Source: Escallonia rubra (Eukaryota > Streptophyta > Magnoliopsida > Escalloniales > Escalloniaceae). From it: DNA of 64,000 nucleotides. This document shows, one piece after another, positions 1-64,000 of this stretch. The DNA is taken from NCBI GenBank assembly GCA_033065855.1, contig JAVXUO010001960.1, forward strand, positions 186,001 through 250,000, in the 5' to 3' direction. The translations under genes and the position numbers were made by a program. Numbering within the stretch: the stretch's first letter is position 1; every line of letters begins with the position of its first letter. The notes beneath the pieces are model-generated. The model was not told the origin of the DNA and searched no databases. It saw nothing but the letters and a program-made list of their open reading frames with translations.

Positions 1-545
1 GTTTGGGCGACGGGCGACAGGGTCGCGGAGTGACGTCCGGCGACGGGGTCGCGGAGTGACGTTCGGGCGACGTGGTCACGGAATGATGTACGGACGATGG
101 GGTCACGGAGTGAAGTCCGGTCGACGGACGACGAGGGTCACAGACCATGTAAAGCCCCTTGAAGAGAAGTGAAGGTGCTAAGTATGGAGGCCAAAGGCCA
201 ACCCTTAGGGGGAGGCTGAGGCCGACCCCATGGGGAAGGCCAAGGCCGACCCCATGGGGAAGGCCAAGGCCGACTTCCTTAGGCAAGTGCCATGGCGCGC
301 CGACGGACGATGCGCGATGTGCGATGGTTAAAGCATGATGAAGTGTCGCGTGAAAATGAGCTTCTTAGTGACAAAGTCACGCAACGAAAGTGAGAAGTAC
401 ACGTGACTTGAGCGTGCATGCTTTGACCGGTTGTGAGCGTTGAGTATTGACTGTTGCTTGTGCGGATGTGTCATGCAAAATGAGACCCCAGTGGGCCTTT
501 GGGTGCGACCAGAATAGGTTGGGAATAACTTGGGAACAAGATTAA
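1..545. repeat. End of an LTR-like dispersed repeat (copy C), cut by the window edge
   Basis: This stretch matches the end of the longer repeat at about 7610-10180. Both contain a CpG-rich minisatellite built on the core GCGACGGGGTCGCGGAG, short GCCGACCCC-type repeats, and a shared tail (GTGACTTGA, GCTTTGACC, GTGAGCGTTGA, GTGTCATG, GACCCCAGTG and a GGTTG close). The first 150 bases hold about five irregular ~30-bp minisatellite units. A TG-type LTR end in the minus orientation near 540-545 is inferred by comparison with the other copies. It lies just downstream of the GDSL gene. No coding sequence is seen. Confidence 0.55.
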
Positions 546-659
546 CATGCTTGTTCTCTTATAGATAGATTAGATGCCAGATTGCCATGCATGCTTATTC
601 CACACGTAATAATACACACATTAAGATGTGTAACTGATAAAAGAAATGTACAAAAGAAG

Positions 660-3600
660 TTACACTTGTGCCATTTCCTTTACATTCATCGGATAGCAGT
701 CTGAGCGTCGGCCTGAGTACGCCTTTCGGGCAAGTATTTGGTTTACAACTTGGGTTGGATGGAATGCATCCCAGAATACATATTGGTTCCTCTGCATGCA
801 TGGAACTGAAAATGGAAGGCAAGTGACCTGCCCTTGATTTCTTCCGACACCACAACACCCGCTATCAGTATTCGTAAACCCTGCGGCATGCATGTGCATA
901 CAGATGAGCAGCAACAATTTCTTCTCAAATTCTTTACTGCGCTTTACGACTTACTCTTAATTTTTTATTTTTTTTTTATCTTTCGGATCTACAGGAGGCT
1001 GAATAAGATGGGGACCAGCCATAAGATATTGGACTTGGGTGTTACCTAGAGTAGTTTTTATCACAAGAGCCACAAAACTTGTGGGTGATTAGAAAAAATG
1101 AAGCTTGGATTGTTTCTTAAACCTTATTACCTTGTCAAAAATGACATACTACAATCACTTAATATGATTGGGTGGTTATAAGAACTTGGACTCTGTACTG
1201 GTCAGACAAATCTTGTCCACCCATTAGATCATTCTGCATAAATTCGATTTTTATAGGTTGCAACACGTATCGTTACCGTAGTATGTGTATCACTCGGTTC
1301 TTACGCCAACAAGCGACTTGGAGGTGAGCTTGGTATACCATTAGGAATATATCACCCTTGTGGTAATTTAGTCTCGTGAAATAGCAAAAGAAAAGGCAAG
1401 AGAAAATACATTAGTGCTACCATATATTGGTTCATAGCACTAGTCTTACCATAAATTGTAGCATTCTGTAGTATGTCGTCGAAGGCTCCGTAAGTGTTTC
1501 CGTATACAAAGACTGCATCACCGTAGTTGGAGTTTAGCTGATCAATGAGTGCTACAAGTCTTGCGTTGAACAATTTAACCATGTCATTCACATAAGAAAC
1601 GCATTTTCCGTGAGGAGCAAGACCAGTAGCTATTTGATTGGGAATGCAACCAAGTGGACCAACTCCGGCCAAGAAGAACTTCCTAAGTCCTAAACTGTAG
1701 AGTGCCTGTAAAATTATAGAATCCACAGCTTTAGAACTCGTTTCATTAACCCATTCTTCTTTAGTATGAATTAAAAGCTGGGTTGGCATTGAATTTGAGA
1801 AGTGCAAAAGTTCTTTCTGTGCTCAAACTGACTGGATGTGTGCATTTGACTGCAACTTGTTTTTTTCTTTGATGAGACTAGACACATGCTTTTAGCTGTA
1901 AAGAATAAAGTATAGGTCAAAACGTACCTTAAAGAACATATATGATTTGATTTGTGCATTATGTTTTAAACATACCAAATTTGTACGTATATCAACTTAA
2001 CTTTTTAGCCAAACTTAGTTCCACATTAGATTAAGCGTAACAGACGCCAGGGGCAAAAGCCCGGAAAAAACTCTTTCATGGTAGTAGCACATCACCTACA
2101 CGTCATTAATCTCACCCATCCTATATAGCCACGTAATCATATTAAACTCTGCTTTCCAAAAAAAAAAAATGGAAGAGTAAAATACGCTAACGATCACCTG
2201 ACTTTATGCCTAGTAGCAATTTGGTCACTAGACTAGCATTTCTGTCTAAGTGACCACTCTATCCGTTGATTGGTTCAATCGGGTCCTTCTTTCACTTTTG
2301 AGTAGCCTCAGGCCCGTAAGGTACCCATGTTCGAGGCACATGGGGAGAAAGGGAAAAATCGTCAAAGGAAAAACCAAATTCTCTTTTCTCTTTTTTTTTT
2401 CTTTCCCTCACTACAAGAAAAATAGCTTTTTCCGACGGACTTTTAACGACGGAACAAAATCCGTCGCTGAAAGTCACTTTTACCGACGGATTTGCTGTCG
2501 ATAAAATCTGTCGGAAAAAACCTAGTTTTAGTGACGGATTTATCCGTCGGTAAAAATCCGTCGCTAAAGACCTTTACCGACGGAATATTCCGTCGGTAAA
2601 TGTCTTTACCGACGGATTTTCTCCCTTTTTTTGAAATTTTTATTTTAATTTCTTTTTTTATTTTTCGCTAAAGACTATATATAAATAAGCAAACCCTAGT
2701 TTGTTGTCATCTCCCCGCCGCTCATTTCTTTCTCCCCTTCCCAACCCCCTCTTCTTCTTCTTCTTCTTCTTCTTCTTTCTCTCACGTAGCCGACCGTCGG
2801 CCGTCACCCATTATGCCGACCACGTACACGCCTTCTTTTCCTTCTGCCCGTATTCTTTCCTTGTGTGAACGCCCACGCCCTCCTTTTCCTCCCTTCTCTC
2901 TCTCTCTTCGCATGCCCGGTTTTTTTGTGTAAACGCAATGGGAGAGGAGAAGGCAAAGCCGGCCGGAGTGTGGCCCACAGTGAAGCCGTTCGTCAATGGG
3001 GGAGCCTCCGGCATGCTCGCCACCTGCGTCATGATCCAGCCCATCGACATGATCAAGGTTTAAGAACCCCCTTTTAAGATCCCCTTTTTTTACAATCCTT
3101 TTGTTCTTCTACTGTTTTACCCTTGTCATTTTACTAGTGTTGACATCCTTTGAAGGCTTTCAGATCTTGGATCCGATGTTTTTTTTTGTTGTTGTTGAAT
3201 CTTGAACTTTATGTTTTGCTAGTATTTAGTGTAGCTTTGAGGGGTTGAAGTTTATGGTTTTCTGTGCTTATAATTCCATCTTCGAAGGGGTTTGGACTTT
3301 GGATCTTTACTCAAATGGGTTTCTCATTAAAGTTAAATCTTGCGCTTTTTGTTTCCCTTTTGATGTTAGGATATTTTGATGTGGGCTTGGTGGGTTGAAT
3401 TGCTTCATTTTTTTGCTGAAAAAGATATGTTTGAGGACGTTTCCATCTTGGTTCAAATGGGTTTTGTTAGTTCTTTGAGCTGTTTCATAATGTAGTAATA
3501 GTTTTGGAACAGTTAGTGGTTATTCTTTGTTGACTATTGAGCTTTATGGTTTGCTAATATAAGTGTAGCTTTGAGGAGTTGAAGTTTTCAATTTCTGTGC

Positions 3601-6600
3601 TTTGTAATGCCATCTCTGAAGGGGTGTGGATCTTTTATCAAATGGGCTTTCACTTTTGTTAGCTTTGTGTTTTGTATTTTACTGTTAGGAGTTTTAGAAT
3701 TGAACTTCGGTGGGTTACATTGCTTCATTTTTGTGCTCTAAATTGACTTCTGTTAGGATGTTTGGATCTTGGTTCAAATAGGATATTGTTGATTTCTTAA
3801 GTCACTTATTTCATATTTTAGTTGTAATTTTGGAATTAGTTATAGCCGTTAAGAGGTTTAAATAATTGTTTTCTGTTTTCTGGGTTTAATTTTGAGCTGA
3901 ATGATGAAATCTTCAATGTCCTCATTAGGTCTTAAGAGCAAATGGGTTTATCGTTTATCAAAAGCTTTGAATTTGGATTAGTTAAGTTGTGTTGTAATGA
4001 GGTTCTTGCTTTGAGGTTATTTGTGATAACTTAATTGGTTCTTTTGTCAATTACAGGTGAGGATTCAATTGGGTCCGGGATCAGCAGCCCAAGTGACGAG
4101 GACCATGCTTAAAAATGAGGGTATCGGAGCTTTCTACGAGGTTCAATTTCAGTATTGATTTTTCTTCACATTTGCTTTAATTTCCTTGATCTCTTATGTA
4201 GGAAGATACACATAGGTAATTCTTAGGGGCCTGGCACATGGGTACATGCATTTTTTGCAGACATGGGATTTTAATTGCAAAAGCAACCGTGTGCTGGGGT
4301 ATGTGTGATTGCTTCTTCTTTTCTTCCTGTAGTCATCTCATTTTGGGGTGGTCTTAGTGCACAAGGCTCTCAGCATTACGGGTGTTTGGGGAAGGTCTCG
4401 TTTTCATTGACTCCCTAATTAATTGATGTGGAAAAGTATGGAGTGAGTTGGAGTTTTTGGCTTCCAGATGAATATTTTGGAATCTCAGTACTATGTTCTT
4501 TCAAAAGTTAATGCTCTGCTTACCCTGTTCATTTTTTTTTTGGTTTTCACTAGCTTGATTGCTGTACTAATTAGAACAAACTGGAAAATTTGTTGTGCTA
4601 GCATATCTGCCAATGTTGTGCAAGCATACTTGTTTGTTCGATAATACTCTTGTCAAGAGTGAATTGTGTTTCAGTTATATATTTGTATTCTAAGGTGAAG
4701 TCCTCCAAGGTGACAGTTATGGTATGGCTGCTGTAGGTATAGATGCAGGGGTTGAGTCAACCAAAAATTATGTTGAGGACAAGGATGAATGGCTTGGCTT
4801 TTTTACTGAGGTTTCACAGTTAGTGCATTTTTCTTCCTCTCCATTTCTTGCAGATTTTTTTTGGCACCACATTCAAGCCAGAGATCTTACAGCAATGTTC
4901 CTCAGCCACATGCTTTATTGTATTACTCGCAGGGAGCTACCAAAAGTTCCTATTATAACTTGTAATTTTGTTTTGGGATTCGTACGATATGATGTATTCT
5001 ACTCGTTGAATATCTAATTTTGTTGTTGAGTATTGAGTTTTAGTTGGTGGTGTATGATTTCAATTTTATTTGTATTGCTTGAAATTTGGTAAAGAAAGAA
5101 TGCTAGCTTAAATAAGCATGATATTGTTGATAGATTTGTTAACTAGGATTAATTGTCTATGGATTAAAAAATAGCTCTTTTTTTTTAATTTTGCTTACGG
5201 ACATTTAGTGACAAAACTTCGTCGCTAAATGTATTTCAAACAAATGGATGTGGTTTTTTGTGACGAAAATACGCCGCTAAAAGGTTTTTTTTTTCAATGA
5301 CATGTTTGTAATTAGCGACGGATTTTAAACTTTTAACGACGGAATTCTATCGCTAAATGTCTGGTTATAGCGACAGCGGCGACAAATCTGTCGTTAATAA
5401 TTTTTTTGTCATTTTTATAAAAAATTAAGAAATTTTAGAAAATATCTTTACCGACAGAATATTCCGTCGGTAAAGGCATTTAATTCCGTCGATAAAAGTA
5501 AACTTTTTGCCGACGGACCACCAAATTTCGTCGCTAATCTTTTAGTAACGGGGTTTATACCAACGGACTTTTAGCGACGGACTGTCCGTCGCTAAAAGTA
5601 TTACCGACGGAATATCCACTTTTAGCGACGGAAAATTCCGTCGCTAAAAGTAGATTTTCTTGTGGTGCCTTCCCTTCTTCTTCTTTCTTCTTTCTTCTTT
5701 CTTCTTCCATCACCCTCAACCTGCCAACACCGCGATCCTACACACACATCCATTGCTGTCACCGCCGCCACCACCACCACCCCATACCACCTCTGTCACC
5801 ACCTCATATCCCGTCGGACCACCATTTATGTGATGTCAAGGAAGTGGGTTTGTAGATCATGTGAAGGTGCCAAAAAGGATACAGTCCAAGTCAGAGCCTA
5901 AGGAGTGGCAGTTCAACAAGGGCAAACTGAGGCAAATATAGGTTGACAATCCAAGCTAGGCTCCAATATCACGGTCAAAATGTCAAGGTCCAAGTCAGCG
6001 TATTGAGTCAGAGTCCAAGTCGAAGAACTTTCTCTCTTTAGAATCTCTAGCTCTAGAATTACAGAGTGAGAACGTGATTTTTTTTTTATATATATAAATG
6101 ACATTCCAGGTGTTCAGAATGAAATCTAAAGTACTATACTTACGGGCAAAGATATGCATGTATCATCAAGCAACATATGACACCTCTTAGGAGTGACACG
6201 TCATCAGGGGGTCCATAAATGTCGATGCTCCTTAGACTGTCGGATCACATATTCGTCCTGCTTGCCCTGCATAGATTCACTCTTTATATTATGTCTGATA
6301 AGATTGCCGACAAAGTACCGGCATGGCTAGAGAATGCCCTTGATCTAGGTACAATCAAAGCTCTTAATTACTAAGTTCCACAGGGGGTGTCATGAGACGC
6401 ATCGAACTTAAAAGTCCTGGGGGAGGGTCCCTAAGCCTGACTCTCAGGCGGATTAGGCGCGATGCCCTTCAGATACTTGCTCCCATCTTGGAGTGACCCA
6501 TGATATTCATCCTGGGGGAATCAATGATCATTGGTATCGTGAGTATGACTTGGTCATAGCTCAGGCAGCCTAGTGTCATGCCAGTCACGCCAGGCGGAGA

Positions 6601-9600
6601 TATTGTCTCGGAGAACAAACATATCATGTTTCTAAGGTCCTCATGGCGGAGCATTACGAACGAAGCCCCTTTGGATGCTACAAAATCCTAAGTGTGGGTC
6701 GAAGCAAGTTCCACATCCAAGATGGATCGGAGGGCACATGGTGTATTGAATAGATGGACCAACGTTTTGTGCATGGTAGCGTGAAAGGGTGTCGGGTCAC
6801 AACTGTGTAATTAGCACGATGCGAATGTGTGATGGGATGTTTGCGGTGCCGGGGGTACGCTTAATGATGATGGCACGACGCCGTGGAAAATGAGTGTCGT
6901 GCGGGGCACGTGACATGGTGACAGCGCATAGGCATGGCCAAAGGAAGGAGTGTTGGGGGCACATCAAATGGGAGGCGGCGCTCGAGCGCGATGACGGGGT
7001 GTCACGGAGCAAGTAGTTCCCATGAAGAAGAGAGGCTGTTGATGATGAGTCTCTTGCGAGAAAGCAACGGCCGACTATCATATGGTAGGCCGACTGCTTA
7101 CCCACATAAGGAAGGATGAAGGCCAAGGCTCATGCCAAAGCATGTGACTTGAGCGTGTTCTTTGGGCTGACCAGTTTAGGGGCATGAACTTTGATTTTAA
7201 AAATGACGTCGCAAAAATTGGACTCGATGGGTTGTCAAAAGGTGTGACCTGATGGGCTAGTAACATATTGTTCCAATCATTCTCTTCTTCTTTCCACAGT
7301 ACCACCACCTTAACCCACCTCTGCTGCCGTCCATGACCACCATGATGACCCAACTCACCATCTCCCCCACCAGCCACTTAATTTGAGCCACCACACCACC
7401 TCACAACCACTACCCATCATCTTGCAGCCATAACCCAACCTCACTAAAGTACCACCTACCTCACTACAACCACCTTACCTCGTACTAATCATAACATCCA
7501 CCTCCCAAACCAACCATCATATACCAACTGAAAGCAGTGATGCAGTTGAGGATTCAAGAAACATTCAGCTAGAATCAAATCTGACTGATTCATTTCATTA
7601 CTTATGCATTGATGCCAATGAAAGTGGGTTCGCAGTCGATGGGGAGGTGCCACAAGGAATGCAGTCCGAGTCAGATGCCAAGTATGTTGATGTGAGACAC
7701 AGCAAGGGTGGAACAAGGGCAGAGACCAAGGGCTTCCCAGATAGAGCCTGAGGGTGGCAGTGCTGCAAGGGTGACGGCACACGGTGAATATACGACGACA
7801 GTCACAGTCTGATGCTTAGGTCCAGAGTCAAGGTCTTGTATGTTTCTCTCTCTAGAATTTTAGAGGATTTAGATTCTAGAGTGAGAAAGTGAAAATGTCG
7901 AATGAGAGAGTTCTGTTGAAAATGAAATCCAAAGTCCACTGTTTATAGAGGTTGAGATGATGATGTCATCACGCGACAAGTGGCTCTCCCCGGGAGTGAC
8001 ACATCATCGATGAGGTCCACAGGTGCCATTGCTCCACGGACTATCGAATCGCATATTCACACGGCCTGCTCTTCACAGTGTCGCTCTGTCTGTCTGGAAA
8101 GACTGGCTCCCACAGCGTCGGTGTTGCCAGAGAACACCCCTTGATCTAACACCAATCCAAGCCTTTGCAGAGTCCCACAGGCCTGGCAGTGGTGGGGAAG
8201 CTCCGACGCCCAACTACCAGGCGGACTAGGCGCAATGCCTTCCAGAGACCTGCTCCCGTCTCGAACTGACTCGGGGGTCATAGTCCCTAGGGGTGCTGAT
8301 GAAGCCCCCAGTGCCGGAGCACGTAGGCCAGTCACGCAGACACCCTGGGAGAGATAGTGTCCCGGAGGAGTCGCCTATCCCCGCGGGTGAGTCCTTGTGC
8401 CGGAGCACTTGGAGCGCGTCAAAGTAGCATCCCGGAGGAGCCATCAACCCAACAGGCCGATGTAGCATCCCGGAGGAGCCGTCTACTTGGCAGAAAGGGA
8501 GTTGAAAAGCTCCCTAGCGGAGATAGTGTCCCGGAGGAGTCGCCTATCCCCGCGGGTGAGTCCTTGTGCCAGAGCACTCGGAGCGCGTCAAGGTAGCATC
8601 CCGGAGGAGCCGTCTACCTGGCGGAAGGGGAGTTGAAAAGCTCCATATCGGAGATAGTGTCCCAGAGGAGTCACCTATCCCTGCGGGTGAGTCCTTGTGC
8701 CGGAGCACTCGGAGCGCGTCAAGGTAGCATTCCGGAGGAGCCGTCTACCTGGCGGAAGGGGAGTTGAAAAGCTCCATGGCAGAGATAGTGTGCCGGAAGA
8801 GTCGCCTATCCCCGCGGGTGAGTCCTTGTGCCGGAGCACTCAGAGCCCGTCAAGGTAGCATCCCGAATGAGCCATCTACCTGACTGGTCGAGGTAGCATC
8901 CCGGAGGAGCCGTCTACCTGGCGGAAGGGGAGTTGAAAAGCTCTTTGTCGGAGATAGTGTCCCGGAGGAGTCGCCTATCCCAGCGGGATGCTGCACACTC
9001 CGGAGAGTGGGTCGAAGCATGTTCCACGACCAAGGCAAGGTGCGCATGGTGTGGTGAATGAGTGTGATGCCCGGAGGTCTGTAACGTGATTGTGGCGCAT
9101 GGGCGTAGCGACGAACGTCGCGAAACAATACTTGGTGCCCGGGGCACGTAGTGTGACAGAGAGCCAGGGGGGATGGATGTATCAGCGGCGCGGTGCATAG
9201 GAGCGGCGGAGTGTGAGAGTGCGGTGTGCGGGCACCTACGATGGGGTCGCGAAGACAGCGCATGGGTGGAGGCGAGAAAGGTCGCGGAGACGGCACGTGG
9301 GCGACGGGAGTCGCGGAGTTGTCACGCGAACACGGGCGACGAAGGTCGCAGAGGCGACACGCGGGCGCGGGCGACGGGAGTTACAGAGCTGGCGCATGGG
9401 CGATTGGTGTCGTGGAGACAATGTGCGGGCGACGAGAGTCGCAGAGCTATCGCGCGGACGTGGGCAACGAAGGTCGCGGAGATGTCGTCTGGGCAACGGG
9501 GGTCGCGGAGATGACGTCGGTGCGACGGGGGTCGCAGAGATGATATTCAGACGACCGGCACAGGAGTTGCGGAGCCGGCTCATGGGCAACAGCGACGGGC

Positions 9601-12600
9601 ACCGTGAAGCAGGCGCGCGGGTGCGGGTTATGTGAGTTGCGGCGACGGCGCACGGCCATTGGCGATAGGCACCGTGAAGATGGTGCACGGGCGATGGCGA
9701 CGGGCTCCATGAAGCCGGCGCGCTGGCAAGAACGAGTATCGCGGAGTGAGTGAGGTGATGGCGCACGGGCACGAGCAAGGGGCGCCGTTGAGTAAGAGCA
9801 TGGGCGACGGTGGGCATCGTGAAGACGGCGAGGCGACGAGCAACAGTCGTCGCGACGACGGAGTGCGGCGACTAGCGACGGTCATCGCGACTACGGCGTG
9901 CGACAGCGAATGACGGTCGTCGGTTGTCAAGGAAGGTGGCTGACCCCCCGAGGTGGCCGACCCCCTAGGGTGGCTGACCCCTTAAGGTGGCTGACCCCCT
10001 TAAGGGGGAAGGCACACCAAGGTTGCTTCACAAAGGGAAAATACACGTGACTTGATTATGTGACGCTTTGACCGACCTGTGAGCGTTGAAAAGTTGACCG
10101 TTGAATGTGTCAACGTGTCATGAAAATTGGGACCCCCAGTGAGCCTATATGTGTAGCCAAGATCGGTTGAGAACATGCATTTTACACATGTAAATATTTT
10201 GTGTATAACTTCCATTAAAGAACCCTAAATATTGTACGTAATGCCGTCAACAAATATGCAATTTGACAAAGACCACGGAGAGCTGAACGAATGGCTTAAA
10301 GTCAAAATTATATTAAAGCAACAGATCACATGGTGATCTCAGTAAACGTATGTTGCATAATGAAGGGATGATAGTGGTGGTGTGCTGAGATGGTAATGGG
10401 TGGTGATGGAATGTGAAGATGGTGGCTAGCGGGGAAATGAGTTGTAGGTGGTGTGAGATGCCATTGGAGGTGGTTCATTGGTGCCCGCCGTGATGCTGTT
10501 GTGGTTGGTGGTTATAGTGGTGCACCGGTACAAAATGGTGTAAAAGAGAAAAAGAGCATATAGAAAAAAACAACTTAAACTAGAAGTTATTAATGACCTA
10601 ATGAAGGTTTTTCATAAATGCGCAATTTGTCTCTTGAATATGTGACGCATATGGGACTTTAATTGACATTGGACTAATTAAGTTGCATTTAGAACACGAG
10701 GATACTCAAGTTAGAAGGTATCTTTATGATTTTGACATTGTGTTGGGAAGCCCAAATATTGGACCTTGAGCATGTGCATATCTGTGTATCTGCGTATCTG
10801 TGAACTAACTGCCTTTGAGCAGTCCACAATGTAATTTCGCGATGAAAATAAACAAAAAGTGCTTTGGAAACTGCTTCCCCCCAAACAGACCATAATCATT
10901 TTGATAATTTGTAGTAAACAAAAGAACCCTAAACTGACATTAAAACTACTTCAAAATGCAAAATGGACTTACTAGGATATTCCTTGCGTAGTGCTTTATC
11001 AGAAGATCAGCGTAGTCTGTTGGGTTGTACGTGTAGCTGGTTGTATACAAGGAAGACAAGAGATAGTTATTGATGTAGTCATTGCTGCCAAGGATGAGCA
11101 CCGCCAAAGCCTTCCTCAAATGTTGGTTCAGTTCCTGGTCGTTCATTTGCTTCCTCAATTCACCCAAAGTGCTTTCAAAGTTCTGAACTTGTTGGCTGAA
11201 GCTGAACCGTTCACCCTGGTGATCAATTCCTCCGTCAGTACTATTGTGGCCATGTTAGCGCACATGTAGATGTAGAATTTGAGGAATCTAAAGTAAGAAA
11301 TGTAACACTAAAATCAGTGGAGATTACTAGAGTCTGTCCAGTCTCTTCCAGAATGCCTGCGGCAGCTGAAGCATAGTTCACTCCCTTGAGAATGTCTCTG
11401 CTGCTAGCAAAAGGGTTTGAATACGCAGGAAGAAGAGGAAGTTCCAGTAAATCCCCTAAAGTTTAAAACAAAATGGAAGAGACCCAGTGAGAAGGACATG
11501 GTGGTAGTGGTCATAATGCTTGGTATGAGATGGTTTGCAGAGAAGTACGTAGAACTTGAAGTTTATAGCCAGAGAGTGACCAACTATTTAAAATTTTGAA
11601 GTCAAGTTTTTCGTGTGTTTCGCTCTTTGCTTTTAATGTATGGGCATGCTTTAGTGCCGCTTGGTACTCGGTGGAAATCGAAGATGCAAAAATTGATTTC
11701 TTGTGTTTTGGTAACGACCCATGAGAATTGACAATACTGATCTGGCTCACACTCGAGATTATGTCTCGTGCATTTGAGAATATGTCATCTATCGTCGTGG
11801 CAGGTGCAAGCGCAAGCGCCCACGTACCTTGTTTCTCTCTAGTGCTTCCATAACTACGAGGTTCAATGAAGCTTTTAGTTTTCCTGAAAAAGTTGGCAAT
11901 TTTTATTTTTCCTTATTGGGGTTAATTACAGTACTCAGCCCTATTAAGGTTTGTGGTTACAACGGTGAAGTGCATGAGGTATCATAAATTGTAGTAACCC
12001 TTCTATATATAGTTCTATCACCAACACAAAATTAAACGTGACAAGATTACCCTTTTGAGTTCATTTTTAATTTTCCATCTTCATTCGTCAATCCAAATCA
12101 GATAAGACCCAATTTCTTTTTGCCTCATCTTAATCAAAGTGTGTTTCTCCATAATTTTTATTTCACTTTTCTCATCCCTATTGAATCACCGATGTGGAAT
12201 CGTTCATCACGTCAACTTGGCTTTACATACCTATCAATAGAGACACAGCCAGAACCCCGGCCGCGGAGACGCACATACGTACTAGCCGATGTCATACTGG
12301 AGGAAGATAAGAGCCATCTATTGGATAGTATATCCGGGTGCAACTAGCGTGTCCAAACGCCAGTATCGACTTCACCACTGATTAAAAATATCCTCTCCGA
12401 TCTCTTATCCCACATGCCAGACACACCAAATGTGCAGCATTAAACCTTGAACTTTTATAGACAGTGTTCCAAGAATGGTTTAAAGGTTAGGAGTTGGCAT
12501 TTTATTCAACATGATTCCTTGAATTTTGTGCTCTCTTAGACATGACATTCAAAATATGAAAGGGAGAAATGGAAAAGAGGGAGCATAATTTTGGACATCA

Positions 12601-12932
12601 CGCCTCATAGAGTTTTGAGTCACAATACGTTTATTTGTTTCTGTTTGTATGCAAAAATCAAGAAACGTAAAAATAGTTTTACCGAGATAGTCAATGATGG
12701 TTCTTCCATTACAGAATCTGCCAGATGGTCCTTGGTAGAAATCGACACCATAAGGCACATAGTTGGCTTTCGCGAGAGAGTTGAGGTAGTTATTGTTTCC
12801 AGAGTCAGTCAACGAATCTCCAAAAGCATACATGGCTGTGAACTGCACCGCCGCTGCCATCACCTTGTCCGAAGAAAGACCCGCCATTGACAACAACATC
12901 ATCATGATTGGGCCTGCCCTGCGTTTCTCCAT
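660..12932 (-). CDS. GDSL esterase/lipase, 5 exons, 365 aa, secreted
   Basis: Five exons on the minus strand join in frame: 12932-12683, 11455-11328, 11215-10973, 1705-1450 and 880-660, all with GT-AG borders, giving 1098 bp including TAA. GDSL lipases are secreted serine hydrolases of lipids and acyl esters. Block I is GDSLTDSGNNNY with the nucleophile Ser40; block II is KGVNYASAAAG (Gly108, Asn110); block III is GSND (Asn171); block V is DAFHP (Asp330, His333). The Met-rich N-terminus (residues 8-28) looks like a signal peptide. The start is the ATG giving MEKRRAG; an upstream in-frame TTG is not needed. Length is typical of plant GDSL proteins. Intron 3 (10972-1706) is about 9.3 kb and full of transposons, yet every exon is free of stops. 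The exon-3 acceptor is the least certain: a nearer upstream AG would bring in an in-frame stop, while the chosen one gives the family motif GERFSFSQQVQNF. Substrate is unknown. Confidence 0.92.
2409..5667 (+). mobile_element. Non-autonomous CACTA transposon carrying host gene exons (Pack-CACTA type)
   Basis: The left end is CACTACAAGAAAAA and the right end is TTTTCTTGTGGTG, so the termini are inverted repeats with one difference in the CACTA core. The 3-bp direct repeat CCT flanks both sides (2406-2408 and 5668-5670), the size CACTA elements make. Subterminal regions (about 2430-2620 and 5190-5655) are packed with direct and inverted copies of TTAGCGACGGA and TTACCGACGGA, the usual binding-site repeats of Spm/CACTA elements. 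No transposase is present. The middle holds two exons of a mitochondrial carrier gene with introns. The element sits in intron 3 of the GDSL gene, its cargo antisense to that gene. Confidence 0.93.
2938..4140 (+). pseudogene. DTC: Captured fragment of mitochondrial dicarboxylate/tricarboxylate carrier (exons 1-2)
   Basis: Exon 1 (2938-3057) encodes 40 residues with KPFVNGGASGMLATC and the carrier signature P-x-[DE]-x-x-[KR] as PIDMIK (residues 35-40). Exon 2 (4057-4140), after TTACAG, gives 28 more in frame (VRIQLGPGSAAQ, then MLKNEGIGAFYE). This matches the N-terminus of the plant inner-membrane carrier that exchanges 2-oxoglutarate, malate and citrate; the family has about 300 residues and six membrane helices, so most of the protein is missing. 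The intron is retained, so genomic DNA was captured, not cDNA. Exon 2 ends on a poor donor (GTTCAA); reading through gives a stop five codons on, a product of about 73 residues. A TATA-like stretch (about 2682-2692) and a CT-rich leader precede the ATG. From memory of the family, CVMIQP has one extra Met. Confidence 0.85.
5830..7250. repeat. LTR-like dispersed repeat, copy A (no expanded array)
   Basis: It shares a collinear series of blocks with the copy at about 7610-10180: GAAGTGGGTTTGTAGATC, then GTCCAAGTCAGAGCC, TTTCTCTCTTTAGAATC, GAATGAAATC, GAGTGACACGTCATCA, CAGGCGGATTAGGCGC and, near the end, CATGTGACTTGAGCG. On the minus strand a TATA-like sequence is followed by a CT-rich leader in the better preserved copy, which suggests an LTR promoter, but edges and target duplications could not be fixed. 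It has one unit of the motif GGAGATATTGTCTCGGAG that is amplified in copy B. No coding sequence was recognised. Confidence 0.55.
8349..8990 (+). repeat. Tandem array, ~130-bp unit with two ~170-bp variants
   Basis: The motif GAGATAGTGTCCCGGAGGAG recurs near 8351, 8520, 8650, 8781 and 8951. Each unit runs on through CGCCTATCCCCGCGGGTGAG, TCCTTGTGCCGGAGCACTC, GGTAGCATCCCGGAGGAGCC and GGGGAGTTGAAAAGCTCC. Spacing is about 130 bp in the middle and about 170 bp at both ends, where a ~40-bp piece (GGTAGCATCCCGGAGGAGCC plus flank) is doubled. Copies are highly similar, so the expansion looks recent. Confidence 0.85.
9232..9560 (+). repeat. CpG-rich minisatellite, ~30-bp irregular unit
   Basis: The core GCGACGGGAGTCGCGGAG recurs with changes near 9301, 9337, 9370, 9400, 9429, 9464, 9493 and 9522, spaced 27-36 bp. 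The same core makes up bases 1-150 of the window. Weaker GCGACGG/CGTGAAG units continue to about 9920. Long open frames on both strands here are a by-product of the GC-rich repeat, not genes. Confidence 0.75.
9930..10012 (+). repeat. Short tandem repeat GGTGGCTGACCCC
   Basis: Four consecutive imperfect units of GGTGGCTGACCCC, about 20-22 bp apart. A related GCCGACCCC motif occurs near 215-275 in copy C, so this is part of the same repeat family. The following stretch to 10972 is intron of the GDSL gene with GGTGG-rich low-complexity sequence near 10370-10530 and nothing else recognised. Confidence 0.6.
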
Positions 12933-14464
12933 CTTTGTGATCTCTTTCAGTACTCTAAAGGGCAATGGAGGTGGGTGTTTAGTGTTAGCTAGTCCATGTA
13001 ATTATGACTGCAAATAAGCAACGGTTTCCGAAAAGTGACACTGCTGTCCATGGAATCTTGCTTTTGGTACTAGCGACCTCAGCTTTTCCTCCTTATCGAT
13101 GCGCACTGGATTTTGGTGTTCTTGTTTCGGTTACACTTCTATGCCATCTTTTGTCCAACTTTATCTTTCTTTTCCCCTCATTATGGGGCTGAATAGTTTC
13201 TGGTTTTGAGGATCAGTTATATGAAGTTGAGAACGCCATGCAACATATGGAATAGTGGTTCATTAGTTTTCTCTTACGTGCGTATCTTTCAGGCATACAA
13301 AATATTCAGAGAATGCATTATCTCACCCCAAGTAAATAGAGCGCTTAAAGCGTTGTCATTGTAAATTCCTGGTTTGTTGAAAAAATATTTTTCAAAATGC
13401 ACCAGCTCGATGTGAGAAATACGGTTGGATTCGCTTGACGCTAAATGTGATTGAAAAATTCCTTTCTAGTCCAAACCAAAAAGCAAAAGAAACAAGAAAA
13501 ATCAGTGCTGTTTTTTGTGGAAAACATCTTTCTTTTCTCTCCAAGTTTATGTATGGGCCGTAAAGTGTCCTTTTTATTTTATCACACTCCTAATCGGCCA
13601 CACATTCTCCTCTCTTTACTCCCGGTTAATATCTAGCCTCTCTCTCCATATCATGCCAAATCTCCTTTACTCCAAAAAAAAATCATCCTTTTATATCTTA
13701 TAAAAGATACGTCCTTCAATGGTCTATAATCAATTAACTTTCCATCCACCCTTAATTGTGCATACTTATCTTCTCTTATTTCCAATTTTCCTTAAAAGTT
13801 CAAATTCAGAATCAAGTTGACTAAAGTTCCAACTAAGTACTTCCTAAAAACTTTTTTTACTGGATTATTTACATTCGGCACTCCTAAAGTTTGCTTTTAT
13901 TATATCCTCCTCTCCTATATTGAAATTTTACTAAGTTATATTCTTCTCTCAGGTTCACGAAGTTATTAGAATTAATAAAAAGACGGTAATGCGTCTCATA
14001 GAGAAATAAAATCACTCAACCCACCCAGTGCTCACACCAGTTCACCAACACCACACTGGCCGAATCACACACGGCTCCCGTCGCTCGACGACGCTACACT
14101 AGAACCACCGCTGCCCTGTCATCTCCACCCAAAATGAACCCATTACTACCGATCTACACCAACCTTATGAAGACCATCACCATTATCATGCCCCACCTGA
14201 AACACCATTGCCAGTGCCAATACAATATCCTAACCTCCCTGCCAACCCATTTACGACAGCACCTGCCAACACCTCAAACGCCACCATCGCCATTTCTCTT
14301 ACCATAGCTTTCCCAATGCCACAAGTTGACCGTCAAATATGGTTACTCTTCCCAAAAAAATTCCTAGATTTGCATGTATGTATAGGAAATGGAACAGGTA
14401 TATATAGGGTGGTTGGTAGTGGTGGTAGGTCATTTGGGTGGGGGGGTCCACGCGAGTGAGTGTG
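12933..14464. other. Upstream region of the GDSL gene, no gene seen
   Basis: This interval lies upstream of the GDSL start codon and should hold its promoter and 5'UTR, but I could not pick a convincing TATA box. It is AT-rich to about 13980 and then rich in CACC/CCACC motifs to about 14330. No coding sequence, RNA gene or element end is supportable. Confidence 0.5.
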
Positions 14465-16887
14465 TGTCACGACCCGAACCCACGGGTAGGCCCATGAGCT
14501 AGATCTGTGATCGGCTGCAGACCCACTCGGACATCCATTCAGGGCTCTGCCAGGCCTTATTAAAACCTGTATACAAATCTAGAGTCATGCATTTAACTAA
14601 CACCTTAATAAGACTTCTAAAGTGGTACTTAAAGATCTTTCTGAAAATTATCTCTACTAGATTCCTCCATGAATGACCAACATAAATCATTAAAACTTAA
14701 TGGAGATCTAAGCTCCAATCAATTCTCAAAATATAAATAGAGTAGTAATACAATTTCTCAAAAGGGCTTAAATTAACTCCTTAACGAGCATCTTTTGCGA
14801 CTCCATCCTCATTACCCTCATAGTACTCGGGTTCATCTAAGTGATCACCTGAAAACATTTATAAAAGGGTGAGCTGGGGCCCAGTAAATACACATGCCAT
14901 ATCCCTAAAATAGGTTTGAGGATTTCAAACATGTCATGTGTTTTTCTTTTCAAAATCAGGAATGCAATGTCACCACAATAAAATATTACTCAACATATTT
15001 ACATACATAAATGCACTTGCACCAAAAGAATCTCAATTGGAGTATAATCATCAAGAAAACTCATTAGTAATTGTCACCATTAATCATAACTTGGTATACT
15101 GCGGTGAGCGTATGGTCACACTGACTAGGACCCAAAATCTCTCCTCCACTTGGGATAAACAATATTGTGGACGCAAGGGTGAACCACGATGCAATAGTAC
15201 TGTGCGTCAATGTATGGTCTCGTTAACCAGGACCCAGAATTCACTTTCCCCCATGGATGTAGGGCACAGTAACCCAGTCAAATTATCATATCATTCAACA
15301 TGTATCGGATATAGTTCATTTACTCGCACAACAATTCCATGATGCAAATTCTCATCAAGTGATTTATCATGAAAACAGATGCAGTAAAAGTATTTCAAGA
15401 CATTTATTTGACTTAAAACATGTATACATTATATATATTTTACAAATAGAGTATAAGGACAAATATGGCAGAGTAATAACCTCGCTTAATAACTGGTTCT
15501 TGTATTTGCTCAAAAGTCGGTTCTAACTCTTGTCTATCGAAACCTAAATGACAAACCACACGGATGTTATTCATTGCCGCTCGACCATGCATAAGTATTA
15601 AGTTTCCCCCAAGTGAGTAAAATTACCAAACTGCCCCTAGACTTCTGTAAAATTACCTATTTACCCCCGACGCCTAACGTACCATTACACACCCAGAAAT
15701 AACCTAAAAGAATCTTTTTAAACAACTAGGTGGGCTTTTCGGACAAGAATGGCCTTTCTGAGAATTTTCTGTTCGGAACCCTAAACCACTCCTTAAATTG
15801 AGCGTTAATGTTCCTGTTTCAAAAATATATCAAACGGCACCGAAATGGCACGAGATTTCAGAAGCTCAAGCACCTCAATGTGTTTAGACCACTGTAAAAA
15901 TTTTGGCTAAAAATATATTTTTTTTACTATATCAAACAATTCAAAAGCATATTTTTAAAATAAAATCATTTCAGGCCCACTCCATGCCCAGAAAATTCCA
16001 TGTTAAAGGTTTTTCAACAATAATGAGATTTTTAGTTTTGTACTTTGCCCAAATATGCTTAGAAATAGTTTAAAAAGTTTTGGGCAATGGACTGATCTGT
16101 AATTCTAGAAACAACATTTTTTCAGCAAACCCTAGTTTTGTACATTGACCATTTGGAGCCTAAAACATGACGAATATTAGAAAACTCAAAACTAAAAAGT
16201 TATAGTAGACTTTCTAAGGTTTTCAGAAATATAAGGTTAAAAAAAATTCAATGAGTAATGAATTCACTACGGTAAATCGAAGTGGCTGATCAAAACATCA
16301 CATCTTTGTACATATCAGTTTTGTTCAATGGCTATTTTGGAGGAGAAAAACTATGAATATCAGAAAACTCACTACAAAGTTGAAGAGAACTTTTTTAGGT
16401 TTCTAGAAATATAAATTTCACAAAAATACCATGAGTAATTAATTTTCTATGACAAATCGAAGTAGATGCCAGAAACTGAAAAATATGAACTTCTATAGTG
16501 AATTGAATTTAAGATCATTTTTCAATTTTCAAACGTGAGATTCTAAGAAAACTCAAAACTACAAAGTTGAGGGCGACACAATGACGTATTCAGAAATAGC
16601 AAAATCATCTCAATTAGGATTTGAAATAAAGGAGATATGATAAAAATCCTAACCTACTATTATGCTGCTCTACAACAGCCTCCTTCTCAAACACACCCAC
16701 ATCTCACTCTCTGAAACACACACAATACTCTAGCACTCAAACCAATAACCACTGAATTCATACATAAAAACCTAGCTAGGACACCCAATAAAATGGCCAA
16801 GATTAAAGAGAGAGGCTAGAGATTTTTACCTTGAAATCTTCTTGCCATAGCTTGCTTCTTCTTCTTCTCACACTCTCTCTCACTCTC

Positions 16888-19800
16888 TTTCTCTCTATCT
16901 CTAATTTACGTAAAATAAGGTGGCTGCAAAAGCTTGGACGGCTGTCCTCTAAAGGTCTCTTGTGATGCCCCGAACCTAGGTTTATGAGGTTATTATTACT
17001 TAGCGACGATTGTTGTAGGTAAGACGAATTTAGACCTTCAGTTAAGATCTTGCGAGCGATATTAATTGAATCTTTAGCCATGGTCGTTATGAGTTACGTT
17101 AATTGAAATTTTTGGGGGGCAATTGTTGAAGCGATACTATTGGATCTTTAGTATCAATTGTAGTGAGAAATATAATTTGTTGCATTTAGCAAAATATTTT
17201 AATAATGACATAAGTTATGAATAATAAAGTTTTGTACGATAGATAAATTTATGGAAGTAAGTGGGTTGCTTTAGAAAATTTATAATTGATGTGGTCGTTG
17301 TGATAATATGTTTTGGTCTAGCGTTAAATATTGATACATGTTAAAGAGCATAAAAAAAAGAAAGAAGAAGAAAACGGGAGAGAAGAAACTGGAGAGAAAA
17401 TGAAGAGAAGAATGGATAGAGAGAGAGAGAAAGGCGCCGGCCCTAGTAGGTCTGCATTGCCGGCGCGGCTTCCGGCCACACGCAGCCGCCGGCGAGCAAC
17501 TTCAGCCGCCCCATTCACCGAGGACCACCGCAACCACCGTGCCATAGCCATGGCGCCGTCGCCACCGCCAAGCCATGATGCGATCGATGTCGCCGGCAGT
17601 CCCACCGTCGCCCAATGCCTTTTTCGAATCACAGCAGCCCCTTCACTGGTGAGCAACTCCGGCCAACGTTTCCACCAAACGCACCACTCAACGCCACAGA
17701 TCTGGACCACCTCTACGTTGCCGGAACCATCGTGACTGCCAACCGTATGACATTCATCTCCGGTCAACTACCCTTCTTCTTCATTTTTTCGGCTACACCT
17801 CCACCACCGTGACCCTGTGCCGTCAATCTCCATCATCAATACGTCCAATAAATTCCAACTCCACCGCTCAATGTCTCTCTGAGCAGCCAACGGCACTGCC
17901 CGTTACCGCCTTTCACTGAACCACCGTGCCACCCAAGCACTATTGACCGTCAAAGGGACATTACAGTTAAGCCACGATGACCGTCGATTGTCGCCACCGT
18001 TGGGATCTGTGACCATGGCATAAAATTGGTTTTGTGGAATTGTTTGTGAAGCAGGGTTTGGTGGTGTTGTGATGGTGGTTTGGTGGGCAGGGGTGGCCTA
18101 ACGGCAGTGCTTACATTGATTGTGGTTGGGTTATATGTGTGCAATGGTGGGTGTACGGTGTCTGTGTTTGGGGAGTTGTTCCGATTTTGGTGCGTTGTGG
18201 AACGGAGGTACCACGAAGGTGCTTGAGATGGCTGAAACGGTATCATGGCAGTGCTTGCATTGTTTGGAATGGGCTAAATTGTGATGGTGTCTGAGTGTGG
18301 TATGTGTTGTGACGGAGGGGGTGTGACTGTGTTTTCTGAGAGTGTGTGTTTGTGTAAAACCAAGTGTGTTTTTATCTGGGTAAAGGTGATAAGGGTGTGA
18401 GTGAAATGGGTGTACATGTGGGTATGGAGCGTCTGTGTGCATTTTGTGTGACTTGTATTTGTAGCAGTGTGTGAATATACAACCGGTGTATTAGGTTTTG
18501 GTGGTATGGAAAATGAACGGATTTTGGTGGTAGGATTGCGATATTGTTGTGGTTGTAATGGTGGTTTAATTATGGTGCTTGTGGTGGCTGGACTGGATGT
18601 AACTGTGGTGGTGTTTGCGGCGGCGGTAGCACTTAATACTATTGGTTTGATGAGTTAGGACTAAAGAAATGGGTGACACTCTGTATAAAATTAGGAAATG
18701 GGTTGGTGGGTGCTTGTGTGATGGTGACTACGCAGTGATGGTTTAGCAACAATGCTTGTGGTGGCTAGAATGGATTGAGGTGAACGGTGAATGTATGACT
18801 TTGGCGGGTGTGCATTAATTGGGTGTTGAGCGGCTATGTGTGTATACTAGGTGTCGTGGTTTACGTATGTGTGATTTTTAATGGTGGTGCTTAGGGTGAC
18901 TGTGGTAGGTTTGTGTGCGTGCGGTGGCGGGTATTTCAGTATGTGAGTCTGGACAGGTGTGATTGTTGTTGGACATGTATGGAGATATTGTGTGTACATG
19001 GTGCAAGTGTACTATATGCTTGCGAAGGTGTACCCTATGCATGTATGTGTTTTTGGACAGGGAGTCGCATAGGCTATGAGAATATATAAAAGGAAATTGT
19101 TAGCGTTAGCCCTAGCGAATAACTGAGTACTATTTAGCACAAAGTTACTTGGTGGTTATTAAAACGGGTGAATTAATGGATGTTCGGCAACGGCGATTAA
19201 ATGCCAAGAATGACAGGGTGAACTGGGCACGATATTGGACGGGCATGTAAAGGTTGGGCAGTTGACTGCGACATTGAATTTGCTTGAAGACATGTTCAAC
19301 GGGAATGTTGTGTCGTGATTGACGATGCTTTGGGATGTAGTAAAGCTGGGAACATGAAGATAAAAAGAATGGCATTGAAGGTTCTTTGAACCGGATGTTA
19401 CAGCATGATCGTCGCTCCAGAGATTTTGACGTGGGGAATGTGTCAGGGACAAGTAAGTGGCCCTTGATTCAACTAGTATTTTTATATGCAACGTATATGT
19501 TTATCTACTGTTAAAAATATGTTGTTTATTAGTATTGACCGTTTTAAGTACGTTTAACTGCTCTGACTTAAATTACCAAAAAGGTTTTAGTGTTTTATTC
19601 TTGTCAAAGAAAAACCGGACCAGCATGTAAATGATGTTTTGCCTAGAAACTGAAATGGAACTCAGATTTGAAATAATTAGTGCAAGTGAGACGTCTTGGT
19701 ATTTGACATTTTTGTGAATATTGAAGAGCTTGAAAACTATCCAAATGGGTGTGAGAATGGTTTAACATCAATTGATGAGTAATTGTATTTACGATGAACC

Positions 19801-20643
19801 AAAAGATCTTATTGTTGATTCGATTGCTGTGCCCCATATCCACGGGGGAAAGTGGATTCCGGGTCCTGGTCAACGGGACCATACGTTGACGCACAGTACT
19901 GTTGCATCGTGGTTCGCCCTTGCGTCCACAATATTGTTTATCCCGGGTGGAGGAGGGATTCTGGGTCCTAGTCAGTGGGACCATACGCTGACCGCAGCAT
20001 ATTGTTTGAGTTGAGATTGGGATGGAACTGTTTGTCGTAAGGTTTTGTGCTAATGATTTTATACCTCAGTTTTGTTTCATGTACTATATTTCATTTACCG
20101 GATGATTACTTTATTATTTCAGATTCAAATGTTGCTATGATTTAAAGTGAATTATTTTCTGGCATGCCATGGTCCACCTGGTTGAATCATTGGTTACTTA
20201 CTGAGCTTGTGGAAGCTCATCCCTTACTTATCATTTCAGGTTGAAAGTAAGGTGATGTTGAGGAGCATAAGAAGGACAATATGGCGCGGAGCTCCGGAGA
20301 CTGCATAGAATAAGTCGCTAAGTTTTTAGATTGTTGGTTTAGTTTTAGTTATTGATATATCAGAGTTATGAAGAATTGTAGCATGAGTGTTGTATTCAAA
20401 TAAAGATATGAAAATGTAATTAAGGTTTGTAGAAGTTTTAAATTCCGCTGCAGATCGTATGTTGTTTTAGTGAGTAAGGCCTAGCAGAGCCCTTGGTTGG
20501 AGTCTACTGGGTCTGCGGCCGGTCACGTGCCAAGCTCGCGGGCCTACCCGTGGGTTCGGGTCGTGACATCTCTCTTTCTCTCTCTCTCTCTCATTTACGT
20601 AAAATAAGGCAAAAGCTTGGACGGCTGTCCTCTAAAGGTCTCA
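16888..20643 (+). repeat. ~75-85-bp tandem duplication separated by the nested LTR
   Basis: The block ATTTACGTAAAATAAGG, then CAAAAGCTTGGACGGCTG and TCCTCTAAAGGTCTC occurs at about 16904-16959 and again at 20592-20642, each preceded by a CT-rich run. The second copy lacks the bases TGGCTG. The flanking TCTCT duplication of the nested LTR falls between the copies, so the tandem duplication existed before the LTR inserted. Confidence 0.7.
16961..20568 (-). mobile_element. Nested solo LTR, opposite orientation, 3.6 kb
   Basis: Read on the minus strand it starts TGTCACGACCCGAACCCACG at 20568 and ends GGTTCGGGGCATCACA at 16961. The 5-bp repeat TCTCT flanks it (16956-16960 and 20569-20573). Its first ~700 bases match the start of the enclosing LTR, so both are one family. 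It contains GC-rich sequence at 17430-17800 and GTGG-rich sequence to about 19000, but no protein domain was recognised. Together the two LTRs form a large inverted repeat (about 14465-15260 against 19820-20568). Confidence 0.85.
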
Positions 20644-21116
20644 TTAATATATCATTGCCATAGTTTGGAATAATTCTAAAGATCCCCCTCACACTTAGCT
20701 ATTTTTTCATTTCATCCACATCACTTTAAAAGACTACAAACTCTTTAGATTAAGATCAAACACAAAGTTTTTTTTTTTTGTCGACCAAATAAAATTTCGG
20801 GTATTCCAATCTCCCTATCTCATTAATTTATAACTTAAGATCATTATAAATTTTTGCTAAAGGTCACAATCAATACGACTGACGATAATGGTTGCTAAAG
20901 ACTCCAATTAATGTATATTACAACAACCGTCGCTAAAGAATTAACTAAAATTCTAGGATTCACCGTAAACCATATTCTAGGTGCGGGGTATACAGTGTGT
21001 GTGTGTGTGTGTGATGAGGCAGTGGTTCAATGATGGCTAGTGGAAAATGGAATTGATTTGGTAGTGGTATGGCGGTGGGTGGTACAGATATATGGGTTTG
21101 GGCTGTGGGTGGTATA

Positions 21117-21795
21117 CACTACAAGAAAATATGCTTTTAGCGACGGGTTTTTACCGAGGGAAGAGATTTCGTCGGTAAATATATTTTTACCGACGGAACA
21201 CACCGTCGGTAAAACCTTCATCGTTAATTAATATTACCGACAAAACATACTGTAGGCAAATATTTTTGCCAACAAATTTTTTTGCGGCGGTCTTTTAGTG
21301 ATGAAATTACCGTCGCTAAAACTTTTTTTATAAAATTAATTTTTTGGAGGGTTTTATTAAATTGTTTAAGAGACGGAATGTTACCGTCGCTAAAACTTCC
21401 GTCGGTGAAGGCCATAATTCAGCGACGGAATAAAAGTGTTCCTACTATCAGTTAATTAGCGACGGACTATTCCGTCGCTAAAAAGCTTATTTAGCGACGG
21501 AATATTTCGTCGCTAAAACATTTATTCCGCCGCTAATTTAACAAAAAGAAAATAAATTAAAATACTTAAATTATAATTAGAGACGGATATTCCGTCGCTA
21601 ATTAAAAATAAATCCGTCGCAAAAACTTACATATTACACGACGGATTTGAAAATTCCGTCGCCAAACTATTAGTAACGGACTTTTATACGAAGGACTTTT
21701 AGCGACGGTAAATCCGTCGCTAAAATATTTAGCGACGGATTTTAGGCTTTTAGCGACGAATTTACCCGTCGCTAAAAGCCTTTTTTCTTGTAGTG
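21117..21795. mobile_element. Short non-autonomous CACTA element, 679 bp
   Basis: Termini are CACTACAAGAAAATATGC on the left and the inverted TTTTTTCTTGTAGTG on the right. The 3-bp repeat ATA lies on each side (21114-21116 and 21796-21798). The whole element consists of TTAGCGACGGA and TTACCGACGGA repeats in both directions with AT-rich spacers and has no coding capacity. It belongs to the same family as the element at 2409-5667. Confidence 0.92.
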
Positions 21796-21926
21796 ATAGA
21801 TCTGCGGGTTTAGGTTGTGGGTGGTATAAATCTATGGGTTTGGCTGTGGGTGGTCCAGATGGTACGACGGTGGCACGGAAGGGTAAGGGGCATACAACGG
21901 CAGTAATAGTAGTAGTAGGAGGTGGC

Positions 21927-22032
21927 GGTGTGTGTGTGTGTGCGCGCGCGCGCGCGCGCCACTGGTGGTGGTCGCATGTGTGTGTTTGTTTTTTGTGTGT
22001 GTCGGGGGGTGGGTGGGTGGGTGGGTGGGTGT
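21927..22032 (+). repeat. GT/GC alternating tract followed by GGGT repeats
   Basis: An unbroken alternating purine-pyrimidine run, (GT)n then (GC)n, covers about 21927-21959. About 45 bp later, from 22003, there is a run of G followed by at least five GGGT units. The first is a classic Z-DNA-forming sequence and the second a classic G-quadruplex sequence on the plus strand. Confidence 0.85.
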
Positions 22033-22315
22033 GATAGGCAAGGATAGCTTGGAAAATTCATAATAGTAAACCTAAAGTAGCTAGAAATATTGTATTTCCA
22101 ACAAAACCAAGGTGTAACATTGATTTGAATATTGACTTAACAGTAATGATTTGAGAATGTGGTGTGTTTATGGTTGAGTATTGGTTTGAGAGTGGTGCGT
22201 TTTTTAGTATTGATTTGAGAATGGTATGTTAATAGTTGAGTTTTGGTTTGAGAATGGTTGAAATAGGTTGATGGTGTGTTAAAAGAGGCACTCTTATTTT
22301 TTTTTTTTCCTTTTA

Positions 22316-22371
22316 GGTGCACTGCTCCGCCATCCGCTATATTATGTAGCAAACGACAGAGCAGTGCAACC
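22316..22371. repeat. Hairpin 1 of three
   Basis: An imperfect palindrome with arms GGTGCACTGCTC and GAGCAGTGCAACC around a core containing CCGCTATA and TGTAGC. It is related in sequence to the two palindromes at 22434 and 22531. Confidence 0.7.
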
Positions 22372-22433
22372 AAATACAAATAAAATTTGATTCAATCTGC
22401 TACATACTCTAGCAGACAACAATATGAGTGTAC

Positions 22434-22479
22434 TACTGCTTTGTGGTCCGCTATATAATGTAGCAGACGACAGAGCAGT
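22434..22479. repeat. Hairpin 2 of three
   Basis: Arms ACTGCTTTGTGGTCCGCTA and TAGCAGACGACAGAGCAGT pair with a few mismatches around a short TATAATG-type loop. Just upstream (22397-22419) is a fragment of the same motif, CTGCTACATACTCTAGCAG, itself palindromic. Confidence 0.75.
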
Positions 22480-22530
22480 TAAAAAGATAGAGCAGTGTCA
22501 AACTTGCCTTCTTCTTTTTTTAGTATTAGG

Positions 22531-22594
22531 ACTTGGTTGCACTGCTTTGTTGTCCGCTAATTATGTAGCGGATGACAAAGTAGCGCAACCAAGT
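22531..22594. repeat. Hairpin 3 of three, 64-bp near-perfect palindrome
   Basis: Left arm ACTTGGTTGC plus ACTGCTTTGTTGTCCGCTA, loop ATTATG, right arm TAGCGGATGACAAAGTAGC plus GCAACCAAGT. Only a few positions mismatch. No target duplication or transposon terminus was found at its edges. Function is unknown. Confidence 0.8.
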
Positions 22595-23239
22595 CACAAC
22601 ACTTAAAAGTTAAAAGGGCAAGTTTTAGCCACTGATACACAATTCTAAGAAAAAACACCATATGTCGACCATTGCAAGAGTACATCAAAATTGAGATAGT
22701 AAAAAAGAAAATAATATTTAACTAAATTATTACATCTAAATTGATTAATAATACAAGATTTTTTTTTACAAAGTCAATAATTCAAACACTTAGGCTTAAC
22801 ACAAATAAAAGTACATAGATTAAAGGTGCATTTTTTTTTCTTCAGAGTCATCTTCTTCCTCGTCTTGCAAACCCGCTGGACTTATTACCAATGCCTTGTA
22901 ATGGTACCGCTTTTCATAGTTGGTCATCTTGTTGCATAATACGTACTTTCTCAAGTTCTTACGTGAAGTTGCTTGTTCAATAGAACTCTTCATTTGTGTA
23001 GATTTCTTTGGACCTTTCGTTTGCGATATAATTGGATCCAAAGGTCGGATGTCGTCTTCCTCAACTACATGTTGTTGTTCTTATTCTTCTTGTGTAGGAA
23101 TGCTACCATAATCCACAGCTAGAGGACTTCAAACTTGTCGACGATGGGATCTTGCTTAGGGCTAGATCACAAAGATATTAATATCTGACCATTGTAAAAG
23201 AACCTTTTTAGAGACAAACGTATGAACTTTTCCATGAGA

Positions 23240-24165
23240 CACTACAAGAAAAACAGTCTTTTTCGACAGATTTTTACCGACGGACCAAAATCCGTCGCTA
23301 AAAGTCATATTTACCGACGGAAACACCCGTCTATAAATATTCGTCGTTAAGGCCTGTTGGTAAATACCTTTAGCGACGGATATTTACCGATGGGCTTAAA
23401 CGGATGGAGTATCCGTTGATAAAAGATTTTTCCCTATTTTCTATTGTTGATCAAATTTTTAAATGTTTTTAGAAAATATTTTGTGACGGGATAATAACGA
23501 CGGAATGTAATCCGTCGCTAAAAGTAGCTTTTTGTGGTGGAACTTGTCCATCGCTAAAAAGCCGTCGCTAAAGACATTAAATAATTCCAACATAGGACTT
23601 TTAGTGACGGATTATTTTTCGCTAAAAGTCATTTAGAAAATTTCAAAACAAGCCTTTTAGTGACGGAATAATCCGTTGCAAATTTCATTTAAAAATTTTA
23701 AGACAGGATTTTTAGCGACGGACCTAAGTCCTTATCCGTCGCTAAAAGTCCTGAGAATAAAACCCTAATTTTCTCTCTTTCTCCTCGCCGCTTTCACCTT
23801 TCTCTTTCTATTTTTGCCGTCGACCACCTCGACTGTCGTCTCACCAAGCGTCCACCACTCGAGCCCGCTCCCGCCCGGCCACCTCCCCATCTCTGCCACT
23901 GTCCCTTGCCACCAGCGTCTCCCATTCGACACGTATTACGGGCACCACCGTGCCTCCATTCCCCCACCCCAGCGTCATCGAATATCGAGCCCTTCTCCGG
24001 CCGGCCGTGACCACCACTGTCACGTCACCTCGCGCAGTAATCACAAGCCTAAGAGATAAGCCACCACTGTTGCGGCCTGCCGCTGCCGCACCACCAGTGC
24101 CGTCGCCTGGCACCTACCACTACCACCGACCACCCCCCCCCCCCCCTCCACTTGTACGTATTTAG
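23240..24165 (+). mobile_element. Left half of a third CACTA element with a GC-rich insert
   Basis: The left terminus CACTACAAGAAAAACAG is followed by TTAGCGACGGA/TTTACCGACGG repeats to about 23750. Then AAACCCTAATTTTCTC and a CT-rich leader resemble the layout just before the captured exons of the element at 2409. From 23815 to 24150 the sequence is GC-rich, codes Pro/Ser/Thr/His-rich peptides in several frames and ends in a poly-C run; no known protein was recognised. I found no matching right terminus downstream, so the end given is only where recognisable element sequence stops. Confidence 0.6.
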
Positions 24166-25990
24166 AATTTTATTATTTATCATTATAATCACATGTTGTA
24201 GTTATATTTTTGTTTCATGTTATTATAGTTGGTAACCATTATATGAATCACATGTTAGAATAATGTTTTTGTTACATGCTAGACTTATATTGTATGAATA
24301 ATTACATGTTAGTTTAATCTATTATAGTTGTGATAGTTATTGTAGTTGTTAACCATTATATTAATTACATGTTAGAATTATATTTTTGTTACATACTAGA
24401 CTTATATTGTATAAATAATTACCCTAATTAAACCCTATTAGCAAGCACTTGAAATTTTCAGTCATCCCAAGGGTATGTGCTTGGTAACCATAATGAGAAG
24501 AATAGGGTGAGCATTATGCTCTTAATAGGTTTATAAAAGGATCATTCATAGGAGTGTTAGTTACGGTACAGTCTTGATAAACCTGACTAGTAAGTGTGAA
24601 GTGGGGCTGCTTCCGTCGAGTTTAATGGCTTAACTCTAGAGCACTTATGAAAACAAGATACAAATTAGAAGGCCTTTATTGTATAAGCTGCTTTCAGGAT
24701 TTGTGTATAAATAAGAGTTCCATATGTGATATGTGATCGGTTAGTCAACAAGAATTGGTGGTTCAAAGTTTATCTACCACACTATTCATATTAGCCTTGT
24801 TCTGTAATCACTAAGTGAAGATTCAAGTCGTAAGATATCTTCATTTATGCATGTACTTCACTGATGAATAATGAGATCTGGCTTTTGTTCTTTGCTTTTT
24901 TTTATATATATTTTGTAATATGGTGGGTACAGTTGGTGTTTCCCAAAGTACAGTGTCCAAGTGTTATTTTTAAGGTTCATTCGTGTGTCAAAATGGTAAG
25001 AATGGAAGGTGAAGAGGCAAAAGGGAGAAATCCCACATGGAAAACAAATGGAAAAGTGAGGGGTCTATAATAATGTGAACCACTTACTAATATACTTATG
25101 CGGTACGCTAAGTTTTATGCATGCTCACCTAGTATGGTGCGATGACACGCATGTGTGATGACACACATGCAGGCACGCACACACGCGTACATGAGCGTGT
25201 TAGTGGGCTATGAGGCACAATGCGGCACTTTGATGGCGCACTTTGCACATGCGCATCAAGCGATTAGACACCTTAAAGTTTTCGTGATCGAATCTGATCC
25301 ATCGAGTGTGGATAGGTGTGATAAACCGGTGCAACGGTTCGGTCCAGTGAAGTTGAGCTACTTGGTGAACATATATAAAAAAAATTAAGGTATAAAACCA
25401 TCTGAGTTGGCTCAATGAACATAAACAAAAAGGTGAGCCAATTCATGGGGTTGTAAAGTAATACTCCCATAGGTCAACATAATATAAAAATATTATGGTT
25501 GGGGCAAAAGCCCATTCTGGTTTATACTGTTGTTCACTTTGTGTTGTAGTGAACAAATTCCCTCTATTCATCATTACCTTCTGCAACTTCTAGAAATGCC
25601 TCTAGTGGTTCCAAATGTCTTGGTCATGCGATTCCAAATATAATAAGCATTCCTAAAATCAGCAATGTGCCACAACAAGTTTTAGGGACCATGCTTGACA
25701 CTATCTAGAACTGTGAAAAAGCCCTTTACATAAGTAAGAATCTATTGCTAGTGAACTTTTTCCTTGTAACATGATATGATCAGTAGTTGTTACTCTAGGG
25801 CAGTAATTCTATGGTTTCATAACATCAAAAATGAATCTAAAAGCATTTCTATATTTAATAGATTCTATAGTTGTTGCAAGCGTTCCTACTATTGTTGTAG
25901 TAATTACTTTTCTTGACATTAAAAACAATTCTATTAGTTCTGTAAGGCTATATTTTTTTTTTGTGTGGTAACAGGTCCTTATTATATTTA
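24166..25990. other. Intergenic, AT-rich, with a degenerate repeat
   Basis: From about 24190 to 24425 the phrases AATTACATGTTAGAAT, TTTTTGTTACAT and CTAGACTTATATTGTAT recur, a two-copy degenerate tandem repeat. The rest (24430-25990) shows no gene, RNA or element end that I can support. It may be the rest of the truncated CACTA element, but nothing shows this. Confidence 0.4.
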
Positions 25991-26214
25991 GGGTTAATTA
26001 CTCACGGTACCCCTGAGGTTTACCCTAAATTACACACGGACTCCACTATCTTTGAAAATTACACTCAGCTCTAAAAATTTAGATTTCTTTGACGGTGTTA
26101 ACGGCGGGTCATAAAAAGACGTTTCTGCCCTCCATTTCAACATTATTCACACAGGTTTAAGCTCCACTTTACACGCCCCCACTCACCTGTCCACTCACTC
26201 TCTATACGCATTGA

Positions 26215-26246
<32 letters not shown>

Positions 26247-27453
26247 CTTACTTGCAAACACACACACACGTCACTACCCAAATACTTACACTAAATCACA
26301 CACAATTCACACACTAATTCACGCTCAATGAAATCACACATTCAGTTTATACACACGAAAAAATTCTCACAAACACTCTTTCACGGCTGTTGTGCAGCCT
26401 TTCCCCCTTTCCATTTCACCTACACTCACACATACAACACACCTCACTCACGGATGCACACTCAAGCACACACTCATGCACCCAAAATCACACATAATGT
26501 ACGAACACCAGCTGCCCTAAATCCCACTGTGTTCACTGCTGCACCTCCTTCTCCCTCTCTCTATAATTCTAAACCAACAGCTTATGGTCTCAATCTCTCT
26601 CTAAAACCCACATGTACACACTCATGCAGCTCATCACCCATGCCAAACACACACATATGGGGCTGTTTTGGCAGCCCCTACTTCACTTGACACAAACCAC
26701 GCACGCACATCACACATTTGCACACACACACATACTCACGTACACAACACACCCACATACTGCCCATGGCAGTTTACCCTCTTTTGTCCCTTAAACACAC
26801 TCACATACAACCCAAAACACACCACACGGCTGCCATCTTCCCGACCTCTTTTGCTCATATTCTTGAGAATTTTTCCTATATTCTTTTATTTCCTCCTTTA
26901 TATTCCAAGAAAACCACGGATGCCCAACCATCTCCCAGTTCAACCTCACCTCCGCCAGACCCGTCTGCTTCGCCGAAGCGAGGCCGTGGATGGCCGCCCA
27001 AGGCCTAGGATCCGTCGTCTCCTGAAGCGGTTACCCCCGCCGCTCTCGCCGGGCCCACACACCGTCACTGGCAGCCAAATCCAGTCGTACCTTTCACCGA
27101 GCAGCATCGCGCCGCACATCCATGACCATCGTGCCATGACCAAAGCACCGCCCATGGCCACTTCCAAGCCAAATGGGTCTGCAAAGGGGAAAGATAATGA
27201 AGAAGAAGAAGAAGAAAAATCTTAAAGGGCAATGAGGTATTTATTCAAGAAAAGGAGGGCAGTTTAGGGATGAAAAATCCAAAAAGTAAGGTGTCAGCGA
27301 ATCTTTAGACGGAGTTAGGGTCCCCGTCAATTTTGTGGGGCTCCGTGAAATGCGGGTACAAACCTGGGGGAGTGGAGTGTAATTTTCGAAAGATAAGGGG
27401 GTCCGTGTGTAATTTAGAGTAAACCTCAGGGGTGCCGTAAGTAATTTATCACC
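25991..27453. mobile_element. Mutator-like element (MULE) with long terminal inverted repeats
   Basis: About 75 bp at each end are inverted copies. The left reads TTAATTACTCACGG, then CCCCTGAGGTTTAC and AAATTACACACGGAC; the reversed right end reads TAAATTACTTACGG, CCCCTGAGGTTTAC and AAATTACACACGGAC. This form is typical of plant MULE termini. I found no convincing 8-10-bp target duplication. The interior is CA-rich (26215-26760) and then GC-rich with an AT-hook-like coding piece. There is no transposase. Confidence 0.7.
26860..27009 (+). pseudogene. AT-hook-like coding fragment inside the MULE
   Basis: One frame reads SSTSPPPDPSASP and then KRGRGWPPKA before a TAG at 27007-27009. The basic core closely resembles an AT-hook (KRGRGRPPK) with the second Arg of the RGR core changed to Trp. 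AT-hooks bind the minor groove of AT-rich DNA and are often preceded by Ser/Pro-rich sequence. The piece is short, has no clear start of its own, and may be a captured host exon. I regard this as suggestive only. Confidence 0.35.
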
Positions 27454-29059
27454 AAAAATAAGTACACTTGGTAATCTCACGAGGTTCCGTAAGGCTATCG
27501 CTATATGTTAGCGTTAGTATAAAGATTACAACTTGTCGAAGCTATGCATCACTGCTATTTGAGAAGACATTGTAGCCATTGTTTGAGCAACTAAAGTTTG
27601 TGAATGAAAAACTTTGTTTTAGCTTTTATTGGAATTAATAGCCATATTTTGGTTAAGAAGATTTCAAAACCATTTTCCAAACTATTGAAAATTATCATGT
27701 AAGAATGTCAATTCAAGAGATGATAGTCACCTAAAACAAGTAAAGCTCTACTGAAGCAAATTGGCTCTTAGTGATAAATTGTAGTTTTTCATCTTTTAAC
27801 ATAAAGAATCAATCTTTTGTGTCAAACTTTTTCCTTTCGATTTTGAATTTTAAAAAAAAAGAAAAAATTAGGCACTCACACACAGTATGGATATGGTATT
27901 AAAGCAAAAGGAAAAGGAGGGAAACATGCAAACGAGAGGAACATGGTGATTTGATTTCACAATTCGGCCCCCTTGTAGCAAGCCCGTTATTTTTCTAGCT
28001 CGGGGATGTACTTAATCCACCAAGTCTGTGCTTCAACAAGCCTACGTAACTTACAATGGCACTTCAGTAACACACTTGTCATTCATCAACCAAGGGGATT
28101 CTTGAGCACCCTGTCAGCCTCTTGCGTTGTCGGTGCAAGTGAATCATTATAACTTAGTGACTTGAATACAATCTTCCATACATGGTTTACAAGTTGAATC
28201 TTACTATAATAACTCTCGATAGATATCTCTTTTGAATTGTATTACAATGAAAGCTCTTTCTTCGTTGGAAGCTTTTAAGTGCAAAGACGAGAGGAAGGAT
28301 AGGTAAAAATCATGTCTAAGTGTGTAAAATTGTTGCCCAAGTTATTATACGTCATTCGCTAACTTAAATACAGCCTCTAATTCATCATTGAAATTTTCGG
28401 ATTAAGCTCAAAGTTGACCAAAAAATCTGTAACATCCTGTTTTGGCAACTTATGGCCTGATCCCTCAAATACCTCTTCAGTTTCCATCCAATTGAGCATC
28501 TTAAGCATATTTCATGTGATGATTTTCATGCTAATCATGCTATCATGATACTCCAAGAATTCAATCTTTAATTTAGCTATTCAAGGCTTTGTTGAATCCT
28601 TTGTTACTTTTTTGAAAATTTGTGCATCCAATCTTCTATACGTTTTTTGTGTAGCTTCTTGGCCAAATTAAATCTTTTCTTGACTTGATGTAGGTTTTTT
28701 ATGCAGCTTGACCTGGTAGACAAGTGTTTCACCATCTTTAAGCATTCTTTGTAGCTCTGCAAGTCATTGTCTTATGATGTTTGCATTCAAGCTTTCTTCT
28801 CATTTCTTCTTATCGATCTTTCCACATCATTCATGATTCAGTATGTGTTTTGTGTTGGCAAACCTTGTAACATATAACCAACACTTAGCCCACACATTAG
28901 CAATGTCACCTAACATTCTTTTGCAGCCTAATTGCAATTTGATATAGCTAAAAATTGACCACCAAGTATTGTTCGACACTTGACATTCCAGATGAAATCT
29001 GGTCAACTCTGGAATTGGTAATCTCTTTATTCTAGAATTAGGGTTTCAAAAGAACTCTA
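27454..29059. other. Intergenic, no gene seen
   Basis: AT-rich sequence with no supportable coding region. It immediately precedes a Gypsy primer-binding-site-like region and may contain the upstream part of that element's LTR, but I could not find its left edge. Confidence 0.4.
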
Positions 29060-30530
29060 ACTTGATCTTTAAGGAAAAGGCCCAAAGCCCAGCATCACTT
29101 CTAATACTATTGGGCCTCCAATGCTTATATTTATACATAGGAGATCCTCCTAGGTATTTAAACAAGTACTCACACACAAACCCGGTTATTATTATTTTTT
29201 TTTGGAGTTCTGTCCTATAGCTATGCTCTGGCTTAAGCATCAAAGAATTCCCCCGATGATCACTTTTATCCAGGTCATTATTCTAGGCTGTGGTTCCTGA
29301 TCAATTATCTAGCAGCAACAGATTGGCACCATCTATAAGACCACAATAGGAATCATGGCCATCGACACGTAGTATAACAAATCTCAGATTCGACAAACGA
29401 ACTGAGATCCCCACCAGTAATTAGTCCATAAATATCGAACCGATCATTCTCATGATTAGTGCAAGATGCCTACCCACCAGACTGATTGAACCACTGGTTA
29501 TCGTCACATTAATGTGACGTCCAGCACCCATAATTCGGGAGGACGGTGGCCTCATCAAAGCCATTCGCCAACTCTTACTCTGAAGGACGTCTTCCATCAT
29601 CACATAAAACGCAAGCTTTTCACAACTCCAAATGTTGATCTAACCAAGGATATCCATCAATTGAAAAGGCATGTTCAACGAACTCCAAAGAACATAGACA
29701 AAACATGTTGTTGTAACCTCTGCGTCAACATACTGTTCCCAACTCTCAACGCGATCCATCCGATCTCCCCCTCCATCTATCCTCACGGTCAAGCTAGGAC
29801 CGAAGGTACAACTCAAAGTATAATGCAACTTATTAGTCGGACAAGGAAGATAGTTCTAATTCTTTACCATCCTAGTCTCTTTATCCTCAAGGACGAACCT
29901 TGCCTGGTCATTCATTACAGCAGGGTATCACAAGCCAAAAGCCATTAAAGATGCCCAATTACTGCCAAATTAATATGCCTTAATGAGATATGTACAATGG
30001 CAACGGCGATCCTAAAGAGCATGTCTACCAATTAGAGACCAACATCATGATGTCACATCTCTCGGACACCATCATGTCTCGAGCCTTACAAGGACAATCA
30101 AATAGGCCGCACGTGCATGGTTCAAGTCTCAACCTCCCCGGTCTGTCCATTCTTTCTCCCAGTCTTCGAACCTCTTCCAGAAGCACTTTGTTAGCATCTG
30201 ATCTTGATGAAAAAACTCTGTCAGTCTGCTCAACATTGTGCAAGAAAAGAATGAGTCTTTGTCCAGATATCTTGGTCGTTTCAATGCGGCAACACTTAAG
30301 GTGGATTGTTTGAACTAATCGTTAAATATTCAGCTTCCATGTGTTGTCTCTGTCCAAGGACAAGATTTGCATTTTTGTTGAACAAAAAGCCCTTCTGGCA
30401 ATATGAAGGCACTCTTGGAGAATGTCAACAAGTAAATTCAAGAAAAAAATATCCACGCCAAAGAGAAAAATTAAAACCAAGTAATAGAACTATGAGATGT
30501 CGACAGCCTAAATGATGGAAACGCTTTCAA
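29060..30530 (+). mobile_element. Decayed Gypsy-type LTR retrotransposon: LTR end, primer site, gag
   Basis: The LTR-end-like sequence GCAGCAACA (to 29320) is followed by GATTGGCACCATCTATAAGA, a mutated form of the ATTGGCGCC-type primer site common in plant Gypsy elements. From 29987 the gag core is readable: GDPKEHVYQLETNIMMSHLSD, then after a frame change ARAWFKSQPP and a Phe-rich segment, then NESLSRYLGRFNAATL, then a segment like LNKKPF in another frame (to about 30500). These are hallmarks of retrotransposon gag. At least two frameshifts and several stops break it. Protease, reverse transcriptase and integrase were not found downstream. Confidence 0.7.
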
Positions 30531-31385
30531 GCACCAAAGATACAATGAACGGTGCCTTAGGGAACCACCCATTGACATCAAGACTTTGACGCCATCAAAT
30601 AATCGTGCCTTTCAAATTTTACAGGAAATCTGAGATAGGAAAATTTCTCTATTACAAATTGAGAAAAGTCCACCTTGGTAAGAACTCAAGAATATATGAT
30701 CCCACTACTCAAGCTAGGAAGCTATAACTTACAGAAGGACTGAGGGCCAAAGAAGTTCCCTCACAAGAGTAGCGTGGTAGCAAGAACGTACCTTATTTGA
30801 CGTAATTCCGATAAGCTATCAAAAAACTTCGTTCTTCCAAAATTCTTGAACCAAGCATGATTACACCTCCACTAGCAACATTGTATGGATCGAGTCAAAA
30901 GAAAAACCAACAGTAAATTCCCACTCAAACATTTAAGAGATAATCATTTACAGTGTCGTATGGAATAGCTCGACTAAGTTTGATGACATGCACTCAACCA
31001 TCACCTCCACTTAACCCCAAGGGCATTCATAGGAACTCTATGTTCCACTGTCTCAAAAGGCATTTACATGAACTCTATGGTATATTCTCCTTCAAGGGTT
31101 GATCTCAAAAGCCCAAGCTTTTGAGAATGGGATTTTAAGAAGGCTCTACCTCGAGAAGAGAATGCATTATATGGGAATTCATTAACCCATTGTCCTTACT
31201 TTTTCTCCAAAACTTCATACATATGTGCTAGATTAGATTTACCAACTCTCAAGGTAACCCAACGTATACAAGCACTTGCCCCAATTTGCGTAGAAAGGCT
31301 AGAATGGGCATTCCTTCTAAGGATCTCAAGATCCGATGATTCGTCTTCCCAAAGACAAGTCCCAACAGCTTGCCCGAGCATGCCT

Positions 31386-31800
31386 CTATCCAAGCAGAGC
31401 TCCTGGATAATTAGTTTGGGTATAATTCTAAGCCTTAGCTCTCAAGAGCTCGAGTGTGAACAGCTTGTTAGATGAGCCTCTATCCACGCAAAGCTCATAG
31501 AGAGCCAGTTTGGGAAAAATTCTAAGACTTAGCTTGCAAGAGCTCAAGTCTGAACATATTGTCCAAGGAAACCTTTGTCCAAGAAGAGTTCTTGGACAGC
31601 CATTGGGAGAAATTCTAAGACTTAGTTGTCAAGAGCTCAAATTTGACTATCTTGTCAAAGAAAACCTCTTTCCACGCAAAGGATTCGGACAATCAGTTTG
31701 GAAAAAATTGTAAGAATTAGCTCTTAAGAGCTGAAGTCAAAACAGCCTATCCAAACAGAGTTCTTAGACATACAATTTGGCCAAAACTTTTGGCCTTAGC
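31386..31800 (+). repeat. ~95-bp tandem repeat, four units
   Basis: AATTCTAAGACTTAGCT-type starts recur near 31421, 31517, 31610 and 31705, each followed by CAAGAGCTC-like and AACAGCTTGT-like segments and by AGAGTTCTTGGACA. The units are diverged. Related fragments (CCAAGCAGAGTTC) continue to about 32010. It may be noncoding sequence of the Gypsy relic. The surrounding 30531-32580 holds no recognised gene. Confidence 0.65.
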
Positions 31801-32675
31801 ATAAGAGTCGAAGGTCTAACAAAGAAGTCCTAGACTTAACTCTCAAAAGTGTACGTCCAAGCACAACTTTGCCTGGACAGAGATCCCAGACAGATCGTCT
31901 GAACAAAACTTTGGTAGGCAGAGTTCCCGCACAGAGCCCCGTGGCATTTTCCTGAGCAAACCTCCCGGGTATCTAAAGAGCTTGCCCAAGCAGAGTTCTC
32001 GTGAGAAGGTCAAAGAAGTTTTTCCAAGTAAAACTCCCAGCTGGGTTCTTCTGAAGAAAAGTGATTTTTTTTTTATGGATAGATAGCCATAAAATACCCA
32101 TAAAATAAAATAAAATAAGCTTTTAGCCCAAATGAGCTTTGAGCAAAAAGCTTGATTGTGAAGTTTTATACAACCTTTATAAATTATTTCTGCTCGGATA
32201 TAACACAAATGGCCGAGTAGCGCCAATAGTCTTCCCACGCCTTCTACATCTTTGACATCTCACACACAGACCCATTTTCTCTTTTCTTCTTCTTCTTCAT
32301 CTTCTTCTATGCCTCTCTTTGCTGTACATTGCACACCGCCACTAACCATATAGTTGGAACCCATAATCACTAAGGTAAGAACCCAATACCTACAATCATG
32401 ACTCCATCACCTGCATCGCTGGAGATTTCATTTCGGCAATGCTTGAATCTGCTTCATGTTTGAATGTATATGATACGAGATAGATTTGAACGAATTGCGT
32501 GAGTAGATGATGACATTAATTTTTGGGTTTGGGGTGTATTTATATAAATTCAGATACATACAAAAATTAATCAGGACTGTGAATCTATCAACAAAATTTA
32601 AAACTCCATTGACTTTTTTTCATCAATGGCGATCTCTGTGTGTGTGTGTATTTTTTTGTGTGTGAATCAAAGAAG

Positions 32676-32678
<3 letters not shown>

Positions 32679-32709
<31 letters not shown>
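32679..32709 (+). repeat. (GA)n microsatellite
   Basis: An AG dinucleotide run of about 30 bases, preceded by a TGTG run near 32637-32663. No coding context. Confidence 0.9.
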
Positions 32710-32712
<3 letters not shown>

Positions 32713-33179
32713 TCGAAAGGACGACCCATGTGGCCACATGGACAGACTTTATGCCCTTTTTCATAATGACAGTCCTACCCCTATGACTTTCTAACGGCAT
32801 CCGTCGTCCGTCTGTCGAGGTACTGATTTTGTACGCTAATTCAAAGTTGGGTACTTCTTTTGCGCACCTTCAAACTTGCGTACTAAAGTTATACTAGAGG
32901 TAAACTTGATGGTACAGTTTTAGGATTAAGCCAAAATAAAAACTAAACTGGTTTTTATTTTTGTTTTTTTGGAAATAGAAAACTAAAACTAGAAGTGATT
33001 TCAAATAGATCCGAAGTTTTGGTTGTGGCAGTTTGCTATGGTTTTATGGTGGTGGTCAGGGTGGTGATGGTTTTGGTAAGGGTGGTCACCGGTTTGTGAT
33101 GGGTTTTGTGGTGGGGGTGGTCACGAGTTTTGATGGGTTCGGTAGGGGTGGTCATTGTTGTGATGGTTCGGTAGAGGTG

Positions 33180-33617
33180 GCTGTTGGCAGATCAGAGGTT
33201 GGCCGTGTCCATCTACTCTCTTGTGTACTCGACCGTGTGCGCTTGCTGCTGTGCCAGGACTATAAGGAAATAAAGTTGCGCTCTTACTAACAGTAATTAC
33301 TTTTGGTGCAGTGGTAAGCGCTTGATCATAAACAATTGGTATCAGAATGCTTACCACTGCACCAAAAGCAATTGCTGTTAGTAAGGGCGTAACTTTATTT
33401 TCTTATAGTTCTGGCACAGCAGCCAGCGCACACGGTCGAGTACACAAGGGAGTAGATGGACGCAGCCAACCTCCGATCTGCCAACAATCCCTTCCCCAGA
33501 TACACCCCAGGGGATTCGAACCCGTGACCTGCTATGATACCAATTGTTAGGATCAAGCGCTTACCACTGCGCCAAAAGCAATTGCTTTTGGTGCAGTGGT
33601 AAGCGCTTGATCCTAAC
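33180..33617. mobile_element. Cluster of tRNA-derived SINE copies in snap-back arrangement
   Basis: The best copy is on the minus strand, about 33584 to 33378. Its head has an A-box-like TTGGCGCAGTGGTAAGC; about 45 bp on is the B-box GGTTCGAATCCC (plus 33512-33522), the spacing of a pol III tRNA promoter; a body and an AATAAAG-type tail follow. A plus-strand body copy at 33182-33296 is the inverted counterpart of its body. Plus-strand head fragments lie at about 33303-33348 and 33584-33617, and a minus head fragment at 33350-33368. The fragments are joined head-to-tail and head-to-head. Confidence 0.7.
33546..33617. repeat. 72-bp palindrome from two SINE heads
   Basis: The arms begin GTTAGGATCAAGCGCTTACC and meet at AATT near 33581-33584, with one mismatch in 36 pairs. 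It is formed by a minus-strand SINE head abutting a plus-strand head. Confidence 0.85.
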
Positions 33618-33971
33618 AGTGGCCACAAGTGATCATGGGTTTGATGGCGGTAATTTTGAGTGGTGATCGTTACATGTAGTGATGGGCTTGGTGGTAGTGG
33701 TGATAGGTTACAATTTATTGGTGATTTCCACATCTTACTTCTGATCTTTAGTTAAATAGGACCTTTTAGACGTTTTTCATCTGAAAAAATCGATTAGAGA
33801 TTTTACAAGACATGATATTTTCATCGAAGAGCTAAATTGATACTAGGAAAAGAAAAAAAGAAGAAAAACAAGTGAGTTGCGAATGCAAACCAAAGTAAGA
33901 TTCAAATAATTACTCTTGTTCCAAAATATAAAACAAAAGTGAAGAAAATATTAGCTGGGGGTAAGTATAGG

Positions 33972-34670
33972 TAAAGGTGTCAAATGGGCCGGGCTTGGGC
34001 TGGCCAAGCCCGGGACCAACGGGCTTTACAGCAAAGTAGGTCCGGCCGGCCTTGGGGAAAACGCGCCGGGATCCGTCAAGAATATGAGGGCCCAGTCCTA
34101 ATCCAAGCCCTTAGCCCAAAAGTTCAGGGTCGGGCTTGAGCTAGGCCTGATCCGCCTGAAAAAAAATCATCTTTAATCTTTTTAATATTGCAATTAACTT
34201 AAATTTATGATAAATTTATTCATAAATACTTTTCCTTTTATCAGCGCCTAGGAATGGCTACTTGTAAACAAAGAGGCGAAGTTACCTATTTTTCAGTTAT
34301 ATAACTAATTAATTGTTCAAAAAAGTGAAGCATGTTCATAATGTAAACTATATTTTCACAAAATTATATTCTAAAAAGTTGAGAAAGGAAAAGAAAAGAA
34401 AATTACCTAATCATCTGGAAGATCTTCCTCGTTGTCATTGTTGCTCTTCCTATTATCAATTGGTTTGTTTTGCTCCAGGTATTTAACATCAAGATAATTC
34501 TTTCAATAAATAAATAACTTCAAAGATTCAAGGTTAAGACGACTCCTCTTGTCATCCAATAGCCTCCCACTCACTAAAAAACACGACTGTGTAGCAACCA
34601 GTTGAGGCTTGTACATTAGTACATCACGAACAATTTGAGATAAAATACGATAAAAATTTTCATTTTGTTT
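33972..34670 (-). pseudogene. hAT transposon relic: terminus and transposase C-terminal fragment
   Basis: The left end TAAAGGTGTCAAATGGGCC, followed by GGGCC-rich subterminal sequence to about 34160, is of the hAT type. On the minus strand, about 34646 to a stop at 34407-34409, one frame reads ILSQIVRDVL, then VATQSCFLVSGRLLDDKRSRL and LESLKLFIY, a stop, then KNYLDVKYLEQ. This is the hAT C-terminal dimerisation region (usually IP...VASESAFS...R). The TATQSCF segment is diverged, one stop is in frame, and the upstream part is out of frame. The 5' part of the element and its other end were not found. Confidence 0.7.
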
Positions 34671-36734
34671 TTCAGAATGTTAATAAATCAAGATTCTCTT
34701 GCTCATCTAATGAGAGTGAAGCACATTGGTTAGCATTTACATATAAACTAATCTCTCTATCTTAAAAGATTGAATTGCTTCTACACATTTGCTTTCCAAA
34801 TGTGCCCTTCACCATTTTAAAAATAACCAAAGAAACAAACCATGTTTTGCCCCCGCTACGAAACAACATATCCTTCGATTTTCCCTCGCGAAACTGATGA
34901 ACCCAAACATGAATGAAATGTTTGCCGACAGTTTTTCATTGTCAGATGACTTCCATCTCTAGATTACTCGATGGGAGCTAGAAATAAGGAGAGGAAGATG
35001 GAAATTGGAGGAAGATGGACGGCATATAGCATGCGGAATAAAGAGTTGAATGTCAATCGGGGCAAGATTATTGATTGACTTTTTGCGTTGTAGGATCACT
35101 AATCTGGATGATATTGTGGTTGCTCACGAAATCCATAATCAAAGAGTGTCATCTTCGTCTATTTTCATGCACTAATCTTTGTAAGTCTTTCAATTTTTTA
35201 ACTTTCTACTTCTGTCTTCTTGAATATCTATTTCATTAACTTCTGTCTTCTTGAATTTCTTAGTTTTACTGTCTCATACTTGTTGTTGTGGACTTGCCCA
35301 CCACATATTTGATGATATGCCGAGACCAAAAGCAGAGAATGCGTAATTTGGAAATAAAAAAAGGAAGGGATTACATTTCACATGTTCCTCTAGATAGATA
35401 ATATAGTTATTTGATGTTATTGAGATGATGGTTTTAAAGGGATAGCAAATTAAGTCTACTATAAGACTAGAGCACCACTATGGTGTCATTGGTAAATTAA
35501 AGTAATGCAAAAAGTGTGTGAAGCATTTTGTTCCTTCAGTAGTTTTAATGATACCAATTTAGGGTTTTGCTTTCATCATCTAATTTTTTTATTATACTCT
35601 TATCATATCATTCTGAAATTTCCCGATATAGTACCACCTTGACTATTTCTTTTTCTAATGTTTACTTGTACCTATTTATATAGAAACTTGGCAAAAAAAA
35701 ATTTAACTCATATGGTAATCTCTGAAACACGAAACCAGATGGGCGCACTTAGTGTACAGTATCGTAGCCCCATTTTTATATCTGATTTGTGAATTGAAGA
35801 TATCAAATGGAGGTATAATATGAGTCTTTCCTACTCTCCAAAATTTTAGTGACTTTTACCCTTCAAAATTTAAATGATTATAGGTCAGTTTGTATTTATT
35901 CATTATTTTCTTGTATGGTGGGAGTAGTAAGAACTAATATGCAGCTTGTCATGAAAAGGAAACTGTCTCTTTCTATGATTGTTTTCCGTTTTTAGGCAAA
36001 TGTGCTTGAATATAGATGCATAATTATGCAGAACATCTTGTATACCCTTCTCTTCATTTTTCTCAATCTTATTCACTATCTCGTTTCTTTTGTTCATTGT
36101 GCTGAACAACTGTAAATGGTAGCATATATCTCTAGCAAGTCAAGCATCTACAATGTCTAATCTGGTAAGGAATTAGTTAGCTTCTGGTTATTTCTTGATC
36201 AAACATTGACTTCAACATGAAAATTAATGAGGAGTAATTTTGAAAATAACATTTTATGGCAGGTCCAAGTAGTTATGAGCTAATTTTTACTAAAAGAAGC
36301 CAATAATGTCTAATTCGGTATGTCATGCATGTCCTCTACTTTGCTGAAACATGCGGTAACAAATTCTAATTATAGTAGTTGTAACTACAAACTCAGTAAG
36401 AAGTACTTAAAATCTACCAAGAGTTTGCTAGTTTTTTGTCATGCTATAGTTTGACACAAGCATTTGACTTTGTTGACAAAGAGGAATAGATAACTTGACT
36501 CATCTACTTGTGCCTAAATTTTTAGTCTCTTGAGATAACTCCATTCATAATTCTCTATCAAAGAATTAGTTTACATCTCTGTGTTCATCTAATGACTTCT
36601 TTGCAGCATATGAGTCTATCGGTGAAGTTATATTACTATAACATGCTTAAACATTAACGTAATATTATTAAAATCATATATTTCTAACTGATATGTCTTT
36701 TAGAAACCAACATGACATACTCGTAGCCAGTTAC
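34671..36734. other. AT-rich intergenic sequence, no gene seen
   Basis: No supportable coding sequence, RNA gene or element end. It may hold the decayed 5' part of the hAT relic to its left. Confidence 0.4.
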
Positions 36735-36742
36735 ATCCGAAA

Positions 36743-38154
36743 TAGGGATGGCAATGGGGCGAGGCGGATGCGGATCTAGTAAAATCCGAACCCGCCCCGC
36801 TAGTTATGAAACATTGCCCCGCCCCGCCACCGGGTTATGAATGTAGACTACCATAACTGATCATATTTGAATTTAGGAAACCAGTACCCGCCCCGATCAG
36901 CCCCGCCCAGTTGAAAATGAAATGCTACATATGAACAACTTGATCATAGTCCTTAGCAGCTGCTTGTTCAATAAGAAAAGGCCACCTTCTCTAGTTTGAT
37001 TCTTAGGAAAAGCAAGCTTAATGCCCAACAGCATAACATTATTGCTTAACATAAGAGCATGAAAATACGGAATTGGTACAACCCTGCTCAGTCTTTGTTT
37101 TCATAGCCAAATTCCAGATAAAACAAATCTTCTAAAACATCACTGGTAAAACAAAATCATATATAACACAAACAACTTCTCAGCTTCTAATCTTCTAATG
37201 CATATTTAGTTATTTTCGCAAGTCAATATAACTTACAAGCAATAGCAAGTTCATATCACTACCTCTATCAAAGAAATGAAGCATATAGCAAATCAATTGG
37301 GTATAAATATGGGACCATCTGTATACGCCCCGTAGCCGAGCCATCGAAGGAGTATAAACTGAATAAGGTCTCAGCCAACTCCACATCCATTGCAAGGATT
37401 CCTTCACCATGAAAAGGGTACCGTCCCCTTTTTGGGGAGCGACACGTTTTGAAGAGAGTTATCGGCGGTGGATCATTCACTGGATCGAGATCGTAATCAA
37501 CCAAATTGCACGAACTGCATCATGGATAGAGATTGAGGTACCAATCGACTGCATCTTTTTCCGGCCTATTCAATAAAGTAGACGAGGGGCCATACACATC
37601 CACCCCTGGAGAAAAGTATTGATCAACCAACCGCGCTCAATATCTATACTTCTCTCGATCCACAAATAGTGGGCATGAAGGATAGGGAAAAAGGGAAAAA
37701 AGATCAGACTCGATTTACTTACTCACTGCCGGCGATTTCCAGAGATCGCATTATCAACTACACGGGGGTGGAGACACAACGCCGCAGCGGCCGACGGTGG
37801 AGAGAAAGATAGAGATGGTCGACAAAAGAGAGTGCAGATGTATCTTTGGTCGGCCGAGTGTGTGTGAGAGAGAGAGAGATGGACGGTCGTGTCTTAGATT
37901 CTAGGGTAAGTAGTACACATATATAGTACATGATGGACGGCTGAGATTAGTTATTGCATAGGGTAAGTAGACCGGGGGGTGGGGTGGATCGCGGGGCGGG
38001 TTGGGCAAAATATCATACCCGAACCTAACCCGCTACAGGTTTTAAAAAAAATACCATACATGCCCCGTGACCTGGTCAAAGTCAACATAACCCGCTCTTA
38101 TCGGATCGGAGCGGGTCGGGGATCCACCGGTTGCGGATTTAATTGCCATCCCTA
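36743..38154. mobile_element. Non-autonomous hAT element, 1412 bp
   Basis: Both ends carry the 13-bp inverted repeat TAGGGATGGCAAT. Flanking 8-bp repeats are ATCCGAAA (36735-36742) and ATCTGAAA (38155-38162), one C-to-T difference. The subterminal regions are CCCCGCC- and GCGGGTCGGG-rich, as in other plant hAT elements. The interior has no transposase. On the minus strand around 37260-37510 an open frame (VDYDLDPVNDPPP) was not recognised. Confidence 0.88.
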
Positions 38155-38264
38155 ATCTGAAATGACCAGCCTAATCTTCAACAAGGATGGTAGTCAACGG
38201 GGCTATAGGCTTGTGAGGACATAATATTCAGCCAATGGAATGGTTGAAGTTTTGATCAAACTTT

Positions 38265-38790
38265 GGGTTAATTTTTTTTTCTCAGTATGTTCTTGGCTTT
38301 TAATATTTTCGCACTACGTTTGGTATGTAGGGTTTAGTTTACTTAATGCAAATTGTGTCTTCTTAATGCACAAATGCTTATTTAGCCTTAATCTATTTTC
38401 AATCTGCTCATATTTTTACAAATGTCAGCACAAAAGCTTTTATTTTAGGCTCTTGCTTTTTGGTTTTTTAGAAATATGCATGTGCTCATATATGGGTATG
38501 AAAGACATGCAAATAGAAGGGTTAATTTTTTTTTTTTCTCAGTATGTTCTTAGCTTTTAATATTTTCGCATGTGGTCCTCTCAACACTACGTTTGGTATG
38601 TAGGGTTTCGTTTACTTAATGCAAATTGTGTCTTCTTAACGTACAAATGCTTATTTAGCCTTAATCTATTTTCAATCTGCTCATATTTTTACAAATGTCA
38701 GCACAAAAGCTTTTATTTTAGGCTCTTGCTTTTTGGTTTTTTAGAAATATGCATGTGCTCATATATGGGTATGAAAGACATGCAAATAGA
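38265..38790 (+). repeat. Recent tandem duplication, ~254/270-bp units
   Basis: The segment from GGGTTAATTTTTTT to GACATGCAAATAGAAG occurs twice, at 38265-38518 and 38519-38790. The copies are almost identical; the second has 16 extra bases (TGTGGTCCTCTCAACA-like) after ATTTTCGCA. The open frames inside are the same in both and encode Phe/Cys-rich low-complexity peptides, not a recognised protein. Confidence 0.9.
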
Positions 38791-39129
38791 AGTTTGGAAT
38801 CTTTGGAAATGAATGATGACACCTCTAATTGCAAGAATTTATGTTCATTGATATGGACAGCTCATACTTTTGACTACCAAAGAGAACTGGTCCTTAAGAT
38901 GAAATTCATGGACACAGTTATCACAATGGCTTTTAGAGTAATTTAGAGTAAGAATCGAAGGATCATTGAACTTTGCTCCCAAAGAAAAGACACATTCTGA
39001 GAGTAGCTACGACTTTTGCTACTAGAACATGTGAGATGTGAAGTAATAATGCAAAGGAGAGCTTCCTTCTTTAACTTGTTGTAGTAATGCGTTGGGCAGT
39101 TTCATAATGAGGCTAGGGGGACTAGAACA

Positions 39130-39393
39130 AAATTTTCTACGATTCAAACGCGATACCACGTCACATTACCCAATGATCCTATTCGATGGAATCTTAGTGA
39201 CCATCCACCTCAATCAGGTGTGGAACCATATCTGAGACTGAACAGAGAAGGGAACTCGACAATGCTGGCTAGGGTGGAAGAAAGACCTTCGAATGTGACA
39301 ACTTTGTCAAATTGTAGGGCCCTCATACAAATCCTTTCATCAGTGTCTGTTCCATTATATTGGGCCATGATAACGTGTCATCGCGAGACTTGA
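39130..39393 (+). other. Open frame that looks coding, unrecognised
   Basis: A continuous frame without a start codon reads TRYHVTLPNDPIRWNLSDHP, then SGVEPYLRLNREGN and ends at TGA 39391-39393. Its composition is more protein-like than the surrounding AT-rich sequence, which suggests a decayed exon, but I recognise no family. The flanking sequence has stops in all frames. The function is unknown. Confidence 0.2.
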
Positions 39394-39819
39394 TATTAGG
39401 TTGTATTCAATATATACTTGACAAGGTGAGCTGCATATTCTATACTGCTTTATTAAAGTATAAGACTTGGTGGTTCATTTTATGAAGGCTTCCTCCCATG
39501 TATTTGACTTAAGCCGGTAGGTGCTCGCACCCCTAGGTTCCTTTCCTCCTTTCTTTGACGTTTCAAACTCTATGCAAATCGAGTATTCGGAGCATATGTA
39601 ATATTTGACAAGCAAAATGACGGTAAGAATAAGAATATGGTAAATGTGCACGTATTCCATTGTCTTTTATGTGGAGTTTGCTAAAAAGTCAATGGAACTA
39701 ATCTGGGACAAGAAAAAAGTTAAGTCACCCATATCAATCGGGCGTTTGATTTTGATTGCATAAGTGTAGAGTGGATATTATGATGACTGGTTCCATGACG
39801 AGTGTGATGATGCTATTTC

Positions 39820-40775
39820 TGTTGGAATTGGGTTTTAAACCCATTGTGGAGAAGCAACTTTGACTCAATTTTCAAATGGGTTCCAAACCATAGCTTGGTT
39901 AGGAACAAATTAATTCACGTTCATCTATTGGAATAGATGATCGTGGTATATTCACATGTTTAAAACGAATGAAAAATGAATGAGAAAATTGAAGCTAAAG
40001 TTAGTGGTTCACCTTGAAAGGAAAAGAGTATCCCACATTGAAGAGATAAAGCCAATGTTGTCTCCTTATAAAGCTCAGCCTTGAGCTAAGGGATGGGCCC
40101 CTTGGGGGTACCCATGTTTTGTAAGGAGGGAGGACCTAGGTTGACCCAAGGTCCACCACACGCGCGCGCCGCCCGCCCCGCCCCGTCCCGGTCCGGTCCG
40201 TGGCCGTGGCTTGGGCTTGGGCTAGGCCCAATCAGGCTTTATTCTTTTTGGGACAAATAAATTTTATTTATTTAATTTCCTTTCCGAAAAGTTGTGACCT
40301 TTCCTTTCCAACCAACCAGCTGTGAAGAGTTGCACCCCCCAGTGAATACTCTGTGTATAAAACCGAGTCAGTTTACAGAAGTTATGTACGAATTAAAATC
40401 CCGAATTTTCTTTTCTTCTGTACAAGAGTCTGTCCAGTTTTAAGTGTTCGTAAAAGAAGAAAGAGTTCTACCATTGTTTGGTTCGCCGGGTCTGGAAATT
40501 TGGTGTGCTACTATTTTCAGACGTAGCCGTTGTATCCTGGGAGACTATCGTCAAGAACCGTCAGCACCGTTGCGGGACGAATAAAGTCTTAAGGACAGTG
40601 AATCAAATTCACGCCTCGGCCCCTTTTTCCTTTGCTGTTCTGCAATCCTGTTGTGAGTTCATTTTAATTGTTCTTGCAAAGACTATATGTTCTGTTTAGT
40701 AAACTACATTTCTGTATTTCGTACTTAATTGTTTTCTGCACAAGTATACACAAAGTATATATATTTCGAACAACA
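39820..40775 (+). mobile_element. Solo LTR, 956 bp
   Basis: It starts TGTTGGAATTGGG and ends TTCGAACAACA, so the ends are the 5-bp inverted repeat TGTTG/CAACA. The 5-bp repeat ATTTC flanks it (39815-39819 and 40776-40780). Inside are a TATA-like GTGTATAAAAC near 40351 and a GC-rich stretch at 40160-40200. The form suits Copia-type LTRs, though superfamily is an inference. No internal region remains. Confidence 0.9.
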
Positions 40776-42620
40776 ATTTCTTGATATGGTTGTAGGCCAT
40801 ATTCCACGTTACGATGATTGTTTTGGGATTATTAAGTGACTTTGTTAATTGATCAATGTTATGTACATCATATTCTTTTTATTGGGCTTAGACTACAGGT
40901 AATAGATTAATAATTATTAAGTTTTGACCTTATATTATAACAAGTTTCCTTGATTTGTTTTCCTTTTTAAATCTCTGATTGCTTTTGCCACTACAAATGT
41001 AGTGTAGTCTCCAAAGTGATTCCGGTTGTTACGGTGCTTGACAATCTAACTTAATAAAGAACATCTCCTCCCAGTTTCTATTTATTAGACACAACTTTTG
41101 AGTGTCTGAATGCGTTTGGCATTGCTTAGTTGAGTGTATTATCAAATTAGAGTTTCATTTCTTTATAAAACTTGCTTTTATATGTAAGTAAAGAGTAATG
41201 TGATAGTGAACAATGAAGTTAATACGTATATAACAATAACCAGTAAATGTATTTTTACCTTGTCGGTGACAGGCTTAAGGAGTTGGTGTAGACTGATATC
41301 AATGTTATTTTATCTTGTCTTGCTACTGACTCAAGCTGTCAAAAAATTTTGGTACCTCTTGGTTAAATATGGACAAGACTTTGTGGGCTGCATATCCATT
41401 AGAGTACTGATAGCGGTGAAGCTGAGTTAGATTTGGTTAAGCAATATTTCAGAGGCAGAATTTGTGCAGCTAAATGAGGAAATTGGCCCTAGGTACAGTT
41501 AAAAATTTCAATGACAAGGGTGGCATGGAAGTAACTTTTGTACTAGAGTTACAAACGAATTTTGTGTTTGAGTTTCAAGTGTCGATACCACCTTTCACAA
41601 GATAGTTTGCGGTCCAAAATTGATGTGGACTTAGTTAAATTTGTGTGGTTGATTATATTTTTAAGAATATCTGTTGTTGTTAATTGTTTTTTAGATAAAT
41701 GGCGGATGCCCTTTTTCATTAGATTAATAAGGTTTTGAAATGTTGCAAAAAGTCCTTGACAGAATATGGAATACTTGATGAAGAGGACCCACGCTTCATT
41801 CTTGTCTAGAATAAAGTGTTCCTTAAACTGTAAGCAAAAAATGTGGAATGCAGGCAATGAAAAAGTGCAGTGTGATTATTAATTTACTAGATGAACCATT
41901 TTTAAACTTTAAATGCAAACTATCCAAGTGCATTGCACGTGATAGCCACTGGTATCATTAAAAGAGGAAAATGAAGAAGAACCTGTAGTGTTTCTTCCGC
42001 TCTTGATTGTTTTGCAACTACATTTTTAATACCCTCACTACAAGCAACAATGGCTACATAAGCGGCCAAAAATCGTTGCTATTAAACAAATAGCCACTGC
42101 CAAAGCGTTGCTAGTGGTTCCCTTGCGCTATTGTAGGCTGCGATACTATAGACATATAACATCAGTCATACGTGCTTAACACAGTGGTCAACCGCTACTA
42201 ATTTGGTCTCAAGCCAGGCTAGATAACGGGGCTGGCCTAATTTGGTCTTAAACGGGCCCGACTAATTGTTCTGGGAGAAAAAGGGAGCACAGCATCGATC
42301 CAGGCCCTCGTTTTGATTTTCATATTCAGCTAGAAAATACGCTATTGTACTTTTACTATTTTCACCAAAAAAAATTTAGTTATTTTTTCTTACATTGGGT
42401 TAAGTTTGGGTAAAAAAACTGAAAATACCTCGGAGGCGGAGGTGTTTTTAGTTTTTTGTCACCATTTGAATAATTTTACTAAAAACGAAAATAGAATATG
42501 GTAAATGTACAAAAAAAAAAAAGAATCTTTCTTATCATCATTGCAAAAAAACAGAAAACGAATATGGTAAACGTACGTGCCAAAATCCCTTTTAATGCCA
42601 AACAAGTGGTGACCTAAATT
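40776..42620. other. Intergenic, possible CACTA-like end at 42037
   Basis: No gene is supported. CACTACAAGCAACAATGG at about 42036 starts like a CACTA terminus and is followed by repeats of the type GTTGCTATTAAAC and AATAGCCACTG, but no right end or target duplication was found. Confidence 0.35.
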
Positions 42621-42628
42621 ACCGTAAT

Positions 42629-43964
42629 GAGAGATGTCAATGGGCCGGCTCAGCCTAAGCCCAACGGGCCTCCAACAAAAATGGGCCGGGGCCAGGCCCT
42701 ATGACTGAAAAACGGGTCGAGCCTGGGCCTGAAATCTGGATATATGGGCCCAGTCCAAGCCCTGGCCCTAGGCCCAATATTTAGGGCCGGGCACGGGCCC
42801 AATATTTTTTTTTGGTTCCCAACACTTTGTTAGTTATTTGCGTCGATGGCCAACAAGAATACATCAAATTAATTGATTGAGATTGATACATGTTAATTTC
42901 GTGTAATATTGACAAGCCTTTTTTGACCTACTAACATTATAATTTATAAGTAGCATTTTTCGGAAGTTTCAATTATAATCAGTTTATTTCAAATTTATAC
43001 TATTAGTTTAATTTGGTGTAAAGTTTTAGCATATATTTTGAAATCCTAATCAGTTTATTTCAAATTTATACTATTAAGCTTTACTTTTTTCACTAAAGTT
43101 GAATTTTTTTTATTATAATGTACCACTAAAAACTAGTTCGAATTTACAAGAATTTAAATTTAGAGTATAGTTATTAATTCCCTAGATGATCTTAAGTAAT
43201 AAGTATAGATTTTGACTAACAGTTTTTCTCTCTACTTGGTCTCATATACAAAATTTTATTCTATATATATGACTCTCATATGTATATAGGATGGTTAATA
43301 ACTCTCATATGTAGAGACTTTGTTTTGCTATGAGGATTATTGCTCTCTAGATGTGTGTGATACCAACCAAAAAATGCGCTTATGCGGAGATGAAGATGCA
43401 CAATTTCCTTGTTTTTGAACAGCTATTTAAAAAACTTAAGTTATCAAAGAATAATATTCTTGTCCTCAATAATTGCCGTCACGTGCAAGCCACAGTACCA
43501 AAGCAAACCAAATGCATTTTAACCTTTTCTAATAAAGAATGCTTCAAATTTCTTAATGAAGTAATACTAGCCGTTTATAGTTGTTGGGAGGGTAAAAGTG
43601 TAAAAAACTTTAAAAGATTTGAAAAAATTAACTTGGACCAAAATATCCCCCAAACTAGTCGTTATATAGTTGTTGGGGAGAAAAATGAAGGAAAACAAAA
43701 TTTGAAAAAAGTGGGCCAACCCAGAAAAGGGCCGAATTTAGGGCCAGAAAAGGGCCCAATTTCTGACTTTTCGGGCTTTTTCTGGGCTGGGTTTTTTTTG
43801 GGTTTCTTAGGGCTGGGCCTGACCCGAACCATTTTTGCTGAAACCTTGGCCTGGTCCAAGGCTCTTTATTTTTGGGCCTGCACTATTCATAAGAGGTCCG
43901 GGCCAGCCCAGGCTTTTTTCGGGCCGGGCTGGGCTGCGGGCCGCCCGGCCCATTTGACATATCT
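42629..43964. mobile_element. Non-autonomous hAT element next to the SGS3 promoter
   Basis: Left end GAGAGATGTCAATGGGCC and reversed right end AGATATGTCAAATGGGCC are inverted repeats. Flanking 8-bp repeats are ACCGTAAT (42621-42628) and ACCGCAAT (43965-43972). GGGCCGGGC-rich subterminal tracts lie inside both ends. The interior is AT-rich with a 209-codon open frame at 43351-43980 that runs out through the right terminus and resembles no known protein. It ends about 135 bp before the presumed SGS3 leader. Confidence 0.85.
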
Positions 43965-44099
43965 ACCGCAATCCCCTTGAGACAACAACACTAACAATTC
44001 ACGAAATCCAATAAAACTTTCGCGTCCGCGACCGTACTGAAACAAACCTCTTTAAAAATCCACAGTCACGCCATTGCACACCTCGCACTCCCCTCTTTT

Positions 44100-46637
44100 C
44101 ACTCTGTCACGGCTCCGACAGCGCGTGCTTCACAGTCTCCGGTGACTTCGACCGATAACTCGTCCTTTTCCCGGTTATCTCTCCCCATTTTCCGGCCCTC
44201 ACTCTTTCCGATCGTCAGGTACTCCCTTTCCTAGTTCGCTTAGCGTTTATTTCACTGTTTCCCTATTTTTTCTTCTTGTTGTGGACGCTTTAAGTGCTTG
44301 TATGTATGCACACAGACGATCGGCCGTTTTTGTTGCTATCGTCTATATCTCTTGCTTCATCTGAGTTGAATGTAGACGTTTTTCTCCCATTTTGGTCATG
44401 TTTGTGGTGGTTTGGTGTATACGCATTTCCGTGTTACAAACTTTGTTGTTTGCTGGATTTTATGAAGATTCATGTATAGTGTATTTTCTGAATCTCTCTC
44501 TTGTTTTTATGAAAAAATTGTACTCTCATTTACTATTTCTCGCCCTATTCATAGTTGTCTTACGGGATGCATAAATGTGTTGATGTGTTGTGTAACATAT
44601 TTTACCTTTTTAAGTTATTTATGCCTTGTGTTTGGGTTGGTGTTTGTTGTGTGTGTGTGGGCGGGAGGGCGTAGGTCGATGGTGGTGTGGGGTGCATGTG
44701 TGTATTTTGACTCTTGACTGATCTACTTGCTGGTACTTACCTAAGCCATATCTGCTTTACTGGACAAGCATTGTGTCTTTTGAGCTCAATTTTTCACATG
44801 TTTAGTTGTGATTTATTGCTTGTCTGGGGTTTACGTTTTTTGAAACCCTAAGAGCTCCGTTTTTGTCTATTTTGGGGTTTTCCGTGTTCTATTTTGTTTG
44901 GTGTGTGTGTGAGTGTTACTAGTTTTTTATCAGCTTGTTCATTGAGTTAAATTGAATTCCCCTCTATTGTTACTGCAAGCATTTATGCCGTTTTCTCTCT
45001 TCTCTGGATTGCTTCAATTCGTTTCAGAATGATTACATGAAGTACTGAAAGTTGGCTTATTGAGTCTCTTTGGCCAAGATGTTGACTTATGAAGTCTTAA
45101 TTCCTATTCTTCAGCATCTTGATATAATTATCATACATTAGTAAACTCTTTCTCACTTTTTTTATAGGATGATAAACAAGGCATTGGAAAAAAATTGATA
45201 CAAGATGTTTATTGTTGTTAAAACTTCGACACAAATCATAAAAATGGAAGTGAGATTAAAAGAGGTTGAAAAGTAAAAGAACAGAAAGACAATGAGAAAA
45301 GATTGTAGATGAGTTGCAAACTTTGCAGTTTGGTTGTTGGTCTTTACATGACTTAGCACACATGCAGACTACAGATTATCTCTTCCATTGTTGCACTATG
45401 ATTGTTCCACGTTCAATAGGTCCCCCTTCCGAGTTCTGTAACCCGTACTAAATTACCTGAGTGACAAGAAATGAGTTTCTGTGATTTCTGGATCTTCTGA
45501 AGCACCATGGCCGTAGTAGCCTTGAGAGTCTAATGGATGGAGTGTATAAGGTGATAATCTGTTACCATTACCACTTCCATGCGTCAGGCGCACCCAATGG
45601 AATAGATCCATCATCTAATCGAATAATTCTCCTGAGAACAGTCGCATGGCCCTTTAACTGCTACTTGATTTGATTGATCTGAAATTAATGTGTAGGTTAA
45701 TTATTCTACGGGAGGTGAAACCTGAATTTCGTGACATAGAAGCCACCGAGTAATATTTTCATACAGATGCAAGTTTGACCCTCTGAAAATCCTATATGGC
45801 TGGCATGATGAGGGTGTGCCAAAATTGTTACACATCAGTATATGCATTTGCGTACCACATAGGTTCATTTATTCCAGTCTTTGGACGATAAAGCATTTCT
45901 GTGCTGTGTAATTTGATGTCACGAGTATGAATTATGAACTTTGGACATGTAAATGCTGCATCCAATGCAGCCATAACTGCATATTTAGTGCTTACAGTTC
46001 TTTTTTTCTTGATATTAAGTTCGACCTGATTTCAATTTTCAATGAGGATGGGAGTTTATAGAGTTGAATATTCATATGCATGTAGTTTCTTGTGTTGTTT
46101 TCTGGTGTTATATTCTTAGTTCAATTAGCAGCATCTAATGACCTTATTGAGTTGTCTAGGATGCTCAATTCAGCTGTTATGGTTTTACGTAGTTTTTCAA
46201 AAAACCATTGCTTTTGCAGCATATATGCAATGTAAGCTTTTATGGATGGTAAGAGGATTAGCAAGGATGTGACATTGGTGTTTGGTTTGTGCAAGTTTGT
46301 GCTTCATCTTTTCTTTTATTCTCGGTATTTATAGTTCTTTGCTGGTTTATTATTTTGGATATACTTGGTGAATGCACGGATTCACCTTAAACTTAGGGTG
46401 CTTAAAGGGAGTACAGCTGAAGTGAAGATACTGGGTCATCTTGAATCATGAATTTTATGCCTTCTACTGCTTCTAATCTCATGAATTATGACAACTTACC
46501 CATTGTGGTCTAAGGTTGCTATATACTTGAGCTTTAACTAAGGTCAATACTGATTACAGCATGGCATCACACTTCTTATTATTATGTTTCTAAACTCTCT
46601 CATTTTTATGGAGAATCTGTTGCATTTGACTATCTAG
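44100..46637 (+). promoter_or_regulatory. SGS3: Probable SGS3 5'UTR exon and leader intron
   Basis: The CT-rich stretch 44100-44217 ends CGATCGTCAG before GTACTCCC, a good splice donor. An acceptor at 46636-46637 (CTATCTAG) stands 15 bases before the SGS3 start codon, giving a leader intron of about 2.4 kb. Leader introns are common in plant housekeeping-type genes. The transcription start and the extent of the exon are inferred. No other gene is seen in this interval. Confidence 0.5.
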
Positions 46638-46652
46638 TGATTGAAGGTGAAG

Positions 46653-49473
46653 ATGAGTTCGAGGAAAGGAGGTTCATTGTCCAAGGGTAAAGGGGTTTCT
46701 GAAGACTCCAGAGCTGGTATTAATCAGTTGACTGATAGCGTGGCAGATGTTAGCCTGGATTCTGCACAGGATGATGGGTGGGAAGTTTACTCTAGGAAAC
46801 CAAAGGGTAGAGCTGGTGGAAATGGTGCAAAATCATGGGCCCCCGCCCCCCAGAATTCAAGTTCTAAAGCATGGGGGCATTCAGATGTCCCACAGAAAGT
46901 GGGCTTGCGAGGTAATGGTGGATCAGGAAAGGCTCTTGGCAATGCCTGGCAGCCACCAGCTTCGGATTCCACAAGATCTGCTTGGAGAGAAAATCCAAGA
47001 CAAAACATCTACAATCCTACACCAGCTGCAATAATCCCCCCTCCCCAGCAACCATGGAAATTGCCTCTTAAGTCTGCTTCAAGCCAGGCTTCACAAGAAG
47101 ACCCAATGAAAGGAGAGAATATATCTAGTCAATATGCTGATGATGCCGATGAGGTTGAAGATAGAGATGACAGTGATGACGCATCAGATGATGAATTTTT
47201 AAGTGACGACTATGATTCAGATTCAACTCAAAAAAGCTATGAGACGAGGAAGAAGAGCAAGTGGTTTAAGGCATTTTTCGAGAGCTTGGAGACTCTGACC
47301 GTTGAGCAGATCAATGATCCTGCAAGACAATGGCACTGCCCTGCCTGCAAAAATGGACCTGGTTCTATTGACTGGTACCGCGGTTTGCAACCGCTTATGA
47401 CACACGCCAAAACTAAAGGTTCAAAACGGGTGATGCTGCACCGGGAACTTGCTGAACTCCTTGAGGAAGAGCTGCGCAGGAGGGGAACTTCTGTTGTACC
47501 TGCTGGTGAAGTTTTTGGCAAATGGAAAGGACTGAATGATATCAAAGATAAGGATATAGTTTGGCCCCCAATGGTTGTCGTTATGAACACCCGACTTGAG
47601 AAGGACGAGAAGGACAAGGTACACTCGTGATGCCTTCAATAGACCATCGTACTATGCATCTGCCTTGTTCACGCCATACAATGCAGTCAGATACCTTTCA
47701 TAATTTTTCATGCAATCACATCCTTTTTCTTTTCTTTTTTATTCAGTGGATTGGCATGGGAAATCAAGAGCTTCTAGATTATTTCAGCTCATACGCTGCT
47801 GTGAAGGCTCGACATGCTTATGGCCCGCAGGGACATCGGGGGAGCAGTCTTTTGATCTTTGAGGCATCAGCTGTGGGTTATATTGAGGCCGAGCGTCTGA
47901 GTAAGCATTTTGAGGATCAAGGGACTGATAGGGAGGCTTGGGATCGTCACCGGGTGCCATTCTATCCTGGTGGGCATCGTCAGCTATATGGATACATGGC
48001 GGAGAAAGGAGACATCGATTACTTTAACCAGCATTCACAAGGTCTTTCTTTCTTTGATATGCGCATCTTTTAATGCTATGTTGTGGCTATGTCAAATTTA
48101 TCATGCTTTACTATTGTTTAGGTAAAACTAAACTGAAGTTTGAGATGAGATCGTACCAAGAGATGGTCGTGAGCCAAATGAAGCAAATGAGCGAGGACAA
48201 TCAGCAGCTTTTGTGGTTCAAGAACAAAGTTGTTAAAGAGCAAAAGCATTCAAAGGCTCTTGAAGAGTCGTACGGCGTTGTAACTGAAAAGCTGCGGAAA
48301 ACTTTGGAGGAAAACCGCATTGTGAGGCACAGAACAAAGATGCATCATGAGCAAAATAAGGAAGAGGTAATTTATGAACTGCACTTGAAGTTGGTCTCGT
48401 GTGAAAGTGGTCTGCTGCATTGGACGTGGCTTTCTCATGCTTTCTGTTAAGTAATTTGTTTTCTTATGATGTGTAGGATACTCATGTGCTTTCCATGCCT
48501 ATTAAGTTCCCATACCTCAATGTCACATACCAGAAAAGTAATGAGATTCTTCTCTGCAATTTGAGATTTGTATTCTGTTCTAGATTGGCTGATCTCATTT
48601 TAATGAATAGACAAAGTGCAATAATGGAGATGTTTATAAAGCTTATGTGCAAGGCACTTCTGTGCCAACAAATTAGGTTTTTGTTAAGATAAGGGAAGAC
48701 AATGGTTAGTTAAAGTTTGAATTTGTCAACTTCTCTCCACTTGGGAGAAATGGTTTCCCCGTATTTTCAAGTCTTAACTTCTTTCTGATCCACTGTTTGC
48801 ATGTTACATTCCTCTTGCTCATCAGGGAAGTAATGTTCCTCTCTTTTCCAATTTGTTTTTTCTCGTAAGCTTCTTGTGCATGTGTTTTTCCTCCTTAGAT
48901 GGACTCCCAGGAGCAGTTCTTCAAGGAACAGATCCAAATCATCCACAGCGCCAGGGATGCTAAGGAGGACAATTTTGAGAAGATACAGCAAGAGGAGCGG
49001 GAGAAGGTGAAGGTGAAGCAATCTAGTTCAGCTTCAATGGAGGACCATCGACATAGGTGCTGTGCTTTGCTCTTTTAGAACCTAGTGTTGAAGCTATTAA
49101 TATTTTCAACTTGGGATGAATCTGCATCCTACAGTGTGTGCAGTCTGACGTGTTCAAACAGTTCTTCTACACAATCAAATTTATCTCTTTGCGAGTCTAA
49201 GCTGATATCTAACTTTTCTCTGAATTCTGATTTGCGTATAGATTGGAGGAACTTGCTAAGTTTATAAAGATTCAGGACAAAGAGATGGAAGATTTTGTGG
49301 AAGAGAGGGAGAAGCTTATAAAGGTCCACGAAGAAAAGAAGGTTGCTATGAAGCGAAGACACTGGGAAGAAGAGGTTGCACTCGAGAAAGAATTAGACGC
49401 TGAATTTTCTCGGCTTATGGAGAAGTACACCCCCCCAGCACACCGTTCGGAGGAAAGGAGCGACAGCGGCTAG
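46653..49473 (+). CDS. SGS3: SGS3, suppressor of gene silencing 3 (dsRNA-binding XS-domain protein)
   Basis: Coding exons 46653-47618, 47747-48041, 48122-48366, 48899-49056 and 49242-49473 join in frame to 631 residues. SGS3 stabilises cleaved RNA and works with RDR6 in cytoplasmic bodies to make dsRNA for tasiRNA, transgene silencing and antiviral defence. The N-terminal third is low-complexity with DDGWEVYSRKPK and an acidic stretch (about 163-191). A zf-XS zinc finger follows (WHCPACKNGPG; Cys229, Cys232, then His251/His263). The XS domain runs from about 304 (WPPMVVVMNTRLEKDEKDKW) to about 415 with HAYGPQGHRG and FYPGGHRQLYGYMA. Residues 430-620 are a Glu/Lys-rich coiled coil for dimerisation. 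All borders are GT-AG. The start is the ATG giving MSSRKGG; a TTG four codons upstream lies in the leader. Arabidopsis SGS3 is about 625 residues, so it appears complete and functional. Confidence 0.97.
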
Positions 49474-51596
49474 TGATGGTAGGATGGTGGATTTTAAAGA
49501 GAGGGAAAGAGCATAGGATCAATAGCGAAACTTAATACTTTTTAGTAGCTATGAAATCTGAAATGCAGTTTTAACCTTACCCGTCTCAGTACTACCTTAG
49601 ATTGTTAGAGAAAAAGGGCAGGCAGGTTGGGAAATAGTCCGTTCGTAGCAGCATTATTGTCGATGGTGTTTCTGCAACAAGGTATCGGGTAGAGCTTACA
49701 TGCTTTTGGATTTAACGGAACTTATCATTTATCCGACTGAGTGCTGTTTCTAGATGGATGCATTGAATCTGCTTAGATCGTTTTTGATGGGTGGATAAAT
49801 TTACACCTTTTGTCACTAAAGAAGGCATAATCACGCTTTTGTTAGTGACAAAAGGGTCAGGATTTAATTAAAAAGGGTGCAATGTAATGTAGGTTTTTTA
49901 GTCTAATATATATATGCACTAGGGGTCACAGGAGGAATTCTTGATTGGGTAGTGCTAGAGAAAGCTCGCCTCCAGTTGAAAGACCACGTTGTCTCTCATC
50001 GTGTCTGGGACTGCAGATTCAACTGTCGTTGACGGATGATCTGTTCATGGCAGGTGAGAATCTATATAGCTTGCTAACGGGTCGTAACTCGTCAGCTAAA
50101 CGGGGAGTAAATATCCAACGACTGGATGTTCATGAGGAGCTAGGTCCTATGCAAATAGGGTGGGGTTTGGAGGGTGGTGGGATTCTGGTGGTGGTTTTGA
50201 TGGTTGCAGGCCTATTGCTGGTGCGATTCTGATGGTGGTGGTGATGGTTGTAGGCCTGTTTGCGCATCCGTCTTGGTCTTGTATACCATTGGGATTGATA
50301 TTTGTGTGAATTTCGCATGGATAATGAGATCATAAATTGGGTTAGGCAGCAAGTCCAAAATCACCTAGGAAGTAGAGTTGCAGCGAGCCAATTGAGCGGA
50401 GGTCGTTCTCCAATGCTCCTCTACTCGATCTGAGTCCATGATTTGGAGAAGGGGCCAAGTATTTGGCAGACTGAAATGCCCGCAGATTTCCTTTTTAAAC
50501 ATGTCGTCGTGGACTCTATTTTTGCAAAGTGGCCTCCTCCATCATAGAATCCTTTATCATACATAATTGATTTCTTGTAGATCTTATAATTTGGTGTGTT
50601 AATAGCGCATATTCTCGTGTGTTGTCGTGGGGGGTGTGAGATCGTGATTTTATGCCTGTGTTAGCTTTTATGCCGGGTAGCGTAAATTTCAGGTTTACAC
50701 TAATAACAACACACAGTCTACTCTGATAAGTTATAATGTACTTATCTGGAAGAACTAGTTACTTCGCTTTACGTAATAAAGAGTATCTGCTACATATTCA
50801 TTGAGATAATTAAAAGTTATCAAAGTTGTTGTAAATCTGGTAAATTTGAAACATATATGTGTGTTGTCTTATGCTTTATCTCGTAATAATATTTCCATGT
50901 GAAAATAGATTTCTGTGCTCGGCAATAATATCATATCTTATTCACTTTGAAGTGTGTGGGACGGCAATCGCTGTATGCCAGCTAGTCTAGTCCCTTGGCC
51001 CCCCAGAAATTCCTACAACTGTCGGCTTTTGCGATTTTAAGGGTATTTTCATATTTTTGCATCTAAAGTCGGTTTTTTTAGTCTTCAAGTACCAAATAAT
51101 GGTATAAAAGACAGTTTTAGGGCTCACTTTAACGAGGAATTTATCATACATCACTCCTTTTTTTTTTGAATAGTAAAATTGCACTAATATGAAGATAAAT
51201 GCATAATTTGGTCTTAAGACCCATACAAAGTAAAACAAAGATCAAATTGGCCGCAAAAGTTAAAGTAGACAAAACTAATTTTTTTTCCCCACAAACCGAA
51301 CAGAAGGAAGTACCAAACAAAGAGGAAAGATACGTATGTAGCAGTGGTGTAAAGTAGTCATTCCTAAAGTGAGAAAGAGCCGACTTGACATGATACTCGG
51401 GCAATGTGGTTGGCTTTCCGAAGGAGTTCCTCTGTACCTGAATCCATATATAATCTATGAAAATATGTACAAACAAAACACGTGTTGAGTGAAATTGGAA
51501 TTTTTATGACCAACACATAATCTGCACCTATCATTTGGGATATAATAAATTATGAGCCACTAAGAGAATAATGTGCCTAATGTATTTATTTAGAGC
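49474..51596. other. SGS3 3' region and intergenic sequence
   Basis: The first few hundred bases should hold the SGS3 3'UTR; no clear polyadenylation signal was chosen. A GGTGG-rich block near 50155-50265 contains two copies of a GGCCT-ended ~45-bp phrase. No gene is supported. Confidence 0.4.
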
Positions 51597-52180
51597 CTAA
51601 CAACACACTAAAGGGGTATCCGTAACTTGAGCAGTATTAGAGTTCAAAGAATTGAAAGATTGGGCTAACCATTCAAGGATTATCCCTGAAGGGAGATTCA
51701 TCATTAACCCTATGCCAGCTTTAAGTAACACATGACCAAAGGAACACCCAAGCGTTAACGGGAGCACATAATCAGGGGGACATACACAACCCTCTTGATT
51801 TTGGTGGAGCAAACAGGGTAGTTCGTGAAAAAGGGGACAAGCGAGCAAATTACAAGTATTACGAGTAACTAAAACTGCTAACTTCTCAAGTTGGTTGATC
51901 AAAAGAGTGGCTGGCTAAATAAGCTGAAGAGGGTCAATCATGCATAACGGAAAATGATCTCATTTTGTTGCAACCAAATATACCACAAAGCTGAAAAGAC
52001 GAAGAGCCTAACTTTGGATTGTATCCTATTCCGGAAGCTTGAGCTACGAGTCCAGGCTATGAGCCATTTTTGAAAAGGAGTCGTCAATGGCGGTGAATAA
52101 AAACTCGGGGGAAGATAAAAAAAAATACAAGTCTTGTACACACGCATTCGAGGAATAGGGGCAAACATCATCACTTTCAC
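51597..52180 (-). pseudogene. LINE ORF2 3'-end fragment
   Basis: On the minus strand 52180-51938 reads KWLIAWTRSSSFRNRIQS and then LFVFSALWYIWLQQNEIIF, matching the WYIW..RN..IF motif between the zinc finger and RNase H region of plant L1-type LINEs. Further along, 51902-51597 resembles the degraded start of an RNase H domain (GCSFGHVLLKAGIG, then NLPSGIIL). The order of the two pieces agrees with a LINE. It is broken by stops and truncated at both ends. Confidence 0.5.
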
Positions 52181-53667
52181 GATGAAATTTGAAGAGGGCT
52201 GGCATCACCTAAATCCTCTATTTAGTTTACCCCATTAGCGAATCCTCCATTACAAACTTACGCTAACCTTTAGAACCACTTTCAATCAATTCTACATGAA
52301 TAAACGATGATGAAGGTGCCAAGCAATTAACTTTTTCTAGCCAATTGAAGATCGATCTGGTGAAGAATTTGCACTTAAGATTGAGCAATCAAGATCTCCA
52401 CACTGGGTGACATAAGATTTGTCGTAATGTCTTACCATGTCGATCGCTTGAGAAAGGTTTTATATTTCAATGTGCTTATCAAACATCCTGGGTGATTGAT
52501 TGATATAATACCGATGAGATTAACATGATCTAGGGTTTTGCCTTTGCAATTAACTGTGGTACATGCTATATGTGACATGTGCCCGAGTCGATATCATGCT
52601 ATGAAAATCATTTGACTGTAGTTATATAACCCCTATCCTCGGGTTTGCTGATGGTGCCTACGATTTGGTGTCATGGAATGTAAGAAATTCTTTAAACGAA
52701 TACATATTCACGAACTGCCACTATAGTCCTGTTGAACTACGTTGGACCTGATGTTGATAGTCCACAAAACACGTTGGCAATTCAAACCCATTCTCAAATT
52801 CAAATTCAAATCCAAATCCAATTTTATTTGTTTTTCTTAAATTGTCAAATCATCCTAGCTTGCATATGCTATGTGTGTCTTTCTCTCATCTTCAAAAGCA
52901 TGATAACGTTCTAACGAGGCAATATGAGACCGTTAAGGTGTGATTCAGTGCCATGTACCTTCCCATCACATAAATCACCCTTTGAGTCCAAATCTAGGAT
53001 TTATGCATACCAGCTAGCCAATTGTCTTTCCAGAGTGAAACTTAAGTTTTCTTCAAGTTTCCCTTGTCTAATGAAAATTAGATTATAATTTATGTTAGTG
53101 AAAGTGTCATGCCCCCAATTTCTAAAGTCGTGACTAAAATCAAAGCCCTAAAGTAAAATAATTTCAGTACATATCCATATATGCCAGATAAAGAGAATCA
53201 TTCTCTTATAAATCCATCCAAAAGAAAAAAGTAATAGATGCAGCGGTTAAATCAAATTATAGAATTTCTAAATCCAAATTAAATCTATCCACATCCGGTT
53301 AAAGTTATCAAGATAAACCAAATAGCTTTATTACTGACTAAACATGTGCTCAAATCTTCTAAAGCTTGCTAGAGCCTTTAATCAACTCTTACGCCTTTGG
53401 AAAGGCACAAGATAAAAGAATAGGGTGAGCTCGAATAATCCCGTAAGGGGGAATGACAAGGTGACGAAACATAGACAAAATAAAATGCAAAATCAAATAT
53501 TAAGTCAAAGAAATGATGAGTAAGTGACAACTAACTTGTTACGCACCAAATGAGACTAGGTGAAGTTCACAAAATGATCTCAAGTGGTCCTAACGACAAT
53601 GCAAAACCAAAGGTACAAAACTCATACCGGTAGCGTAATAGCCATCATTGAGCTGGATATTGAAAAC
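52181..53667. other. Intergenic, possible LTR start at 53109
   Basis: TGTCATGCCCCCAATTTC near 53109 looks like the start of a plant LTR (TGTCA-CCCC type), but no end was found because later insertions follow. No gene is seen. Confidence 0.35.
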
Positions 53668-54224
53668 TCACTAAGCAGGGGTGAGTATCAAACCGTTCAA
53701 ATCGATCCGGATCGCTGAAACGGATCAAACTGAACCAGTCCAAATCGAACGTCCAAATCAACCTCGGTTCGATTCAGTTCATGCATCACTTTTTTTAAAT
53801 CGATCACAAATCGAAACGAACCGACCTATGATTATATTACTTTACTTTAAGTGATATTCATTGATAATTTCTACATACATGGTATTAAGCAAAGCCAAAT
53901 AAACAAAACTTTGAAAATTAAAAGAAAAGTTAATAACGAGAGCACTTATAACACAAAAGTCTTGTGCTCAATTATCTCTCCTCTATCACAACAAGGCAGA
54001 TAGAACATTGTCTTCCTTAAATCCAGGATTTCGACCAATTTTCCCTCACTAACTAATTATATTATGACCATGTCTAGCTACTCATTCTTTCTTGTACATC
54101 AATAATAAAGACATAAATGAGTTTTTATTGTAATATGTATCTGGAATAATGTTTATAGTTTATGTTAGCACGAACACTTAGATATGAATGTGGCAAGATC
54201 ATGTGAACACTTAGATATGAACAC

Positions 54225-54740
54225 TTAGGCTAGGTTTGACTTTCAGTTCTTTCCATTGTTTAAAAACCAGTTTTTAAACTTCAGAAACTGGTTTGAGACC
54301 ACCACCACCACCCTCCCACCGCCGGCAGCCACCTCAGGCGACCACCGCCGGCCGCCGGCGACCACCGCCGGAGACTGCCGGCAGCCACCTCCGGCCGCCG
54401 GCGACCACCGCCGGAGACTGCCGGCGACCACAGGCAGCCACCTCCGGCCATCGGCGACCACCGCCGGAGACTGCCGGCTGCCACCTCCGGCCGCCGGCAG
54501 CCACCTCCGGCAGCCGGCGACCACCGCCGGCGACTGCCGGCAGCCACCTCCGGCCACCACCACCACCACCGGCCACCACCGCTACACCCCACCACCGTCA
54601 AAATAAAAAGGGTTACCAAACACCAAAAAAAGAAAACCTTTATCAAACACCCACTTGTTTTTATAAATTAAGCTGCTCTTTAAAAAACTGCTCTTTAAAA
54701 ACTGAAAACCAAAAAAAAAATTTTGTCAAACGAACCCTTA
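54225..54740. mobile_element. MITE-like insertion with GC-rich minisatellite
   Basis: The ends read TTAGGCTAGGTTTGAC and, reversed, TAAGGGTTCGTTTGAC, which are inverted repeats, followed inside by TTCAGTTTTT-type AT-rich sequence at both ends. No clean target duplication was found. The centre (54295-54600) is a CCGCCGG repeat array. Confidence 0.55.
54295..54600 (+). repeat. GC-rich minisatellite of CCACCGCCGG phrases
   Basis: Phrases such as GCGACCACCGCCGGAGACTG and CCGGCAGCCACCTCCGGC alternate with a period of about 40-50 bp. Both strands have long open frames in every phase (Pro/Thr/His-rich or Gly/Arg-rich), which is an effect of the repeat and not evidence of a gene. The array is strikingly GC-rich compared with its AT-rich flanks. 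Confidence 0.85.
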
Positions 54741-55083
54741 GCTACTCATTCTTTCTTGTACAGCTTCACTTTTGAATATATTTATATCATATAATTTGTG
54801 TGTAAAGGACCGTAAAACCATTTAAACTGACTAAACTGAGTTGTCCAAACAAATAGTTTTGGTTCGATTTGGCTCAAAATGTTCCAAACTGAGAGGTAAC
54901 GGTTCGGTTTACAGTTTGACCTCCAAACTTAACCGAACCGAACCGAACCTTGCTCACTCCAATCATTAAGTCACTACCAAAGTTACTATCTAACAATAAA
55001 AGTCACCAGGTGAGTATAAAAAAATACAATCCTTTTATCGTCGTAATGATCAGATACTAAGCAGATGCAAAACTTACCTACAT

Positions 55084-55529
55084 TGTAACGATCCGATCCA
55101 CGGCCTCACCACAGGGCGATGCCTCCCTCAAAAGGGCTATCCAAGTAATTACTTATGAGTTCATAGACAGGGTCTTATAAGGCTAATAACAAATTATCCC
55201 ACATCGGATGTGGGATATCACAATCTCCCTTCCTTATACCTTAGCGTTCTCGTTAAGGCTCGACTACACATAGCCCCGTATCTTCCTCTCTAGCCAATGT
55301 GGGATATACCCGACTCACTCTTCGTTGCTACAACCATCCTCTTGATGTGGGATATACCCAGGGTTGCTTGTTTTCCCCAACCATCGACAACTTGACTGGA
55401 TAGCCGAGTCCGAGCTTTCTAGAGTCGGCTCTGATACCATCTGTAAAGACCTAGGCCACAGTCTCACCAAAAGGGCGATGCCTCCCTCAAGAGGGTTAGC
55501 CAAGTATGTTCTTATGAGTTCATAGACAG
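55084..55529 (-). mobile_element. TRIM retrotransposon (minus strand), right LTR interrupted
   Basis: The left LTR, 55084-55222 (TGTAACGATCC to GATATCACA), is repeated from 55442 (TGTAAAGACCT), sharing GGGCGATGCCTCCCTCAA and TTATGAGTTCATAGACAG. The primer site TGGTATCAGAGC (initiator Met-tRNA) lies on the minus strand at 55439-55428, two bases inside the right LTR. A purine tract on the minus strand (55233-55225) lies just inside the left LTR. The internal part is only 219 bp with no coding, which defines a TRIM. The right LTR stops at 55529, where the LINE begins. Confidence 0.8.
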
Positions 55530-57480
55530 ATGGACGGCGAAGGTAAAATCTCTTCTCTGAATCATAACTCTTTGTCGCCGGAGGAGGCTGATTTGTTGGC
55601 CCGTTCTACCAAAAAATTCAAACGCCCACATCCTTAATCACCACCCACTCTTAGCTCTGTGTCTCCCCTCAATAATGAATCAGCGTCACATATGGATTTC
55701 CCTGCGCTGCATCCAACTTCAAGACCCCCAAGTGATCGTACCCATGTTGTTGCATCAGCCAAGGTGTCTTTTGTTGATACGTTAACACGAAGATCAATTT
55801 ATTTTTTATTGGAGATGATAGCGAGGAAGATGATATTGCCGTATTGGAATCCCAGTTGATGAATCCGAATTTGCGATATGCTAATCACCGAGATGAAAGT
55901 GACAATTTTGCAAGGGATGAGTCTTGGCCACGGGTTGAGGTTACACCGGAAGAAATGCGCAGATTGTGGAATCCCTGGAGGAAGGGGCTGGTTGTCAAAT
56001 TGTTGGGACGTTCCATAGGTTTCAAGCTCCTCTATCAACGTATGAAGATTCTGTGGAAGCTAAAAGGGGAGTTGAGGCTATAGACTTAGGTCAGGAATTT
56101 TATGTTGTTCGATTCCAATCACGTGAGGATTACCTTAGCGTACTGCTTGATGGTCCGTGGATAATACTCGGACATTATCTTACTGTTCAGAAATGGAAGC
56201 CTCATTTTCGCCCTCAGCAAGAAGAGATTACATGAACGCTAGCATGGCTTCGTTTCCCTAAACTACCGATTGAGTTCTTTGACGAAGAACTGTTGATGAG
56301 GATGGGGAATAAACTAGAAGTGACTGTGAAAGCTGATAAACAAACAACAGATTCATCTTGGGGTAAATTTGCTAGAGTATGTGTCGAGCTTGACCTGAAG
56401 AAATCTTTGATACCCAAGTTCTGGATAAACAATCACCTTCAAGCTGTGGAATATGAAGGATTGCACTCCATCTGTTTTGAATGTGGAAAGTATGGTCACA
56501 AAGTTGATGCGTGTCCCATTATAAAGCAAGTACCACCAGAAGCAGAACCGTGTCCTAACCAAATGGGCATATCCATGGAAACTGAGACGGAAACGGTAAT
56601 TGCCGACAGAGTTGATGTGCAAAGTTTAGGACTGAAAAATCCAATGTATGGGTCGTGGATGATTGTCAAACCACGGCCGTGGCGCAATAACTTTCGACCA
56701 AATCGTGCTCATAATGGAGTTTATTCGGGGACAACAAACTCAGAATATCGTGTGCATGTCTCGAACAAGCATGTGAGTAGCGAAATTTTAAATAATCGTT
56801 CGCCAAGTCAGTTACCAGGAAGCTCGGGATCTCGCTTTAATGTGCTAGCCACTGATGATGTTTTGGATGACTCACCGAATAGCAAGGCAGTAAATGGACA
56901 GCTTTCTGGCGGTAGGCTGAACTTAGATACACCGGGATATAGTCAAAAAACAAATGCCCCAACGCACACAGGTATTACTAACAAGGGCAAGAGTCATGTC
57001 CGTCTGACCAAGCGTAATTCGCAGCACGCTCCCAATCATAAAAGTAGCGGTATCTTGTCTCCCACAATGACTTATGCCGAAATGTCTCATAATCCTTAGT
57101 TCGTCTCTGGTATAGAGACTGTTGTGTCCAAGCCTGATTCAACAGCTAATGTTGCTCCCTTCAATCCAACGGGTTCTAATGTTTTAATAACTACTTCGTC
57201 ATTTGATTTCACATTTGCAGCTGGTGCATCTTCCTCGCCTTGGCAGCTACCCCTTCTACCTACCAGTTCTTCAAAATTACCACCTCAATTCATCCCCAAC
57301 TGCCCTCAGCCTGAGACTGCATCTTTTAACCAACCCCCAGATGATGATAATCGGGCTTCTTCCATACTAGAGAAAAATGATCAGCAACGAACGTTCATCA
57401 TAGATGAAGGCGATAATCTCCAGGTAAGTCTGGACGAGGATATGGGGACGGGTACCAGGGATCAACTGCCTCGGTATTAG
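55530..57480 (+). pseudogene. LINE ORF1 (DUF4283 and CCHC zinc knuckle), broken
   Basis: From the ATG at 55530 (MDGEGKISSL) the frame stops after about 36 codons and continues after frame changes. The DUF4283 region is readable at about 55900-56235 (RKGLVVKLLGRSIGFKLLYQ, then in another frame VLLDGPWIILGHYLTVQKW). After a TGA at 56233-56235 come LAWLRFPKLPIEF and WGKFARVCVELDL, then the zinc knuckle CFECGKYGHKVDAC (about 56479-56520). A TAG at 57097-57099 is followed by the same frame to 57480. Plant L1 ORF1 binds RNA. At least two frameshifts and three stops disable it. Confidence 0.8.
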
Positions 57481-57502
57481 CAACTGGTATTTCATTATTT
57501 TT

Positions 57503-60500
57503 GTGAAATTTTCCATGAAGTTTATGTTGTGGAATTGTGATGGAGCTGGGAACAGTAGATTTCTACGAAATCTAGTTAATTTGGTTCGAGTGCATGATCC
57601 AACAGTCTTTGTTCTTTTAGAAGTTCGTGTTTCTGGTAATCAACATGATGTGATCGCCTGCCGCACGAGGTTTACGAATGTACACCGTGTGGAAGCTGTT
57701 GTGAAACACTTGGTGCGCATGTATTCAGACCACTGCCCAATCTTGATTGACACAAAAGGGATTCCTCCGCCATCACTTATACACCGACCATTTCGTTTAG
57801 AAGCTGCTTGGCTGTTTCACCCTGACTTTGGTAGATTTGTGAAGGAGAATTGGCACTACAAACATCATGATTTGAAGGAAACTATAGTCAACTTTACTGG
57901 AGCTGTTAAAGTATGGAATGAGCACACATTCGGTAACATTTTCCTTTATAAAAGGATTCTTTTGGCCCGCATTTTTGGCATTCAACATGTACTTCAGTAT
58001 AAACAATCACAATTTCTGGAGGATTTGGAGAGACAACTCACGTGGGAGTTTAACCAAGTTTTATTACAGGAAGAAGTATTTTGGTTCCAGAAATCTCGCT
58101 CAAACTGGCTTTGGTTCGGTGACCGCAATACATCATATTTTCATACAACAACGTTGATTCGACATCAACGTAATCGTATTGTCTCTCTTCGTGGTAGTAC
58201 TGGCGAATGGTGTAGCGATCCTGAACAGCTCAAACTCATGGCAATTGAACACTTTTGCAATCTTTATACAGCTCCACCTGACAACCAGTTTGATCTCGAC
58301 AGTCTAAGTTTGTTCCCTAATATCCCTACGTCTTCTCACACTGTATTTTCAGAACCTGTTGTGATGGAGGAAGTTAAACGTGCTGCATTTAGTATGAAGC
58401 CGCTTAAGTCACCGGGTCCTGATGGATTACAACCCATTTTCTTCCAACGCTTTTGGGATGTGGTTGGTTCGACTGTAACTCGTTCAGTTCAGAGTGCATT
58501 TGAGAGTGGCTTTCTCCCTCCAGGTACTAATGAGAAGCTTATCTCACTCATAACTAAACAAGAAAATCCTGAAATGCTGTCACATTTTCGGCCTATTTCA
58601 TTATGCAATGTCATTGTGAAGATAATATCGAAGGTTTTGGTGAATCAGTTGCGCCCTTTCCTTGATAAATGGATATAGCCCACCCAATGTAGTTTCATTC
58701 CAGGCCGCCAAGCCATCTATAACATTGTAATGGTTCAAGACTTCTCCATACGACTCGGCGAATGAAAGGAAATAAGGGTGGCATGGTTTTGAAGCTTGAT
58801 CTGGAGAAAACATATGATAGGGTGAGTTGGAGATTTTGGAAGATACTCTAATAGCGATGGGGCTGCCTCAAAATTGATTCTCGCTTATTATTCATTGTAC
58901 CACCTTAAACCGCTTCTCTTTGTTATGGAACGGTAAACGCACTGAATCATTTTCTCCATCTCGTGGCCTGCGTCGCCATACCTCTTTGTGTTTAGTATGG
59001 AACGGCTCACACATTTGATAAATGCGAGTGTGTCAAGAAAGGACTGGAAACCTATTAAGGCAGCAAGAGGTGGTCCAACAATCTCTCATTTATTTTTCGC
59101 TGATGACTTATTGCTCTTTGCCGATGCATCTACCGAGCAAGCCTTAGTCATCAAGGAAGTTATGGACACATTTTGTGAAGCATCGGGTCAGAATGTCAAC
59201 CTCACTAAATCAAAGCTATACATTTCACCCAACATCCCACATCGTACAACGTGGGCCATCAACTTGACGAGTGGCATTCCTCTCACTTCCAATCTTGGCC
59301 GATATCTTGGCGTTCCTTTATTACATGAACGTGTGCAAAAGAACACATACAACTACTTACTTGAAAAAGTTCAAAAACGTCTATTGGGTTGGAAAGCATC
59401 ATGCTTATCGTTGGCGGGCAGAACGACACTTATTCAGGCTGCAACCTCAACCATCCCTTCTTATGCAATGCAAACTACCAAGATACCCAAGAGCATTTGC
59501 AAAGCTATTGATCGATGCAACAAATGATTTCTATGGGGCGGAACACCGGGTAAAGGTAAGCTGCATCTAGTAAAGTGGGACACGGTTTGTCAGAACAAAA
59601 GGCAAAGTGGTTTAGGTTTTCGTAAAATGGCCAGTGTAAATAGTGCCTTGTTGGCCAAATTGGGTTGGCGTGTTTTAAAACATAATGGTGCACATTGGTC
59701 TCAGGTTCTTTACACTAAATATTTGAAGAATGGAAAAAGTCTTTGGAGTTTATCTAATGCAGGTGCTTCATATACTTGGCATAGTATTTTACATGGGGTA
59801 AAGGTGCTTAGAAAAGGGTAGGATGGAAGATCAGCAATGGTGTGTCGGTGAAGTTCTGGAGCGACTTATGGGTATCTGAAAAACCACTGTTTGAATTAGG
59901 CATGACCGAGGTCCCTGTTGAGTAGCTTACTAGAAGTGTTCGAGACTACTGGTTGGAGGATGTATTTGATTGGAATTGGGACTTATTACGACAATATCTC
60001 CCAGGTATAATCCTAACGTTATTGTGTTCAATAATTTTACGTGTCGAGGAAAGTAATATTTATAGAATAATTTGGAAACCATCCTCTAATGGCAAGTTCT
60101 CCATCCGTTCGGCTCATGATATAGTAACCCAGACTTCAAATAATGGGGAGATTATAGGTTGGAAACAACTGTGGTCTTCTCCAACCCACCCTAGAGCTAA
60201 ACATTTTGCATGGTTGGTTCGCCATAACCGAATCCCTACAAATGAGTTGAAAACCAAACGCGGTATTGCTGATGATGATAATTGTCCCATATGCACTTCA
60301 GCTGTTGATTCCACGTTGCATGCCCTTAGAAATTGTGCTCATGTGAAGGAATTATGGAGAACTTTAATAAAGCCTAGTAATTGGGCCATCTTCTTTACAC
60401 TAAATCTAGTAGAATGGATTGATTTGAATCTTCAGTAAAACGAAATAACATCAGTAGCATGGACTGAATGGTCTTACTTATTCATTGAAGTCATGCACTC

Positions 60501-60769
60501 CATCTGGTATTGGCAGAACAAGATTGTTCATGGGCGAACAACTATGATCTCGCCAAAGTTAATGCATGTTATTTTGCAATGTGTTCAGGAGAATTTCAGC
60601 TTTCAATCACAAGTATCAAGAAAAAGTGGGCAGGGTCCCTATTTACTTAGTTGGAATCCACCTAACATTGGGTGGGTTAAATTAAATGTTGACGGGGCTG
60701 TTCAAATTAGTGCAGGTTTAGCGGGGACGGCAGGATTATGTCGAGATCATTGTGGCAATTGGATATTTG
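57503..60769 (+). pseudogene. LINE ORF2 (endonuclease, reverse transcriptase, zinc finger, RNase H), broken
   Basis: The endonuclease start (MLWNCDGAGN, 57515 on) leads quickly to its end (SDHCPILI, about 57727), so most of that domain is deleted. The reverse transcriptase is readable from MKPLKSPGPDGL to LSHFRPISLCNV, with a stop at 58676-58678; then FIPGRQAIYNIV, degraded sequence, and the active site FADDLLLFADAS (59095-59130). Next come the thumb region (GWKASCLSLAGRTTLI), the zf-RVT region (HFAWLVRHNRIPT, CPIC...HALRNC, to 60350) and the start of RNase H (WNPPNIGWVKLNVDGA). It breaks off at 60769. It is not functional. Confidence 0.85.
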
Positions 60770-62150
60770 GTGAAACCAATAAAACAACACTAGAGGGGGG
60801 TGAATAGGATTTTTGAAAATTAATGGGAAAATTAAACTAAGCACTCTCACGAATCTCAATCAAACCAAGTAATACTTCAATGAAGATGCTAATTTAACAA
60901 TCTCAAACAATTATAAAGCAATGAGTAAAGAGATTGAGTTAGAGATACTTGACAAGGAGATTTAAATGGTTCGGCTTGAACTACCCTCAAGCCTACATCC
61001 ACCTCTTCAAGGAAGTCCCTTGCAAGAGCACTAGAATCCACTAGCAACAATCTTCTTCCGGGTCAAGATCAAAACCCTTACAACACTTGGTGAAATCCCC
61101 ACACCAAGCACAAGCCTTGAATCTACAAAGCTCTCCAAGACTTGACAAACCCAAGCCTTGATCACATTCCTTTTACAAAGATCAATTGTGTACAAAGAAA
61201 CCCTCTTGAAAGGAAATGAGTACAAATGAAGCTCTAGTAAATTAGAGAGATGAGAGAATTGATGACTTAAATAATGCTCACTCTCAATCAAAGAACTGCT
61301 CACAAAGATTCTCTCTTTAATGATGTAAAATCATGAAGATGAAGAGAGAAAAGTTTAATCTATGAGCCTTCATGTTTCTCTAATGAATGGAGGCTTAGAA
61401 TGTGGTTTCCATGGTGTATGATGAAGCCCCAAATCATTTATATAGAGAAGATATCAAATATAGCCGTTATGGGAAGATTTGGCATGATTTTGGGCAAAAC
61501 TAGCCGTTATTTCTCTCCCAACGGTCAATAGAGTCGACTGCATTGGAAATGGAGTCGACTGCATTCCCTTGCTGCCATTTCTCGACTGACTCGCGAAACC
61601 CCCTTTCTTATTTTGGCCATAACTTTCTCTAGAAAAATCGGATTGATGTGCCGTTTTTTGCGTTGGAAAGATAATGAATTTTTTTATCAATATATGAAAA
61701 GATTAGATCCAAAAACATTCTTCAAAAAATCTGAGGGAGCTCCAAAGTTCACTCATTTTTAAGAAACACACTTATGTGAAAGGTTGTGAACTCACATGCA
61801 ATGCACAAGGTGTCGTAAGGTCTTTTTAGGTCATAGTCATCAATCCAAGCATCAACCCAAGACTAGTTACATAATTGTAAAGATCAATCAATAATAACAT
61901 AGCCTATACATTCTTTCTTGCTCTTTGACATTGGACTTGATGAAACTTCCATAGCATGTCACCATAGCTTTAAGCTTCTTTGTCTTTAATCCATCTATCC
62001 AAATTCTCAAATGTGTCTTCATGAGTGTGTATGCATATACCTAATAAGAAAATACTCAAAGCACACATTAGAACATAATCAATGTGTAGTTATCATCAAA
62101 ACAAGTCTAGGTTATCCAACCATAGGGCTAACAATCTCCCCCTTTTTTAT
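60770..62150 (-). mobile_element. 3' LTR and polypurine tract of an LTR retrotransposon on the minus strand
   Basis: On the minus strand AAAAAAGGGGGAGATTG (about 62148-62130) is a typical polypurine tract, followed at once by TGTTAGCCC, an LTR start. About 690 bp on is a TATA-like CTATATAAATG (61447-61437). The LTR end contains ATTCACCCCCC and CTCTAGTG, common at plant LTR ends, near 60815-60788. The exact end (60770 or slightly higher) is uncertain. It cuts the LINE in RNase H. Internal sequence to the right (62150-63100) shows no domain I recognise; the other LTR is not in the window. Confidence 0.6.
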
Positions 62151-63104
62151 GATGAAAAACATTGATTCTATATAGGGTAAAATGTATCATATGATAGTCA
62201 ATTAAGCACAAAAATCTCACATAGAACATTCAATCATTTCTTGTATACTCAAGATATGTCAATTTATCTCATATAACAATAAAGGTCGTAGCTAGCTTCC
62301 CTAGCTAAAACAAGATATGATCTTCCTATAATGTTCTCTCAAAACACACAATCACATAGCATATAGAATCAAGATTATTTCTCCCCATTTGTCATCAACA
62401 AAAAGACAAGGGTATGCATGTGTGAATAGATAGTTATACGCAAGATAATGGTGTGAAGTGCATGTAACTCATGAACTCATACGGATGACATCAAGAGTTC
62501 CTTCATGATCCAAAGAAAGATATGCAATGTAGCTCAATAATCTCTTCTACTTCATGCATATTTCAAGAGTAACAAGATAATATATGATTCAAGCATGTAA
62601 GCTCCCCCTATCAAGTTATCTTATGCATATTCCATCATAATGTATGCTCCCCCTCAATCAATGCATGCCAACAATATCAAACAAACACAACTAAATGTCT
62701 AACCGAATCATACTCTCAACATGAAATTTTCACAATGCGATTAATGATCATCAACAAATATTTTCAATATAAGTGCAAGAGGACCATTCATCGTAATCTA
62801 AATCCTTAAAGTATCCAAGATTATAGTATAGAGAAGTAAACAATCAAGGACTCACAATTTAGACCATATTTTGCATGAATTCTCAATTAGCAAGTTATTT
62901 TATAGATTTGACAATTTAAGCATACTTGATAACATATAAGTTTAGCACAGAGCACAATGTTGAGAAGATCATTAAGTTTTACCCTCTTGGTGAATTACCA
63001 AGGAATTGAGCTCATGAGTGATCATTCTTGAAGTCTATTTTCTTGACAAGCTTTGAGGCTCTCCTCATTTGAAGTAGCATGTCTAATCTCGGAATGCTTA
63101 CTCC
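62151..63104. other. AT-rich sequence, probably internal part of the LTR element
   Basis: No protein domain is visible. Its position behind the polypurine tract makes it the likely 3' noncoding internal region of the minus-strand LTR element. Confidence 0.35.
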
Positions 63105-63300
63105 TAGGGGTGAGCAGCGAACCGATAAAACCGATCCGAACCATTCAAACCGATAGAACCGGACCGATCGAATCCAAACCATTGATGAGCTTGAACGGTT
63201 TGGATTGAAATTTTCAAATCGAGGCCGGTTCGGTTCGGTTCACGGTTCAGGATTTTCAAACCGGCTATGAACCGAACCGAACCGAGGATTATATAACTAT

Positions 63301-63350
<50 letters not shown>

Positions 63351-64000
63351 CATGTTTGCCCTAAAACTATTCAACCCTTATCTTTTCATTCATCAGACAC
63401 AAACTTCAGCCGTCACTCTTCTTCTTCAGAGACCACACCCACAGACTTCAACTCTTCTTCTTTAGAGACCACACCCCCAGAGACAACATACCCACATAGC
63501 TCGCAGTCCACGGATGACAGAGCCATGTCGATCGGCAACATGTGGGCAGATTAAGGGTCACCACGTTCTTTTTAGCCCGCGCTCGCGCTCGCTCTCTCTC
63601 TCTCTCTCGTAGCCTTGGCTTATATTATTGAAGATCAAGGTCACTTCCCAGTTTCACTCTCATTCCAAAATGCCAGCATAGATATCTTGGATCCAAGTTC
63701 TGTATTTGGCTTCTGTTTAATGAGCAGGTAAGTTTCAATGTTGATTCCAATTTTTTAGGTTTTACCCATCCGTAAATCTTTAATTTTGATTTCAATATTT
63801 CAACCTTTGCAATTTGCATGCCTCCAGATTAAGATAGATGGTTTAATTTAGCTTCTGAGATTTCTTTTGATATTTGTACAAATCAAAAAAATTCATCTAT
63901 TAGATGCTAAATTGATGTCTAGTCCGTGACACACATAAGAATTTTTACATGCATAACTTTGCTCTGGATAAAATCAGCAGCAAGCCTTCCCTTGATTAAG
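63105..64000. mobile_element. Left end of a hAT-type element, running out of the window
   Basis: TAGGGGTGAGCAGCGAACCG at 63105 and dense AACCGATCCGAACC / GGTTCGGTTCGG motifs to 63290 match the hAT family at 53676. An (AT)n run follows. Beyond 63360 the sequence has CT-rich leader-like phrases (two copies of AGAGACCACACCC) and a donor-like CAG|GTAAGTTT at about 63727, so it may carry gene-derived sequence, but no protein was recognised. The right end is outside the window. Confidence 0.5.
63306..63349. repeat. (AT)n microsatellite
   Basis: A TA dinucleotide run of about 44 bases inside the hAT-type element. Confidence 0.95.

Follow-up and report, generated by a model that had tools for sequence, protein, structure and literature searches.

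The soybean CACTA element Tgm-Express1 holds five gene fragments in 5.7 kb and sits in intron 2 of F3H (PMC1947982). CACTA elements of Chenopodium are described as carrying captured Neprosin or AP2 fragments (PMC8978399), and gene capture by Pack-CACTA elements is attributed to Catoni 2019 in two papers that relay it (PMC13317346 and PMC8903248). The open-access literature searched yielded no CACTA element with a captured mitochondrial carrier and none with a captured 12-oxophytodienoate reductase (OPR); a di-tricarboxylate carrier was not mentioned in the CACTA literature among the open-access matches listed. Here we describe a locus in Escallonia rubra, within a stretch of 64 kb that was analysed as a whole (the window), where positions 2409-5667 very probably represent a non-autonomous Pack-CACTA element enclosing DNA of two unrelated host genes.

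A complete CACTA element in a GDSL gene

The element is 3259 bp long and whole (Table 1). Its left TIR, CACTACAAGAAAA, and its right TIR, CACCACAAGAAAA on the minus strand, are alike at 12 of 13 bases, meaning that the two ends are complementary at 12/13 (on the plus strand the right end, up to 5667, reads TTTTCTTGTGGTG). The CACTA end motif is present, with the right end one base off (CACCA), and the 3-bp target site duplication of the CACTA (En/Spm) superfamily is found as CCT on both flanks. Direct and inverted subterminal repeats spanning several hundred bases, a further property of this superfamily, were also found. Their CGACGGA/TCCGTCG units occur 45 times in the whole 64-kb window, against a mean of 4.0 and a maximum of 10 in 100 single-base shuffles, and 19 of the 45 copies fall within the element. 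The termini, the CCT duplication and the subterminal repeats had all been recognized in the initial annotation and hold up here. Six-frame Pfam scans of 2409-4141, 4141-5200 and 5140-5667 (stops read as X, E ≤1) revealed no transposase family in the element, Mito_carr being the only family listed, and an Rfam search at the gathering threshold gave no match. The segment is confirmed as a complete, non-autonomous CACTA element.

Table 1. Positions of the element, its contents, its host gene and its relatives in the window.
Feature	Position	Strand	Evidence
Target site duplication, left copy, CCT	2406..2408		CCT on both sides
Left TIR, CACTACAAGAAAA	2409..2421	+	terminal comparison
Left subterminal repeat block, CGACGGA/TCCGTCG units, direct and inverted	2427..2630		motif search
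TATA-like hexamer	2676..2681	+	consensus match only
Leader, 52% GC	2690..2937	+	sequence
Upstream ORF, 39 codons and stop	2813..2932	+	ORF reading
DTC-like exon 1, 40 codons, 120 nt	2938..3057	+	GT/AG borders, Pfam, DTC query
Intron 1 of captured carrier gene, GT..AG, 999 nt	3058..4056	+	splice borders
DTC-like exon 2, 28 codons, 84 nt, end GAG/GT	4057..4140	+	splice borders, DTC query
Composite non-coding stretch, apparent DTC intron-2 donor at start, OPR-side acceptor TTTCTTGCAG at end	4141..4853	+	
Apparent OPR1-type 12-oxophytodienoate reductase exon piece	4854..4953	+	solved-structure search, tblastn
Right subterminal repeat block	5200..5659		motif search
Right TIR, CACCACAAGAAAA	5655..5667	-	terminal comparison
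Target site duplication, right copy, CCT	5668..5670		CCT on both sides
GDSL lipase-type host gene, 5 coding exons	660..12932	-	reading frame, Pfam
GDSL coding exons	12683-12932, 11328-11455, 10973-11215, 1450-1705, 660-880	-	
Relative B	21117-21795		ATA on both sides
Relative C	from 23240		

The coding sequence of the GDSL host gene is intact, with 365 codons (Pfam 7e-35); its stop end at 660 is derived from this reading. The element occupies intron 3 (1706-10972) of this five-exon gene and is antisense to it, as had been claimed. The subterminal arms form near-perfect palindromes, for example 2553-2586/2587-2620 at 94%, which favors the view that the element acts mainly as a source of putative small RNAs silencing DTC, OPR or GDSL, produced from the subterminal inverted repeats or through antisense pairing with GDSL pre-mRNA. 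However, the insert in GDSL is intronic, and we regard this view as rather unlikely. The likeliest effect of the element would be that of an intronic insert that is spliced out or silenced.

Origin of the DNA between the ends

The two DTC-like exons and the intron between them, first noticed in the initial annotation, have GT/AG borders (all splice sites in the element were assessed by eye) and join in frame to encode 68 residues. A 73-residue reading, in which exon 2 is read through, matches Mito_carr with an E-value of 6.4e-10. The carrier is probably DTC itself, an identification based on a provisional Arabidopsis DTC protein sequence. Searched against the 64-kb window, this query matched the two exons with E-values of 3.5e-15 and 7.4e-9, the next best match having an E-value of 1.4; the N terminus of the captured carrier agrees with it at 83% over 41 columns. 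No further DTC exon was found in the window with this query, so that of the complete exon set of a functional DTC gene only exons 1 and 2 were found in the 64 kb. The earlier proposal that the 5' end of the carrier gene was captured at the DNA level is supported, because the intron of the captured gene is still present. This intron also contains an internal duplication (~74%).

Helix 1 of the captured carrier probably has an extra residue before the PxD motif. It is seen in the alignment with the DTC query and in two of the four UCP2 repeat alignments, while the other UCP2 alignments and those with the GTP/GDP carrier 9wv2 have no gap at this place.

The carrier capture was described incompletely at first: the DTC-like exons stand, but a second host gene fragment, apparently a piece of an OPR1-type reductase exon, had been missed. 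Its alignment spans 4852-4953, the first codon straddling the intron end, and 20 of 34 residues are identical, without gaps, to Arabidopsis OPR1 (1vji residues 26-59). The N-terminal OPR1-type stretch LAP..QRSY.NVPQPHA..YYSQ, as in 1vji, is present as a fragment, and the match, with E-values of 5.2e-7 and 2.5e-6, comes from the solved-structure search and tblastn. Alternatively, the 5' end of DTC might be the only captured DNA, in which case 4141-5190 would be DTC intron 2 and would resemble OPR locally by accident. Intron-like sequence does follow immediately after the exon 2 donor, no OPR domain was reported by Pfam over the piece, and stop-free runs in 4141-5190 are not unusually long, the longest being equalled in 85 of 1000 shuffles. 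This account is nevertheless very improbable, given that the gapless match stands directly behind a pyrimidine-rich CAG acceptor, good-looking by eye, and scores 45.4 bits, where 500 shuffles of the element reach 21.9 at most.

That longest run, of 107 codons at ~4690-5010 (GEVLQGDSYGM...), was rejected as a further exon: Pfam gave no match and the solved-structure search only weak ones (E-values of 0.64 and 0.89). Matches to HisF and designed TIM barrels (best E 0.036; 0.0065) were attributed to chance, as they cross stop codons and hit internally repeated proteins. Further small captured fragments are possible because the solved-structure search is insensitive to short exons; the frame of carrier exon 1 itself went unmatched at an E-value of 1.

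With an OPR-type second host gene joined to the DTC-like fragment, the element would be a chimera. Host coding DNA lies between its ends and a transposase of its own was not found by Pfam, as is characteristic of Pack-CACTA elements. In the two-gene Pack-CACTA reading, which we prefer, CACTA ends would be mobilized in trans by a transposase encoded elsewhere. Such activity would have captured exon 1, intron 1 and exon 2 from the 5' end of a DTC-type mitochondrial carrier gene and, downstream in the same orientation, the end of an OPR1-type intron with the start of the adjoining exon. The composite would later have inserted antisense into GDSL intron 3, duplicating CCT.

Leader and coding potential of the captured block

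The TATA-like site and leader of the initial annotation are partly upheld: the site at 2676 is present, but a DTC origin of site and leader is doubtful, because the first ~45 nt of the leader resemble relative C at the equivalent place after the subterminal repeats. The comparison scores 30, a value reached in none of 2000 shuffles (maximum 29) and also attained, among 3189 window stretches scored, by a non-CACTA place at ~16081-16121. This is suggestive, and the leader may be partly transposon-derived.

A transcript of the block, if one is made, could be spliced from the carrier donor (4140) to the OPR acceptor (4853). It would then encode a chimera of 102 residues in which the OPR part is read out of frame; without this splice, it would yield the 73-residue carrier fragment, in line with the truncated protein of about 73 residues proposed initially. 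A TATA-like site, a leader, a start codon, splice-site consensus and ORFs of 102 or 73 codons are all consistent with a working chimeric gene, in which a CACTA or DTC promoter would produce a putative spliced DTC-OPR transcript and, from it, a small membrane protein. Transcripts of Tgm-Express1 include spliced captured exons (PMC1947982). A working protein is argued against by the 39-codon upstream ORF, which ends 5 nt ahead of the DTC start codon (2938), by the probable extra residue before the PxD motif, and by the frame mismatch between DTC and OPR. Such a gene is, in our judgment, highly unlikely. Scarcely probable, too, is its "gene nursery" form, where a transposon-derived promoter and leader would drive the putative DTC-OPR transcript, so that a new membrane-anchored protein of 102 residues would arise from within a working GDSL gene and in antisense orientation to it. 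The upstream ORF and the probable extra residue make it unlikely that any useful protein would come from the captured block, and they weaken the case for the 73-residue product in the same way.

Neighboring relatives and known systems

Two family relatives, B and C, lie 15-18 kb from the element within the window. Both have ends in common with it and, judged by their best-matching ends, are oriented as it is. The left end of C agrees with that of the element at 86.6% over 82 bp, and the right end of B at 72.6% over 252 aligned columns. A further copy of the captured DNA was not found within the 64-kb window, and no plant relative was found in the viral contig or genome contig collections searched. 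Fusion of two neighbors has no clear support as a capture model: the degenerate left end expected inside the right block if two whole neighbors had fused, considered at ~5166, scored 41 and shared ranks 22-23 in a list of the 25 best separate sites.

With its clean and complete two-gene Pack-CACTA, set in a host intron and with members of its family nearby, the locus could be used for dating captures, for testing whether Pack elements arise from same-family neighbors, and for learning whether new introns form from the splice sites of two donor genes. Annotators should take note, too, as the captured carrier exons and OPR piece risk being labelled fragments of functional genes.

Among Pack-TYPE elements, Pack-CACTAs share with this element the CACTACAA ends, internal host coding DNA and the failure to find a transposase; same-family, same-orientation neighbors, reported there for local pairs, are likewise nearby, whereas our element lacks a clear internal end remnant (PMC8903248). 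In the Chenopodium elements, host gene fragments similarly accompany TIRs and subTIRs, but there the AP2 fragments are found in the 5' part of elements that retain coding domains, whereas no transposase was found here (PMC8978399). The element closely parallels Tgm-Express1: both are CACTA elements that hold captured exons and introns from unrelated host genes and sit within an intron of another gene. They differ in that Tgm-Express1 has five fragments in 5.7 kb, against two found in 3.26 kb here, in the genes captured, and in that transcripts were shown for Tgm-Express1. Gene-shuffling elements of this kind are known, and the Escallonia element is a good, two-gene example.

CACTA element within a GDSL lipase gene

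The 3259-bp element, initially annotated as a CACTA transposon with complete termini, a CCT target duplication and subterminal repeats, retains that description: its terminal inverted repeats match at 12 of 13 bases, CCT lies immediately outside both ends, and CGACGGA/TCCGTCG units crowd both end regions in direct and inverted order. The window has a GC content of 40.5%, and its GDSL and XS-domain genes suggest that it is plant DNA. It contains 45 of these units (19 of them in the element); in 100 single-base shuffles the count averaged 4.0 and never exceeded 10. No transposase was detected by Pfam in six frames of the entire element at an E-value of 1 or better; its CACTA-type ends would allow the element to be mobilised in trans.

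The host, a GDSL lipase-type gene on the minus strand, has five exons with GT/AG borders, and its spliced product is an intact protein of 365 residues (Pfam Lipase_GDSL, 7e-35). The element sits in intron 3 (1706-10972, 9267 nt), which also holds a 131-bp tandem repeat, and the reading frame is unbroken despite the insertion. The captured exons are antisense to this gene, as originally proposed.

Coordinates of the element, its relatives and other features of the window
Feature	Position	Sequence or details
Left end of element	starts 2409	CACTACAAGAAAA
Captured carrier exon 1	2938-3057	GT/AG borders
Tandem duplication in carrier intron 1	3192-3509 / 3527-3835	74% alike
Captured carrier exon 2	4057-4140	GT/AG borders
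OPR-like aligned stretch	4852-4953	RFFLAPHSSQRSYSNVPQPHALLYYSQGATKSSY
Right end of element	ends 5667	TTTTCTTGTGGTG
Tandem repeat, GDSL intron 3	8462-8882	131-bp unit, 3.2 copies
B, complete miniature CACTA of the same family	21117-21795	679 bp, ATA both sides
C, third CACTA of the same family, left end	23240 onward (23240-24160)	C-rich interior
Tandem repeat	31382-31745	94-bp unit, 3.9 copies
Possible left end, different CACTA-like family	42036	CACTACAAGCAACAATGG..., CCCT before it
Gene with zf-XS and XS domains	46641-48070	
Fragmented LINE-type retroelement	56293-60438	zinc knuckle, endonuclease-like, reverse transcriptase and zf-RVT stretches

Two captured genes

The two carrier exons reported earlier, together with the intron between them, were recovered: they join in frame across 999 nt to encode 68 residues with a Pfam Mito_carr match at 6.4e-10. 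The presence of the intron indicates capture at the DNA level. The carrier is putatively named DTC, a mitochondrial carrier type, by comparison with an Arabidopsis DTC sequence (83% over 41 columns, E 3.5e-15, for exon 1; 70% over 30 columns, E 7.4e-9, for exon 2). The same query identified no further DTC exons in the 64 kb, the next best match having an E-value of 1.4. Relative to Arabidopsis DTC, the captured carrier probably has one extra residue directly ahead of the PxD motif; this is not proven, because a gap at that point appears in two of four UCP2 repeat alignments but is absent from the other two and from all three alignments to the GTP/GDP carrier 9wv2. The final exon-2 residue is E, compared with K in Arabidopsis DTC and in the best-aligned repeats of both solved carriers.

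The TATA-like site and leader had been assigned to DTC itself. Part of the leader may instead be transposon sequence, since its first part (AAACCCTA...CCGCCGC) aligns to C at the equivalent place, directly after the last subterminal unit; the score was matched by none of 2000 shuffles, yet equalled by one unrelated site in the window. A 39-codon ORF within the leader stops 5 nt upstream of the DTC start codon.

A second captured gene, absent from the initial annotation, is recognized by sequence comparison as an exon piece of OPR1-type 12-oxophytodienoate reductase (OPR) at 4854-4953. The aligned stretch is identical to Arabidopsis OPR1 (1vji, residues 26-59) at 20 of 34 positions, gaplessly. 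Phmmer matched 1vji at 5.2e-7 and 2.5e-6 with queries of 35 and 88 residues, and likewise a second OPR1 entry, 1icp (1.4e-5 and 5.2e-5); Pfam did not report the piece. In tblastn, the OPR1 piece scored 45.4 bits here, 23.5 at the next-best place in the window and at most 21.9 on 500 shuffles of the element. Judged by eye, the ATTTTTCTTCCTCTCCATTTCTTGCAG|A at which the match begins resembles a strong plant splice acceptor, such as would be present had the final part of an OPR intron been captured too. The junction between DTC- and OPR-derived DNA is placed only to within 4141-4853.

Family relatives and neighbouring features

The left 82 bp of the element are 86.6% alike in C, and the right 249 bp are 72.6% alike in B (252 aligned columns). 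Judged by best-matching ends, all three share one orientation. No right end of C with two or fewer mismatches was found beside family repeats. An interval of 1444 bp separates B from C, a layout of the kind that has been proposed to precede capture (PMC8903248). No convincing inner end was found within the element; a candidate near 5166 scored no higher than the family's own repeats. Elsewhere in the window, only zf-RVT among the LINE-type pieces clears its own Pfam cut-off, and the zf-XS/XS gene is presumably SGS3-like.

Possible expression and known systems

If the plus strand of the element were transcribed, the DTC exon 2 donor could be spliced to the OPR acceptor, which would yield a 102-residue product whose OPR part is not in frame; read-through without that splice would give 73 residues. 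The likeliest fate of the cargo is to be spliced out or silenced.

The open-access literature searched yielded no report of a CACTA-captured mitochondrial carrier or OPR. The element has the tested features of the gene-fragment-carrying CACTA (Pack-CACTA) kind and is a new member of it. Pack-CACTA elements are known from Arabidopsis and maize (PMC8903248), and gene fragments also occur inside Chenopodium CACTA elements (PMC8978399). Soybean Tgm-Express1 is a CACTA that lies in an F3H intron and contributes its exons to host transcripts by splicing (PMC1947982); the element described here is likewise a CACTA with gene fragments in a host-gene intron, with two fragments recognized compared with five in Tgm-Express1.
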